From: Marchantia polymorpha subsp. ruderalis
Lineage: Eukaryota > Streptophyta > Marchantiopsida > Marchantiales > Marchantiaceae
DNA length: 64,000 bases
Direction of reading: 5' to 3'
Assembly: GCA_037833965.1 (NCBI GenBank)
Contig: AP031357.1
Coordinates: 8,514,001 to 8,578,000 of the forward strand
Shown here: positions 1-64,000 of the stretch, in pieces
Layout: the number at the start of each line of letters is the position of its first letter
Numbering within the stretch: position 1 is the first letter of the stretch
Notes under the pieces: generated by a model
What the model was told of the DNA's origin: nothing
The model's input: only the letters and a program-made list of their open reading frames with translations
The model's database searches: none
Position numbers and translations under genes: made by a program

Positions 1-681
1 TCTTCGGCGTATAGTTTGCGCAATTCAAAAGTTGAAGGAGGAACTTTGGGACGGATTGAAGGAGTCTTGGGGAAGGTTTGAGAGGGATATTGAGCACACA
101 AAGGAGCTGATAGAGTGTCTGGCGACACAATAGCGTTTGGCGACTACAGAATAGTCCTTTGGGAAGAACTATTAGCTTCTTGCGATGCTGCTAGATCTTT
201 GGAGTTGAAGCACAGGAGAGCGTTGGATACAGAATGAAGAAGTTTGCGATCTCAACTGTCGGCAGTTGAAAGTTAGTTGGCTACTGTCCAGGCAAGATTG
301 GAGCAGACGGAGGCGACCATTGGACGTCTGGAGCAGGAGACAGTTGTCGGCTAGAGAGTTAGAGCAGAACGTTGTCTTTGAGGTTATGTGGATTACGAGA
401 TCCAAACCACAAAGTGGTTGAATTTAGACTCGTTGGAGCGTAGGTTGAGAGCACTCGAAACCTGCGAGATAGTAGAACACAAACAGTTTGCTAGAATACT
501 TAGTTCTTTCATATCTGAGTTGGAAGAGATTAAGGAGAACTTAGAGTTAGAGCTCACTTCAGTTCTGAGTAGGATAGGAGTAATTAGGTGTTCTGCAGGT
601 GTGACAACTGCTGCGCTTGTGGCCGTCACACCTGATGGAAGCTCGCAGCCAGTGGGTGGTGCCTCCAGGTGTTCGTTGTGA
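1..681 (+). pseudogene. decayed coiled-coil coding sequence (possible retroelement-derived ORF)
   Basis: In the plus strand, short stretches rich in Glu, Leu, Arg and Gln follow each other in different frames and are cut by stop codons. The first frame (from base 1) reads as a charged helix with the motif KLKEEL and a later RFERDIEH, ending in a stop near 131. A second segment near 240-350 contains LSAVES and RLEQTEATIGRLEQE. An open segment at 388-681 continues with ERRLRALETCE and ISELEEIKENLELEL. Heptad-like spacing of Leu suggests an old long coiled-coil protein. Multiplied coiled-coil ORFs of this kind in plants are often retroelement passengers, but no enzyme domain is visible here, so that origin is inference. 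The reading frame is broken at several places and the start lies outside the window. Confidence 0.4.
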
Positions 682-760
682 ATAAATTAGTGCAAGGCTC
701 TGCCTTGAAAGTGATTTTCCATGACACAATTTTCAACCTTTAGACTGCATTTCTCTGCAC

Positions 761-920
761 GTTCGTGAGTTAGGCGTTTCGTCACAATGCAAGAGTTGCT
801 TCAGTTTGTCAAAGATAGCACATCTGAAGTAGAGTTAACCGTTCGTGAGTTAGGCGTTTCGTCGCAGTGCAAGAGTTGCTTCGGTTTGTCAAAGATAGCA
901 CATCTGAAGTAGAGTTAACC
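761..920. repeat. 80-bp direct tandem duplication, two copies
   Basis: Bases 761-840 and 841-920 are the same 80-bp sequence. I count three differences, all A in the first copy and G in the second. This is a recent local duplication just downstream of the coiled-coil relic. No function is evident. Confidence 0.9.
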
Positions 921-2905
921 ATACTACGTGTTCTGAGTGGTGCACAGTGTAGCTCAGGATTTAAGCAAACCCGTAGAATGGTTGCTTGACGGAGCAGGCT
1001 GAACTTGTATATTTGGAAAGTCCCCTCCTAAATTTCAAGTGCAAATTCGCTTGATGTTTTTGTGGTGTTTATTGGATGTATTTCAGGTATTTGATGTGTT
1101 TACATACTGCATTTGTAGAGTCTTTGGATGAACACTTGTTGTTATTTCTGGGAATGTAAATGTGCATGAGAAGTAAAACTCTTCAATAGGATGTTATTTG
1201 TGATAGTATTTGAATCTCTAGTGTTGTTTCTGTCCTCTTGGGATAAGATCTATATCATTATGCTCCATTTTGATATTTATCTGTTGTTACATTGTGTTTG
1301 TTGTATAGTTTCTAGCTTTTGTATTAAAATTGTGACTTTATGTGCAATCTTGCAATTTTGACTTTAAATATCAAATCTTAGCCATATTTAGTTACTCAAA
1401 CTTATTTTGATTGACATGAACTTTCAACTATCATAATAGTCTAAGTCATGATTTCTCTAGTGATAATCTTCAATGTTTCTAAAATCTCACAACATTTCTT
1501 AAAGGACTTAAAACAAATAGCTTGAGTTTAAGGTGCTACCAAAACACATTAAAATTCTTCAAGTGAAATGAAATATTGAAATTAGATAATTTTTTTTTTC
1601 TCAAAATCAAAATATCATTTTTTTAAAAATCAAAACATGTGAATTTTTTCAAAAACTAAATGTTTGCAAAAATTTCCAACAAGAAGAAAAAAGATGCAGA
1701 CATGTATAACCACAAAGATGTGTTATGATGTCTATAATATGATACTTGCATCTAATCAAATTTATTATCACTTGCATTATGAAAATTAAATACTTGATTT
1801 TTCTTAATTTTATAAAACACTATTCAGTTTCGATAGAAAATGATAAATTCTATAAAAATTCAATAGAATGTAATATCAGTACTATTCATGTTTACCTTTA
1901 TGATTTTTTAGTAGTTCATCATAACTTTAAAAAAAAATTGTTATCTCTAAATATCTACATTACAATGCATGATATTTTTACTGTTAATTAAATGATGTTG
2001 ATGCACCAAAAATAACTCTAATAATGTAGATTCAGTGATTATGAAGGATGAGACTAGACAAATATGTTAGAAAGATAATTGCGAAGTCTAATATAGAACA
2101 GTGTAAGGCTGTGAGTAGTCTACAAACTTTTTACTCTTAGCTTTAAGTCCAATTGACGCCATAAAAAAAGTTTTGATGTCCAAGATAGTTAATACAACAA
2201 AATGAGTTTTTGTTTTGTTTCTGATGCTTTTATCAGGTTTGTTTGTGATTTTCTTAATTAAAGATACTATGTTTACCTATTGAATATATATTAAATGAAA
2301 CAAAATACAGTGAAAAATTATAAAATGAATCTGAAATTATTTCAGAAGTACATTTGATCTTATATTTATACTAAAATATAACATGTCATAAAATTATATT
2401 TACAAGTTATTTGTTATGTAAATTGTGACTATTTTATAAAAATTTACTGCTTGATGTGAGTTAACAATAAGAATAAAATATATAAGGTGAGAAATTTTTG
2501 TTTCGGAACTGCACAATTCAATGTACCATAAAAGATGAATATATATTGATAGCAAAAGAATCAATTTAGTAAGACATAGAGATGTAGAACAACATATTAC
2601 ATAGTACTTTTGCACACATAGCTATGAAAGAATACTCACGTTCCATTCTGATATCAGTTTTTGAAGATAAGGTATCTCAATTTGGCCGAGCGCCCCGAAA
2701 AATTTCGCGGCTCGAAAAAAAAGTGAAAGCAATGAAAACTCATAGAGAAACCTTAGGGCTTTGGCTTCTTCAAAGAATTGTCGAACACCACAATAGTAAA
2801 ATACTGTCCGACAAAACAAAGGGCTAAAGCCTTTCGGGCCGAAAGTGGACCCGATCGCAGCCTCTAACCTCTCTGCCTTTTTTTTACCATTCTCCTTCCC
2901 GTTCC
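921..2905. other. AT-rich intergenic stretch, no gene seen
   Basis: Long A/T runs and only short open frames of low-complexity composition. From about 2680 to 2880 the base composition becomes more balanced. A near-palindrome (CTTTCGGGCCGAAAG) lies at about 2831-2845, and a CCCTATAAAGG stretch near 2905-2915 could be a core promoter. Neither is tied to a convincing gene. Confidence 0.5.
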
Positions 2906-2917
2906 CTATAAAGGTAA

Positions 2918-3540
2918 TTGTATATCCGAGGAAAAACCTGGGCTATTCATCACGGGAAGGAAGACTACATCGCATCTCTCTGGAAGGTAGGGGAAAGGCA
3001 TCGCCTGTTGCCCGTCATGACAGATATCATTGCGAGTTTGAACAAGTTTGATGATGAGGAACGGCATCAGTGGCCACAGAATTATCCACTGCGTGTTGAG
3101 AGGACAACCGTACGGTTGACTACAACGTGAGAAGCATTTATAGTGTAGAGACACGATCTGAAGAATGTATGCGGCTGCACACAGTTCGAGAATTTGAAGC
3201 ATAAGAATCGTTTTTGTCCTTGTCGATAAACTTCGGTCGCCTGGTGACAACTGCTAAAAAGCACGGGCTACGATTGAGATTTCTTGTATCGCTATCAACG
3301 TAGATTTGGAGTAGTCGCAACTCTACTGGCGAAAATTTCAGATAAGAGGGAGAAGAATGTGTTCGTTGGAGATGAGCTCACTGACAGTCGAGCATTCTTA
3401 TTCTGTCAATTGTTTGGAATTCCTGAACCTTCGCTCTGAAACAAGAATCAGAGGCAAAAGATCGAAGCGGTTCTGTGTAATCTAAATGTGCGAAGCAGCA
3501 TTCATCCGCAAGTACAGACCGGTCATTTCGGTTGTCACAC
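2918..3540 (+). pseudogene. plus-strand coding relics of unknown family
   Basis: Several in-frame stretches have ordinary protein composition but are separated by stops. One runs to 3130 and includes GKEDYIASLWKVGERHR and NKFDDEERHQWPQNYPLR. A second, from about 3272 to 3438, includes RYQRRFGVVATLLAKISDK and NVFVGDELTDSRAF. The second frame continues after one TGA with QRQKIEAVLCNLNVR up to about 3548. A further plus-strand fragment at 3781-3915 contains QRIGIYDKSDSAELQLW. I do not recognise the family. The single stops inside otherwise good reading suggest a decayed gene, or exons whose splice sites I could not place. The 3781-3915 fragment overlaps the minus-strand model at 3705-4424, and only one of the two is likely to be real. 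Confidence 0.3.
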
Positions 3541-3704
3541 TTTCCAATAATCTGTGTGATAGTTGATGATGTACACAATTGCGCTTCCTCGAACGCAGTG
3601 GCTCTCAAGTCGCCAGATTTCATAACACATTCCACACGGTTTGGCAGAAGACGGACCCGATCTTCGGACCGACGTGTTCACAGAAACAAACGCGTTTTCG
3701 ACAA

Positions 3705-4424
3705 TCATGTATATATTCCTTGACTTTGGGCGCACCTTTCGTAGATACATGAGAAGTATCCTTCTTGACTGATGCTCAACGACTTTTGCAAACGGAATCG
3801 CAAGCAACGGATTGGAATATACGACAAGTCTGATAGTGCAGAGCTGCAATTGTGGACAATCGACACCCCAGAGTCGAGAAATGAATGCATCATGATATTT
3901 GAAAACAACCTGTAAACGGTTCCGAGCCATGGAATGCATTCGTACGAAAGGTCAATCGCAAGAAAATTACCGAATAATAGAAAGACGAAAACAAGAATTG
4001 ATATGAATTCAGTTCTTTACCTTAAGGTTTCATTGTCAGTAACGTGGACATCAACATTGTGTGGTCTGAACCAGCCATTATCTTCCAAAGGCCTAATAAC
4101 AGTGAACTTTTCATCGCTCACAATCCAATATGCAGGGCAAGTCATCACACCCACACCTGAGAAATGAGTAAATTTCTCGGCGAGCACCAGTGTGATGTAC
4201 GCGCCTTGTGTGACCGGCGACAAGTAGGATGACATCTGAAGCTTTTGAGCTCGAGGAGAATTCAGCTGGTTTCTTTGAGTTCGAGGTGACCCCATCTGCA
4301 GAGCAAGCCTTTGAACTCTGGGAATGGTGATTTGAAGCCTTTGTCGAGCCGGTGAAGCAGAGCGAGGAGGAGCCGTTCTGATCCGAAGTTGATGATCCTC
4401 GGTAACAGCCGCCATTGTTGCCAA
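3705..4424 (-). CDS. possible two-exon gene, unknown protein of 202 aa
   Basis: Read on the minus strand, exon 1 starts with ATG at 4424 and ends at 4021 at a good donor (AAG followed by GTAAAG). Exon 2 begins at 3909 after GTTTACAG and ends with TGA at 3705. The exons join in phase 2 without a stop and give 202 residues. The first 70 residues are Arg, Ser, Pro and Gln rich. The middle, with QGAYITLVLAEKFTHFSGVG and CPAYWIVSDEKFTVI, looks like a folded domain. The second exon is Ser, Leu and Cys rich and less convincing. A plus-strand fragment overlaps exon 2. No family is recognised. The splice pair is the main support and could be chance. Confidence 0.35.
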
Positions 4425-7400
4425 ATCTGATTCTTCTACAATTGTACTCAGTCAACCAATTGTACTCTACCAACTTAAGCTTTTGGGCGATGATAAATGT
4501 GAACAAAAGTCCTTCACTGGATCCACTCCATTATAGTTCTTCTTGCCTTCAGAAGCTCAACTTGACTCGAGGCGCGAGAACTGAATTGTAGTCGATGTGG
4601 ATCACAATCAGCGGAATAGATTAGACGGGACTGAGAGGAAGAGAGACACAGGTCGAAAAGAGGTCGACGCTGAAATTCACTGATGAGCATTGTGTGACTT
4701 GCTAATGGATTGAGAAATCTCGGCAGTCAACGAACGCGAACCGGCAAATGTGATCTCCATCCGCATTTTTCTCCCAAGCGTGCTATCCAATTATCTGCAA
4801 CGAGGATAGGCAAAATTCGGTCAGCTGACAAAGAAAGGCGACGCTAATCAAAACCACTATAGATTCGCCTGAGTAAGTACGCGCAGTGCCTCAGTGTCGG
4901 ACAGACAGACTGACACACAGAGATTCTCACAGCGTGCGTAAGATGAGAGGATCCAGTCACAATTGTTCCACAACACGAGCTTCGAGTATGAGGTTGTCAA
5001 TGTTTGAGAGGGGGGAGACTTTGAACTCTGGGCAGGAAGTATGAGTGACGAGCTAATGGGTATGGGGTTTAATCGCCTCTCGCCAGTTTCTAATTTGCCC
5101 AAAATGCTGATAGCTGCAGTAAAACCCGGTCAATCTAGAAATGGGAGACCTTCAAGCCTGCTCCAAGTTGTAGATCTAGATCTAGATCTGTATCGACAAA
5201 AGCTGAAACCTAATGCGGCACCCTCAGCTTAGTGGAGAATCTTTGGCTCTACCTGCTGATTAGAGTCAACCACGAACTCCAAGCATCATGCAAGATCTCC
5301 CGCTGTGATGAGATCTCCGTCATTCCCTCACTATTCGATTAGACACTGAGTCAGCGTTTCCATGGCCTTTATTTCCCAGACAAAATTACAGAGTAACTCC
5401 CTGCTTCCCAATCTGAACAGAGTGCTGAAAGACTGTGAAGGTTGTCATATAGTTTGGACACTATATATGGAAACCCTTGGACCTTCAGATGATCACTTCA
5501 CGAGCGATTTATCCACAACAGAACAATTCGAGCACTCTTCGTTGCTATTTTCAGTGGGAGCATAGCCAATGATCATAACCATGGCCATATCGAGAGGCTC
5601 CGAGAGTTCAGTGAGAACACCTGTTCCATGTGTTCATCCAGATAGATTGACTAACAGATGATATCGTTTTGGACATCCACTTGCTCCCCTTCTTGTCTAA
5701 CACATGGGAATGAAGTTTGGAAGACACAAAGCCCAAATTTATCAGGTTTGAGAACAGTCTGATATCTGAGGTGTGGACCTTGGGAATTGGAATGGCTTCA
5801 TATCCGGCACTCAAACTGGTTTATCACTCTTGAATTGTCACCACTCTCCCTCAAGTTTTAGCGTCCGTGTGCCAGCATTGCCAGAGTAGGGACGCACCTT
5901 TGACTAGAGGAAGTCGCAGATAAAGACCATTATTGATAGTACAATGTGAGTGCCCTTTTTAATGATTACGTTCACAGCCGTCAGATCAACCGATGCTGAC
6001 ATTCACTGCATGAGAATTTTCTCTAGATGTATGCTTTGATGTTCATTTCCCTCCAGATGTATACGTGCTTGATTCAAAGCTATTCGTAAGTTATTCCGAA
6101 GAAATTAGAATTAATGGTTTAAAAAACTATATTTTCAATCACAATCAAGTTGCATCAATATTCAGTTCTAAGATAAACATGTGGATATAAAAAATATGCA
6201 CAGTCAAAGCTTCAAGTCTTAACTAGGGTCTCTAGAAAACTTGGAAGTCTTGATGATGTAAAACACAAAAGCGTGAAAATAGAAAAAAGGAATTGAAACA
6301 ATGGCAGAAGTTAAGAAAAAAATTAAGCGGAAACAATTCGTAATTATATGATTTATCTATAATTTAATACTTAAAATTTTTCTGAGAAGTAAATTATGAA
6401 AGCAAGCCGTTGATGTAACATGCAACTTATGACGTTAGTTGAATATATATGCCGTAAATTAAAAAAAATTAGTTTTATTTACCCTTTTTTTAACCGCTGG
6501 GAACCGGGATTGATTATATATATAATAAATTCCTTATCCTCTTATAATTTCTTTCTAAGTACATCACAAAGTGAATTTAAGAATGAAAGCAACCTTTCAT
6601 TCTTAGAGCTCACCTCATTTATGCTATAACGTATGGTGCAAATGGTAATACGAAGTAGAAAATTATATTCGTCTTGACCTAACAAAGTCTTTAGTTATAT
6701 TTTCTCTCTAGAGTGCGGAGGCTGAGTAAGTGCATCAACGTCGTAGCCACATCCAGGAAAAGGAAGTAAGCTGGGATAAACAAAGTTTCTACGTTGTTGA
6801 ATTTTCATCGATTTGACGTTCACAAATAGTTTGGTAGAATTAGGTTCCTTGAAGCCACTTATGGGACTCTATCTATATAACTCAGCCCTCACACTATAGT
6901 AATCAGCTAAATTCTGAATTCTTATAGCAACCGAGCTATGCTCTCTCGCATATTTTACGAGTTTGCTCCTGGATATAATATATCGGGACAGCATCTCAGA
7001 TCTAAATCCTTACCAATTCAAATCCTCCCTTTATTGCCTCCTATCAAAAGAAAACACTTGGCAACAAAACAAAACTCAAAATGTGCTTGTAGACTGTAGC
7101 TTGATGACCACATATGGGCCTGTGAGGCCAATATATGACACATTAAATACACAAGACCTCTGTTAATTCCAGCTAAGAGCATCCGAAGTACTTTCTGAAA
7201 TGTAATCCGCATGAACGACATGTTAGAACAAACGCGTGTACTCTGTGAGCCACCCAAAAAGGCGTCACACTTCATGTTTCAAAAGCATAAACTATATGTG
7301 GGACTGGATCATCGAAAGCTGCATCAATCTCTTGTCCGAGGATGCAGCAACTCCAGCAAATGTGGAGTTGTCAACGTTTCCTGACGTCTTTTTGTCTTAT

Positions 7401-7874
7401 TTGGTGTCCTGGCATTTGCAAGGTTCCCATGGCTTTTAATTTCATATCTCTTTAATTATGTACATGTATTTATGTATGTGATTATTTATCTCCCTCGAGC
7501 TAGGCCACTATTCAGAACGAGTGCACGTTAGATCGGAGCATTGCAAGGTCATAGATACGTACTCACAAGGCCACATGTACGAAAACAGTACCAAGAATTC
7601 TATGTACGGGTCAGGCTTACTGTATTACAGATTATTCACCCTGAGGAATCATGGCTTGAATGTGATTAAAGGATTCGTATATAAGGCGATAAGGAATGGT
7701 GGCAATGATCGTGCACTCTTTGTTCCACACTGCACACAACATTCCCAGGTTTAAAATTGCGAAGTTTTGCTGGTCAGCTAGCTATCTGACGTCAGGATTA
7801 CGTACGAATTGTGCTTCCAGGATTCCTCGACAACTTGAGGTCCGACTTGGAGTGCTGCAAGAGTTCACTTATCA
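4425..7874. other. intergenic stretch before the peroxidase cluster
   Basis: No convincing gene. 4.5-5.9 kb has moderate GC with scattered short open frames and a small AGATCT-based tandem repeat at about 5170-5190. 6.0-6.7 kb is very AT-rich. The last few hundred bases before 7875 should contain the promoter of the first peroxidase, but I cannot point to a clear TATA box. Confidence 0.5.
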
Positions 7875-9859
7875 ATGAGGATGATGCTTCCGAAGCAGTT
7901 GTTGACAATTGGCATTTTGCTCTTGGCCGTCGGTGCTGTGGTCGAGGGTGCGGACAATTGGAGATGGAGAAGGTCGCCTCCCCCTCCTCCCCCCCGTTCT
8001 CCTCCTCCTCCCCGTTCTCCTCCTCCTCCCCGTTCTCCTCCCCCTAGAGCATCTCCTCCTCCTCCTCCTCCACCATCACCACCACCACCGTCTGCCTCTC
8101 CACCGCCACCGCCACCATCACCACCTCCTCCCCCACCGTCGAGTGGTGCTGATCCGGTTGACTTCTATTCAAGTCAGTGTCCTGGTGCAAGAAATGCAGT
8201 CGGCTCGGTCATTTCTTCTGCCATAGCCGCAGACAAAGGTCTTCCCGCTGCACTTCTCAGACTGCAGTTCCATGACTGCTTTGTCAGGGTGAGCGTGCTG
8301 CTTTCAGCCCATTCTTATCCCGGAATGGAAAGTTTCAGAGCTGCTCAATATAGGATTTCCTTTTAATGTACAATATGGCTCACACTTCATAAACTCATTA
8401 CGTCTGAAGTTCCATCTTGGCTTCTTCCTCGAGCTCAGGTCTTCCAGAATAGGCTTGAAACTCAAATTAATCGAACATCTGACAGTGACTACGAAGTGGA
8501 CTAGCTTGTTATTATGGCGAAGGCTCGTGCGTGCAGGAAAAGGGGAGGATCCCACACCAGCAGCAGTGAGCTGAAATAACTCCCTTACTCGGTGCAAACT
8601 TATCCCTCTGGAACTGGACTCATGGTCGGTCATCGAGACTTCCTACTGCGCGGAACAAAATCGCAAACTACCAGGAGCCTTTTATAGAATCCAGGTGTCG
8701 AAGAACGATTACGCTGAGTTCGTAAACCACAATTTTTCAAAAGTTTGAGTAGGAATCGGGTGGTATTCTGCAGGTGACAATATTGCCCAGTATCTGTTTG
8801 TCCGCTGCGAGACTGAGGCTGTGATTATCATCTTTCCTGTAGGGTTGCGATGCCTCTATTCTTCTCCAGTCCAACGAGACTCACGTCGCCGAGAAGGACG
8901 GCGTTGGTAATGCATTTTCTGTCAGAGGTTACGAAGTGATCGATGACGCGAAGACAGCAGTAGAGAGCCTCTGCCCTGGAGTTGTTTCTTGTGCGGACAT
9001 CATTGCACTCTCTGCTCGGGATGCCATAGCTGCCGTAAGTATCAGATCTCTTTGTATACAAGTTCGCTCCAAGAGTTGTGTAATCTTAGCCGACAAGCAT
9101 GCAGTAACCGGTTTCAAAGCATTACCAGATTCACAACGTAGGAGGAACCAATATTGTTGACCCGAATGGAGTATACTTGATTTCAGATCGGAGGTCCCTC
9201 CTGGAGAGTCGTATCTGGCCGCCGAGATGGACTCGTTTCAAACGCCGTGGAGACCCCAAGCAACTTGCCCCCTCCCTTCGCCGACTATGCTTTCCTTGTG
9301 CAAATCTTCGCCAGAAAAGGATTCACTGAGAAAGAGATGGTAGTTCTTTCAGGTAACTGACTGACTACTTATCATTGTATTCTTCACATTCTTCCATCTG
9401 GCCGATCGGAACTTCTGAAGCTCAGAGTTCTAACTAAAGTCTGCTGCAGGTTCTCACACAATCGGTATCACTCATTGCGGGTTGCTTGAGGGCCGTCTGT
9501 ACAATGGCACTGGACCCAATGGAGTCGATCCTACTCTTGATTCGACTTACGCTGCTCAGCTGAAGCAGCAGTGCCCGTTTGGAGCAGACATGGTGGAGGT
9601 CCAGATGGACCCTACCAACGGCGGAAACACTTTCGACAGTATGTACTACACTAGACTCATGGAGAAGAAAGGACTGTTTATATCTGACGACAATTTAATT
9701 CGAACTGCCAGTGGCTTGGCCTTGGTACAAGCTCAGGCTGCCGACAGCCGTGTTCCATTCATTTCAGATTTCGGAGCTGCAATGGAGAAGATGATAGTTC
9801 TCGAAACTCTCACAGCTCCAAATGGACAGATTAGGAAAGACTGCAAATTCATTAACTAG
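7875..9859 (+). CDS. class III secretory peroxidase with extensin-like proline-rich insert (Prx1)
   Basis: Four exons: 7875-8288, 8843-9034, 9187-9352 and 9450-9859. The intron phases are 0, 0 and 1, and the product has 393 residues. Residues 1-26 are a signal peptide. Residues 34-88 are almost only Pro and Ser (SPPPP blocks with Arg), as in extensin-type wall proteins. The peroxidase domain starts near residue 92. The distal catalytic motif [17 protein letters not shown] places Arg129 and His133, and the exon 2/3 region has the SCADI motif. The proximal haem ligand is His260 in [10 protein letters not shown]. All eight disulfide cysteines of the family are present. The family uses H2O2 to oxidise phenolics and cross-link walls in the apoplast. 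The proline-rich part, if hydroxylated and glycosylated, could anchor the enzyme in the wall; that is inference. Its closest relative in the window is the next gene. Confidence 0.93.
7974..8140 (+). repeat. proline-codon minisatellite inside the peroxidase gene
   Basis: CCT/CCC-rich DNA encoding the Pro/Ser segment of Prx1. Its first part has an 18-bp period (RSPPPP) repeated about three times, followed by less regular SPPPP blocks. Such a repeat can change length by slippage while keeping frame. The second peroxidase gene has no counterpart. Confidence 0.85.
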
Positions 9860-12800
9860 TAAAATTTTGACATCCTTTGATATTATAAACCCGGTCCATT
9901 AGAAACTTTGTTGAGGATTCATCATTTACCCGACTCTTGACTCTTTTCATTGCAGTCTTGAGCTCGAACTTCACCGAGATGAACTGTAGCCTTCGATAGT
10001 CAGCAGGTCAATTCAGATGACCGAGTTGTAGAGTAAGTTAGCTACCACAATTCAAGTTTTACTCTGTGCAAGTCAAACATCGACGAGGATTTGATCCTCC
10101 ATCACGTCAATGTGCCTGAAATTTCATGTCACACAGCTCTGGAAGCTTGATTTCAGATTTGAAACATTGTCATCGTCTCTAAACATGTCTGCTCAGACTT
10201 TGGAACATTGTCATTGTCATCGTCTCTTAACATGTCTGCTCAAAATCTGGAACATTGCAAGGTTTATCACCACCCACATTCGTCAACAGATGCACAGAAT
10301 CTGATAGAGATGACCACAGTAAGATGGCATCGACGCAAGGCAGAAGTTCAAGATGGTTGTGGCGTTCAATGGTCATGTATCTCGTATGTTCTCCGTATAG
10401 ATTGACGTCAACATACTTCTATCTTGCGCGGACACGAATGTGGAAAGCAGTCTGATCAAACAATTTGATGGTGTCTTTGATGTCCACAATTATGTAGGTG
10501 CCTTGTTCTTGTACTGGACTCTCAGATCTACACATAGAAGGAAAGGCCGGAGTAATCTTGTTGGAGATTATCAACAGGCTTAATATCTACCCGCTCGGTC
10601 CACTACTCAGGTTACTAAGATCGTCCAACTAAATCAAATATGTAATCAGTGCAACTCCTCCACAAGAGACACGTAATTTCTTGTAAGCTCACAGGATGCA
10701 ATTTAACTTACAGATTGCGTGAGATTCATGATGATGATCATCGTATCATGATTAAAATATTGAGTACAATGACACGTTCCCATTTCTACATTTCGCAGTA
10801 CCAGATTCTAATATGGTCAATTGAATTTCCAGCCAGTTGAAGTCAATATTGCATATGAAGTAGTCTGAAATATCAACCGTATAGACCAAAGTTCACGATT
10901 TTTTTTCAGATCAATATCCAACAAATGCTTTTATATTTGAGTTTCAGCCTTATGTTTTTGTACTCATGCATCCGATAGGTGATGAAAAATTACTTGTAAG
11001 CAATGCTTAGATAATGTTTAAGAGTTGTGAAGGTAAACCATTTTTCTGTAATTTTAAGGAAAATGCAGATAAAACGCTTCAGTTTAAACGAAATATTTTG
11101 TGATCCTCACTCACTGATAAATCTAACGTTCAAAGATAAAATTACAAAAAGTAGCTTCTAACTATGGAAAAAAACTGGATTGCAATTCCAATTTGAATTC
11201 CGCTCAAGAGATAAAAATTCTATTTTGGGGTTGTTTCACTTTTGACTCAAGGTACTTCTTTGGCATCCATTCTTCCACACTCCACATCATACTCTGACAA
11301 AGCATTGTTATTCAAAAACTGCTCAAGAAGGCAATTTTCTGAGTTTTTTTGTCAATCTGATATTTCTGCCAGTCTATTTTGCAAAGCCTGCAAATTATAG
11401 AGCTGATCCGAAAATATATTAAAATAATATCATTAAGAAGTAAGGGTATTGCATTATATATATATATATATATGAATGATAAAATTGCATAAGTTGTGAG
11501 ATATGGTTGAGAACTTCAACTACTTTGCATAATCAATTCAGTGTTGTAACCCGAGGTAAGGAGCTCTCAGTTCAGCACGTAATGATATAGATATGTGCGA
11601 GGTTTAGTTTATTCTAATGTATAATCATTTATTAGTTCTAATGGGCTTGAGAGCAAAGTTTACTTGATGCACATACTTTATCTACAAATCTTCACAATGA
11701 GTCCGAGTTTCAAGGTCATAATTGCATCTATAATTTATTTTAAGGGTCCAATTAAAAATTGCATTCCCTCCTCTTATACTGAATATTGATTGAACAAGTC
11801 CAACCTTGCTGTAAATAAATTCAACTTTCGTGACGCACATAGTTTTATTCCGTTTGCCTCGCAGGCCATTCCTGATGCCTGAAATGAGCTGTCAAAGAAG
11901 ACGCGTGGCTTAATCTGGAATGGAGTTGGGTGCTATACTGATCCAACAGACTTGTAATAGAAACACCTAGATTCGATCCACAGTTGTAGATCCAAGCATA
12001 CCATCTATCAGTCAGAGTTTTGCAAAGTGACATAGTGTACGAAAGTACATTGTCAACATAAAACATTCTTCATCAGTCGATAAACCGTGGTTATGGAATG
12101 ATAAGACAAATAATATAACAGTGTCAAAACACAATACTTACCCTGCGCAAACGACAGTGTTTGAAACTTGTAGCGTCATGCACCTTCTGAATCGAGCCAT
12201 CCCTGTAGTTCGTGAATAGTATAATTTGCAAGAACCGTGAACAAGACAGCTTCCGATCTCGATCCTTGATTTCAGCTGTTAAAGCAAGCAAGGAGTCTGA
12301 ACTTCCGCAAAGATTAAGAATTTGTAGTTCTGTGGAGATGGTGCCGTTACTTTGCTCGCAAACCTATTCCGGAAGGTTTTGAGTCTTCCGAGTTCCGGTA
12401 AATAAGAAACTTACTCTCTTTAATTGCCCCCCTGGACGTCATCTAAGACATTCTGAAGGAAATTCCCCCAACGGGTTCTAGACTGTTCTTCAATCATTGA
12501 ACAGCATAGATCCAAAAACTCCGGGAAAGTCCCCTTAGATGCTGGAAGAAGCTGCTTGTCGTGAAGGTGCTCTGTATACGGAGTGAAGTATAGCTCGTAT
12601 ACACAGTGTGACAAGGTGAGGTTTTCATGAGAGCATATGAAAACTCATGCGTCGACATCAATGTCTCTCAACAGAGAATAGAATTTCATACGGGTTGTAT
12701 CCAGCAGAACACCTGAATTGCTTACTAAACTAGCAGATCAGAGTTCAGAGCCCACTCACGCTACAAAAAGTGAAACATCGTGCTGAGGAATTCAGATACG

Positions 12801-13175
12801 CCAGGGGATTGCGGATCTCTAGTTCTAGAACGTCTGCCTCCTGAGCTGCTTTGAAGGCTAATCTCAAGGTTATATTAGAGAAGAATCTTCCTTAGATCTC
12901 CAGCGATCAGCGGCGTCACGATATTGTGCACATATCGAGAATTCCAAAGATATGCATCATCACTACCTCATGGTCGGAGAGTGTATACTGTTGCAACCTT
13001 GACCGCCACTAGAGGAATTTTGACTGTGATATAGTGAGAACTATATAAACCGCTTCGGATTGAGGAAAATATATCGTGCACTTCTTTGTGCACACAAGTA
13101 TCCCTTCCAACAGCATTCCCATCATCTGCCTGACGTCAACTTGAATTTTCTTGCATCTGAAGCTTACATCAGTGC
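9860..13175. other. intergenic stretch between the two peroxidase genes
   Basis: About 3.3 kb. It contains a partial 41/47-bp tandem duplication at 10161-10248, an AT-rich block around 10.9-11.8 kb with a (TA)n run at about 11455-11473, and a single open minus-strand stretch at 12420-12614. That stretch (with TEHLHDKQLLPASKGTFPEF and RTRWGNFLQNVLDDVQ) has protein-like composition but no recognised family and no clear partner exon. The last part is presumably the promoter of the second peroxidase. Confidence 0.45.
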
Positions 13176-15105
13176 TTGCCAAAAATCGTTCAAAACTTTG
13201 GCAAAAGTTCGAGGACAATAATGACAATGACGGTTTCCAAGAGGCCGCTGATGATCCGTGCGTGTGTGCTGGTGGTGGCTGTTCTAGGGAGTGGAGTTTT
13301 CGGTGTGGCTGCCGACGGTTGGAGAGGTGGTCGCGATGACGAAAACAATAACGATGGCTTCAACTTTTTTCCCTCTCTGGGTAGTCAAGTTGACTTCTAC
13401 AAGAATGCATGCCCTGCTGCAAGAGGTGTCATCAGGCTAACTGTTCTGTCTGCCATCATTAGAGACCGGGGTCTCCCAGCTGCACTTCTCCGACTGCAAT
13501 TTCACGATTGCTTTGTCAGGGTGAGTTTAGCATTCATCATGGAATGTTCAGTGATAGTCAGAATCAGTCTGATCAATCTCTGTCATTCATAACTTTGATG
13601 AAAGGATAATAAAGTTGCTAGTATACAAAAACTTCATGAATGTTCAATTATTGTCAGATTAAATAATTCGAGTATGTTTTTTTTTGGTCGAGTTTTCTAG
13701 TTTTGCAACAGCAAACGACATAGCGCAATACGGTGGTTGTTGCATTATGTCGACCTGAACATATACTATACGCCTTTGAGTTTACAAGTGTTTACAGCAG
13801 CACGAAATGATCATTCGCAGCACGGAATACAGTTGTTACAAGCGCTACAGAAGCAGTGTATAGTGAATATATACATACTTCTCTCTTTGTTTATTAATAA
13901 ACAAAAATAGATTACGAATATACAGTTATGTTTAAGGATATACTAATCCTTATATATGAAATATGAACAGATATGTGGGTTACAGTGCATATACAAATGG
14001 ACTGGTGGCGAGCCAGTCCGGAATCTGAGAAGAACGAACTAAACATTATCGAACAATTGTTGCTGCAGGGCTGCGATGCCTCTATCCTACTGGACTCCAA
14101 CCAGACTCACCTTGCGGAGAAAGATGGCGTTGGTAACGCACTTTCCGTCAGAGGATACGAAGTGATCGATGCTGCTAAACGAGCAGTGGAGAGGGTGTGC
14201 CCGAATGTTGTTTCTTGTGCAGACATTATCGCCCTTGCTGCACGAGATGCCATAGTTTCTGTAAGTTTGTGGCTGGTTTCAATTGATTAACAAGACGAGT
14301 CTCATGTTGACAAGAACGGACAGATGATGAGACTGAATTTCAGTTAACAACTTTTTTCGAATGCAATAAGAGACCCAAACGCAAAGCACAGACGTCAGAC
14401 TCGATTCTATAACCGCATTTGAATCTGTCCTGCCGCAGATTGGAGGTCCATCATGGAAGGTGGTGTCTGGTCGCAGAGATGGGCTAATTTCCAACGCTGT
14501 CGAAACCCCAAGCAATTTGCCACCTCCCTTTGCCGACTACTCTTTCCTCGTCAACATCTTCTCCAAAAAGGGCCTCACTCAGAGGGAGATGGTGATTCTT
14601 TCAGGTGATATATTACTGCTTCCACTCAGTTCAGTAACAAGTTCGCAATGGGATGTTCTGAGCTCAATGCCATTGACATCGGGCTGAACGTGCAGGTGCT
14701 CACACGATCGGTATTACTCACTGCGGGCTAATCCAGAGCCGTCTGTATAACAGCACTGGTCCTAATGGAGTCGACCCCACTCTTGACTCTGCGTACGCTG
14801 CTCAGCTGAAGCTGCAATGTCCTTTCGGAGCTGCCATGAATGAGATCCCGCTGGACCCATTTAACAAAGGCGATCGCTTTGATAGTACGTACTACACCAA
14901 CGTCCTGAACAACAAGGGAATTTTTACTTCTGATGCTACTCTCCTAACATCTCCCGTGGGAGCCGCGATTGTCAGGGCTGAGGCTGCTGGAAGGCGTGAA
15001 CCATTTTTCACCGATTTTGCAGCTGCCATGGAGAAGTTAATCAACATCGAAACTCTTCAGGCTCCACAAGGACAGATCAGACAATTTTGCAGATTTACCA
15101 ACTAA
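13176..15105 (+). CDS. class III secretory peroxidase (Prx2)
   Basis: Four exons: 13176-13520, 14069-14260, 14439-14604 and 14696-15105. The last three exons have exactly the same lengths as in Prx1 (192, 166 and 410 bp), which shows tandem duplication. The product is 370 aa from the first ATG. An ATG at 13221 or 13227 gives a more typical signal peptide ([19 protein letters not shown]) and may be the true start. A short Asp/Asn-rich linker ([12 protein letters not shown]) sits where Prx1 has its proline-rich block. Distal Arg106 and His110 lie in [10 protein letters not shown], then [10 protein letters not shown]. Proximal His237 is in [10 protein letters not shown] (numbering from the first ATG). 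All eight family cysteines are present. Expected role: apoplastic oxidation of phenolics or generation of reactive oxygen. The first intron is much longer than the others. Confidence 0.93.
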
Positions 15106-15995
15106 TCTGAAAACCAATGCTGCTTCTCATTTAAAGTGCACTAACTCACACTTGTCTAGACACAGCTGGTGACTGGCTGACAAGCTGTCTTAAGGTCAAA
15201 TGCTGGTTCTCCAGCTTCGCTAGTTTCAGCAGTAGAGCTAGTGATTGTTTGAAATTGGTCGAGCAAATCTTGACCGATTTCGACCAGTTTCAAACAGTTG
15301 TCTACTGATTAAAGGAGACTGATCAATGTCTGTATCCTGCTTGGCCTGCTTGGCCCATCAATAAATATTAACAAATTGGGATTTACTATACTCTAGTCTA
15401 TGTTCATCTCACGAACGTTGATTTTCGCACGAGTTACGTTTCAAAAAATGAACGAGTTGTTTATTCTGCAAGGACCTAACTGGGTCTAGGTTATGAGTTC
15501 TGAAGATCAAAATATGAAGTGAAATATCACGAGCTTTTTGGTGCTTGTGATAGTTTACGACATCGATGCATCTTCATAACCAATTTGTCCTCATTCTTGA
15601 CTATATGAACAACTTTGATATATTGTTTTCTAAGCACTCTCAAATGGCACAGCCTTGAATGAATATCGACGAGTAAACAAAAACGGTTTAACTTCAGGTT
15701 CTTTTCTCTCAACCTAGGATTATTTTGATCACATTCCATCATTACAAGATTGATGCCTTTTTGTCCAATTATAAGAATGGGAAGTTTTGTGGTCTACTAC
15801 GCATATAAATGCAAAAGACTCTACTTACCACTTCACCTAGAGAATGATGGTGGGATGAGTATTCTCATTGTAAACATTCTGCATCAAAATTTGTATTAGT
15901 TTCGCGCATGAATACGGATAGAAGCGCTCCTAATATGTATATTGTAAGAGACATTATGATTTTGTTATTTCGATAAGTATAATCGTTAATTACTG

Positions 15996-16027
<32 letters not shown>

Positions 16028-16782
16028 CTTGCTTTTACAAATACTGATATGAAAAAAAATATGTACTGCTTCTTTAATATCATATAATTAAAAATCGGAG
16101 AAGTACTACAATTTTTTTCCTCAAGATTTAAGTTTTCAAGTGCCATGAAGATTTATAAGCAAATTCGAGATTTATATGAAATGAATCGTTGTATACAATT
16201 TATTTAAAAACAAAACCACTTTCCATATTGGATTTTAGAGTTTGTCTACAGTTCAGGTTACATTCCAAATCTGTATATATTTGAACAAAATTTTGTGATT
16301 AAAAAAAACGCATGAAAACTAATTAACTTAGAAGAACTTTATCTTCAAATGATGGAGCATGAAATCATTTTCAAGTGGTTTATACTATATTCCGGACAAA
16401 GTTCTGTATGGAGCATTACTTTTAAATGCTCGTCACTTAACCTGAAAACGGGATTAGTACTTTAGTTCTTAGCAAAATGTGAAAACGGGATTAGTACTTT
16501 AGTTCTTAGCAAAATGTAACAAGAAAGAAGATTATAACATTCAAGTATTATGATAACTTTCAAAAACCAGTTTATTTCAATTTTTCGGTTTTGTTTCCTA
16601 GAAGTCATTAAATTATATTCTCTGGTATTTACCTTCTTCCGACCTTGTATAATGACTAATTTCTAGGAATTAGATCAATGACTAACACCAGTATATGTCT
16701 AAAAGAATGTTGTTCCCCAGGGAAAAACGAGTATCCCACGGATACACTGTGTATAGTGGTTGGAGCGCTGTCGAGCTCACAG
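15106..16782. other. AT-rich intergenic stretch
   Basis: No gene seen. It contains an (AT)n microsatellite at about 15998-16026 and a perfect 37-bp tandem duplication at 16444-16517. Confidence 0.6.
16444..16517. repeat. perfect 37-bp tandem duplication
   Basis: Bases 16444-16480 and 16481-16517 are identical 37-bp copies in AT-rich DNA between Prx2 and the peroxidase pseudogene. A recent slippage or repair event is likely. Confidence 0.9.
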
Positions 16783-18586
16783 CTAACTAGCAATGAGTTC
16801 TAGCTTTGACGACAACCAAATTGAGAAGAAATAGTGTGAGATGGAGAAGAAACCACAATGACGATGGATCTGTTCTCGTGATGTTTGAAACACACGAATC
16901 TTAATTATTCTCCAAATCGTAGCAGCAAGATCGGCAAAGAAGGGTGTGGGAAGCCCAGCTGCTTGGGCTGCAGCAAGGGCAGGACCATCGAGGGTCCAGA
17001 TAATAGTAGCATCTGAGATGACAACTCGCCTGTTGCTGTGGACGTTTTTGTAGAACTTGCTGTCGAGACTATTTCTCCGCTGGTTTGGGTCCAGCTTGAT
17101 TTCTGTCATGACCTGTCCAAAGGGGCACTGCTGCTTCAACACAGCGGCGTAGCTCGCGTCCAAGGTCGGTTCGGTCCACCATCAGGACCAGAGAAGTTAT
17201 ACAAGCTATTCTGATCGGTCCACACTGCGCAATTCCGGTAGTGTGAGCTACTACGACGCCGTTTGTCTCACTTATTCTTTCTCCTTCGTTACTCTCTTAA
17301 CTTTGAGTATTTGAACTCTGCAGCTCAGCCCCGATTGGAATTTTAGGCAACAAGTTATAAATTCCAACAAGTTTCCACGACAGCTTTTGTTCCTCTGACA
17401 TTTTCTGGAACATAATGCGAAATAATGAGAAGATTTACCGCCATGAGCACTCAGGCACCCCAAAATTGCATCACATCTGGAAATGTAGAGAGGAGGGTCT
17501 GATTATTTTAGTGGTATCCCAGCAGCTCGGATACGTTCCTGAAAGAATGTCCATGTCTTCTTCTTTCCAACCTATCTGGTGAAATGGTGGACAAGGAATG
17601 CGTAGTTGTTGAATGATGACGGCACGTTGCTGGGGATTTATGAAGCACGAGGAACTAGCACGAAGACCCCTCCAATTTGAGCATACGAAGAACCAAGTTA
17701 TTAGCAAAGACAGAGAGTGTGGTGGTTATTGCAAATCAAAGCCTCGACATTTGGCGTGGGTCATTGAACGGGAGGGTTTTGCAACTCATGTACAGCATCA
17801 AAGGCATCTCGAGAAGCAACGGCCACAAAATACACGAGGACACAATGTTAAGAAACACACTGCAGCCTTTCCAGAGTCAATGTTCTCGTAACTCTATCGG
17901 AGAAGGCTTTACCCACACCTTCGTTCTCTGCAAAGTTGGTCTCGTTGGAATCTAAGAATCATCGTAGCCCTGACCGGACCCTGTTGAGTAAGAAGGTCCA
18001 CATAAAGGGTGATCAAGACACACTTGAGAAAAAAATCGTTCAGTCATCACCCCCACTGTAATCAAAAGCCTGCGGTTTCGGCTGCTTGGTTACATACCAT
18101 GTTGAAGGTAGCATTACCATGATCGATCAAGTGGGTGATAGATGTTTGCCTCAAGTTTAGCGCTTTAATGTATGTGTTTGTATGTAGGTAAATTGTGCAT
18201 GAATTACTTTCCTTCTACAGAATTTCTAGAATTTTGTTGCAATGAGAATTCACATTAGGACTCACTGTCACAAACGAATAATGGAACTGCAATCGGACAA
18301 AAGCTTGAGGAATGTCCTTTGCTTTCAGAATGTCAGACTGTATGAAAGTAAGTATGAGATTCCGGGCAAGATTGTACTTTGTTCTGTAGAGGTCCACCCG
18401 ATCGTTCTTTGCAGAAGAGCCGCCGTTAAGCAGTGGACCACTCTGAAAATCCTAACCGTAGTGCCTACGACTCCCATCGTCATGCCCGTCCCCGTGGGTT
18501 TTAACACCTTCACCATCCCGTTCTCCGACTGCAGCAGTAAGAGCCGCCACGGGCAAGGAAAAGGCAACGTTTACAGTCATCATCAT
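16783..18586 (-). pseudogene. class III peroxidase pseudogene (Prx3 relic)
   Basis: Read on the minus strand, all four exon equivalents of the neighbouring peroxidases are recognisable but broken. Exon 1 (about 18586-18250) has a signal-peptide-like start (MMMTVNVAFSLPVAALTA). In another frame it has VRLQFHYSFVT, where the family HDCF motif has become HYSF, losing the conserved Asp and Cys. The exon 2 remnant (about 17980-17780) keeps SNETNFAENEGVGKAFS and ASRDAFDAV but has internal stops. The exon 3 remnant (about 17700-17500) keeps NNYAFLVHHFTR followed by a stop. Exon 4 (about 17260-16810) starts as AHTTGIAQCGPI, shifts frame, and resumes with [18 protein letters not shown]. It lies tail-to-tail with Prx2. 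It cannot make an active enzyme. Confidence 0.85.
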
Positions 18587-18598
18587 AAGCACCTGTGG

Positions 18599-18883
18599 AC
18601 AAGTTAACAACGTCTGATTCTTCATCTTTGCAAGAAACAATTTGATTCCGGCGTCGCAACAGAAAAAAAGATCTCTTCTCAAGGCAGAGATTTCCGACTG
18701 ATCGAGAAACAGATGTTTACAGGTGGCATAAGAACCTGGGACAAGTTCACAATGTCTGATTCTTCATCTTTGAATCACCTCAGTGTCTGTTCAAGGAAGA
18801 ATTTGATTCCTGCGTTAAAACAGAAAAAAAGCTCTCACCTGGCGGCAGAGAAATCTGACTGATCGAGAAACAGATCTTTACAG
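18599..18883. repeat. diverged tandem duplication of about 140 bp
   Basis: About 18599-18728 and 18739-18883 share long blocks in the same order: a GTCTGATTCTTCATCTTTG block, an ATTTGATTCC block, an ACAGAAAAAAAG block, and a CTGATCGAGAAACAGAT block followed by TTTACAGG. The second copy has a small insertion. It lies at the 5' side of the peroxidase pseudogene and could be duplicated promoter DNA of that relic. Confidence 0.75.
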
Positions 18884-21800
18884 GTAGATGGAATGTATGT
18901 AGGCTTAAAGGTTCAGGATGTGAGCAGTTGCAGTGCTAAAGCATGGATCAAATAAGAGAATACCAGAGCACAATGGTATCTTCTTCATGTTCATTATCAC
19001 TTCCTCAATTCTGGGTTGAAGATCGTGGCTGTAAGCTGCAACACATATAACTGATATTCCCCGGATAAGTGGGCCACCTCTGCTCGGCACGAAACCGTGA
19101 AGTGGTCCCAGAACAACGTTATGACACGGTGCCTGAAGTCTTAACATTGCAATTAAAAATTAATAAGCCTCTGCAAAGAAGGATCCAGCTTGCTGGGTAC
19201 GCCGATCATGAGCTCATTGCCAACCCACTTGAGGAGATTTGATACCAACTTTCCCGTTAGAAGGCTGGTAAACGACCTAACTAGACATACGATCAGTGGA
19301 GGGCTCTTCTATTTTTTAGATGATGAATTTCTGATGGGCTGTGCTGAATCAGCTTGCACTTCGAAAACAGATCTCGTGCATGCACGATTAAGTGACATGC
19401 TTTGGCGTTCATCCGAGTTTCAGCCTTGAAATCAGGAATGGATAAAGTCACTGTTCGAAGCGTTTCGTGCCTTTTAGAAGCCACGGTTTGCTGTAATGGT
19501 CTTTGGCATATCCACCTCCTCTCACTTATCAGGTGATAATAAGAAATGCAAAAATCTAAAAGCTGATATTCAATGAATATTCTAAAAAATGATAAATAAA
19601 TCTGACTTGGATAAATAAAAATCCCCAGACGCGCTTGAGCAACTGCCCGATTTGTGTGTTCAATATTCTATGGATGACGCTAATAAACTGATTCCAATCT
19701 ATATATCCTTTGTGAATCTGGTGCGTCGGGTTCAGAATGAAGTGAAAAACTTAAGTCTCCAAGGTAGTCTTTGGTAATTCGACACGGAGGCTGACACGCT
19801 AAGCCAGGTCATTGGTGTTCTTGGTCTGTGCAGTTGAACTTGAGATACAGAATTTCAAAAAAATCCTTCGCTATCTGCAATCTAAAAGCAGATAAGAAAA
19901 GAACTGAAATGATTATGCTGCCATCGCCTCAAGGTTGGCTGCCATTCCCTCAATTGTTTATGTAGAAAGATTAATATCAGCGTCGTAAACATGGACAAAG
20001 GCATCACCACTGTTAATACCATGCTTAGTAGATAGTCACCAGCCGTCATGAGTTGCATTTTATAGTTTCAGGTTGATTGCAGGTAAGAAATTCGTTGCAT
20101 ACATCTGATTAATGAGAATGATAGCAGGTTAAAAACTTGAAGATGAATAGAATATCTTCCTATGAAAAGAAAGTACGTTGGTTTCTATTTAGATGGAACC
20201 GAGCAGCTCATATATCTAAGATCTTGCACAGGAAACCATTTGCGCGTGAATAACATGGTAGTGTTGTTCAGAGAAAATCTGAGTCTGGCTACAACGCATA
20301 TTTACCTTATGGACAGTAAGTACCACACGGAAGTCTAATTCAGTTCAAGGTCACAAAGATCTTTGGAAAGACAATTAGTTTTCATGTGTTTTGTCTTCAA
20401 CCCCATTAAATCTCGGAATAGGAAATTCTGAACTCTGATGTATATTCTTCATCTATATAACATTCCAGTTGCTTCAGTGTAAATGTAATCTAAGACATAA
20501 AATTCTAAGTGCATGAATTCAAATTCCGATTTTGGCTACAATCTAGCCAAATCCGACTATGACTCAGACCTACCTTGCTCTTTATGTATCTTTGAATAGC
20601 GGGTGTGTCTAGTTGATGGTATCTACAGGATGCTTACATTGTTGATCACTTGTCCAGCTTCTATCTGGTGACCACAACAGGCTTACAAAAAAAGATACGA
20701 ACTTGTTGCAATTGATCATAAACATACTTTGATACATCAGACTTAATGACTGTTAGCAGGCTTATCCGACCTAGCAACAATTCTGTGTACGGAACACATC
20801 AGGATGTGCGCTGAAGTGTATGCAGGCCACCCACTTATCATCCTTAACTGCCTAATTTCAGACCCTTCATAAGTTCGTACAGTGGAAGGCATGAGAAACG
20901 CGTAATGGTATTAGTTACCTTTTACAGTGTCTCCATTGCTATTCATCTACGATTTGGTGCACAATGCAATGAGATTTCTGTTGAAATCTAAGATTGCTAA
21001 TATTAAACTCTCATGTTGATACTAGACAAACATATGTAGATTACCCAAACCATTAATTTGAATCTGAATCTTGAATCTGAAAGATCAGTATTCAAGATTA
21101 CGAACGGAAGAGACCGATTGTTACATTGGAGCATGCCACGGCCAACTGTCAGTCCAAACGTGTTTTGATCATAATCTATGCATTTGCGATAATTCTACTG
21201 GATTTCTGCTTGGAATATTTTAAGATGTCAGAATGTCATTCACAACGAGCAAAATATGTATGCAGAATCCATTTTGGAAAAATGTTCGAAGCCCACAGAG
21301 CCCTGTGGTTATCAATACAAAGCGAGCCATGTATACGCGCTCATTCTTTACTGCCATGTCATCTCTGATAGATCTCAGAATTCCATAAACACTCCTCTGG
21401 TGCACTTTATGCTACGAATATCGACTGAATGTTAGTTTTTGGGTTTACATCATCTTTCTGCCAGGGTAGAATACCGAGAGTGACTCACAAGCCGAGAGTA
21501 GTAGCCTGACATTGGAATAATAGTACAAGAACTCACTGGGATGTCATGTCAGAGACGTAAGCACGTACCCTCAAAGTACCACTCCGACAAAATATGCCTT
21601 CGCATTGTTTTTTATTACTCCAGCCTAGCCAGGTCAGACTGCAAACGGCATCTGAAAACCCAGAGCTATGCTATGCCACATTGTAACTACGGCTTTATCG
21701 TATGAACCGGAAGCGTGGGGTAATATTCGTCGCGGTCGTTATTGCAGGTTTGTCCTTATAAGAAACATGATGAGTATCCACAGCACACGTGAGCACTGTA

Positions 21801-23787
21801 TCAACTTCATTTATTGCACATGCATCCAAGGAGCACATTCTGCCGCATAGTATAATCTATGTTGCTCACGTCGAGTTCCAGCTCGTTCGTCGACAGAGAT
21901 CTCACTTGAACTGTCCCACGTAGCATTTTATAACAAGAAAGTGAAGCACTATCTCCTTCCTGGTTTCGTGTGCGACGTGGAAAATACAAAAGTACCAGAG
22001 TTAACTGATTTGTGACTGAATAGCTGAAGACCTGAACGGCTTTTCTATATGATCATCTTATATTTGAAGTCACTAAAGGTGGAAACAGATGCTTATTGTC
22101 GTATTCTTCATTCTTGAACATTGGAAGTAAGTGTTCCCGCTACATGACTAAAGTTATCCTCAAAGTGCTTTGGGATGACTTCAGACCTCACAAGGTGAAG
22201 TGTATGAGACCAAACAGTACGCTTTCCCATCATCATATATCTAGGTATGAGAGTAACTTTGATCAGCATGAAAGAAGACATGCGCAAGTGAAATATTACA
22301 TGTTAGGCATAGTATTAAACTCTGACTGAATTCGTAGATCTAGTTACATGACAATCATTTTATCCGTTTATAGTTTTGGGTCTACCAAGCAGAAAGAAGA
22401 ATTTTTAGGCTTTTTGACGAGCTACAATATCCAGGAAGAGAAACTCTTAATGGCATATTCTCTAGATGAAGATACGGAAAATAAACACAATGCGATTTAA
22501 TCGAAGGAGTGTACAGAGTTTTAGCCGACATCGTAATAACTTGACCTTTAGAAGTTCGAAGTCTGAACGCGTTAATGAACGTAGAGTCAGTCCGATGAGT
22601 CGGGCTTTTGCTCCAGCAGGTCTCTTTTGGTCATCAGTGTGATAAACGAGGCCTTGCTCGTGAAAGCCTAGCAAGTTCATGCCAGTACCTGTACTTTACA
22701 AAATTAGACATAAAACTTCGGTTGGATCATGTGAACACATGAAGTTGAGTTTATCCACCCCTGAAATAGATCGATTGCAATTTCCTGTTCATCGTAGTCC
22801 CTTCTTTCAACTGAAGAATACGATGTGTTGGACAAGATTCTTCATAACTCAACGGTCTGCGCTTGGCTCTGAAGAGCCCATGAAGCAAAGATCATATTCT
22901 AACATTGAAATGTAAAATTGAACCCAGAAGCTCAGTATATTTTATTTTTTCTACTCCAGCATTTACGGTATCACGATTGTGTATATGGGATTCGAAAGTA
23001 TTCAGCAGAATCCCGGAAATGTTCTCCACTTTATGCCTAACGAATCCACTTGGTTCAAGGCCTGCTTCTTAGGTTGGTCCAATGAAACACTAGGTCTGCC
23101 ATCAACAGTAATTACATTACAAAGACAATGTACTTATCCCTTAATTCTGGACTATATGACTGCAGTTCTTACTTCAGCTTCCGCAAGAACCCAACTTCTT
23201 CCACTTTACTTACTTCCATATGCATAAATCTGATGGCTTATAAGAACACTAGATAAGCCTTCAGACTGTGATTTCCACAATTATGACTAGCAGACAAATT
23301 AATATTCATGTAGAGCTCATATAAGCAGTAGCTATGCGGCATTCACGACCAGGCTTAAGCTGTCAATCCCGTCAGTTTTTAATCTAAATTGTTGGCTTAT
23401 GACCAAAACTGTTGTCTCCATCGGTTCTGTCTGTCCCCTATTCCTGGACCGACAGCACAAGTCTAAGAGTCGCTACATGACTGTACACAAGTACCCGATC
23501 CCACATGACAAGAGCTCTAATGTTCACAGAATGATTAACGAGTATGACAGAAGTGAACACAAATCTGCCTGTAGCTGGGAGTGAGAATCAAGCAGATTGT
23601 CTTGCCATATGGTCTATATAGTGAGAGAAGATACCACAATCGGACTCCTCTCCCAAAGTTGTCCTTCACATAAATTCAGCCCACGAGGATCATTTCAAAC
23701 TCTCGACTGCCATCTTAGCTCTCGAGCCTGTGGTAAAGCCCTGGTCTCTGCATTTTCAATTCAACCTGTCAGCAAGTAGATCGTAGG
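18884..23787. other. intergenic stretch between the peroxidase cluster and the IQD gene
   Basis: No convincing gene in about 4.9 kb. A minus-strand open stretch at 18905-19147 (with GPLHGFVPSRGGPLIRGI and DLQPRIEEVIMNMKKIPL) has protein-like composition and may be an exon or relic. A plus-strand short frame near 22467-22641 is Arg/Ser rich. Neither can be assigned. The final few hundred bases should include the IQD promoter. Confidence 0.45.
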
Positions 23788-24753
23788 ATGGGAAAGACTT
23801 CCAAATGGTTCAGTACATTGAAGAAGATATTCCACTCCCACGTGCATGAAAATCTGAACAGCCAGAGATTTCAGCACTTGCCTCACCAGAAACTGTTGAA
23901 AGACAATGAGAACGCCAAGGAGAATGCTAGTCCTCTAGTCGGGGAATTCGAAGCAACGTATCTGCCTGCACCACGTCTAGAGAATGCCGAACCAAGCCGC
24001 ACCAGTGATTGCAGCGCCGTCACCAGGGTCATAGAGTCCGTGGCAGATTGCAGACCCCCATCTCCAACCCAGCCACAGCCGATCTCTGGCAGGAGAAGAA
24101 ATCAGCAATCACACACCATCGCCCGGGCTGATGTTGGAAAGATCGTTCGCCACACTGGTGCAGCGGGGCTGCGTCGTATGCTCGAGGACTGGGCCGCAGT
24201 CACAATCCAGACCGCATTTCGTAAGTTTCTAGCTCGCAATGCTCTGCGTGCCTTGAAAGGCCTGGTGAGACTGCAAGCGTTGGTCCGAGGGCACTTGGTC
24301 AGGCGCAGGATGCAAGCCCTGGTACGCATTCAGGAGGCTCGAGCTCGTCACCGGCGGACTCGCACTGCCGAGGCTCGTCGATGGATTCAAGCAGCTGTGG
24401 TCGTAGAACAGGATCAGCCTGATTTTGGAGTGAAAGAATCCAGGAGAAGAGGCAGAAAGTCAGCTGGTGATTTGGACGCTTCCTCGCATGAGTGGAACCA
24501 AAGCATGCGCACTCTGCCGGAGTTACAAGCTATGGTGAAGAGCAAGCAGGAAGCAGCAGCCAAACGGGAGAGGAGCTTGATGTACAATGAAAGCCTTCTG
24601 CAAATCAAGGAGCCAGGCCCAGGGGGAAAGCCAGAGGCGAAGACCAAACGGGAACGAGCTTTGGCCTACGCATTACTACTCACATTGAGTAAGCAAGGCG
24701 AGGGTTTGGATGATGAAGATTATGCGGATATAGAGTACGCTATTGGTTTGTGA
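23788..24753 (+). CDS. IQ67-domain (IQD) calmodulin-binding protein, intronless
   Basis: A single open frame of 321 residues. The N-terminus [15 protein letters not shown] is the typical basic, amphipathic start of the IQD family. Residues about 134-199 form the IQ67 region with three IQ-like motifs: [31 protein letters not shown] and [12 protein letters not shown]. These bind calmodulin or CaM-like proteins. The family motif resembling KRERALAYA occurs twice, at residues 259-267 (KRERSLMYN) and 288-296 (KRERALAYA). IQD proteins are plant scaffolds linking Ca2+ signals to microtubules, membranes or the nucleus. The length is short for the family, and I see no DUF4005-like tail. IQD genes usually have an intron inside the IQ67 coding region; none is present here, so this may be a processed copy or an intron-loss form. 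The frame is fully intact. Confidence 0.9.
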
Positions 24754-27702
24754 CATTGAAACACAGCAAACTTAGGTTCTAATTTGAAAAAATGGCCCAG
24801 GAGCTCGGCTTGAATGCATTTCTAGAATATGCAGCTGGAAATTGTCTGCAACTCCAACATTGTACACTATCGGGAACTGCCAACAACCGATCCATTATCT
24901 AGTGACACGGACTAGATCGAGATTTTCTCTTCATCCTATAGAAGAGTTATAGATCAGTTCAAGACTAGAAGAGAAATAGTTCAGGACTTTGTAGTAGTAG
25001 AGAATATAGTGACTGTCGATTCGTTCCGACTAAGCAGTTGATATCGAAACCTTCTAAACGTTTCCGCCTCGTAGTTCTCACAAATTACTCACCCTATGTC
25101 ATGCTCCTGGGGTGATGTGGATCTGCATCAGTTCTCAACGATGGCCCCTCGATGTTTTTCTCTCTTTCGCTGCAACAGCAACACGAATTCTGGGAAACTT
25201 TGTGCAAAGGTAAGAACATCCTGCAAATGCATATACTTTTCTTCACCAGCTCACCCGATTCCGATTCCGAAACGTTGTGAACCAAGGGAAATTTTTTTCT
25301 CAGTACCAGAAACCCAATTAGCTAAATCGAGCTTTGTACGGTTGTGTGAGAATCCAGTTTATTACCATGACAACGGTTCATTGTTAATCAGGAACTTCTT
25401 CTTTACACTGAACGTCTTGTGAAATCTTCAATCATTTTACAACAAGATTTTGACACTTGCATCTGACTCTGGAACACTGGCGTATTTACAGATGCGAAGG
25501 ACTTCAACCAGAGTGTAGTGGTGTACACTTGTTCCGGCAAAGATCAGCTGGTTTCAAATAGAGGGAATCTGTAGATGGTAGATGGCGCTCGATCAAGAGT
25601 TCTTTTGATCGAGCAAATGACTTCACGAAGATTATCCAGAAAATGATTACAAGTATTGCGCACCATCGATCAGTGCCTCTGAATGAGAGGTGGAACGATG
25701 CAGGCTGAAGTATGTTCTAACACATCGAAGGATAAGATGGTGGAACGATGAAGTACAATATATGAGTTCAGAGTTTCAGAGAAAGAAGAGCCAAATGAGG
25801 CTTCGAAAAGTTCAGTTTTAGTTCAACTTAGTACTTTCCAGTTTGATAGAATTGATTGATCATAAATTCAACATGAAACGTCTGGCTCCATACCGGATCT
25901 AACGACTCAAGAACGATGACTCAAAGCTTTGTGTTGGAACGATTTTTAGTTCGACACGCGTTATCGAATGGTATGTTAAAACGATTATGTGACAATTAGC
26001 TTGGTCCATTGGAACTTCATGGTGATGCACTCTTGATTAGCGTCCACACTTAAAGGGATTAGTACCCTGGAGCCCAGATTTTCTTCGTACCTTGCATAAT
26101 CTCCAATATACATCCTCTAATCACAGCGTGGATCAGGCTTGAACGAAGTTGGGACTGATCAATTTCAGCTGAGCGAATTCGAGCTACTTCAGTCTGTCGC
26201 AGAATCGATTTCTATCGTTTTGACATCATGTTCTTTGTCTCAGATTAAGACTGTACTGGGGAACTGCCTTTCAACCAGGTGAGTAGACTCTCAAAACATG
26301 AGAAGGATTTGAACCACTAGATTCGTATTTTCGTTCTAGTAAAATCATATCTTGTTTGTCTAAATCAGTGTTGAGCTGCACCACGCAACTCGAAATTCTC
26401 TTATCTTTGTTATTGTTATGCAAAACTATGGACGGCAATTACAATGACTAGTTGTTCTGCAATCCTAAGGGTAGCAGTCTTTCTGCAAGCTGTCCTCAGT
26501 CAACACTGACAATTGACGTCGTGATGAACTTACCAGAAAAGCTAATTCAGAAACTGAAGCTTCTGTATAATATTTTTTCCTTCCCTGTGCATAACACCAA
26601 ATATCTGAGTAAAGCAACGCACTTCATTTTCCGGTCTGGTGCTACTTACGTTAGAAAGGGGTCATTCTCTGTCCATGCCGATTTTAGATTAATGGGCATC
26701 ATCTGCATGAGGCAAGATCAAGAACTTTATTGACATGGAGACGTGAACTCTCTCCATGAACGCGTAGAGAAGTGTGTTACTTTTCTGACACAAGTACCTC
26801 ACTCCACGGGTAAATACAAACACGATCATCAATCAGCTAGGCCATTCAATTCTTCGTACAGGAAATGCAAGATCTTACTCTCTCAGGTCTTGCTCATGCG
26901 TGTCATGAGCAATGGCCAATTGTCTGGCAGTTTGGGATTCAGCTGTTGAACTGAAGAATTTCTTTCTAGTGGATTTTGTTGATATCCAGCAAGATAGACA
27001 CACCCCTAGTGTGCGTCTCTCTGCTCTTGCGATCTCCACTGAGTTTTCGTTTAATACTAGTATATGAATATACTAGAATATAAGATCCGCATCTGTGAAA
27101 CGTCGATTGCAATGTCTACAGTCTATGGCACTGAAGGCCCGGTGGTGCTACAGGCTCAGGCTCAGATATTAAATACTGGTGCGACATCGAACCAAGAACA
27201 TGTTACTACTTTGGAAAGAATCTTATGAGGTTGATCGAGTTTCGCGGATGGCAGCCCGGCTGCTCTGTGGCATTCGAGCCACTTCCCAGTGATGGATCGT
27301 TAGCCGCCAAAGACTTATAGTTGGGGGCCCAGAACCTATGGCGTAGGTTCTGAACACGAATGCTCAACCAGTACAGACGGCTTCCTTTCCGGCGCCATGT
27401 GGTATCCTACTCCTCACAGAGTACGAAACTTGCTACACATTTCATGGGTGTTGGCACCACATGATGTCGGATTGTAGACTTTTTTAAATATTCAACTACC
27501 GAACGAAAGACGAATAAATATTGCTGCAATTGTTGTAGAGAACCAAAATCTACTAACCTGCATAGTTTTAGTAGACTATGTTTTAGTAATAAGTATGTTA
27601 AGGAGCCCTAGTTGTCAAGTAATGGTCAATTCTTTTAGAAAATGCTCAAGCTGTTTGTTGATAAAAGTCGAAAGTATAATGATAGTCAAATCTGTGGTTA
27701 GT

Positions 27703-27753
27703 TACATAGAAAGGGGAGCTGTTATAGTATATAACAGCTCCCCTTTCTATGTA
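27703..27753. repeat. perfect 24-bp inverted repeat with 3-nt loop
   Basis: The left arm 27703-27726 and right arm 27730-27753 are perfect reverse complements separated by GTA. The transcript would form a long perfect hairpin and the DNA could extrude a cruciform. Perfect arms with no mismatch suggest recent origin or an assembly or repair foldback. It is too short and too perfect for a typical plant microRNA precursor. Confidence 0.9.
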
Positions 27754-30700
27754 GCTTTCTATGTATGCAGTGAAGAAGATGATAACATGTTTACATCCTT
27801 TACTTACATCTCAACTCAAGTATATGTACTAATCATTAATATAGCAAAACATTGCCCCTCTAGTCATATATGGATAGATGATAATCGATCTACAAATTAA
27901 CTCCAACCTCTAATTCGCACTTCTCTATGTCCAATATGAATTCAAGTCTTTATACCTGGAAATAATATGAAATAAAAATTACTTACCCATGGGATTACAT
28001 GGCAAAACAGAGGAAGAAAATTTGAGCTCTCTATGCATATTATAATCATACCACTTTAAAATAAAATTCATCGCATTCTAACTATGACTACTATACTTGT
28101 GGTAAATCCTGAAGATCAACAAGAATAGATGTACTGTCCGTCAGTTAACAGAAATGGTCCCTGAAATGACTGCTTTAGAGGCCAACATTTTACTTCAAAT
28201 CTGCACCCAGACCAGACCATAACCATCAGCAGCTACCTAAATCCACCCATAGCATTACCTGTGCCCTCCCATGCTATTCAAATTACACCAATTCTTGGTT
28301 GTATCTTGACAAACACTGTCCTTAGCATTATAACTTGTGTCCATCCATGGAGATTTAATGTCACCCAAAACCCAGGGGCATGGATGGGTTTGGGCACGGT
28401 ATGGGCATCCAATGTTGGGCTCTGGATTGCTTCCGTCTCTTGGAAAACCCCATGTGAACCAATCATGATCAAGGGGAATGAACCCATACGCAAACGAGAA
28501 AGATAAGCACCGTGGGCACTTAAATGACGTATCTCCTCCAACATTAGATTATTACAATATCTTCCACTTTCACTCACACACTTCACTCACTAAACATTTT
28601 CGGTACTTATTCCCAGTCATCTATGCTTACTTCTTCCTTCGATTACAGATCTTAGTCAGAGAAGAGTGATTAGTGATTAGTGATTAGTTCGTTCCTTAGA
28701 GATTGCAAATTATTACAAAAGTTGGCATTCTACATTCTAGAATGCGAACTTTCATGTCAGTTGAATATCCGATTGAACTTTAGTAAGAAAAAAAACCACG
28801 TCACTCGGACACCGTTTGCTTCTGAAATTTTCGTGTAGTCAGAAGCTCATTTGCGCGTGCAGACCAGCTGTATGAGAGTGAGAGTGCTGCTATGCTTCTG
28901 CATGAAATAACTTTGCGGTTTTTGAGCAGCAGTTTCCTACCTCGAGCTCCTGCCTGAGTTTCGTGTCTTTGGCTTAAGTGGGCTAGGTTTCAGTCTCTAG
29001 TGAATTGGCATGGATTCTCACCAGAATGATACGCCAAGTTTTCGTTTCTCTATACAATCAGCAATGTTGACCTTATGTTTGTCATATTCTTAGGATGGTA
29101 GTAGTGCTGTGCTGGTCTGCTGTGGACCTTTACCGTCGTGCATTCCTCGAGAAAACTTGAAGAATATATACACGGTGTCTTGTTCTCTTTTGTTCACTTT
29201 TCCCTGGCCCCTTTCCAACAGCTTAGAAGCTGGCTGAGATCCATCAGATCCTTGTGAATCTGAACTAACTTAAACCATCCACCTTTCAACATGGGCATGA
29301 ATAAATAATTTTAAAACAAAGACTTCCCAGATCTACAAGTTACCAAAATGCTGATTCCTCATTGTAAGTTCCAGCCCATTTTATTTCGTGTCACAGTATG
29401 GTTCGGATTAATGATTATTTCTTCTTAAACGGAATCCGTTGCTGCACTTTAAATGCATTCGAGACTGATCAATATGAGCTCAACCTACCTCATATTTTCT
29501 GAGGTTGTAAATCTTTCCCATCTGATCTAAGGGGTAGCATCACAAAAACCCTATGAATTCGTCTCGTGGATAGTTCTCGTTGAAATCAGCAAGACTATAC
29601 TGTCGATTGGCTTTTAAAATGCCAGCTCATTCAGAATATTTAGTTGTAAGCCGTTAGCAACATTCTGATTCGTTGAAGTGCTGCCACGTTACTGATATTC
29701 TGGCCTTCAGATCAGATACTGGACATAGCTGCACATCCTTCTCGTGGACCTCACAGTACCGACAATCTTGTGAACCCGTTGGAATATTATCTAACCAGTT
29801 GTCAGTCTAATTGTTGTCAGCACCACGGTGGACTGAATTGAAGGAGGGACTCAAACAGTCATTTCCACACTCGCTGGAATAGATGGAAATTCTGGAGGTA
29901 CAGCTTCAAGGAATTTTTCTAAAGACTATCTCGTCTGGTCTTAAAATCGAAAAGATTTTCTGTCCTAGAATCAATGTTCTCCGAACAATGGATACCATGA
30001 ATACTGATCAATCAGTGTAAACTTGATTTCATTGATTCAGTTTATCTAGAAAGATCGGTACACTAAGAAACGTGCTTACATCGTTTTTTGATGTTGACTC
30101 TGTAATCACACATTCGGTACCAAACCCGAAGCTTCACTCAGGACATAATTGATCATCGATTAACTGTTTGGCTAAGTTTCGTTTGATAACCATAAGTTTT
30201 TTAACTCATTCAGACTTTTACGTCTCCAGATTTACTGTTTAGTTCTTTGAAAATTCTGCTATGGAAACTCAGTTCTCAAGTACAATAAAGAAAAAAAAAT
30301 TACTTCTCCTTCAAAGCGAAACGTAAACTCGTAAAGGGTGCAGGCAGCTTGAATCTATGAAATTCAACTACGACACTTGGGCTCAAATACCTTGGTCATT
30401 CGAATTTCTCTCTTCAGGTGGCCTATGAAGAATCATGAGGATTTCTGTCTGTCAGTTTATGACAGCTCAAAGGCAAGTGTGTAGACTGGTGGAAATCATG
30501 ATGGGCTTCCCATCCTTTGAAGAGCGATACTTTCAAATTATCGGCGGGTTATGTGCGGACAGGATAAATCACCTAAATATTGCTCCATTCATTATAGTGG
30601 GTTCCTTAATCCAGCTCAGATTTACAAAGAAGGATGCCTAGGGTACTCTGCATTATCTTTATTACAGCCTAAAGACAGATCTTTACCAAATTGGGTATGT

Positions 30701-30874
30701 AGTATTATTCATTCAAATTAGTCGGTGTATTTCAAAAGTAGACCAGATTGAGAGAAATTCGTATTATACTCAGAAGAGTTGGACTCAGATTTCTGAGTCT
30801 TCTCCGATAGACTCTCGCCTCTCAGCTACCTATGTCGTCAAAAAACAAGCTCACCCCTGGAAACCTAGCTTCAC

Positions 30875-30905
30875 AGTGATGTAGAAGTGACTCTTCTACA
30901 TCACT
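30875..30905. repeat. 13-bp inverted repeat, 5-nt loop
   Basis: AGTGATGTAGAAG at 30875-30887 pairs perfectly with 30893-30905. It lies in gene-free DNA. Function unknown; possibly chance or a transposon end remnant. Confidence 0.7.
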
Positions 30906-31777
30906 CTCTATCAGAAGCTCTGTCATCATACCAGAGCTTACTCTGTGATAAATCCGTCGTACTGAGAAAGGAATGTCGAAAACTTGTTCAAAAGTGCGAA
31001 TTCTCAAACTTTACAACCTCATCAACGACATCGTCGACGTTAAGGAGGGAGTGGGCTTACTTTACTCGACGTAGAATGTGTTCCATGATCATCAGCTTCT
31101 GATTCCTTGTCCAAATACTAGTTTGCGCAATACGATGATTGATTCGGAAGGTATGGGAGTCCCCTCCTTGCATTCTCTTTCTCTCTCTCTCCCTCTGCTC
31201 ACCTATTGGTGTTGTTTAGTTCCTTATAGACTCACACGAGCTGGTAAATAACTTAGCCCGAGCCCATGAGCTTTCGGGTATTCAGTCTATGGGCATCCAG
31301 AAATGCTTGCATGCCGGTGATACTTCCCAATACAACGTTGTGGAGGTTGCCTTACCCCTTCAAGGTAACCGATCGTCTCAAACAGAACCTTCTACGCTTT
31401 TCAACGCTTCAGCTTTATTCAAACTCGCTCTTTAATTCGAGTACACATGTTAAACAAGTCGAATAGGCCGCTCAGTGTCGGTGAAACTCTGGTATGAAGG
31501 CCCAAACACTCTTATTGTAGATTTGCCCTCAGGTCCATCTCGCGATCCGAAAACTTTGGGACATGATCTCGATCGGAAGAGATCCAAATGTGGATCAACT
31601 CAGTGGAACGTGAGAAATCATTCCTGTTAATGAAAATCCTGGAATTCCACGTTCATGCTGAGACGCTGTAGACAGACTCGATCGGTGTCAACTTCGAATG
31701 TCATCACGTCGGATCGAACTAAGCGTTTCGTCTACAAGTAAAATGAACAGTCGCGTCTCTTGTCTAATGTTGATGAC

Positions 31778-32044
31778 TTAGTAGTCGTAGTCAACTCTAT
31801 CCTTCTTCGCTTCAGCTGCTCTTCTTCTGATGATATAAGCTTCGGTCGAGTTCCGCCGAAATTCCAAACCTCGGGCAAAATAAGCGATAGTTCTGGACTT
31901 TTCTGCAGGGCTAACTAATTTCAATCGAAGCGTCTGGTCAGACTTTGAGAAAGCGCGATAAAAACTCAAAAGAATAATGCGGGGAAATCGAGATGGATGC
32001 AGAATCCAGGGCTCGAAATGATCCCGACTGACTGCTGCATCCAC
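31778..32044 (-). CDS. possible small divergent ORF, 88 aa
   Basis: A minus-strand open frame starts 43 bp upstream of the exon-array gene start and points away from it. The 88 residues are of ordinary composition, with a basic C-terminal half (SRTIAYFARGLEFRRN, then AYIIRRRAAEAKKDR) ending in YDY. No family is recognised. It may be a real small gene sharing a bidirectional promoter or a chance frame over the array gene's 5' leader. Confidence 0.25.
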   Translation of the reverse strand: MDAAVSRDHFEPWILHPSRFPRIILLSFYRAFSKSDQTLRLKLVSPAEKSRTIAYFARGLEFRRNSTEAYIIRRRAAEAKKDRVDYDY

Positions 32045-32087
32045 GCTGACTTTCGGTCATCCAAGCGCCGATCAGATTGAAACCGCG

Positions 32088-35000
32088 ATGGCAGAACAGT
32101 TACAGCTGCGGTATCCTGACAGAAATATAGATGAAGATCCCGTTCCTCTCAACTTACGGAGATTCAACTTGACAAATGACCCGGCTAATTGGCCCTTATT
32201 CTCTAGCATCGAGACAAGAGAACATTTCATAAGAAATCACTTACAAGGTGCATTCGAGAATGAGGTTGCTCCCCAACGCTCTGATAGTAGCCCATCTGGT
32301 AGTGGCCGCGGTCCTGGATCTCCGCATCGCTCTGATAGTGGCCCATCTGGTAGTGGCCGCGGTCCTGGATCTCCGCATCGCTCTGATAGTGGCCCATCTG
32401 GTAGTGGCCGCGGTCCTGGATCTCCCCATCGCTCTGATAGTGGCCCATCTGGTAGTGGCCGCGGTCCTGGATCTCCGCATCGCTCTGATAGTGGCCCATC
32501 TGGTAGTGGCCGCGGTCCTGGATCTCCCCATCGCTCTGATAGCGGCCGTGGTTCTGGATCTCCGCATTCGTCTTCGAGAAATGATTCGAGAAATACATCT
32601 GCATATGATGCAGATGTATCTATGACGAACCAAAGTGAAAATTCGTATTCGAGAAATACATCTGCATATAATGCAGATGTATCTAATACCAGCAACCGTG
32701 GAAATAGGTATATATATCCAAATCCCAGTCAAGACACAAGTAATACATCTACAAATTATTCAAGATCCGTATCTACTAGCAGCCACCGTCAAAATAGGGA
32801 TAGCAATCAAAATCGAAGTCAAGACACAAGCGCTACCAACTCTGATCCTAACGTTCGGCAGCCACAACGGAGTTCCAGTCCATCCTCTACTCAAAATCAG
32901 GTACAACATTTTTGTCATGGATTGATTTTCTCGTACCCTTGATTTGTTTAAAAACATGCTTCTTTTCAGTTTTATTTTGCATTCAAAATTTGTTCTTTAT
33001 ACAAGATAGTGTATTTGAAATATTTATGAAGTACGTCTTACATTTTTAATGAACGACCATATGTTGTGGATTTTTTGAATGTGACGAAAAAATATGTTTT
33101 TTAAGGCTAACTAGCTGAAAGTTTACAAACTTATCAAAATAACCACATAAATAACCCTTTCCTTCTCCAGTCTTTAAGGTCAGGTAACGACCCATCAAAC
33201 CAAGGATATACATCCCATTCTTCTCAATCAAATCCAAATTTTACATCACATGAATCAATTAACAGCGTAGAGTCTGAATCGACCACTTCTTCATTTCGAC
33301 TCAATGGACGCGGGAGTGGAAGATCAGATGGAAATAGGAATAACCATCAAAGTCAAAGTCAAGACACAAGCGCTACCAACTCTGATCCTAACGTTCGGCA
33401 GCCACAACGGAGTTCCAGTCCATCCTCTACTCAAAATCAGGTACAACATTTTTGTCATGGATTGATTTTCTCGTACCCTTGATTTGTTCAAAAACATGCT
33501 TCTTTTCAGTTTTATTTTGCATTCAACATTCGTTCTATATACAAGATAGTGTATTTGAAATATTTATGTAGTACGGCTTACATTTTTAATGAACGACCAT
33601 ATGTTGTGGATTTTTTGAATGTGACGAAAAAATATGTTTTTTAAGGCTAACTAGCTGAAAGTTTACAAGCTTATCAAAATAACCTCATAAATAACCCTTT
33701 CTTTCTCCAGTCTTTAAGGTCAGGTAACGACCCATCAAACCAAGGATATACATCCCATTCTTCTCAATCAAATCCAAATTTTACATCACATGAATCAATT
33801 AACAGCGTAGAGTCTGAATCGACCACTTCTTCATTTCGACTCAATGGACGCGGGAGTGGAAGATCAGATGGAAATAGGAATAACCATCAAAGTCAAAGTC
33901 AAGACACAAACGCTACCAACTCTGATCCTAACGTTCGGCAGCCACAACGGAGTTCCAGTCCATCCTCTACTCTAAATCAGGTACAACATTTTTGTCATGG
34001 ATTGATTTTCTCGTACCCTTGATTTGTTTAAAAACATGCTTCTTTTCAGTTTTATTTTGCATTCAAAATTTGCTCTTTATACAAGATAGTGTATTTGAAA
34101 TATTGAAGAAGTACGTCCTACATTTTTAATGAACGACCATATGTTGTGGATTTTTTGAATGTGACAAAAAATATGTTTTTTAAGGCTAACTAGCTGAAAG
34201 TTTACAAACTTATCAAAATAACCTCATAAATAACCCTTTCTTTCTCCAGTCTTTATGGTCAGGTAACGACCCATCAAACCAAGGATATACATCCCATTCT
34301 TCTCAATCAAATCCAAATTGTACATCACATGAATCAATTAACAGCGTAGAGTCTGAATCGACCACTTCTTCATTTCGACTCAATGGACGCGGGAGTGGAA
34401 GATCAGATGGAAATAGGAATAACAATCAAAGTCCAAGTCAAGACACAAGCGCCACAAACTCTGATCCTAACGTTCGGCAACCACAACGGAGTTCCAGTCC
34501 ATCCTCTACTCAAAATCAGGTACAACATTTTTGTCATGGATTGATTTTCTCGTACCCTTGATTTGTTTAAAAACATGCTTCTTTTCAGTTTTATTTTGCA
34601 TTCAACATTCGTTCTTTATACATGATAGTGTATTAAAATATTTATGAGATATGTTTTTTAAGGCTAACTAGCTGAAAGTTTACAAGCTTATCAAAATAAC
34701 CTCATAAATAACCCTTTCTTTCTCCAGTCTTTATGGTCAGGTAACGACCCATCAAACCAAGGATATACATCCCATTCTTCTCAATCAAATCCAAATTTTA
34801 CATCACATGAATCAATTAACAGCGTAGAGTCTGAATCGACCACTTCTTCATTTCGACTCAATGGACGCGGGAGTGGAAGATCAGATGGAAATAGGAATAA
34901 CAATCAAAGTCAAAGTCAAGACACAAGCGCTACCAACTCTGATCCTAACGTTCGGCAACCACAACGGAGTTCCAGTCCATCCTCTACTCAAAATCAGGTA

Positions 35001-38000
35001 CAACATTTTTGTCATGGATTGATTTTCTCGTACCCTTGATTTGTTTAAAAACATGCTTCTTTTCAGTTTTATTTTGCATTCAACATTCGTTCTTTATACA
35101 TGATAGTGTATTAAAATATTTATGAGATATGTTTTTTAAGGCTAACTAGCTGAAAGGTTACAAACTTATCAAAATAACCTCATAAATAACCCTTTCTTTC
35201 TCCAGTCTTTATGGTCAGGTAACGACCCATCAAACCAAGGATATACATCCCATTCTTCTCAATCAAATCCAAATTTTACATCACATGAATCAATTAACAG
35301 CGTAGAGTCTGAATCGACCACTTCTTCATTTCGACTCAATGGACGCGGGAGTGGAAGATCAGATGGAAATAGGAATAACAATCAAAGTCCAAGTCAAGAC
35401 ACAAGCGCCACCAACTCTGATCCTAACGTTCGGCAACCACAACGGAGTTCCAGTCCATCCTCTACTCAAAATCAGGTACAACATTTTTGTCATGGATTGA
35501 TTTTCTCGAAACCTTGATTTGTTTAAAAACATGCTTCTTTTCAGTTTTATTTTCCATCCAACATTCGTTCTTTATACAAGATAGTGTATTTGAAATATTT
35601 ATGTAGTACGGCTTACATTTGTAATGAACGACCATATGTTGTGGATTTTTTGAATGTGACAAAAAATATGTTTTTTAAGGCTAACTAGCTGAAAGTTTAC
35701 AAACTTATCAAAATAACCACATAAATAACCCTTTCTTTCTCCAGTCTTTATGGTCAGGTAACGACCCATCAAACCAAGGATATACATCCCATTCTTCTCA
35801 ATCAAATCCAAATTTTACATCACATGAATCAATTAACAGCGTAGAGTCTGAATCGACCACTTCTTCATTTCGACTCAATGGACGCGGGAGTGGAAGATCA
35901 GATGGAAATAGGAATAACAATCAAAGTCAAAGTCAAGACACAAGCGCTACCAACTCTGATCCTAACGTTCGGCAACCACAACGGAGTTCCAGTCCATCCT
36001 CTACTCAAAATCAGGTACAACATTTTTGTCATGGATTGATTTTCTCGTACCCTTGATTTGTTTAAAAACATGCTTCTTTTCAGTTTTATTTTGCATTCAA
36101 CATTCGTTCTTTATACATGATAGTGTATTAAAATATTTATGAGATATGTTTTTTAAGGCTAACTAGCTGAAAGTTTACAAGCTTATCAAAATAACCTCAT
36201 AAATAACCCTTTCTTTCTCCAGTCTTTATGGTCAGGTAACGACCCATCAAACCAAGGATATACATCCCATTCTTCTCAATCAAATCCAAATTTTACATCA
36301 CATGAATCAATTAACAGCGTAGAGTCTGAATCGACCACTTCTTCATTTCGACTCAATGGACGCGGGAGTGGAAGATCAGATGGAAATAGGAATAACAATC
36401 AAAGTCAAAGTCAAGACACAAGCGCTACCAACTCTGATCCTAACGTTCGGCAACCACAACGGAGTTCCAGTCCATCCTCTACTCAAAATCAGGTACAACA
36501 TTTTTGTCATGGATTGATTTTCTCGTACCCTTGATTTGTTCAAAAACATGCTTCTTTTCAGTTTTATTTTGCATTCAACATTCGTTCTTTATACAAGATA
36601 GTGTATTTGAAATATTTATGTAGAACGGCTTACATATTTAATGAACGACCATATGTTGTGGATTTTTTGAATGTGACGAAAAAATATGTTTTTTAAGGCT
36701 AACTAGCTGAAAGGTTACAAACTTATCAAAATAACCACATAAATAACCCTTTCTTTCTCCAGTCTTTAAGGTCAGGTAACGACCCATCAAACCAAGGATA
36801 TACATCCCATTCTTCTCAATCAAATCCAAATTTTACATCACATGAATCAATTAACAGCGTAGAGTCTGAATCGACCACTTCTTCATTTCGACTCAATGGA
36901 CGCGGGAGTGGAAGATCAGATGGAAATAGGAATAACCATCAAAGTCAAAGTCAAGACACAAGCGCTACCAACTCTGATCCTAACGTTCGGCAGCCACAAC
37001 GGAGTTCCAGTCCATCCTCTACTCAAAATCAGGTACAACATTTTTGTCATGGATTGATTTTCTCGTACCCTTGATTTGTTCAAAAACATGCTTCTTTTCA
37101 GTTTTATTTTCCATTCAACATTCGTTCTTTATACAAGATAGTGTATTTGAAATATTTATGTAGAACGGCTTACATTTTTAATGAACGACCATATGTTGTG
37201 GATTTTTTGAATGTGACGAAAAAATATGTTTTTTAAGGCTAACTTGCTGAAAGGTTACAAACTTATCAAAATAACCACATAAATAACCCTTTCTTTCTCC
37301 AGTCTTTAAGGTCAGGTAACGACCCATCAAACCAAGGATATACATCCCATTCTTCTCAATCAAATCCAAATTTTACATCACATGAATCAATTAACAGCGT
37401 AGAGTCTGAATCGACCACTTCTTCATTTCGACTCAATGGACGCGGGAGTGGAAGATCAGATGGAAATAGGAATACCAATCAAAGTCCAAGTCAAGACACA
37501 AGCGCTACCAACTCTGATCCTAACGTTCGGCAGCCACAACGGAGTTCCAGTCCATCCTCTACTCAAAATCAGGTACAACATTTTTGTCATGGATTGATTT
37601 TCTCGTACCCTTGATTTGTTTAAAAACATGCTTCTTTTCAGTTTTATTTTGCATTCAACATTCGTTCTTTATGCAAGATAGTGTATTTGAAATATTTATG
37701 AAGTACGTCTTACATTTTTAATGAACGACCATATGTTGTGGATTTTTTGAATGTGACGAAAAAATATGTTTTTTAAGGATAACTAGCTGAAAGTTTACAA
37801 GCTTATCAAAATAACCTCATAAATAACCCTTTCTTTCTCCAGTCTTTAAGGTCAGGTAACGACCCATCAAACCAAGGATATACATCCCATTCTTCTGAAT
37901 CAAATCCAAATTTTACATCACATGAATCAATTAACAGCGTAGAGTCTGACTCGACCACTTCTTCATTTCCACTCAATGGACGCGGGAGTGGAAGATCAGA

Positions 38001-41000
38001 TGGAAATAGGAATACCAATCAAAGTCAAAGTCAAGACACAAGCGCTACCAACTCTGATCCTAACGTTCGGCAACCACAACGGAGTTCCAGTCCATCCTCT
38101 ACTCAAAATCAGGTACAACATTTTTGTCATGGATTGATTTTCTCGTACCCTTGAATTGTTCAAAAACATGCTTCTTTTGAGTTTTATTTTGCATTCAAAA
38201 TTTGCTCTTTATACAAGATAGTGTATTTGAAATATTTATGAAGTACGTCCTACATTTTTAATGAACGACCATATGTTGTGGATTTTTTGAATGTGACGAA
38301 AAAATATGTTTTTTAAGGCTAACTAGCTGAAAGTTTACAAACTTATCAAAATAACCTCATAAATAACCCTTTCTTTCTCCAGTCTTTAAGGTCAGGTAAC
38401 GACCCATCAAACCAAGGATATACATCCCATTCTTCTCAATCAAATCCAAATTTTACATCACATGAATCAATTAACAGCGTAGAGTCTGAATCGACCACTT
38501 CTTCATTTCGACTCAATGGACGCGGGAGTGGAAGATCAGATGGAAATAGGAATAACAATCAAAGTCCAAGTCAAGACACAAGTGCTACCAACTCTGATCC
38601 TAACGTTCGGCAGCCACAACGGAGTTCCAGTCCATCCTCTACTCAAAATCAGGTACAACATTTTTGTCATGGATTGATTTTCTCGTACCCTTGATTTGTT
38701 TAAAAACATGCTTCTTTTCAGTTTTATTTTGCATTCAACATTCGTTCTTTATACAAGATAGTGTATTTGAAATATTTATGTAGTACGGCTTACATTTTTA
38801 ATGAACGACCATATGTTGTGGATTTTTTGAATGTGACAAAAAATATGTTTTTTAAGGCTAACTAGCTGAAAGGTTACAAACTTATCAAAATAACCTCATA
38901 AATAACCCTTTCCTTCTCCAGTCTTTAAGGTCAGGTAACGACCCATCAAACCAAGGATATACATCCCATTCCTCTCAATCAAACCCAAATTTTACATCAC
39001 ATGAATCAATTAACAGCGTAGAGTCTGAATCGACCACTTCTTCATTTCGACTCAATGGACGCGGGAGTGGAAGATCAGATGGAAATAGGAATAACAATCA
39101 AAGTCAAAGTCAAGACACAAGTGCTACCAACTCTGATCCGAACGTTCGGCAACCACAACGGAGTTCCAGTCCATCCTCTACTCAAAATCAGGTACAACAT
39201 TTTTGTCATGGATTGATTTTCTCGTACCCTTGATTTGTTTAAAAACATGCTTCTTTTCAGTTTTATTTTGCATTCAACATTCGTTCTTTATACAAGATAG
39301 TGTATTTGAAATATTTAAGAAGTACGGCTAACATTTTTAATGAACGACCATATGTTGTGGATTTTTTTAATGTGAAAAAAATATCTTTCATAAGGCTAAA
39401 TCGCTGAAAGTTTACAAACTTATCAAAATAACCTCATAAATAACTCTTTCTTTCTCCAGTCTTTAAGGTCAGGTAACGACCCATCAAACCAAGGATATAC
39501 ATCCCATTCTTCTCAATCAAATCCAAATTTTACGTCACATGAATCAATTAACAGCATAGAATCTGAATCGACCACTTCTTCATCTCGACTCAATGGACGC
39601 GGGAGTGGAAGATCAGATACGGACTCACAAGGAAGTAGGGATAACCATCAAAATCCCAGTCAAGACACAAGCACTTCATCTGGATATTTTTTAAGAAACG
39701 CAGGTAATAACGTCGATGATCGCTACGGCAACCGTCAAAATAGGGATAACAATCAAAATCAAAATAGGGATAACAATCAAAATCAAAATAGGGATAACAA
39801 TCAAAATCAAAATAGGGATAACAATCAAAATCAGGATGCGATGCGCGATGGGCAACCACAACAGGATTCCAGTCCATCCTCTACCCAAGATCTGGTAAAC
39901 TCTTTATGTCATGGATTGATTTTCTCGAATCCTTGATTTGTTTAAAAGCATGCTTCTTTTGAGGTTTATTTTGCTTTCAACATTTTTTCTTTATTGAAAA
40001 TGGTGTATTTAATTTATATATGAAGTACGGCTAAAGTTTTTAATGAATGATCATATTTCGTGATTTTTTCAAATGAAAAAACAGTATCCTTTTTAAGTCT
40101 AACTAACTGAACGTTTACAAACTTAACAAAATAAACACATAAATAACCCTTTATTTCTCCAGTCTTCAAGGTCAGGTAACGACCCACCAAACCAAGGCTT
40201 TGCATATACATCCGATTCTTCTCGAACAAATCCAAATTTTTCATCACAAGAGTCAACTAACAGAGTAGCATCTGAATCGAACATTTTTCCATTTCGACCC
40301 AATGGACGCGGGGGTGGAAGATCAGATACGGGCTCACAAGGAAGTAATGATAACCATCAAAATCCCAGTCAAGACACAAGCACTTCATCTGGATATTTTT
40401 TAAGAAACGCAGGTAATAACGTCGATGATCGTTACGGCAACCGTCAAAATAGGGATAACAATCAAAATCAAAATAGGGATAACGATCAAAATCAAAGTCC
40501 AGACACAAGCACTTCATCTGGATATTTTTTAAGAAACGCAGGTAATAACGTCGATGATCGCTACGGCAACCGTCAAAATAGCGATAACAATCAAAATCGG
40601 TATGCTATGCGCGATGGGCAACCACAACGGGATTCCAGTCCATCCTCTACCCAAAATCTGGTACACTCTTTATGTCATGGATTGATTTTCTCGAATCCTT
40701 GATTTGTTTAAAAGCATGCTTCTTTTGAGCTTTGTTTTGCATTCAACATTTGTTCTATATCTAAAATAGTGTATTTAAAATATTTATGAAGCACGGCTAA
40801 ATTTTTTAATGAATGTTCATATGTCCTGATTTTTTCAAATGAAAAAAAAGTATCTTTTTTAAGTCTAACTAACTGAACGTTTACAAACTTAACAAAATAA
40901 ACACATAAACTAACCATTTATTTATCCAGTCTTCAAGGTCAGGTAACGCACCACCAAACCAAGGCTTTGCATATCCATCCGATTCTTCTCGATCAAATCC

Positions 41001-44000
41001 AAATTTTACATCACATGAATCAAGTAACAGTATAGAGTCTGAATCGACCACTTCTTCATCTCGACTCAATGGACGTGGGAGTGGAAGATCAGATACGGAC
41101 TCACATGGAAATAGGGATAACCATCAAAATCCCAGTCAAGACACAAGTACTTCATCTGGATATTTTTTAAGAAACGCAGGTAATAACCTCGATGATCGTT
41201 ACGGCAACCGTCAAAATAGGGATAACAATCAAAATCAAAATAGGGATAACAATCAAAATCAAAATAGGGATAACAATCAAAATCAGGATGCGATGCGCGA
41301 TGGGCAACCACAACAGGATTCCAGTCCATCCTCTACCCAAGATCTGGTAAACTCTTTATGTCATGGATTGATTTTCTCGAATCCTTGATTTGTTTAAAAG
41401 CATGCTTCTTTTGAGGTTTATTTTGCTTTCAACATTTTTTCTTTATTGAAAATGGTGTATTTAATTTATATATGAAGTACGGCTAAAGTTTTTAATGAAT
41501 GATCATATTTCGTGATTTTTTCAAATGAAAAAACAGTATCCTTTTTAAGTCTAACTAACTGAACGTTTACAAACTTAACAAAATAAACACATAAATAACC
41601 CTTTATTTCTCCAGTCTTCAAGGTCAGGTAACGACCCACCAAACCAAGGCTTTGCATATACATCCGATTCTTCTCGAACAAATCCAAATTTTTCATCACA
41701 AGAGTCAACTAACAGAGTAGCATCTGAATCGAACATTTTTCCATTTCGACCCAATGGACGCGGGGGTGGAAGATCAGATACGGGCTCACAAGGAAGTAAT
41801 GATAACCATCAAAATCCCAGTCAAGACACAAGCACTTCATCTGGATATTTTTTAAGAAACGCAGGTAATAACGTCGATGATCGTTACGGCAACCGTCAAA
41901 ATAGGGATAACAATCAAAATCAAAATAGGGATAACAATCAAAATCAAAATAGGGATAACGATCAAAATCAAAGTCCAGGCACAAGCACTTCATCTGGATA
42001 TTTTTTAAGAAACGCAGGTAATAACGTCGATGATCGCTACGGCAACCGTCAAAATAGCGATAACAATCAAAATCGGGATGCTATGCGCGATGGGCAACCA
42101 CAACGGGATTCCAGTCCATCCTCTACCCAAGATCTGGTAAACTCTTTATGTCATGGATTGATTTTCTCGAATCCTTGATTTGTTTAAAAGCATGCTTCTT
42201 TTGAGGTTTATTTTGCTTTCAACATTTTTTCTTTATTGAAAATGGTGTATTTAATTTATTTATGAAGTACGGCTAAACTTTTTAATGAATGATCATATTT
42301 CGTGATTTTTTCAAATGAAAGAACAGTATCCTTTTTAAGTCTAACTAACTGAACGTTTACAAACTTAGCAAAATAAACACATAAGTAACCCTTTATTTCT
42401 CCAGTCTTCAAGGTCAGGTAACGACCCTCCAAACCAAGGCTTTGCATATACATCCGATTCTTCTCGAACAAATCCAAATTTTTTATCACAAGAATCAACT
42501 AACAGAATAGCATCTGAATCGAACAATTTTCCATTTCGACCCAATGGACGCGGGGGTGGAAGATCAGATACGGGCTCACAAGGAAGTAATGATAACCATC
42601 AAAATCCCAGTCAAGACACAAGCACTTCATCTGGATATTTTGTAAGAAACGCAGGTAATAACGTCGATGATCGTTACGGCAACCGTCAAAATAGGGATAA
42701 CAATCAAAATCAAAATAGGGATAACAATCAAAATCAAAATAGGGATAACGATCAAAATCAAAGTCCAGGCACAAGCACTTCATCTGGATATTTTTTAAGA
42801 AACGCAGGTAATAACGTCGATGATCGCTACGGCAACCGTCAAAATAGGGATAACAATCAAAATCGGGATGCTATGCGCGATGGGCAACCACAACGGGATT
42901 CCAGTCCATCCTCTACCCAAAATCTGGTACACTCTTTATGTCATGGATTGATTTTCTCGAATCCTTGATTTGTTTAAAAGCATGCTTCTTTTGAGCTTTG
43001 TTTTGCATTCAACATTTGTTCTATATTTAAAATAGTGTATTTAAAATATTTATGAAGTACGGCTAAACTTTTTAATGAATGATCATATGTCCTGATTTTT
43101 TCAAATGAAAAAAAAATATCTTTTTTAAGTCTAACTAACTGAACGTTTACAAACTTAACAAAATAAACACATAAACTAACCCTTTATTTATCCAGTCTTC
43201 AAGGTCAGGTAACGCACCACCAAACCAAGGCTTTGTATATCCATCCGATAGGGATATACATCAAAATCCCAATGAAGACACAAGTAATACATCTGCACAT
43301 GATTCAAGATACGCATCTAATAATAGCAACCGCAGAAATAGGGATATATATGAAAATCCCAATCAAGACACAAGTAATACATCTGCAAATGAATCAAGAA
43401 ACGTATCTAATAATAACAGCCACCGTGAAAATATGGATATACATCAACATCCCAATCAACATCCCAACCAAGACACAAGATCAAACAGAAACTACAGCTC
43501 TTCCTCAAAGAGGGCTAGACCCAATGAAAATGAACCTGAAGGCAGAGCTTTCGCAAATCAAAGTGCAGGCAATACAGGTGTAGCAGATGAAAGGCCTATA
43601 ATGACATACACTGAAGAAGCTTTTGCAACGCGTCAACCTATATTGTGGAATGGAGATGAACAAATAGTCATATTTGTTGGGGAATGTAATTTTCAGTTCG
43701 AACCGAAGGTAGGCGATATTATAATAAGTCACCCTGCTAGGGCTTCAAGTCGTGCTTCCCATCCACCTAATGTTCCATCAGGTGCTAGAACCAACTGTTT
43801 GCGTACATGGGATGGGCAAGATAGACATGTATTTAACGCTAGCGTGCAACATGGTGATCTCATCCTACGTATTGGTCAATGGAAAATCAACGAAGCAAGA
43901 GGATTATTGAATGAACTCGAAGCCATCGAGGCTCCAGCCTTTTTTTCTCCTTTTTATCGAGTTGATTTATTCTCTGTTCATAAACAAAGACCTGATCACA

Positions 44001-44530
44001 GATATATCTTCTTGGGATATCAATATCCACTCCATCTTGAGGGTGCAACTCCAAGTTACTTATTACCTTCACCAGGAAAACATCTCCAAGCTGGACAAAT
44101 GTGTCCACCAACATTTCAACCCGGAGTAGGTGATGTTATTATCAAGGGAGAATCATGGATTGCTAACTTTAATCACAGCCAAAATTTTCGCAGATCCATG
44201 GTTAAGTGGTACAAAACTCGACAAAAGTTGTTATCATCCAGAATGGGGATTCGTACACAAAGCACGGAAATTAGACAAGGCACAATATTACTACGACCTT
44301 ATGTTGATAGAGCAATAGATGTTACAGGAACAATGATGGGTAACGATAGCTGGGGATTCGCTGAACTATATATAAGAGAATCAGATGGATGGAGATTTTG
44401 CGGCAGAACCCAACACAGAGTATATGAAAATCTACCGACCCCACGAAAACTTCCAATAGTGTACGCTGCAGATCCAGGACGTATAGAAGATAATCCTTCT
44501 TATCCATCACGAATAACATATTCTTGTTAG
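32088..44530 (+). CDS. tandem-exon-array gene encoding a giant disordered, N/Q/S-rich protein (about 2,593 aa)
   Basis: Exons: 32088-32900; 33171-33440; 33711-33980; 34250-34519; 34728-34997; 35206-35475; 35745-36014; 36223-36492; 36763-37032; 37303-37572; 37843-38112; 38383-38652; 38922-39191; 39460-39894; 40163-40660; 40930-41346; 41615-42136; 42405-42926; 43196-44530. Every exon length is a multiple of three and every intron is phase 0, so all 19 join in frame. The ATG at 32088 is the first after an upstream in-frame stop. Donors read CAG or CTG then GTAMAM; acceptors are T-rich ending CCAG. Residues 1-63 (RRFNLTNDPANWPLF) look folded. Then comes Ser/Gly/Arg repeat, then about 1,880 residues of Ser/Asn/Gln repeat units, and a last exon whose final 300 residues look globular. 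No signal peptide, membrane segment or known domain is recognised. Function is unknown. Confidence 0.75.
32277..32567 (+). repeat. 51-bp coding minisatellite in exon 1
   Basis: Five copies of a 51-bp unit (32277-32531) encode RSDSGPSGSGRGPGSPH, with one Ser-for-Gly change in the first copy. A sixth, shortened unit follows (RSDSGRGSGSPH). Copies are almost identical at DNA level. Because 51 is divisible by three, the frame is kept whatever the copy number, and other frames of both strands are also open here by the same arithmetic. Confidence 0.95.
32587..32684 (+). repeat. two identical short palindromes in exon 1
   Basis: Two inverted repeats with 12-bp arms (ATACATCTGCAT and its complement) and 3-nt centres (ATG, ATA) lie near 32592-32618 and 32654-32680. 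They encode NTSAYDADVS and NTSAYNADVS, so they are also a direct protein repeat of about 21 residues. Confidence 0.8.
33171..39191 (+). repeat. type-A exon-intron array: twelve 270-bp exons
   Basis: Twelve exons of exactly 270 bp (90 residues each) alternate with introns of 268-270 bp (three of 208 bp), so the usual period is about 540 bp. Each exon begins SLRSGNDPSNQGYTSHSS or SLWSGNDPSNQ and ends RQPQRSSSPSSTQNQ. Differences between units are single bases. The five contiguous exons from 34250 to 36492 carry Trp where the others have Arg, a sub-family. The introns are as similar between units as the exons, so whole exon-intron units were copied, not exons alone. Confidence 0.95.
39460..42926 (+). 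repeat. type-B exon array: five N/Q-rich exons
   Basis: Five exons of 435, 498, 417, 522 and 522 bp with 268-269-bp introns homologous to the type-A introns. They share the frame of type A (SGND/SGNA near the start, SSPSSTQ at the end). They insert SQDTSTSSGYFLRNAG, NVDDRYGNRQ and a 24-bp microsatellite encoding RDNNQNQN. Three of them carry the STSSGYFLRNAG block twice. The first exon (39460) is a hybrid: its 5' part follows type A and its 3' part type B. Confidence 0.93.
43196..44530 (+). other. last exon of the array gene: repeat tail plus unrecognised C-terminal domain
   Basis: 444 residues. The first 18 still match the array unit (SSRSGNAPPNQGF). Then come two or three degenerate copies of a Asn/Thr/Ser repeat (QDTSNTSA pattern) and a basic stretch KRARPNENEPEG. 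From about residue 135 the composition becomes that of a folded protein. Two similar segments are seen: residues near 170 (EPKVGDIII, later GDLILRIGQW) and near 309 (QPGVGDVII, later QGTILLRPYV). They suggest an internal two-fold repeat of beta-rich units. I recognise no family. It is the only part of the gene likely to have an enzymatic or binding fold. Confidence 0.7.
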
Positions 44531-45540
44531 TCAGATAAAAACTTTGCATCTTTCATAACCAAACTATGTAATCAAAGTAACACTACTCAGAAAACATCTC
44601 ATAGTAGCTTAGTTTACCTTTGTATACAAGCCTATTTAAAATTAAAAAAAACCCCAAATATCTTATGTTCTACAGGAAAAAACTTTAAAGTCCAATAATT
44701 AGAAACATTATTATAGAATCAATTTCAAAATATTTATTTGACAAATAAACAGAATCAAACAGAAATTTTAGAAAATTTGAATAATTTTTTTACAAGTAAA
44801 ATAATTTTTAAGGATAATTCAGTGAAAATTACTTTTCTTATTACCTCTCTTTTATTTATTACTCTGAAATTAGATCCTTAAAATTTTAAAAAATTATAAA
44901 TGTTATAATCATGTTGTTGTTTTTTTCCTTTTAATCTATTTTGTGTCATGTGTCTGATGTGATTCTTTCAAATTTTCTTTGATTGAAATTCAATTAAATT
45001 TTAAATTAAATACATGCAGTCAATAGATATATTTTAAGATAATCAAAACATAGAATTATCATGAATTGACTCTTCAAATTTTGAAAATAAAAAATAAAAA
45101 TAATAAACTGAGTTTTTTTTTGCTAAGTTAGATTTTTTATGGATTTAGTTATATGATTAAGAACAAAAAAAATTTTGAATATCTTGTTCATTTCTCTTGT
45201 GAATATTTTAATATTCACAAGAGAATAAAAGTAGAATTTTTTATGTTTAAAAAGTTAGATTTCATGAATGATTTTTAATTGGCTTGAAATTTAACAAATT
45301 TTTATCAGATACTAATGATAAAAACAACAAAATATAACCAAAAAAATTACCAAAAAAATAAATTCAAATTTTTAGATATTTTTAACAAATAATGCTATTT
45401 TAAATTATATTTACTGTCTATTTTATTGATTAAAAAATAAATTTAAAAATTCTACACAATCAAGATTGTATAAAGATATTTTTAAAATCGATAAATTTGA
45501 ATGATATTGTATGTTTTAAAAATACATCATAAATGCACTA
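44531..45540. other. very AT-rich intergenic DNA
   Basis: No gene seen. It contains a perfect 15-bp inverted repeat with a 2-nt centre at 45193-45224. The array gene's 3' end and poly(A) region should lie in the first few hundred bases. Confidence 0.6.
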
Positions 45541-48500
45541 TTAGTGTTAACGTCTACAAGGATACTGAATTTGTATTCTAATGTTATGATTTTTACTCTC
45601 GATGAGCGTGGGTCAAATTATTTGACAAGGACTTGTCGCATCTATCATTTTTCAATAAATGATCCGATTTGATAAGAGTTCCAAAGAGCTAGGCTTTGAA
45701 ATGTGCAGTTTGAAGACTAAAAAAGTTCCACTTGGGTTGATTGAGAAGTAGTATAGATTTTTGGAGTTGAGGTAGATGTTCATGACTTTAAAATTCAACT
45801 TGTTGTGGTTTATTCCTTCAAACTAGTGCTCCATCAACGAGACGTACTGCATTAGCTTCAAGCATTGTGTGATGAAAAGCACAAAATCCTTGCAAGTGCT
45901 CAAGTGTTGTGCTGCAATCACCAGTTAGTGATCTACTCGAAGCTCATGTGCGAGCTTAGAAAGACGTGCGAGTAAATGACACAAATTAAAATTCCGAATC
46001 CATGTCGTGCCTTCAAGTTGCTTGTGGTGTCAAAGCTTTCCTAGTACCAATTCTTGAACAATAGTGTAGAGGCCAAAACTGCTAATACTCTGTTATTCTT
46101 GAATGTGAATTAGAATTTTGATCAATAGGAGTATGACTTGCTAGAAGATGGTGACAGATTGGATAGTGTGTACTATTCCATTCATGAAAGGTTGTTGATG
46201 ATATATACATTCTAGATTGTATTTGATATTATCACATCTATTACGTTAAAAATTTTGTGTATTTTTTCAATATCAAACAATTCAATTTGTATGCAGAATA
46301 ATCAACCTTGTAAGAGTGAAGATATTGAATCTGTTAAAATTTGCATGTTTGATAAAGTAGAATGGACATTGTATAAAGTTATATTTATATTTGAGTTGAG
46401 GAAAAACTTAAAATCTTTTTTAATGAAGCTTTATAGAAGAAATGCTTGAAGTTACGTGATAATATTATCTTTAGAGCCCATAAACACAAAAATTTATAAT
46501 TGCTAAAATAAACAACCATATGTGGAGAAGTTAATGTTTACTAAATATTAAGTTGAGATGTCTCATGTGCGCCATTCTATGCCACAACACAAGAGTAATA
46601 GGTATTTGTCCCTCTTATGCTCTTATGCGAGAGAAAGTTATAACTAGACATTGATAGAATTGACTTAATGATTTGCGAATATGGTATGTAAACAAGCATC
46701 AGGGTCAAAACTTTGATGTTGAAAATCACAATTTCAATAAAATATTTGATTACTTACATAGTGTCGTGTAAGCATACTTTTCAAAAGCCTCACTTTCTTA
46801 AAAGTTTTACTATGTATCATATATTGATGATTACTCAAGATTTATGTGAGTTTATTTCTTCACACACAAGTCTAAAATGTTTATAACTTTCACAAGTTGG
46901 AAAAGTCTAAGTTCAGATTCAAATCAGACACAAGAGCATGTAGTATATTTTTGAGGAGTTTCAGAGTTATTGCAAAAAGAAGAAAATTACTTGTCATCTT
47001 ATCATGATTTATATTTCACAAAAAAAATTTAGAGTTTAAATCGATTGGTGTTGGAACAGTTCCGTAGGATGTTAAACCAATCCAGTGTTTCATATGAATT
47101 TTTGGCTTAAATAATGAATATTGTACTATATTTTGGTTACTTTTCTTTTAAAAGCAATCAATGTCTTGACATAATTTGAACTCAAACACAAATGGATGGC
47201 TAATTAAGTTTTTTGAAGATTTAATGTTGTATAGCTTATACTCTAAGTAGAATATGACTAAGTTGTATACTAAATTCATAATGTTTGTATCTGTGCTGTG
47301 AAGCGTTATAGGCTATGGGATTCAATAGCCTATAAATTCATTGTCAATGAAAATGTGTTTTTCAATGAGCCAATATCATTGAAAGAGTATTTGAGGTATT
47401 CAAAACTTTGTATTAAAAAAGAAAAATCTCCATTCAAGGATGTTGTTTTGGAATTATGTTATTAATGATGAGACACAAGGAGAAATTCCGGTGAAGATGG
47501 AGCAAATTCTTGAATAATAGAAATTAAAGTAGCAGGTTATTGTTGGTGAACCTCAAGTATCTACACCAAACAGTAGTGAAAGATCAAAATCTTCCAATAG
47601 TCACTGATCAAATCGGATTAGTAAACTTACTAAAAAATATGTATTATGAAACGATTCATCCAATTTTAAAAATTGTGATATATGGAGGGTGGTGATCACA
47701 TTGTGTTAATATTGAGAAAAAATAACCCTTTTTTATGGAGAAGATCAAACCTCTATCAATAAGCTTGAGTAGATTGTTATTTTGGAGCATGATATGGTAC
47801 AGTTAATGAATAATAAGACTTCGGAGCTAGTGGAGGTACAAAAAATTTATGCTTTAATTGATTGCAAATGGATGTATAGTCTAAAGTATTCAACGGGTGA
47901 TAAGAGAAAAATATTCAAAGCTAGATTGATTGCTAGAAATTTTATACAAGAAAAAAGTATAAACTACAATAAAAAAAATTTGTTTGTAGCAAAGTATGCT
48001 ACAATCTGTCTTCTATGTGCATTTGCTGCAATATTTAATATTCTTATGGATGAGATCCATGTAGTTACAACATTTTTGTATGTATCTGTAAAGGAAAAAG
48101 TCTATATGAGACAACTAGTTGATTTTAGGAAGAAAAGGTCAAGAGAAGTCGATTTGTAGATTATTGAAATCATTATATGTATAAATGAAACTCTAGGAAC
48201 TGAAGTGCAAGATTTGATGAGTTTATGAATGCACAAGATTTTTTAGACTGTGTATGATCTTGAATGTGCAAATGTTCATAAATTGCAACAAATGAATAAA
48301 TATTATGTATGTTATTTGAGAGAGATTAAGGTACATGAAGGGTAATGATGAGATCTTCAATCTTATTATTTTTTTATTTTATGTAGAAGAAATGTTCATC
48401 TTGGTTGACATCTGCAAGAACTAATTGAAGTTTGCATTTAAGATAAATGATTTTGATAAGTCCTAGAATATATTATGGATGAACACTTATAGAAATTTGA

Positions 48501-49880
48501 TGAAATAGAGTTTATGATTGAGTCAAACAGACATTTTATGTTTATAATTTAATGATTGCTGTGAAATATTTTAACAAGATAAATTCTTGATAAATTTAAC
48601 ACATTATGCCAAAGTAGTTAATACTGCCTTGGCATCATATTTCAAACTTTTTGCAACTAAATGTCGAGTTGATGTCATTGAGAAAAGAAAGATGTCATGT
48701 GTTTCTTATAACAAAGTTGTCGGCATGCTCATGATGTGCACAAGGTTTTAATATTGCTCTAGCAATGGACAAGGTAAACAAATACACGTCGAATTTAATG
48801 AATGTACATTGGGAAACAATGAAATGATTCTTCAAATATTTAAAAATAGCTAAAAATTATGATTTATTTTAATATGATTTATTATACAATGTCAAATTTT
48901 TGTTAGACTACGTTGATGTTGAATATGAACATCTAGAGCACAGTAGATCTAAAATTGAATATGAGGGGCTTATACTCCAACCTTGTTGATTTGCTCTTTC
49001 CATCCTTTTGATGTCACTTATAACGATGTCAATGTCTTGAAGGCTACGTGCGTATAGGTAGGTGTCGAGTAAACATAGAATGTTGTCAGAGAAAGGGGGA
49101 GTATGGGAAAAGCAACTCAGAATGGTGGAAGAATCACCCCCCATTGGGTATATGTTTACACTTGATGATGGATGCATTAGTTGAAAATCTATCTCGTAGA
49201 AGTTCTACAACGGAAGTTGAATATGTAGCGGTATGAGAAACAACAAAAAAACTATTCCATTAGATAAATTATATCTTCTCTTATCATTGTCAATCTTCAC
49301 TATCATAGCCAATTGCATTCAACCTTTGTGAAAATTAAATGATGAACAAAAAAATGAAACAAATTCATATCATATATCATTTTATTAAATATGCAAATCT
49401 GATAAAAAAAATTGAGCTAGTCAAGATTTACAGTAAATTCAATCTAATTTATGTGTTGATCAAAGTACTTAATTTTAAAAACTTTAGTATACATTGTGCT
49501 GCTATGAAAATTTTTCATGATGAACACAAAAAAGAGTTTACTAGCATTTTAATTACTTATATATACTTTTATTATATCATGTTTTGGCTGCAGCTTAGTT
49601 CTAATTAGCTATAGTTTAATGAAGGATTTTTTTTTAATTTAATACTAGTTTTATTGCGGAGTAATTATATAGTTTGATAATGTTGTTTTCTCCACAACAT
49701 GCGTTAAAGTGAAGACTGTTAGTGTTAAACTCTATTAGGAATACTTGACTCGGTTTCTAGGATCAGGAATTCTATTGTTGTCTAGTGTTGGACCGTTGAT
49801 TGTACTGTTGATGAATGTTTGCAAAACTATTTAACATGATGAGTGAACTTTTGTGTCATTTTTCAATAAATGCTTCCAGG
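45541..49880 (+). mobile_element. degenerate Ty1/copia LTR retrotransposon
   Basis: Plus-strand relics appear in copia order. The integrase core resembles YIDDYSRFM-stop-VYFFTHKSK at about 46823-46890. The integrase C-terminal region near 47300-47385 reads AVKRYRLWDSIAYKF then NENVFFNEP. Reverse transcriptase is open at 47782-48159, with IDCKWMYSLKYSTGDKRK, FKARLIARNFIQEKSINY and MDEIHVVTTFLY. An RNase H end relic near 49180-49233 contains SSTTEVEYVAV. Stops and shifts break every domain. Possible LTR remnants share TTAGTGTTAA and CATTTTTCAATAAATG: 45541-45661 at the 5' side and 49719-49872 at the 3' side. Downstream of the 5' one, TTTGATAAGAGTTCC resembles a decayed primer-binding site. The element is an old, immobile insertion. 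Confidence 0.8.
47782..48159 (+). pseudogene. copia reverse transcriptase fragment
   Basis: The longest open remnant of the element, 125 codons. It matches the N-terminal part of copia reverse transcriptase: the CKWMYSLK segment, the KARLIARNF segment, then a degraded version of the APVAK region (LFVAKYATI), the MDEIHVVTTFLY segment and the EKVYMRQLVDF segment. The catalytic YVDD region is not recognisable downstream. Confidence 0.85.
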
Positions 49881-51485
49881 TTCTTTTTCTCTAGTGATAT
49901 TTACTATTGTGTGGATGCAAGTTTTAACATATTTCACATAATTTTGTTGAAATGCAATCTGGTTTCATATTTTTAGTTTTCTTTTATCCATACATAACTT
50001 AATACAAGTATTACTTTTTTTTATATTCAATTATAAAATTTTTGTTTCACAATTGTCACAAAAACAATCCAACACAAGTCAACATAAGAACGCCTTGAGG
50101 TTCAAAGCTAATTGACATTGGACATAAGTTGTTTATCATTGCAGACTAAGTCCAAAAAAATATTTTACTAACAAAAATCTTTAAAGTTATCTTTACAGAC
50201 TTTCATAGATTCTCTTATATAGTGCAATTCTAACCAGTTTCACTAACTGAGGTTAAACTAACTTGAGTTAAATCAAAACCTGAATTAACTTTAAACAATC
50301 TCCCCGTTAACATGTCTTGGAAATAGCAACTTCCATAAAATATATAATTACTTTGCAGAGATTTTGTTAATAAAAACTTTAACATGGATCCCTTTGTAAA
50401 CTAGAGCTATACTTCATGAGTCAGAGATTTTGTTAAAAAACTTTAACATGGATCGCTTCGTAACCTGAGCTATACTCCATGCGTCAAAGTCGTGGAGAGA
50501 ACAGGAAGTAACTCATATATCAAGTGACTCCAAACGGTTGAGATTTTTAGAAGGATATTAGCTGAATCACGAATCATGATAATATCTACGAACAATATTT
50601 TCAGTTATATTTTTACGTTTAAAGAGAGTAGGAAGCAAGGTAAGTTAGGATCAAACTTAGTTTTTGTATGCAGCAAAGCTATATCTTGTATATAAGGGAA
50701 GGCGAACAGACAATTCTCTTTCTTTCTCAATATTATATTCATTGGTGTACTTTTACTGAACAATACGGAAAAGCTTATAGAGAAACATTACTGAAATTTT
50801 TCCCAGTAAACTTTAATCTCAAAACAGACATGTGTTTATGTATGCGCGTATTATGTTGTTTAACACTTCTCACCATGTCATGTATAGATCCGTGTAACGT
50901 GTAAGATCTGAGTAACATGATGGTTGGTAACATCGAAGTTGGCGACGTGAGAGTTACTTACAACATTTACTCATTAGCAGAAATAAGAGTATTTACCTGA
51001 CGTAAATCTTCCGGACTCGCGAAGATAAGTGCAAATGGGCTGCGAGGGAATGGGAACTTGCGCATTGGCGCTTGTTTAGCACCAATGGGCCGCGCCGTCT
51101 CTGAGAGAATCGAGCGCAACTATCAGAAGCTCTGCGAAGTTGGTGGTCCGCTATCATGGACCTGACAGGGCGAGAAAAAACCGTCAGATTGATCGGAATG
51201 CGGAGATCGACGGGCCGAAGAGATCCGCTTCAGATAGCGTCTGGAGGCAAGTCTGGAGGCCCCGAGCGCCATTGGGCCTCTCGATCGCTCGGGCCCCCAG
51301 TCATCCAGAACTCGCCATGTGGGCAGCGCAAGGCCCTGCGCACTTGGCACGAGAATTCCTCTGCCCCTCCACCACATCAGCACCACTCTCTCGTACATAG
51401 CCCCCGACTCTGGCCCGCGAAGAAGCACTTGCAATTCTCGCCTCTCTGCTCCCACATTACTTCTCAGCACCTGAGTCCCAGCACC
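49881..51485. other. intergenic DNA and LHCII promoter
   Basis: AT-rich up to about 50.9 kb, then GC-rich. An imperfect direct duplication of about 65 bp lies at 50357-50422 and 50423-50485. In the last 500 bp before the LHCII start there is a GATAAG I-box-like element at 51024-51029 and several CCAAT or ATTGG elements (for example near 51081), as expected in a light-regulated promoter. No clear TATA box was found. Confidence 0.45.
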
Positions 51486-52436
51486 ATGGCCGCCGTGACA
51501 GCATGCGCTTCTGCTACCTTCGCCGGCCAGGCTCTCGGAGCCTCCAGCAACGCGCTCGCTTCGAAGGTGAACGTCGGAGAGGCCCGCATTGTCATGCGCA
51601 AGACGTCCAAGAGTGCGTCATCCAGCATCTGGTAAGCACTTCCCATCGACCTTGTTTTTTAATACAGCCTCTGCGCGATTCTGCTCATCTACTGTCTCAT
51701 CGTCGCTTCCAATGCTCGATCCGGGCACCTGCCTGTCTAATCTCACAGGGAAAATCTAATGTTGTTGCGCTCGTCGTGGTGAAGGTATGGTGAGGACCGA
51801 CCCAAGTACTTGGGCCCATTCTCCGGTGCCACCCCAAGTTACTTGACCGGTGAGTTCCCCGGTGACTACGGTTGGGACACTGCCGGACTCTCTGCCGACC
51901 CCGAGACCTTCGCCAAGAACCGTGAATTGGAAGTGATCCACGCCCGATGGGCCATGTTGGGAGCATTGGGATGTGTGACCCCCGAGCTGCTGGCGAAGAA
52001 CGGAGTGAAGTTCGGCGAGGCAGTCTGGTTCAAGGCCGGGTCTCAGATCTTCTCCGAGGGAGGTCTGGACTACCTCGGCAACTCTGGCCTCGTCCACGCC
52101 CAGAGCATTCTGGCCATCTGGGCCTGCCAGGTCGTGCTCATGGGAGCCATCGAGGGATACAGAGTCGCAGGAGGACCCCTGGGAGAGGTGAGCGACCCCA
52201 TCTACCCCGGAGGTCAGTTCGACCCCCTGAACTTGGCTGAGGACCCCGACACCTTCGCCGAGCTCAAGGTTAAGGAGTTGAAGAATGGCCGCCTCGCCAT
52301 GTTCTCCATGTTCGGCTTCTTCGTGCAGGCCATCGTCACTGGCAAGGGCCCCATCGAGAACCTGTCCGACCACTTGGCCGACCCGGCCGTCAACAACGCC
52401 TGGGCCTATGCCACCAACTTCACCCCCGGAAACTAG
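51486..52436 (+). CDS. Lhcb: light-harvesting chlorophyll a/b-binding protein of LHCII (Lhcb1/2 type)
   Basis: Two exons, 51486-51631 and 51785-52436, joined inside the Trp codon of WYGEDR; 265 residues, the usual length. Residues 1 to about 35 are a chloroplast transit peptide ([17 protein letters not shown]). The WYGEDR segment corresponds to the WYxxxR trimerisation motif of LHCII. Helix B contains [16 protein letters not shown], helix C has [22 protein letters not shown], and helix A has [20 protein letters not shown]. These carry the Glu, His, Asn and Arg residues that bind chlorophyll and form the inter-helix ion pairs. [17 protein letters not shown] follows helix A, and ATNFTPGN closes the protein. 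It harvests light for photosystem II in thylakoids. GC-rich third positions contrast with the AT-rich surroundings, fitting a highly expressed gene. Confidence 0.96.
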
Positions 52437-53994
52437 ATCGCGCTCTCTTCAATTCGTCGACACTACAACAGATGCCTTTTTGTACCATAGTTAGATTGTA
52501 GGACCTTCCACCGAGCGACCTGTACCACGGGGCTTGAAACAATCTGAATTGCGGGAAGATTTTTGTCACTGGGTCCAGCACTGAATAGAACTTTCTCCCA
52601 GTTTCCTGTTTTTCGATTGAGTAGTGTAGCTGTAGCCAGTGATCGGCCGTTACATCGGCTCATCACTTTGTGCTTCTGTTCATGATCAAAACTACAAATT
52701 TCTCCTACGATGGCAGTGTTTTTGTATTTTTGTATGTTTCTTTGACCGTCTTGAGTTCCTAGAGACTTGGAAATGCAAAGCATGCTCAACTCTACTTTAC
52801 TGTGTAGAAATCTCTTACTATGTCCTGAATGAACATTCAAAGCACCTCCATACCTCAACACAAACCAATGAATAATGTTCAAACCAAAAATGAATTAACA
52901 ACGTGCACATTAACGTATATTATTACAAAACACATTATCCTGTGATAAGTGAAGAAAAGAAAGAATATGAATCTTATATAACAACAACGTGAAAATCAGT
53001 ACATATCACATAATGACAACCACAAAAAAAACACAATATACACAATGATGAAAAAACACACGAAAAATATCTACATTAGTACATACATTTCCTAAAATCC
53101 ATCAACCTTAATAACTACATATGGCTAAATTATCAGATATGACTGTAAGTTGACTAATTCCTACTTAACCAGCTGTTTAATTGTCCTTAGCTTAGCATAT
53201 ATGGAAAATCTCAGCCTTCCCACCTTCACCCTCAACTACACCAGTATTTCTACTTCACAGTTCTCAAGCTCTTTAGGATGGGTAGCCAATTACTTGCGCT
53301 AGCAGCATCTTTGGGATGTGTAAACTCAAGGCTTAACAACTCCGTAAGCATACAGTGCATCATTCCTTGTCCCACACCGCGCCGGTTTCTATTACAAGAA
53401 TTCTCTGCCACCTGTTGTAGATCTGATGGAGTAATCCCATCGTGTCGATTTCAACTTTCTCTCAACATGATCTGTAGCAATACACATTCAATCCCTTCAC
53501 GACTTTAATGTTTTTTGCAGTCAACGTCACACCAATAAGCTGTCTAATAGGGGTCTTAGTAAATCCGTGTCCAGAGGTGACTGGAATGAAAACGAGGACG
53601 TGAAGATTTGTATGGATTTACTTCTTACATTGTCAAATCTGTGGAGTCAAGCAGGGCAGTACCGGGCAGTTGGACAGTGATCGATGCTTGCGTATAAAAT
53701 GCAAACTAGAGCAGTAGCTTGCTGAGTCAAATCAAATGGGTAGAGTGCAGATTATCTACACTGTTTCTGTTTATTGTGTTGGTTTTTTAATCAAATTCAG
53801 TCGGCGAAAACATTTCTGAACCGGGCGACAACTGAAAGAAACTTCAACAGTTGATAATTCAGCTATAGTATTTTTTAACTGACACTGCAAGTTTCGATGT
53901 ACATCATACACTCATATTTGGTAGACTCGAATCATCGTTGGCAGATGATCTGGAATGCGTGGAATTTGGCTAGCACTAGTCTCGACACCTCATC
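52437..53994. other. LHCII 3' region and AT-rich intergenic DNA
   Basis: The first few hundred bases should be the LHCII 3' UTR. From about 52.87 to 53.2 kb the DNA is A-rich with short CA/AAAC-type simple sequence. No further gene is supported. Confidence 0.5.
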
Positions 53995-56181
53995 ATGAAG
54001 TCGATTTCAAGTTTTAGTTCCTTTGTCGCTGTGCTTCAGGTTTTGGATTTATTCGAACAAATGGCCCTCAAGCGTCAGCCTGTTCATGCAGAATCTGCAG
54101 AGATATTGGCCTGTAAAAGTGGTACGGATTCGAAGTTTTTGCCTTCAGCAGATGCTTTCAAATCAGGTGACAACGTTGCTCCTGAATCTGTTCGATGTGC
54201 AAATACTGACTACTAAAAACTGTCACCTCGGATGTGCTATCGACTGTTATCGAAGTCTATAGGTTTAGTCGTTGGACGTTCTACATACAATGCTTTATCT
54301 AAATATTCTTCGTTACCGCAGATACTCAAGGTGAGAAGAAAACCACGAAGTCTTTGACCACACCATTGGTTACCGAGACAAGGGGGCAGGGCTCAGCTCA
54401 AACATCGGGTTGTCTTCCTGCATCCGTACGGGAAAAATTTATTTTCCAACAACAGAGGGCGGTATTGAGTCCTACGTTACCTGCACAAACTGGAGTTAAT
54501 TCAGCCCAGAAAGTTGTATCTCCTCTTTCTCCAGGCGTTACAGGTGGTTCTGCTTTTCCGAAGGTCAGTCATAGTGAGGAAATCGGTACACTGCAAGCAC
54601 ATACACATGATTCTCCGACACAGGCTTCGAAGGAGCTTGAAGGATTACATAAATCTCAAGAGGGGTCACATGATGTCTCTCTCCTGTCGCAGTCTTCCGC
54701 GCCAGCACACGGTGTGAGATATCAGCTTCAGTTCAGTGTAGTTTTTCTTTCAGAGTTTTTGTCGTTTTTATTATTCACTAATAGCTTGCTGATGAGTCAA
54801 TCTCCTATGGGTTGTATAGGGATTTACGGCTTTGATTCATTCTGATGCTTTGATGGTATAAGGTACCGTTATAAGTCAAGACGATATAAAGTCAGTCAGG
54901 ACGTTATAAAGTCAGTCAGCGGATCAGGGGATACAAGTCTTGTTAGTCTTGCTCGGGAAAGAGGAGTGATTATTTCTGTGTGTATTTCTCACCGGATAGA
55001 AATCTTGTAATGACTGTAGGAAGGTCAAGTCTGAAGACATTGATATACTCGAACTACCTTCATTGAGTAGTTCGCGGGGACTAGGCTTTCAAGCTGAACC
55101 TCGTCAACAAATTCTTGTGTTCGTTTGTGTGTGTGTGGACGGTGATTTTTCAGTAGATTAGGGGGGTTCAGATCCCTACACACAGATTTGAAACAGAGTC
55201 AACCCAACGCTTGAAAGGCCAACCAGCAGAAATCAAGGAACAGATTCGAAGTGAGGGACCTTCCCCTGGAGTTGTTTCACATCCTCCAGTTCTCGGAGCC
55301 AGTAGTATCACAGATGCGACGGAGCAGAAAGTTTCTCTTGCTATTTGTCAAACAAGCAAGACAAAACAACGAGGTCGGAACTTACAGTCGTAAATCGAGT
55401 GCGCAAACGGGAGCGTCTGCCATTCATAGTTCTGAGAAGGCCGCAGACAACGTCCGGGTGCCGATCTCGACGAAAACGGATTCAAAAGCGTTGGCAGGGC
55501 AGACGAAAAGTCCTTTATCGTCTGGAACTTCATCGTCTCCAACATCACCGCTTGTAACTACACCGTCTTCAAAACTTCAACCTCATAGCAACAAGGCTCC
55601 AGGTTCGCCTCCACCTCAAAAGAGCTTCTCAGGAGGAAATACACTGAAATCTTCAAGCATACACGGAGGTTCAAAGGTCTCATCTTCTGGGACGTCCGGC
55701 AGCAAGCAAGTTGCTTCTCTGACTACTTCTAAATCTGTTCCGACGCCTTCTCCATCTCCTCTCTCCTCTAAAGCTGTTAATACAGCAAAAGCATCCTCGA
55801 GGTCATCCATCCAGCTTACATGTGTCAAAGTCGAGTGATGTAGGCTCGAAATTCTCAACGTTGACGTCTCGAGGTGGTAACCATGGTGGCACTTACTCAG
55901 GTGCTCTCAATAAAGAGAGCGGGAAGAACTCATCTCACAGTAAAAGCTCAGTGGTTGGCAAAGTGGTCTCTCCAACTATCTCTAAGCCGCCATCTTCATC
56001 AAAACATGGGAACGTTGTGGTGAAAACAAAAAGTAAACATTCTGGATCGAAAGCAACCTTGCAACCTTCAAAACCTTCTGGGCACACCAAGTCAAGCGTC
56101 CCACCTTCTGTACCTAAACGTTCTCCACCTACTGCCCTAAGCAGTCCAGCCACAGCAACTACTACCTTAAAAGACGAAAAG
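53995..56181 (+). pseudogene. Ser/Thr/Pro/Lys-rich gene with coherent splicing but two apparent +1 frameshifts
   Basis: Exon A, 53995-54166 (or from an acceptor at 54039), ends in phase 1 at AAATCAG then GTGACA and joins 54322 after TTACCGCAG. Exon B, 54322-54713, ends in phase 0 before GTGAGA and joins 55172 after GGGTTCAG. These joins keep one frame from MALKRQPVHAESAEILA through KKTTKSLTTPLVTETRGQG to RFETESTQRLKGQPAEIK. In the third exon the frame breaks at about 55391 (one extra T before AAATCGAGT) and again at about 55800-55815. The reading in between and after is plainly the same kind of Ser/Lys/Pro-rich protein (SSKHGNVVVKTKSKHSGSK). A strong donor follows at 56181 (AAAAG then GTAAGT). 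Either this is a young pseudogene, or the base calls at two spots are wrong. The family is not recognised. Confidence 0.5.
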
Positions 56182-59100
56182 GTAAGTTATCACATTTGGT
56201 TTTTTGTCAGAATATGAACTTGTAAATATCTTTCAATCCTCGTCTCTGTGCTCTGCTTTACTCTTCCTAAGTGCATGTCTTTAAACCATGCTCTCCACAA
56301 TCTGGTCTCACATTGTTCTTGTACTGCTAGAATGGAAGAGGTCTGTCCGTGCATGTACAAACATTTTCCTCGATACAAATTCAGGCGTAAATTTTGTGTG
56401 AATTTGAAATGAAATCAACTGTTTTACTTTTGGAGTTGATGTATGGGTTCAATTGTGTTTTTACGTAAACGAGCGCACCGATGTACGTGCAAGTGAATCG
56501 AGAGGAACAAGGCCTCAACGAGCTCAAAGAGAATTCCCACTCGAGAGCACAAAACTGGGATGCCTTTGGACCCACACCAAGAAAAAATTTGGTTTGAAAA
56601 TTGTTCGAAGATCTGATTGCCCTCTCAGTAAAAGCACGATCAAAGCTGACGAGAAGGGATCTATCTGCTCATACGATGTCAACCAGACCTCTCCAATCAC
56701 TGTATGCTGCGTAGAATACAATCCGCACGTCCGTGAATCCGTTTCTGATCCATTAGACTGTCAGAGAGCATGCAGACTTCCTGAGTTTACTTTCTTCTGG
56801 AAGAAAGACCATCTCTTGACAGTGATTCAAGTCCGCTCGAGGTGGCATATACAGCTAACATTATGCTCCACTCTGATCTGTCGAACATCAGACCTTACAC
56901 GAGCTCGAAGACGTGCCATCGTGACTTTAACGGGAACAGCTGACGCTGACGCCCGATCCCGTTGACTGATCGAATGTCAACGAGGATATATCTCCCAGGA
57001 TATGACATTAGTTGGTGAATCCTCATCCATTTGAAGGTAATGCTTAGCCATCCGAGAATGACGACTCTGAGCACATGGCAATCGTCTATTCAACGCTCTG
57101 GGTAAGGCATCGGAATAAAGTAAGCCTGACTTTGGACGAGAAAAGAGACACTGCTGCCGGAGAGTTCGCACGTCCTCCACGTCCCAGCACAAGCTGGTGC
57201 GAGCAAGCCAGCGCTAGCACGCTCTTTCAGCCTTCAGCGGTTCCTGCTACATTTCGTTTACCAGAGAGCATGGGTCTCGATGACTCAGATCTTCCTCGCA
57301 CGCACGAGGGAAAACACAAAGGTCGCAGGTTACAGTTCGCAAGAAGGGAAAGGTGGAACGAAGTCCCGATGCACTGAAGGTTTCGTGATCTTTACTGCAG
57401 CGAGACTTTGCAAAGTTGCAGGATTTCTTTCCAGGCAGCAAGAATTTCCACCATGGACGGGGTAAAGGTGGACCCAGAATCTCCCCACCATCTCCTCCTC
57501 CTCCTCCGTGCTCAACCCGGCGAATCTGGAAGCTCTTTCGATCGTTCCATGCATATGTATCTTCAAGGGTACATTTGGATCCATCCATCATCATGCCGAA
57601 AGTCCTCGAGCTTGATTCGGATGTTGTGACGACAGTGCAATCAAGGATAGAAGTGAGGCACGGCAACACTGTCCAACATTCTTTCTGCAGACACCTCGAA
57701 TCGGACTCAGGGTGTAGATGACAAACGTTGTAAGCACAGAAAATCTCTTTTCTTCAGTCGAGCTGGACTACTAAGCCACGCCGATAGAGACCGACGTGAC
57801 GACGATGGAAAATGTTTGCCTCGGAATCACGAGAATCTATCTGATCACATATTTGCCCCGGTATGTGATGATGACGCTTCGGAACAAACGTAACAGACAA
57901 AATAAGTTCAGTGGAGGAGCAGTTCAACCCCAGCCGGAATAGCAGACAGCTTTCTCCAGAAGTCTAGTGGAAAGTGAGGGATTCCTCCTCCGACACAGAA
58001 GCCCGGCAGGGTGTACATGCGTTTGAAAGCAGCTCCAGTGATTGATTGGGTACATACAAATCATGCAGTCGGAATCATTTCCGAGGTCTGTGGATCTGTA
58101 TGGAAATAACATAAATCTTTGAACCAGTCTTCGGCACACAAATTCTAGTGTACACTTCCTCCACAAGTGGAATGAGTTCTCACTACTCCGGCGCACCAGC
58201 GCTCGGAGTCTGGTAGCGGACAAAAAAAAGCACCGGCTGCAGCAAGAGACGAGAAGATCTGTAGCGGATCTTCTCTGCTGGAGATACGATCTGAAATGAT
58301 GCAGGAACTTCAGGCGCAAACCAGATCATTTCACACAACTGCTGAAACGACTTTTTCCCACGCTTCATCGATCCCTATCTCCTTAGCGTCCCTACATCAC
58401 TCGTACGTGCACTTGTAGCATGAGGAGCCGGCCCAAGCTTCCCCGCTTCAGCGAAGGACAGGTACTGGCGGCGGACGTTAGTAGCAGCAAGTGTGATGAT
58501 CCTCCTAGATGTACTCGGGAGTAGCAAACGGCCAGTGGGGCTTCGGATAGATGCATGAAGGCAATTAAACCCTGATCCGAAATTCTATTCATTCGTTCGT
58601 ATCTCTGGCATGATGTTGGATGCCGTGTTGATGATGAAACGCAATTCGCAGCACCTTGTGCTGCACGCAACCGATGGTTTGCCTGTTGATTCAGTCTCCA
58701 CTCCTCTCCCTTCTTCTAAACACGCAAAGACGAATGCACAGACAATGCCCACCACATCAAGTGAGACCGGAATGAACAGAAGAGATGGCGCTTACATACC
58801 TGATTGCTCTGTGTGTCACTGTGAGTATCTTGCCCGCCCGTCATTGCTTTCCCCGAGACACCGAGGCACAACGGACGAATGATTGTGCCCTGCATCACCC
58901 CAACTTATGCAGAAGAGGACTGATTCCTCGTCCTGGGATTTCTCAGCATCCCAAATGGTAGGAACTTCCGGGACCACAAGAGCCATTCACTCCCTCAGAT
59001 GAAGACATCGACCACAGTAGAAGTACATGAGTGAGGGGGGGGCGGGGGGGCGGGGGGGGGGGGGGGGTCGGATGATCCAAGGTTGGGAATCATTGCTCTC

Positions 59101-59903
59101 CAACAGGCCCGGTTCCTTCGTCACGATTCTTCTGGCCGAGGCATCCACAGTTGAAAACAGAGCATGGTCTCCTCGACTAATTCTCGAGGGGCTGAAAGCG
59201 GTGTGAAGAACTTTGCAGAACCCAGACAAAGACCCGACTTTGGACACGAGCCAGGGTGAGAAAATGTGAAATGAGTCATTAGCAATCCCAGTCCGGAAAA
59301 TATCTCTTCCGAGATCGTTACAATCAGGAAATTCCCCTGTGGAAGCAATGATCCCTTCGATCTGAATCCAAAGTCAAAGGCAGTCGTACGAATCAGGCAC
59401 CTTCTTTGACAATGTCATCGAGATTGGTCACGTTGACGATACAGGCTGCAACCATGACGCTAATATGATAATGACCTAGAGGTTTCCTCGGCCTGACTCG
59501 AAAGACCTCTGGAAACCTATGAGCAAATTTTTTTGCTGCAATGAGACTATACAAATGTGCTTGCACACGGTTGAATGTCAAAAGAACCAGGCTGGAACTT
59601 TCCCAACTCTCGACCACCACCACCTCTTGCTGCTGCTGCTGCTCAGACCGGGCGGAGCAGAGTGGAGAGCCGAGAGCAGTCCGACTATGTAATGAGTCCT
59701 ACTCTCCTATATCGCTCGTAATTTCGAAACCTGCACTAGATGATGATCCGCTAAGTTTATTTTAACTATCACATTTCGCCTCCGGAGACCGATCGAGCTA
59801 CTGAAGAAAAAAAAGGAAAAACCGCCCCTATTCACAAATAACAATAGGCTTCAAATCATGTTCAATCGCCGTTCGCTCAATTATTTACGCTTAGAGTACA
59901 TCG
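56182..59903. other. unresolved region: possible 3' exons of the Ser-rich gene and intergenic DNA
   Basis: A phase-0 acceptor at about 56468 would continue the upstream gene to a stop at 56965 (with SICSYDVNQTSPITV). Other frames in the same stretch also look coding, for example NREEQGLNELKENSHSR near 56490 and LDSDSSPLEVAYTANIML near 56818. More open frames occur at 57.1-57.7 kb and 58.6-58.9 kb. I could not build a consistent model. A run of almost only G lies at 59035-59067. From about 59.6 kb the DNA may be the 3' flank of the BSD gene. Confidence 0.3.
59035..59067 (+). repeat. G-run with potential to form G-quadruplex
   Basis: Thirty-one of thirty-three bases are G, interrupted by single C residues. 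Such tracts can form G-quadruplex structures and are prone to sequencing length error. Confidence 0.9.
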
Positions 59904-61316
59904 TCACTCCCAGTCACCCCAGTCCTCGGTCTCGTCGGCAACGGGCTTCTTATCTACAACCTTGTTGCTCTTGCTCGAATCGGAGGAGCCTCGGGGCATG
60001 GCGTCCACGGCGATGTCACCAATATCCTCCAGCTCCGGCTCGTCGGCCTCATCAGCAGATTGTCGTCCTTTCCCGACCACCGATGGCACGGCTTCCTTGC
60101 CCGGCTTTTGCTGGGCTCCGTCATCGCCCGCCCCTTGATCCTTCTCGTCCTGCACGACCAGCCAATCGCTCCCGGTGCTCCCCTCGCTCACAGATTCCTC
60201 GTCGGGAATGCCTGCGGACGCCTCCGGGGCGATCTCCGGGTGCTGCTGGTGCTGATGGTGCTGATGGTGCTCGGCCTTGACGCCGCTTCCCGAGGGCGAT
60301 GCGGGGCCAGCGACCTCTCGCTCGGCGACTTCCTTGCCCCGGCCGGACGAGGCCACCGGCTCGGCTGCGATGGCGGGGGCGGGGGCGAAGGCGGGGGCAG
60401 CAGAAGAGGCTGCGCCCTCCGAGCGGGGCTCGGCCGGGCTCTTGAGGTCGTCGAGATCCTCCTCGACGTCCCAGGTGAGCTCCTCGTCCTCGAGAAGAGT
60501 GGCGCGCTTGACGAGATCGGCTCGGGCGTCCTCGACCTGCTGGAGCTTGTGCAGGCGGTAGAAGTAGCGGGTCCAGAAGACCTCGTGCTCGACGATCAGG
60601 GGCACGATTCGGGCCTGGAGCTCCTGCATGAAGGCGTTGTCCTTGGTCACGGCCTCGATGTCGCCCTGCTTCTCGCTCAGGCGGAAGGACGAGCGCCAGG
60701 CCGCGAAGTCGTCCTCGTCCTCGGGCTCGTCGCAGTAGGTGCTGCTGTCGCGCTGCATGGCATTGACCTGCGCTTCGTAGCGATTGTACTTCCAATTGGC
60801 CGCCGGGGTGGCCGAGGCCTCGCGCGCCACATTCGCCTTGGCCTTGGAGTTGGCGGCCGCCTCCTCGTCCACCTTCTGCACCGCTTCCTTCACCGAGGCG
60901 ATCAATTCCGTCGTCCCTCGCCATATCGACCCCCCGAAATCCTCCAGCGTCTGCCCCACGGTCTCCAGCGACTCCTGCGCCACCACGGCGCCCGTCTCGA
61001 GCGTGTGCGGCAGATCCTTCACGGCGTGCACCGTCACCTCGGCCACCACCTCCGTCTCCTTCTTCAAACCGTCGGCGAACTCGTGCAGATCCCGCTGGTA
61101 CGCCTGCAGCACCTCCCCGGATTTCGACGCCAGCGTCTTCACCAGGCTCCCAAAGCCGAAACTCCACGGACTCGCCATCGCCTCCGCCTGCTGCTCGTCC
61201 TTTCTCATCCCGTCGTCTCGTCCGGCCTCCTTCGCCTCCTCCTCCTCCTCCCCGCTCGTCGCATGTGGCGGCCTGCTCTCCGAGTCGCTGAACAGCCCGG
61301 ACCTCAGGAAGTTCAT
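59904..61316 (-). CDS. BSD-domain protein
   Basis: A single open frame on the minus strand. I prefer the ATG at 61316 (MNFLRSGLFSDSES, 470 residues) over the upstream ATG at 61364, whose extra residues are Arg-rich and unlike the family. After an acidic Glu-rich stretch, WSFGFGSLVKTLASKSGEVL and the helical region up to about residue 150 match plant BSD proteins. The BSD domain lies at about residues 197-259, with AAWRSSFRLSEKQGDIE and VPLIVEHEVFWTRYFYRL including the FW pair typical of the domain. The C-terminal half is low-complexity (a His/Gln stretch, Ser/Ala/Pro) and ends EDWGDWE, also a known family ending. BSD domains occur in TFIIH p62 and synapse-associated proteins; the role of the plant family is poorly known. 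GC-rich codons. Intronless. Confidence 0.88.
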   Translation of the reverse strand: MNFLRSGLFSDSESRPPHATSGEEEEEAKEAGRDDGMRKDEQQAEAMASPWSFGFGSLVKTLASKSGEVLQAYQRDLHEFADGLKKETEVVAEVTVHAVKDLPHTLETGAVVAQESLETVGQTLEDFGGSIWRGTTELIASVKEAVQKVDEEAAANSKAKANVAREASATPAANWKYNRYEAQVNAMQRDSSTYCDEPEDEDDFAAWRSSFRLSEKQGDIEAVTKDNAFMQELQARIVPLIVEHEVFWTRYFYRLHKLQQVEDARADLVKRATLLEDEELTWDVEEDLDDLKSPAEPRSEGAASSAAPAFAPAPAIAAEPVASSGRGKEVAEREVAGPASPSGSGVKAEHHQHHQHQQHPEIAPEASAGIPDEESVSEGSTGSDWLVVQDEKDQGAGDDGAQQKPGKEAVPSVVGKGRQSADEADEPELEDIGDIAVDAMPRGSSDSSKSNKVVDKKPVADETEDWGDWE

Positions 61317-62310
61317 CTTCCCCCAATCCCTCGTTTCCCTTCGCCTTCTCGACCACAACCACAACCACTACGACGACCACGACCACGACTGAAATGATCA
61401 CCACAACAACTTCTCGTGCTCGTCCTCAGTGCTCGTCTACCGCACCTGTGCAGCCCTAACGATCTCTAGACCTTTTCGATCCTCGTTCCTTCCACCTTCC
61501 TCCTAATCAACAATTACTTTCTACCGATCTCGCTTCCTGCCTACGCTCCCGAGGCTGGCCGGCTCGCTCGCTTCTTACAATCTTCTACCCGGAATGCTGC
61601 CGATCACACAAGCCACAGCACGCCGGAATTGGAGACAGACTCAATCCCACATCTCCACCGCTCCTCCTGTACACAACTTCACAAACCTACATTCAGCACT
61701 ACCAAGGATCTAAAACAGCGCGTCTTCCACACCTCTCCTGCCGACGACGACGTTGCAGTCTTCAGAGCCCGAGGGCTGATTCGTGGCCGACCCCAATGCA
61801 GCCGACGGGTCCTGAAGCGGACGTCGAGATTCAGAAACGCACATTACACACCAAACTATACACAACAGCACGAGCCAACGGTGGGGGGCGGGGGGAGGGG
61901 TCGGGGGAGAGGGAGAGAGAGAGAGAGAGAGGGCAGAGTGGGAATCAGACCCAGGCGCCCTTGCAGTGCTACCTGCTTGCTAGTGACAGAAGAACCAGCG
62001 AGGGTTGGGGCCGGGTGGCAGAGATGGAAGGTGGGTCGGCGACGGAGTGAGGCGGGGAGAGGGACTAAACACGGCCTGGCCTGGCAGCCGAGGCCTTGAC
62101 AGACGTTCCACGAGGGCCAGGAGAGGAGAGGAGAGGACAGAAGAGACGGAAGTGCTTGCTTTGGTCGCTGGCTGCCTCTGGCTCTGGCTCTGGCTCACCA
62201 GCCCCCACCGCTGCGCCTCGTAAGCACACGCACACCCATTCGCGCACTCTCGCTTCTCTCCCCCCTCCCTCTCTCCCTCTCTCCGTCTCGCTCTTCTCCA
62301 CGCCGCGGTA
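61317..62310. promoter_or_regulatory. GC-rich upstream region of the BSD gene with GA and CT tracts
   Basis: Upstream (to the right) of the minus-strand BSD gene. A GA-repeat tract lies at about 61905-61933 and a CT-rich tract at about 62252-62295. On the gene's strand these read as CT- and GA-rich tracts respectively, like the pyrimidine-patch or GAGA-type promoters common in plants. No TATA box is assigned. Open frames here come from GC-rich composition. Confidence 0.4.
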
Positions 62311-64000
62311 ACTCCGTGACGGTAATTGAGTCAGACGCGGTAACAATGATGGCCCCGGCACTTGTTACTACGATTAATCCTCCCCCTGAACTCCAGTACA
62401 CGTTCTCGCTTCCTGAAAGCCACCTCTTCCGTATAACAACTCGAGGGCACCCGCTGCTATGCATTCGGTATATAGTATATACCGACCGGTGCTGCTCTAT
62501 GTACCAGTCTTGCAAGACCAGGAGTTGTGTCGCTATCTGTTCCTTTTTTCCCCATATTGTAACAATGAATAAACAGAAATCATCGTTCTTCTAGAATTAT
62601 ATGACATTCGAACTCTTCTGAGGTGACCAACATGGATGTGACTCCAGAGCCTCCTATGCCTAAAGAGTATTGGGGTGGAGATGCTAATTAAGAGTGATCT
62701 AACCACGAGGGCGGAGCAACATCCCCTGGCATTGCCTCCACGTCGAGTGAGTGTCTCCTGAAATCAAGGCTAAAAGGGTCACTTCTCAAACCTGAACATA
62801 TTGCATAAATTCTATCTCACTTTCATCGTTTGATTAATGGGCTAATCTGGCAGTTTAATATGCAAGCAGTAATGTCATGGTTAGTAAGTTAGCATGAACG
62901 ATACTTAATGAAGAAATAAAGAAGAAATAAACCGAAAGCTCCTTTAAAGCCACAGAAGCAGAAGGCTCCATCTCAGCCACAGAAGCTTGTGGTATACCTC
63001 TCAAGCAATCAGGTGAAGTTTCCGGACACATTTGACAGAAAGGCTCATCATATTCTCTCATCGCACAATATTGCCGCGACTTGCAAAAGATGAAAACGAA
63101 AAGGAAGAAAAGCATAACCTTCGTTCCCAAAGGAAAAGGCGATACATAGTCTCCTGATTTCTAAGTCTTCCCATTCTTATGAATATTTTAATTTGTCCTT
63201 TATAATTCTCAGCTGTCGTTAATACTAGAATAGTATTAAATATAGCTGGCATCGATATACAGAAAACCCTTATTGAACATCGGCAGCACAAAGCGATTTA
63301 TTTATTATTCAATGCGAGGACTGTGGGGAAATAAAACTCAACAGTGCTCGTCTTTTTGTCAAGGAAACAATATTCAGAAGGTAAGAGGAAACAACGGAAT
63401 TCGCAATTCAACGGTTGGCGTATTGAGTGGATGTTTCGTTGCCACAAGACTTGTGGATTTGATTGGATACTTGCCCCACCTGCACTCTAATTACTGTCGT
63501 AAAAACTGTGCGTCACAGTGCGTGATTATGTCGTGAAACCAAGCAAGCGCCAGTGTACTTCAATCATGTCTTCGATTTAACTTTTAGATATTGTGGACCA
63601 TACAGTAGTCTTGTCCATATCGTCCAAACCTGCATCTTTTTGGGCATCGTAACAAAGCTTCTCGTCAAACACAAGATGGTGGGGTCATAGGGCCAGGTTT
63701 GTTCGGATGCATCAGGTGCTTTCGTATAATTTAATCTTCTCAGCGATCTGGGCCCACCGGCTGTTTTAATCAGAAAAGTCGTTGGGATTATGGCCGTCGG
63801 TAAATTACCCGGACAAGGCACAGAAGCTTCCTGCTTTCTTCTCCGGTCGCCTTTTCATGTATTCATGTTAGCATTGGTGCCTATTCCAAATCGGCCTGCA
63901 TGATTTTTGGTGCACCCGCCCCTCGCCAGCCTAAAGAATTTTCTTTGCATGCAATTATTTCCTAGCCTCCCTAAATATACATCCGCGATCTGCAGCCCTT
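62311..64000. other. terminal stretch, no gene supported
   Basis: Short open frames only. The longest, on the minus strand at 63564-63821 (with PGNLPTAIIPTTFLIKTAG and FVTMPKKMQVW), has plausible composition but no recognised family and no visible partner exons. The right edge may cut into another gene's flank. Confidence 0.4.

Follow-up and report, generated by a model that had tools for sequence, protein, structure and literature searches.

The window, a 64,000-nucleotide stretch of the Marchantia polymorpha subsp. ruderalis genome, carries on its + strand (32088-44530) a predicted gene of 19 exons which, rebuilt from splice-site patterns, starts with an ATG at 32088, finishes with a stop ending at 44530 and joins into a single frame of 2,593 aa with one stop, at its end. 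Light-harvesting and peroxidase genes likewise mark the DNA as that of a land plant. All 19 exon lengths are divisible by 3 and all introns are phase 0. Two unit types, A (exons 2-13) and B (exons 15-18), make up the array together with exon 14, a hybrid of both, and nested exonic repeats of 12, 24, 51 and 90 bp occur. A preliminary description had put 17 exons, 12 with 270 bp each and five with 417-522 bp, between unique ends, in one open frame of about 2,593 residues with 19 exons, symmetric phase-0 units and homologous introns; our splice-site rebuild confirmed every one of these exon figures and reproduced the frame, and pairwise identity upholds homology for 18 of the 18 introns. The features are as follows, exons 2-13 and 15-18 being placed by the splice-site rebuild.

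32088-32900, +: exon 1 (813 bp, 271 aa), a short N-terminal segment followed by a 51-bp minisatellite (RSDSGPSGSGRGPGSPH) and further sequence of low complexity; final ~105 bp A-type
32269-32547, +: 51-bp exonic tandem repeat, 5.5 copies (TRF)
32901-39459, +: A-type introns I1-I13 (span, interleaved with exons 2-13)
33171-33440, +: exon 2, A-type, 270 bp
33711-33980, +: exon 3, A-type, 270 bp
34250-34519, +: exon 4, A-type, 270 bp
34728-34997, +: exon 5, A-type, 270 bp
35206-35475, +: exon 6, A-type, 270 bp
35745-36014, +: exon 7, A-type, 270 bp
36223-36492, +: exon 8, A-type, 270 bp
36763-37032, +: exon 9, A-type, 270 bp
37303-37572, +: exon 10, A-type, 270 bp
37843-38112, +: exon 11, A-type, 270 bp
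38383-38652, +: exon 12, A-type, 270 bp
38922-39191, +: exon 13, A-type, 270 bp
39460-39894, +: exon 14, hybrid, 435 bp; 5' ~150 bp A-type, 3' ~135 bp or more B-type
39895-43195, +: B-type introns I14-I18 (span, interleaved with exons 15-18)
40163-40660, +: exon 15, B-type, 498 bp
40930-41346, +: exon 16, B-type, 417 bp
41615-42136, +: exon 17, B-type, 522 bp
42405-42926, +: exon 18, B-type, 522 bp
43196-44530, +: exon 19 (1,335 bp, 444 aa plus stop), ~45-60 bp B-type start, 90-bp exonic repeats, KRAR motif, then the conserved domain
43658-44431, +: conserved C-terminal domain, common to eight paralogous loci
43697-44026, +: first half-module of the domain (hand-counted from the protein)
44114-44431, +: second half-module of the domain (hand-counted from the protein)

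GT...AG borders are found in 18 of the 18 introns, 15 of which measure 268-270 bp (B introns I14-I18: 268-269 bp) and three (I4, I5, I7) 208 bp. Pairwise identity reaches 93-100% among the 13 A introns and 91-100% among the five B introns, with introns 14 and 16 identical, and falls to 80-87% between A and B. Searching the genome (241 Mb, 9 contigs) with one intron as query returned at least 19 matched pieces, all within the array, and since matches are confined in this way we reject, as far as this one search reaches, an origin of the intron from a dispersed introner or transposon. A tandem-duplication model, which has an intron born from exon sequence, is rejected for intron 18, whose local alignment against exons 1, 18 and 19 on both strands (six comparisons, 100 shuffles each) gave nothing above the shuffles.

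Judged on its sequence, the predicted gene behaves as coding: its frame is open and its A exons are about half as divergent as its A introns. Across the 1,878 in-frame codons of the 17 internal exons no stop occurs, whereas the five remaining frames contain 34, 184, 150, 126 and 84, with the reservation that, the units being near-identical by descent, these 17 exons do not count as independent tests of openness. No indel separates the 12 A exons, and the A introns have 1-bp indels plus a ~61-bp deletion; the five B exons differ in length by multiples of 3 bp and introns by 1 bp. In exons 2-13, all A-type, 17 of 270 sites vary, compared with 36 of 269 in introns 2-13, likewise A-type (Fisher P = 0.006). 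Comparison of A units with each other yields a pN/pS of 0.45 (10 nonsynonymous changes over 209 sites versus 7 synonymous over 61, P 0.07), and A-B dN/dS values of 0.58-1.70 (15 pairs) imply that the repeat's residue sequence is weakly constrained.

What the predicted tail does avoid, beyond composition, is lysine. Residues 1-2253 contain none and the sole lysine of the tail, residue 2254, sits within the KRAR motif of exon 19. In a non-redundant part of the tail, lysine codons amount to 1 of 661 in frame (31.2 expected), and the two alternative forward frames of that part hold 39 and 71 AAA/AAG triplets; this 661-codon set was picked to omit repeated units yet keeps short internal repeats, so a P value drawn from it is too small. 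Over its ~2,300 residues the tail is rich in S, N, Q and R and disordered by charge-hydropathy, its 17 internal exons being composed of 23.0% S, 25.8% N+Q and 0.1% Cys, with Q+N peaking at 53% per 60-residue window. The earlier label of a prion-like middle is apt as a description of composition only. Simple hydropathy revealed no transmembrane-like or signal-like stretch, nor was there a hydrophobic N-terminus typical of a secretion signal (the highest mean hydropathy of any 9-mer within residues 1-45 is 0.59, a crude measure). By eye the N-terminal segment resembles one paralog, L002, but within a set of ten sequences the similarity fails to reach significance (E 0.25-0.89).

The C-terminal domain places the array gene in a family that counts, itself included, nine or more loci in the Marchantia genome and whose N-terminal tails diverge strongly among members. 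It consists of two related modules of ~80-90 residues each with the pattern GD(I/L)-II ... GD-LLR ... ELY ... W-F-GR, and the two halves are homologous (hhalign probability 95.3, E 2.3e-8). Two paralogs were recovered directly (E 1.6e-15 and 1.2e-6), the remainder via chained searches; one of them, C6:12267899 (L021), stayed above E 0.001 in every single search (0.0235, 0.0502, 0.0055). In leave-one-out profiles all nine members scored 62.9-152.5 bits and 450 shuffled decoys 6.3 at most, and with the array gene itself left out it scored 102.5 bits versus 6.0 or less for the decoys of that run. A possible tenth member, C3:1557576 (L035, E 0.005), is excluded from all counts. The domain has no significant sequence match in Pfam, NCBIfam or PDB, which bears out the earlier statement that no function could be assigned. 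A known structure identified by sequence is accordingly rejected (best E 0.16 and 0.14), and one structure model of the domain was poor (mean pLDDT 47.9, pTM 0.53). None of 147 pattern matches in viral contigs was confirmed, and a ubiquitin-system domain was not found in the array gene.

In each of the nine loci the domain is spanned by one intron-free open frame, intron absence in the paralogs being judged inside the fetched open frames (those of L015, L021 and L024 overran the fetched piece) and with start codons assumed. Since a single open frame runs through the domain of the paralogs and shows no intron of the array type there, we infer that the introns of the array gene are derived rather than ancestral to the family. 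The array's edges fall inside exons, ~105 bp at the end of exon 1 being A-type and ~45-60 bp at the start of exon 19 B-type. Places two or three units apart match without a single difference over 725 bp (at an offset of 1452), 589 bp (at 1495) and 454 bp (at 1017), and mean unit distance stays at 0.021-0.029 over lags 1-11 without a clear rise with spacing, so that no simple neighbour-to-neighbour order of growth is visible.

We envisage that a family member with an intronless domain gained one intron in a tail already repetitive and of low complexity, and that unequal exchange, its breakpoints lying in exons, may then have multiplied segments comprising an exon end, the intron and an exon start. 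Such multiplication would be possible because each gain or loss of a unit preserves the frame, and homogeneous introns, as proposed for spider silk genes, might add length for recombination that keeps register. Individuals may plausibly differ in repeat number, in line with the frame-safe variation described earlier. Type B perhaps multiplied first and the somewhat more uniform type A later, an order to which the data lend weak support. To our minds, a working protein-coding gene whose array was born by intron gain and unequal exchange is the probable reading of this locus.

Neutral satellite growth within a gene, in which an intron-bearing minisatellite was tolerated in frame and its extra length has no function of its own, seems doubtful to us but is the likeliest of the alternatives. 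The A-B dN/dS range (0.58-1.70), the nested exonic repeats (12, 24, 51 and 90 bp) and the exact copied stretches (454-725 bp) are what such growth would leave behind. It fits less well with A exons half as variable as A introns, a frame preserved in 17 of 17 units and strong lysine avoidance seen in frame only; these three lines of evidence do not, on the other hand, speak to length itself. Rather unlikely, in our opinion, is that alternative splicing explains the layout, with symmetric cassette exons included in variable number so that one gene gives many tail lengths. Phase-0 exons and near-identical splice sites would let the frame survive any skip, and a donor-like CAG|GTAACG lies 13 nt into 18 of the 18 downstream exons, matching 7 of 9 consensus positions compared with 5-6 for the real donors (a simple count of consensus matches). 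But the units are nearly interchangeable, so selecting among them would mainly change length, and splicing from the internal donor, 13 nt in, would put the frame out of step. The conservation of that donor is explained by codons for S-L/S-R-S-G-N.

Whether the assembler inflated a shorter array or miscounted its units is a fair question, as identical stretches of 454-725 bp two to three units apart are of the type that assemblers miscount and 2 of the 12 A units are identical. Still, the 12 A units comprise 11 distinct sequences, and 8 of the 12 have at least one private substitution, which argues against simple duplication by the assembler; exon 14 is a clean A/B hybrid, the flanking exons hold unique sequence and a miscount would alter unit number and leave the architecture unaffected, all of which makes an artefact very improbable. 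Tandem near-identical units of 90 residues also recall repeat-bearing plant peptide precursors cut into many peptide copies, an idea we regard as barely tenable given no signal-like hydrophobic start, no Pfam match above cut-off (the scan took in two internal exons out of 17, plus the frames surrounding exons 1 and 19) and units poor in Cys (0.1%).

As for the product of a working gene with an array of this origin, the domain may serve as an anchor and the tail as a multivalent spacer or a scaffold for condensates, disordered and adjustable in length, in which absence of lysine would fit arginine-driven interactions or shielding from ubiquitylation. Drawn from composition, this anchored scaffold function is a tentative suggestion. 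Taken together, and with the weight on gene and origin, the combination of gene, origin and anchored scaffold is one towards which we lean slightly. A bolder version, which we advance as speculation and think unlikely, would see the intron as made into a recombination register by a plant independently of spiders, with homogeneous introns holding unequal exchange in phase and guarding the reading frame, and the product as a giant lysine-free scaffold, varying in length within populations, which acts as a condensate or spacer resisting ubiquitylation on a domain family outside Pfam.

The tail invites comparison with lysine deserts, long lysine-free stretches that are frequent in disordered proteins and tied to the ubiquitin-proteasome system (PMC10169902, PMC10665810, both as excerpted). 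It shares with them a long disordered stretch devoid of lysine but differs in that no ubiquitin-system domain was found, the C-terminal domain having no significant Pfam match. Nebulin-type duplication, described in the excerpted text of PMC1553488 as multi-exon blocks copied together with exon borders inside repeated domains, resembles the array in both respects; unlike here, however, folded Pfam domains are repeated there, and homogenised introns go unmentioned in that excerpt. Closer still are spider silk genes. Flag has multiple introns that are nearly identical within the gene, and its repeats are believed to evolve in concert (PMC3522626, in excerpt), but differs in its 440-residue ensemble repeats, composition, kingdom and termini. 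Many Argiope MaSp2 dragline silk genes show a repetitive exon-intron pattern in which small, near-identical introns stand between exons of similar size, with within-gene intron identity averaging 97.6% (94.3-99.7% over genes) and lower values between genes; their authors propose that introns help homogenisation via unequal crossing over (PMC9779670, portions available). The figures for identity are to be compared with care, 97.6% being a within-gene mean and ours (A, 93-100%; B, 91-100%) single pairs. As in MaSp2 and Flag, near-identical introns delimit the units of the Marchantia gene, introns are closest within the gene and low-complexity sequence lies between non-repetitive ends. In contrast to MaSp2, an animal silk whose repeats are mainly A, G, P and Q (PMC9779670, same portions), this is a plant gene whose repeats are S/N/Q/R-rich and lysine-free, whose start is not signal-like and whose C-terminal domain is common to paralogs. 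No Pfam silk family was identified in the terminal exons: the frame around exon 1 gave a best E of 0.79, below cut-off, and the last exon no match at E 1.

The preliminary remark that whole-gene arrays of this sort are rare in plants was set against the literature: among the matches listed, titles and abstract starts disclosed no plant precedent for such an array that we recognised; in the parts available, PMC2674458 merely cites the topic of plant exon duplication and PMC8350573, on plant prion-like proteins, has nothing on an array gene. The preliminary view of an undescribed system is thus to be narrowed, the architecture being known from spider silk (PMC9779670, PMC3522626, both in excerpt), and at the same time enlarged by a nine-locus domain family, an intron that one genome search placed in just one of its members and a nearly lysine-free tail. 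The kind of architecture is already known from spiders; new within the literature searched are the plant setting, the unnamed family and the lysine-free tail. A plant case with a different protein and composition would test if introns per se favour growth and homogenisation of repeat arrays; the nine-locus family offers a natural control, with the same domain and no such array seen in the other tails, and the lysine-free tail renders ideas on condensation and escape from ubiquitylation testable.

Reconstruction from the splice pattern matched the gene model of the preliminary description exactly, with 19 exons at 32088-44530 whose lengths are all multiples of three (270 bp each in exons 2-13; 435, 498, 417, 522 and 522 bp in exons 14-18), 18/18 introns that are phase 0 and GT-AG, and a predicted product of 2,593 residues ending in one stop. 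The 17 internal exons of this array gene contain no in-frame stop in 1,878 codons, compared with 34, 184, 150, 126 and 84 stops in the other five frames. For A, one of the two unit types (A and B), variable sites are rarer in exons than in introns (17/270 versus 36/269; P 0.006) and pN/pS is 0.45, the comparison of A-A variable sites (10/209 nonsynonymous versus 7/61 synonymous) giving P 0.07 only; dN/dS between A and B is 0.58-1.70 (15 pairs). Exact residues are less guarded than frame and composition. Each of the 18 downstream exons contains a donor-like CAG|GTAACG, whose GT follows the acceptor by 13 nt (33184, 33724 and equivalent positions further on). The motif is a consequence of the codons; it has 7/9 consensus matches versus 5-6/9 at real donors, and could disturb or regulate splicing.

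The C-terminal domain of the last exon has relatives in the same genome at C8:17318675 (E 1.6e-15) and C6:17371589 (E 1.2e-6; handles give contig and position), from which further searches led to C3:24414524, C6:11850663, C9:20810802, C6:22885502, C6:12267899 and C6:12275439. Since C6:12267899 stayed below significance in single searches (E 0.0235, 0.0502 and 0.0055; never 0.001), its membership rests on a leave-one-out profile test, in which the left-out members of the nine scored 62.9-152.5 bits (array gene 102.5) and shuffled decoys (n=450) at most 6.3. The two halves that make up the domain are homologous to each other (hhalign probability 95.3, E 2.3e-8), and at 9/9 loci the whole lies within an open frame. 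No family member matched Pfam (best E 0.37) or NCBIfam (best E 0.13) significantly, no PDB chain fell below E 0.14 by sequence, viral contigs gave no confirmed match to the domain, and the one structure model predicted (pLDDT 47.9) is not reliable. N-terminal to the domain, the family tails vary in composition and in length, from 58 residues up to 2,303 in the array gene (counted from the first Met; for L015, L021 and L024 the tail is truncated where the fetched sequence ends). L024 (C6:12275439), about 7 kb from C6:12267899 and on the opposite strand, carries a tail with 49 Cys and numerous RS dipeptides over 477 fetched residues.

The absence of lysine from residues 1-2,253 of the array-gene protein is the strongest single sign of coding. 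In a 661-codon tail set that excludes the repeated units, one lysine codon is observed versus 31.2 expected from position-specific base frequencies, and the other two forward frames hold 39 and 71 AAA/AAG triplets; short internal repeats remain in this set and make the nominal P (8.9e-13) smaller than it should be. The C-terminal part has nine lysines versus 13.3 expected, so only the tail shows this avoidance. The single tail lysine (residue 2254) sits in a KRAR motif, which bears a weak likeness to a monopartite nuclear signal. The nearest relative, L002, shares the low lysine content in part (3 K and 34 R in 347), and other paralogs, for example L018 and L021 (C6:12267899), do not. L018 (positions 973-2247 of that piece; C6:22885502) contrasts with the lysine-free tail: both halves of its domain hold lysine-rich inserts, and there are 95 K between domain start and frame end.

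The array-gene tail is disordered by charge-hydropathy, and simple hydropathy shows no stretch in it that resembles a membrane segment or a signal. It combines 202 Arg and one Lys with abundant Ser, Asn and Gln, together with a few Phe and Tyr. Disordered tails of such composition are common spacers or condensate scaffolds. From this anatomy, we propose that the domain would act as an anchor and the tail as spacer or condensate scaffold, whose length could change through symmetric units with the frame unharmed. A lysine-free tail would fit contacts led by arginine and equally a shielding from ubiquitylation, an idea already published for lysine deserts (PMC10169902, PMC10665810).

Other features of the window
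7839-8366, plus strand, peroxidase (PF00141) open frame, below Pfam cut-off
9434-9859, plus strand, peroxidase (PF00141) open frame, reaches Pfam cut-off
13161-13592, plus strand, peroxidase (PF00141) open frame, below Pfam cut-off
14677-15105, plus strand, peroxidase (PF00141) open frame, reaches Pfam cut-off
16783-17181, minus strand, peroxidase (PF00141) open frame, below Pfam cut-off
47773-48159, Ty1/copia-type reverse transcriptase piece (PF07727)
51783-52436, light-harvesting chlorophyll a/b-binding protein gene (PF00504, E 5.9e-51)
59904-61367, minus strand, BSD-domain protein gene (PF03909, E 3.9e-11)

The five peroxidase frames (7839-17181) appear to be fragments of three or more genes, and the minus-strand one may be decayed. 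Directly behind the array gene, 44600-50000 is AT-rich (29% GC) and includes the Ty1/copia-type piece. The light-harvesting gene, whose first exon probably lies within 51105-51635, faces an open frame of 230 codons on the opposite strand, and the BSD-domain stretch (63% GC) has long open frames on both strands.

Introns of type A (n=13, after exons 1-13) share 93-100% identity and those of type B (n=5, after exons 14-18) 91-100%, versus 80-87% between types; three A introns (4, 5 and 7) have a deletion of ~61 bp in common. About 105 bp of A-type sequence ends exon 1, about 45-60 bp of B-type sequence starts exon 19, and exon 14 starts as A and ends as B; therefore the repeating element comprises an exon end, an intron and an exon start, and its boundaries fall within exons. 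Blockwise copying of units is suggested by exact repeats two units apart (725 bp, offset 1452; 454 bp, offset 1017) and three units apart (589 bp, offset 1495). Among A units, 11/12 are distinct and 8/12 have one or more private substitutions. Repetition in the tail has several levels, since the exons also contain smaller repeats (12, 24, 51 and 90 bp).

With one intron as genome query, matches (at least 19 pieces) came from the array alone, and similarity of one intron to array-gene exons was not above shuffles. Because the other family loci have open frames that lack this intron, the most economical scenario is that the array gene gained it; the intron would then have spread together with the repeat. 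As to whether A or B arose first, a weak inference may be drawn from A being somewhat more uniform and from exon 14 joining A onto B; mean distance among A units showed no clear rise with spacing.

Among the matches listed in literature searches (titles and abstract beginnings), we recognised no plant gene of like make. The array gene is not a spidroin, but in architecture it resembles Argiope MaSp2 and Flag genes. A paper on Argiope MaSp2 describes exons of similar size separated by small, near-identical introns that are homogenised within genes, and proposes that the introns aid homogenisation by unequal crossing over (PMC9779670). A minor ampullate spidroin paper reports introns almost identical within a gene for Flag and A. 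trifasciata MaSp2, and holds that an intron, once inserted, is able to spread through a gene (PMC3522626).
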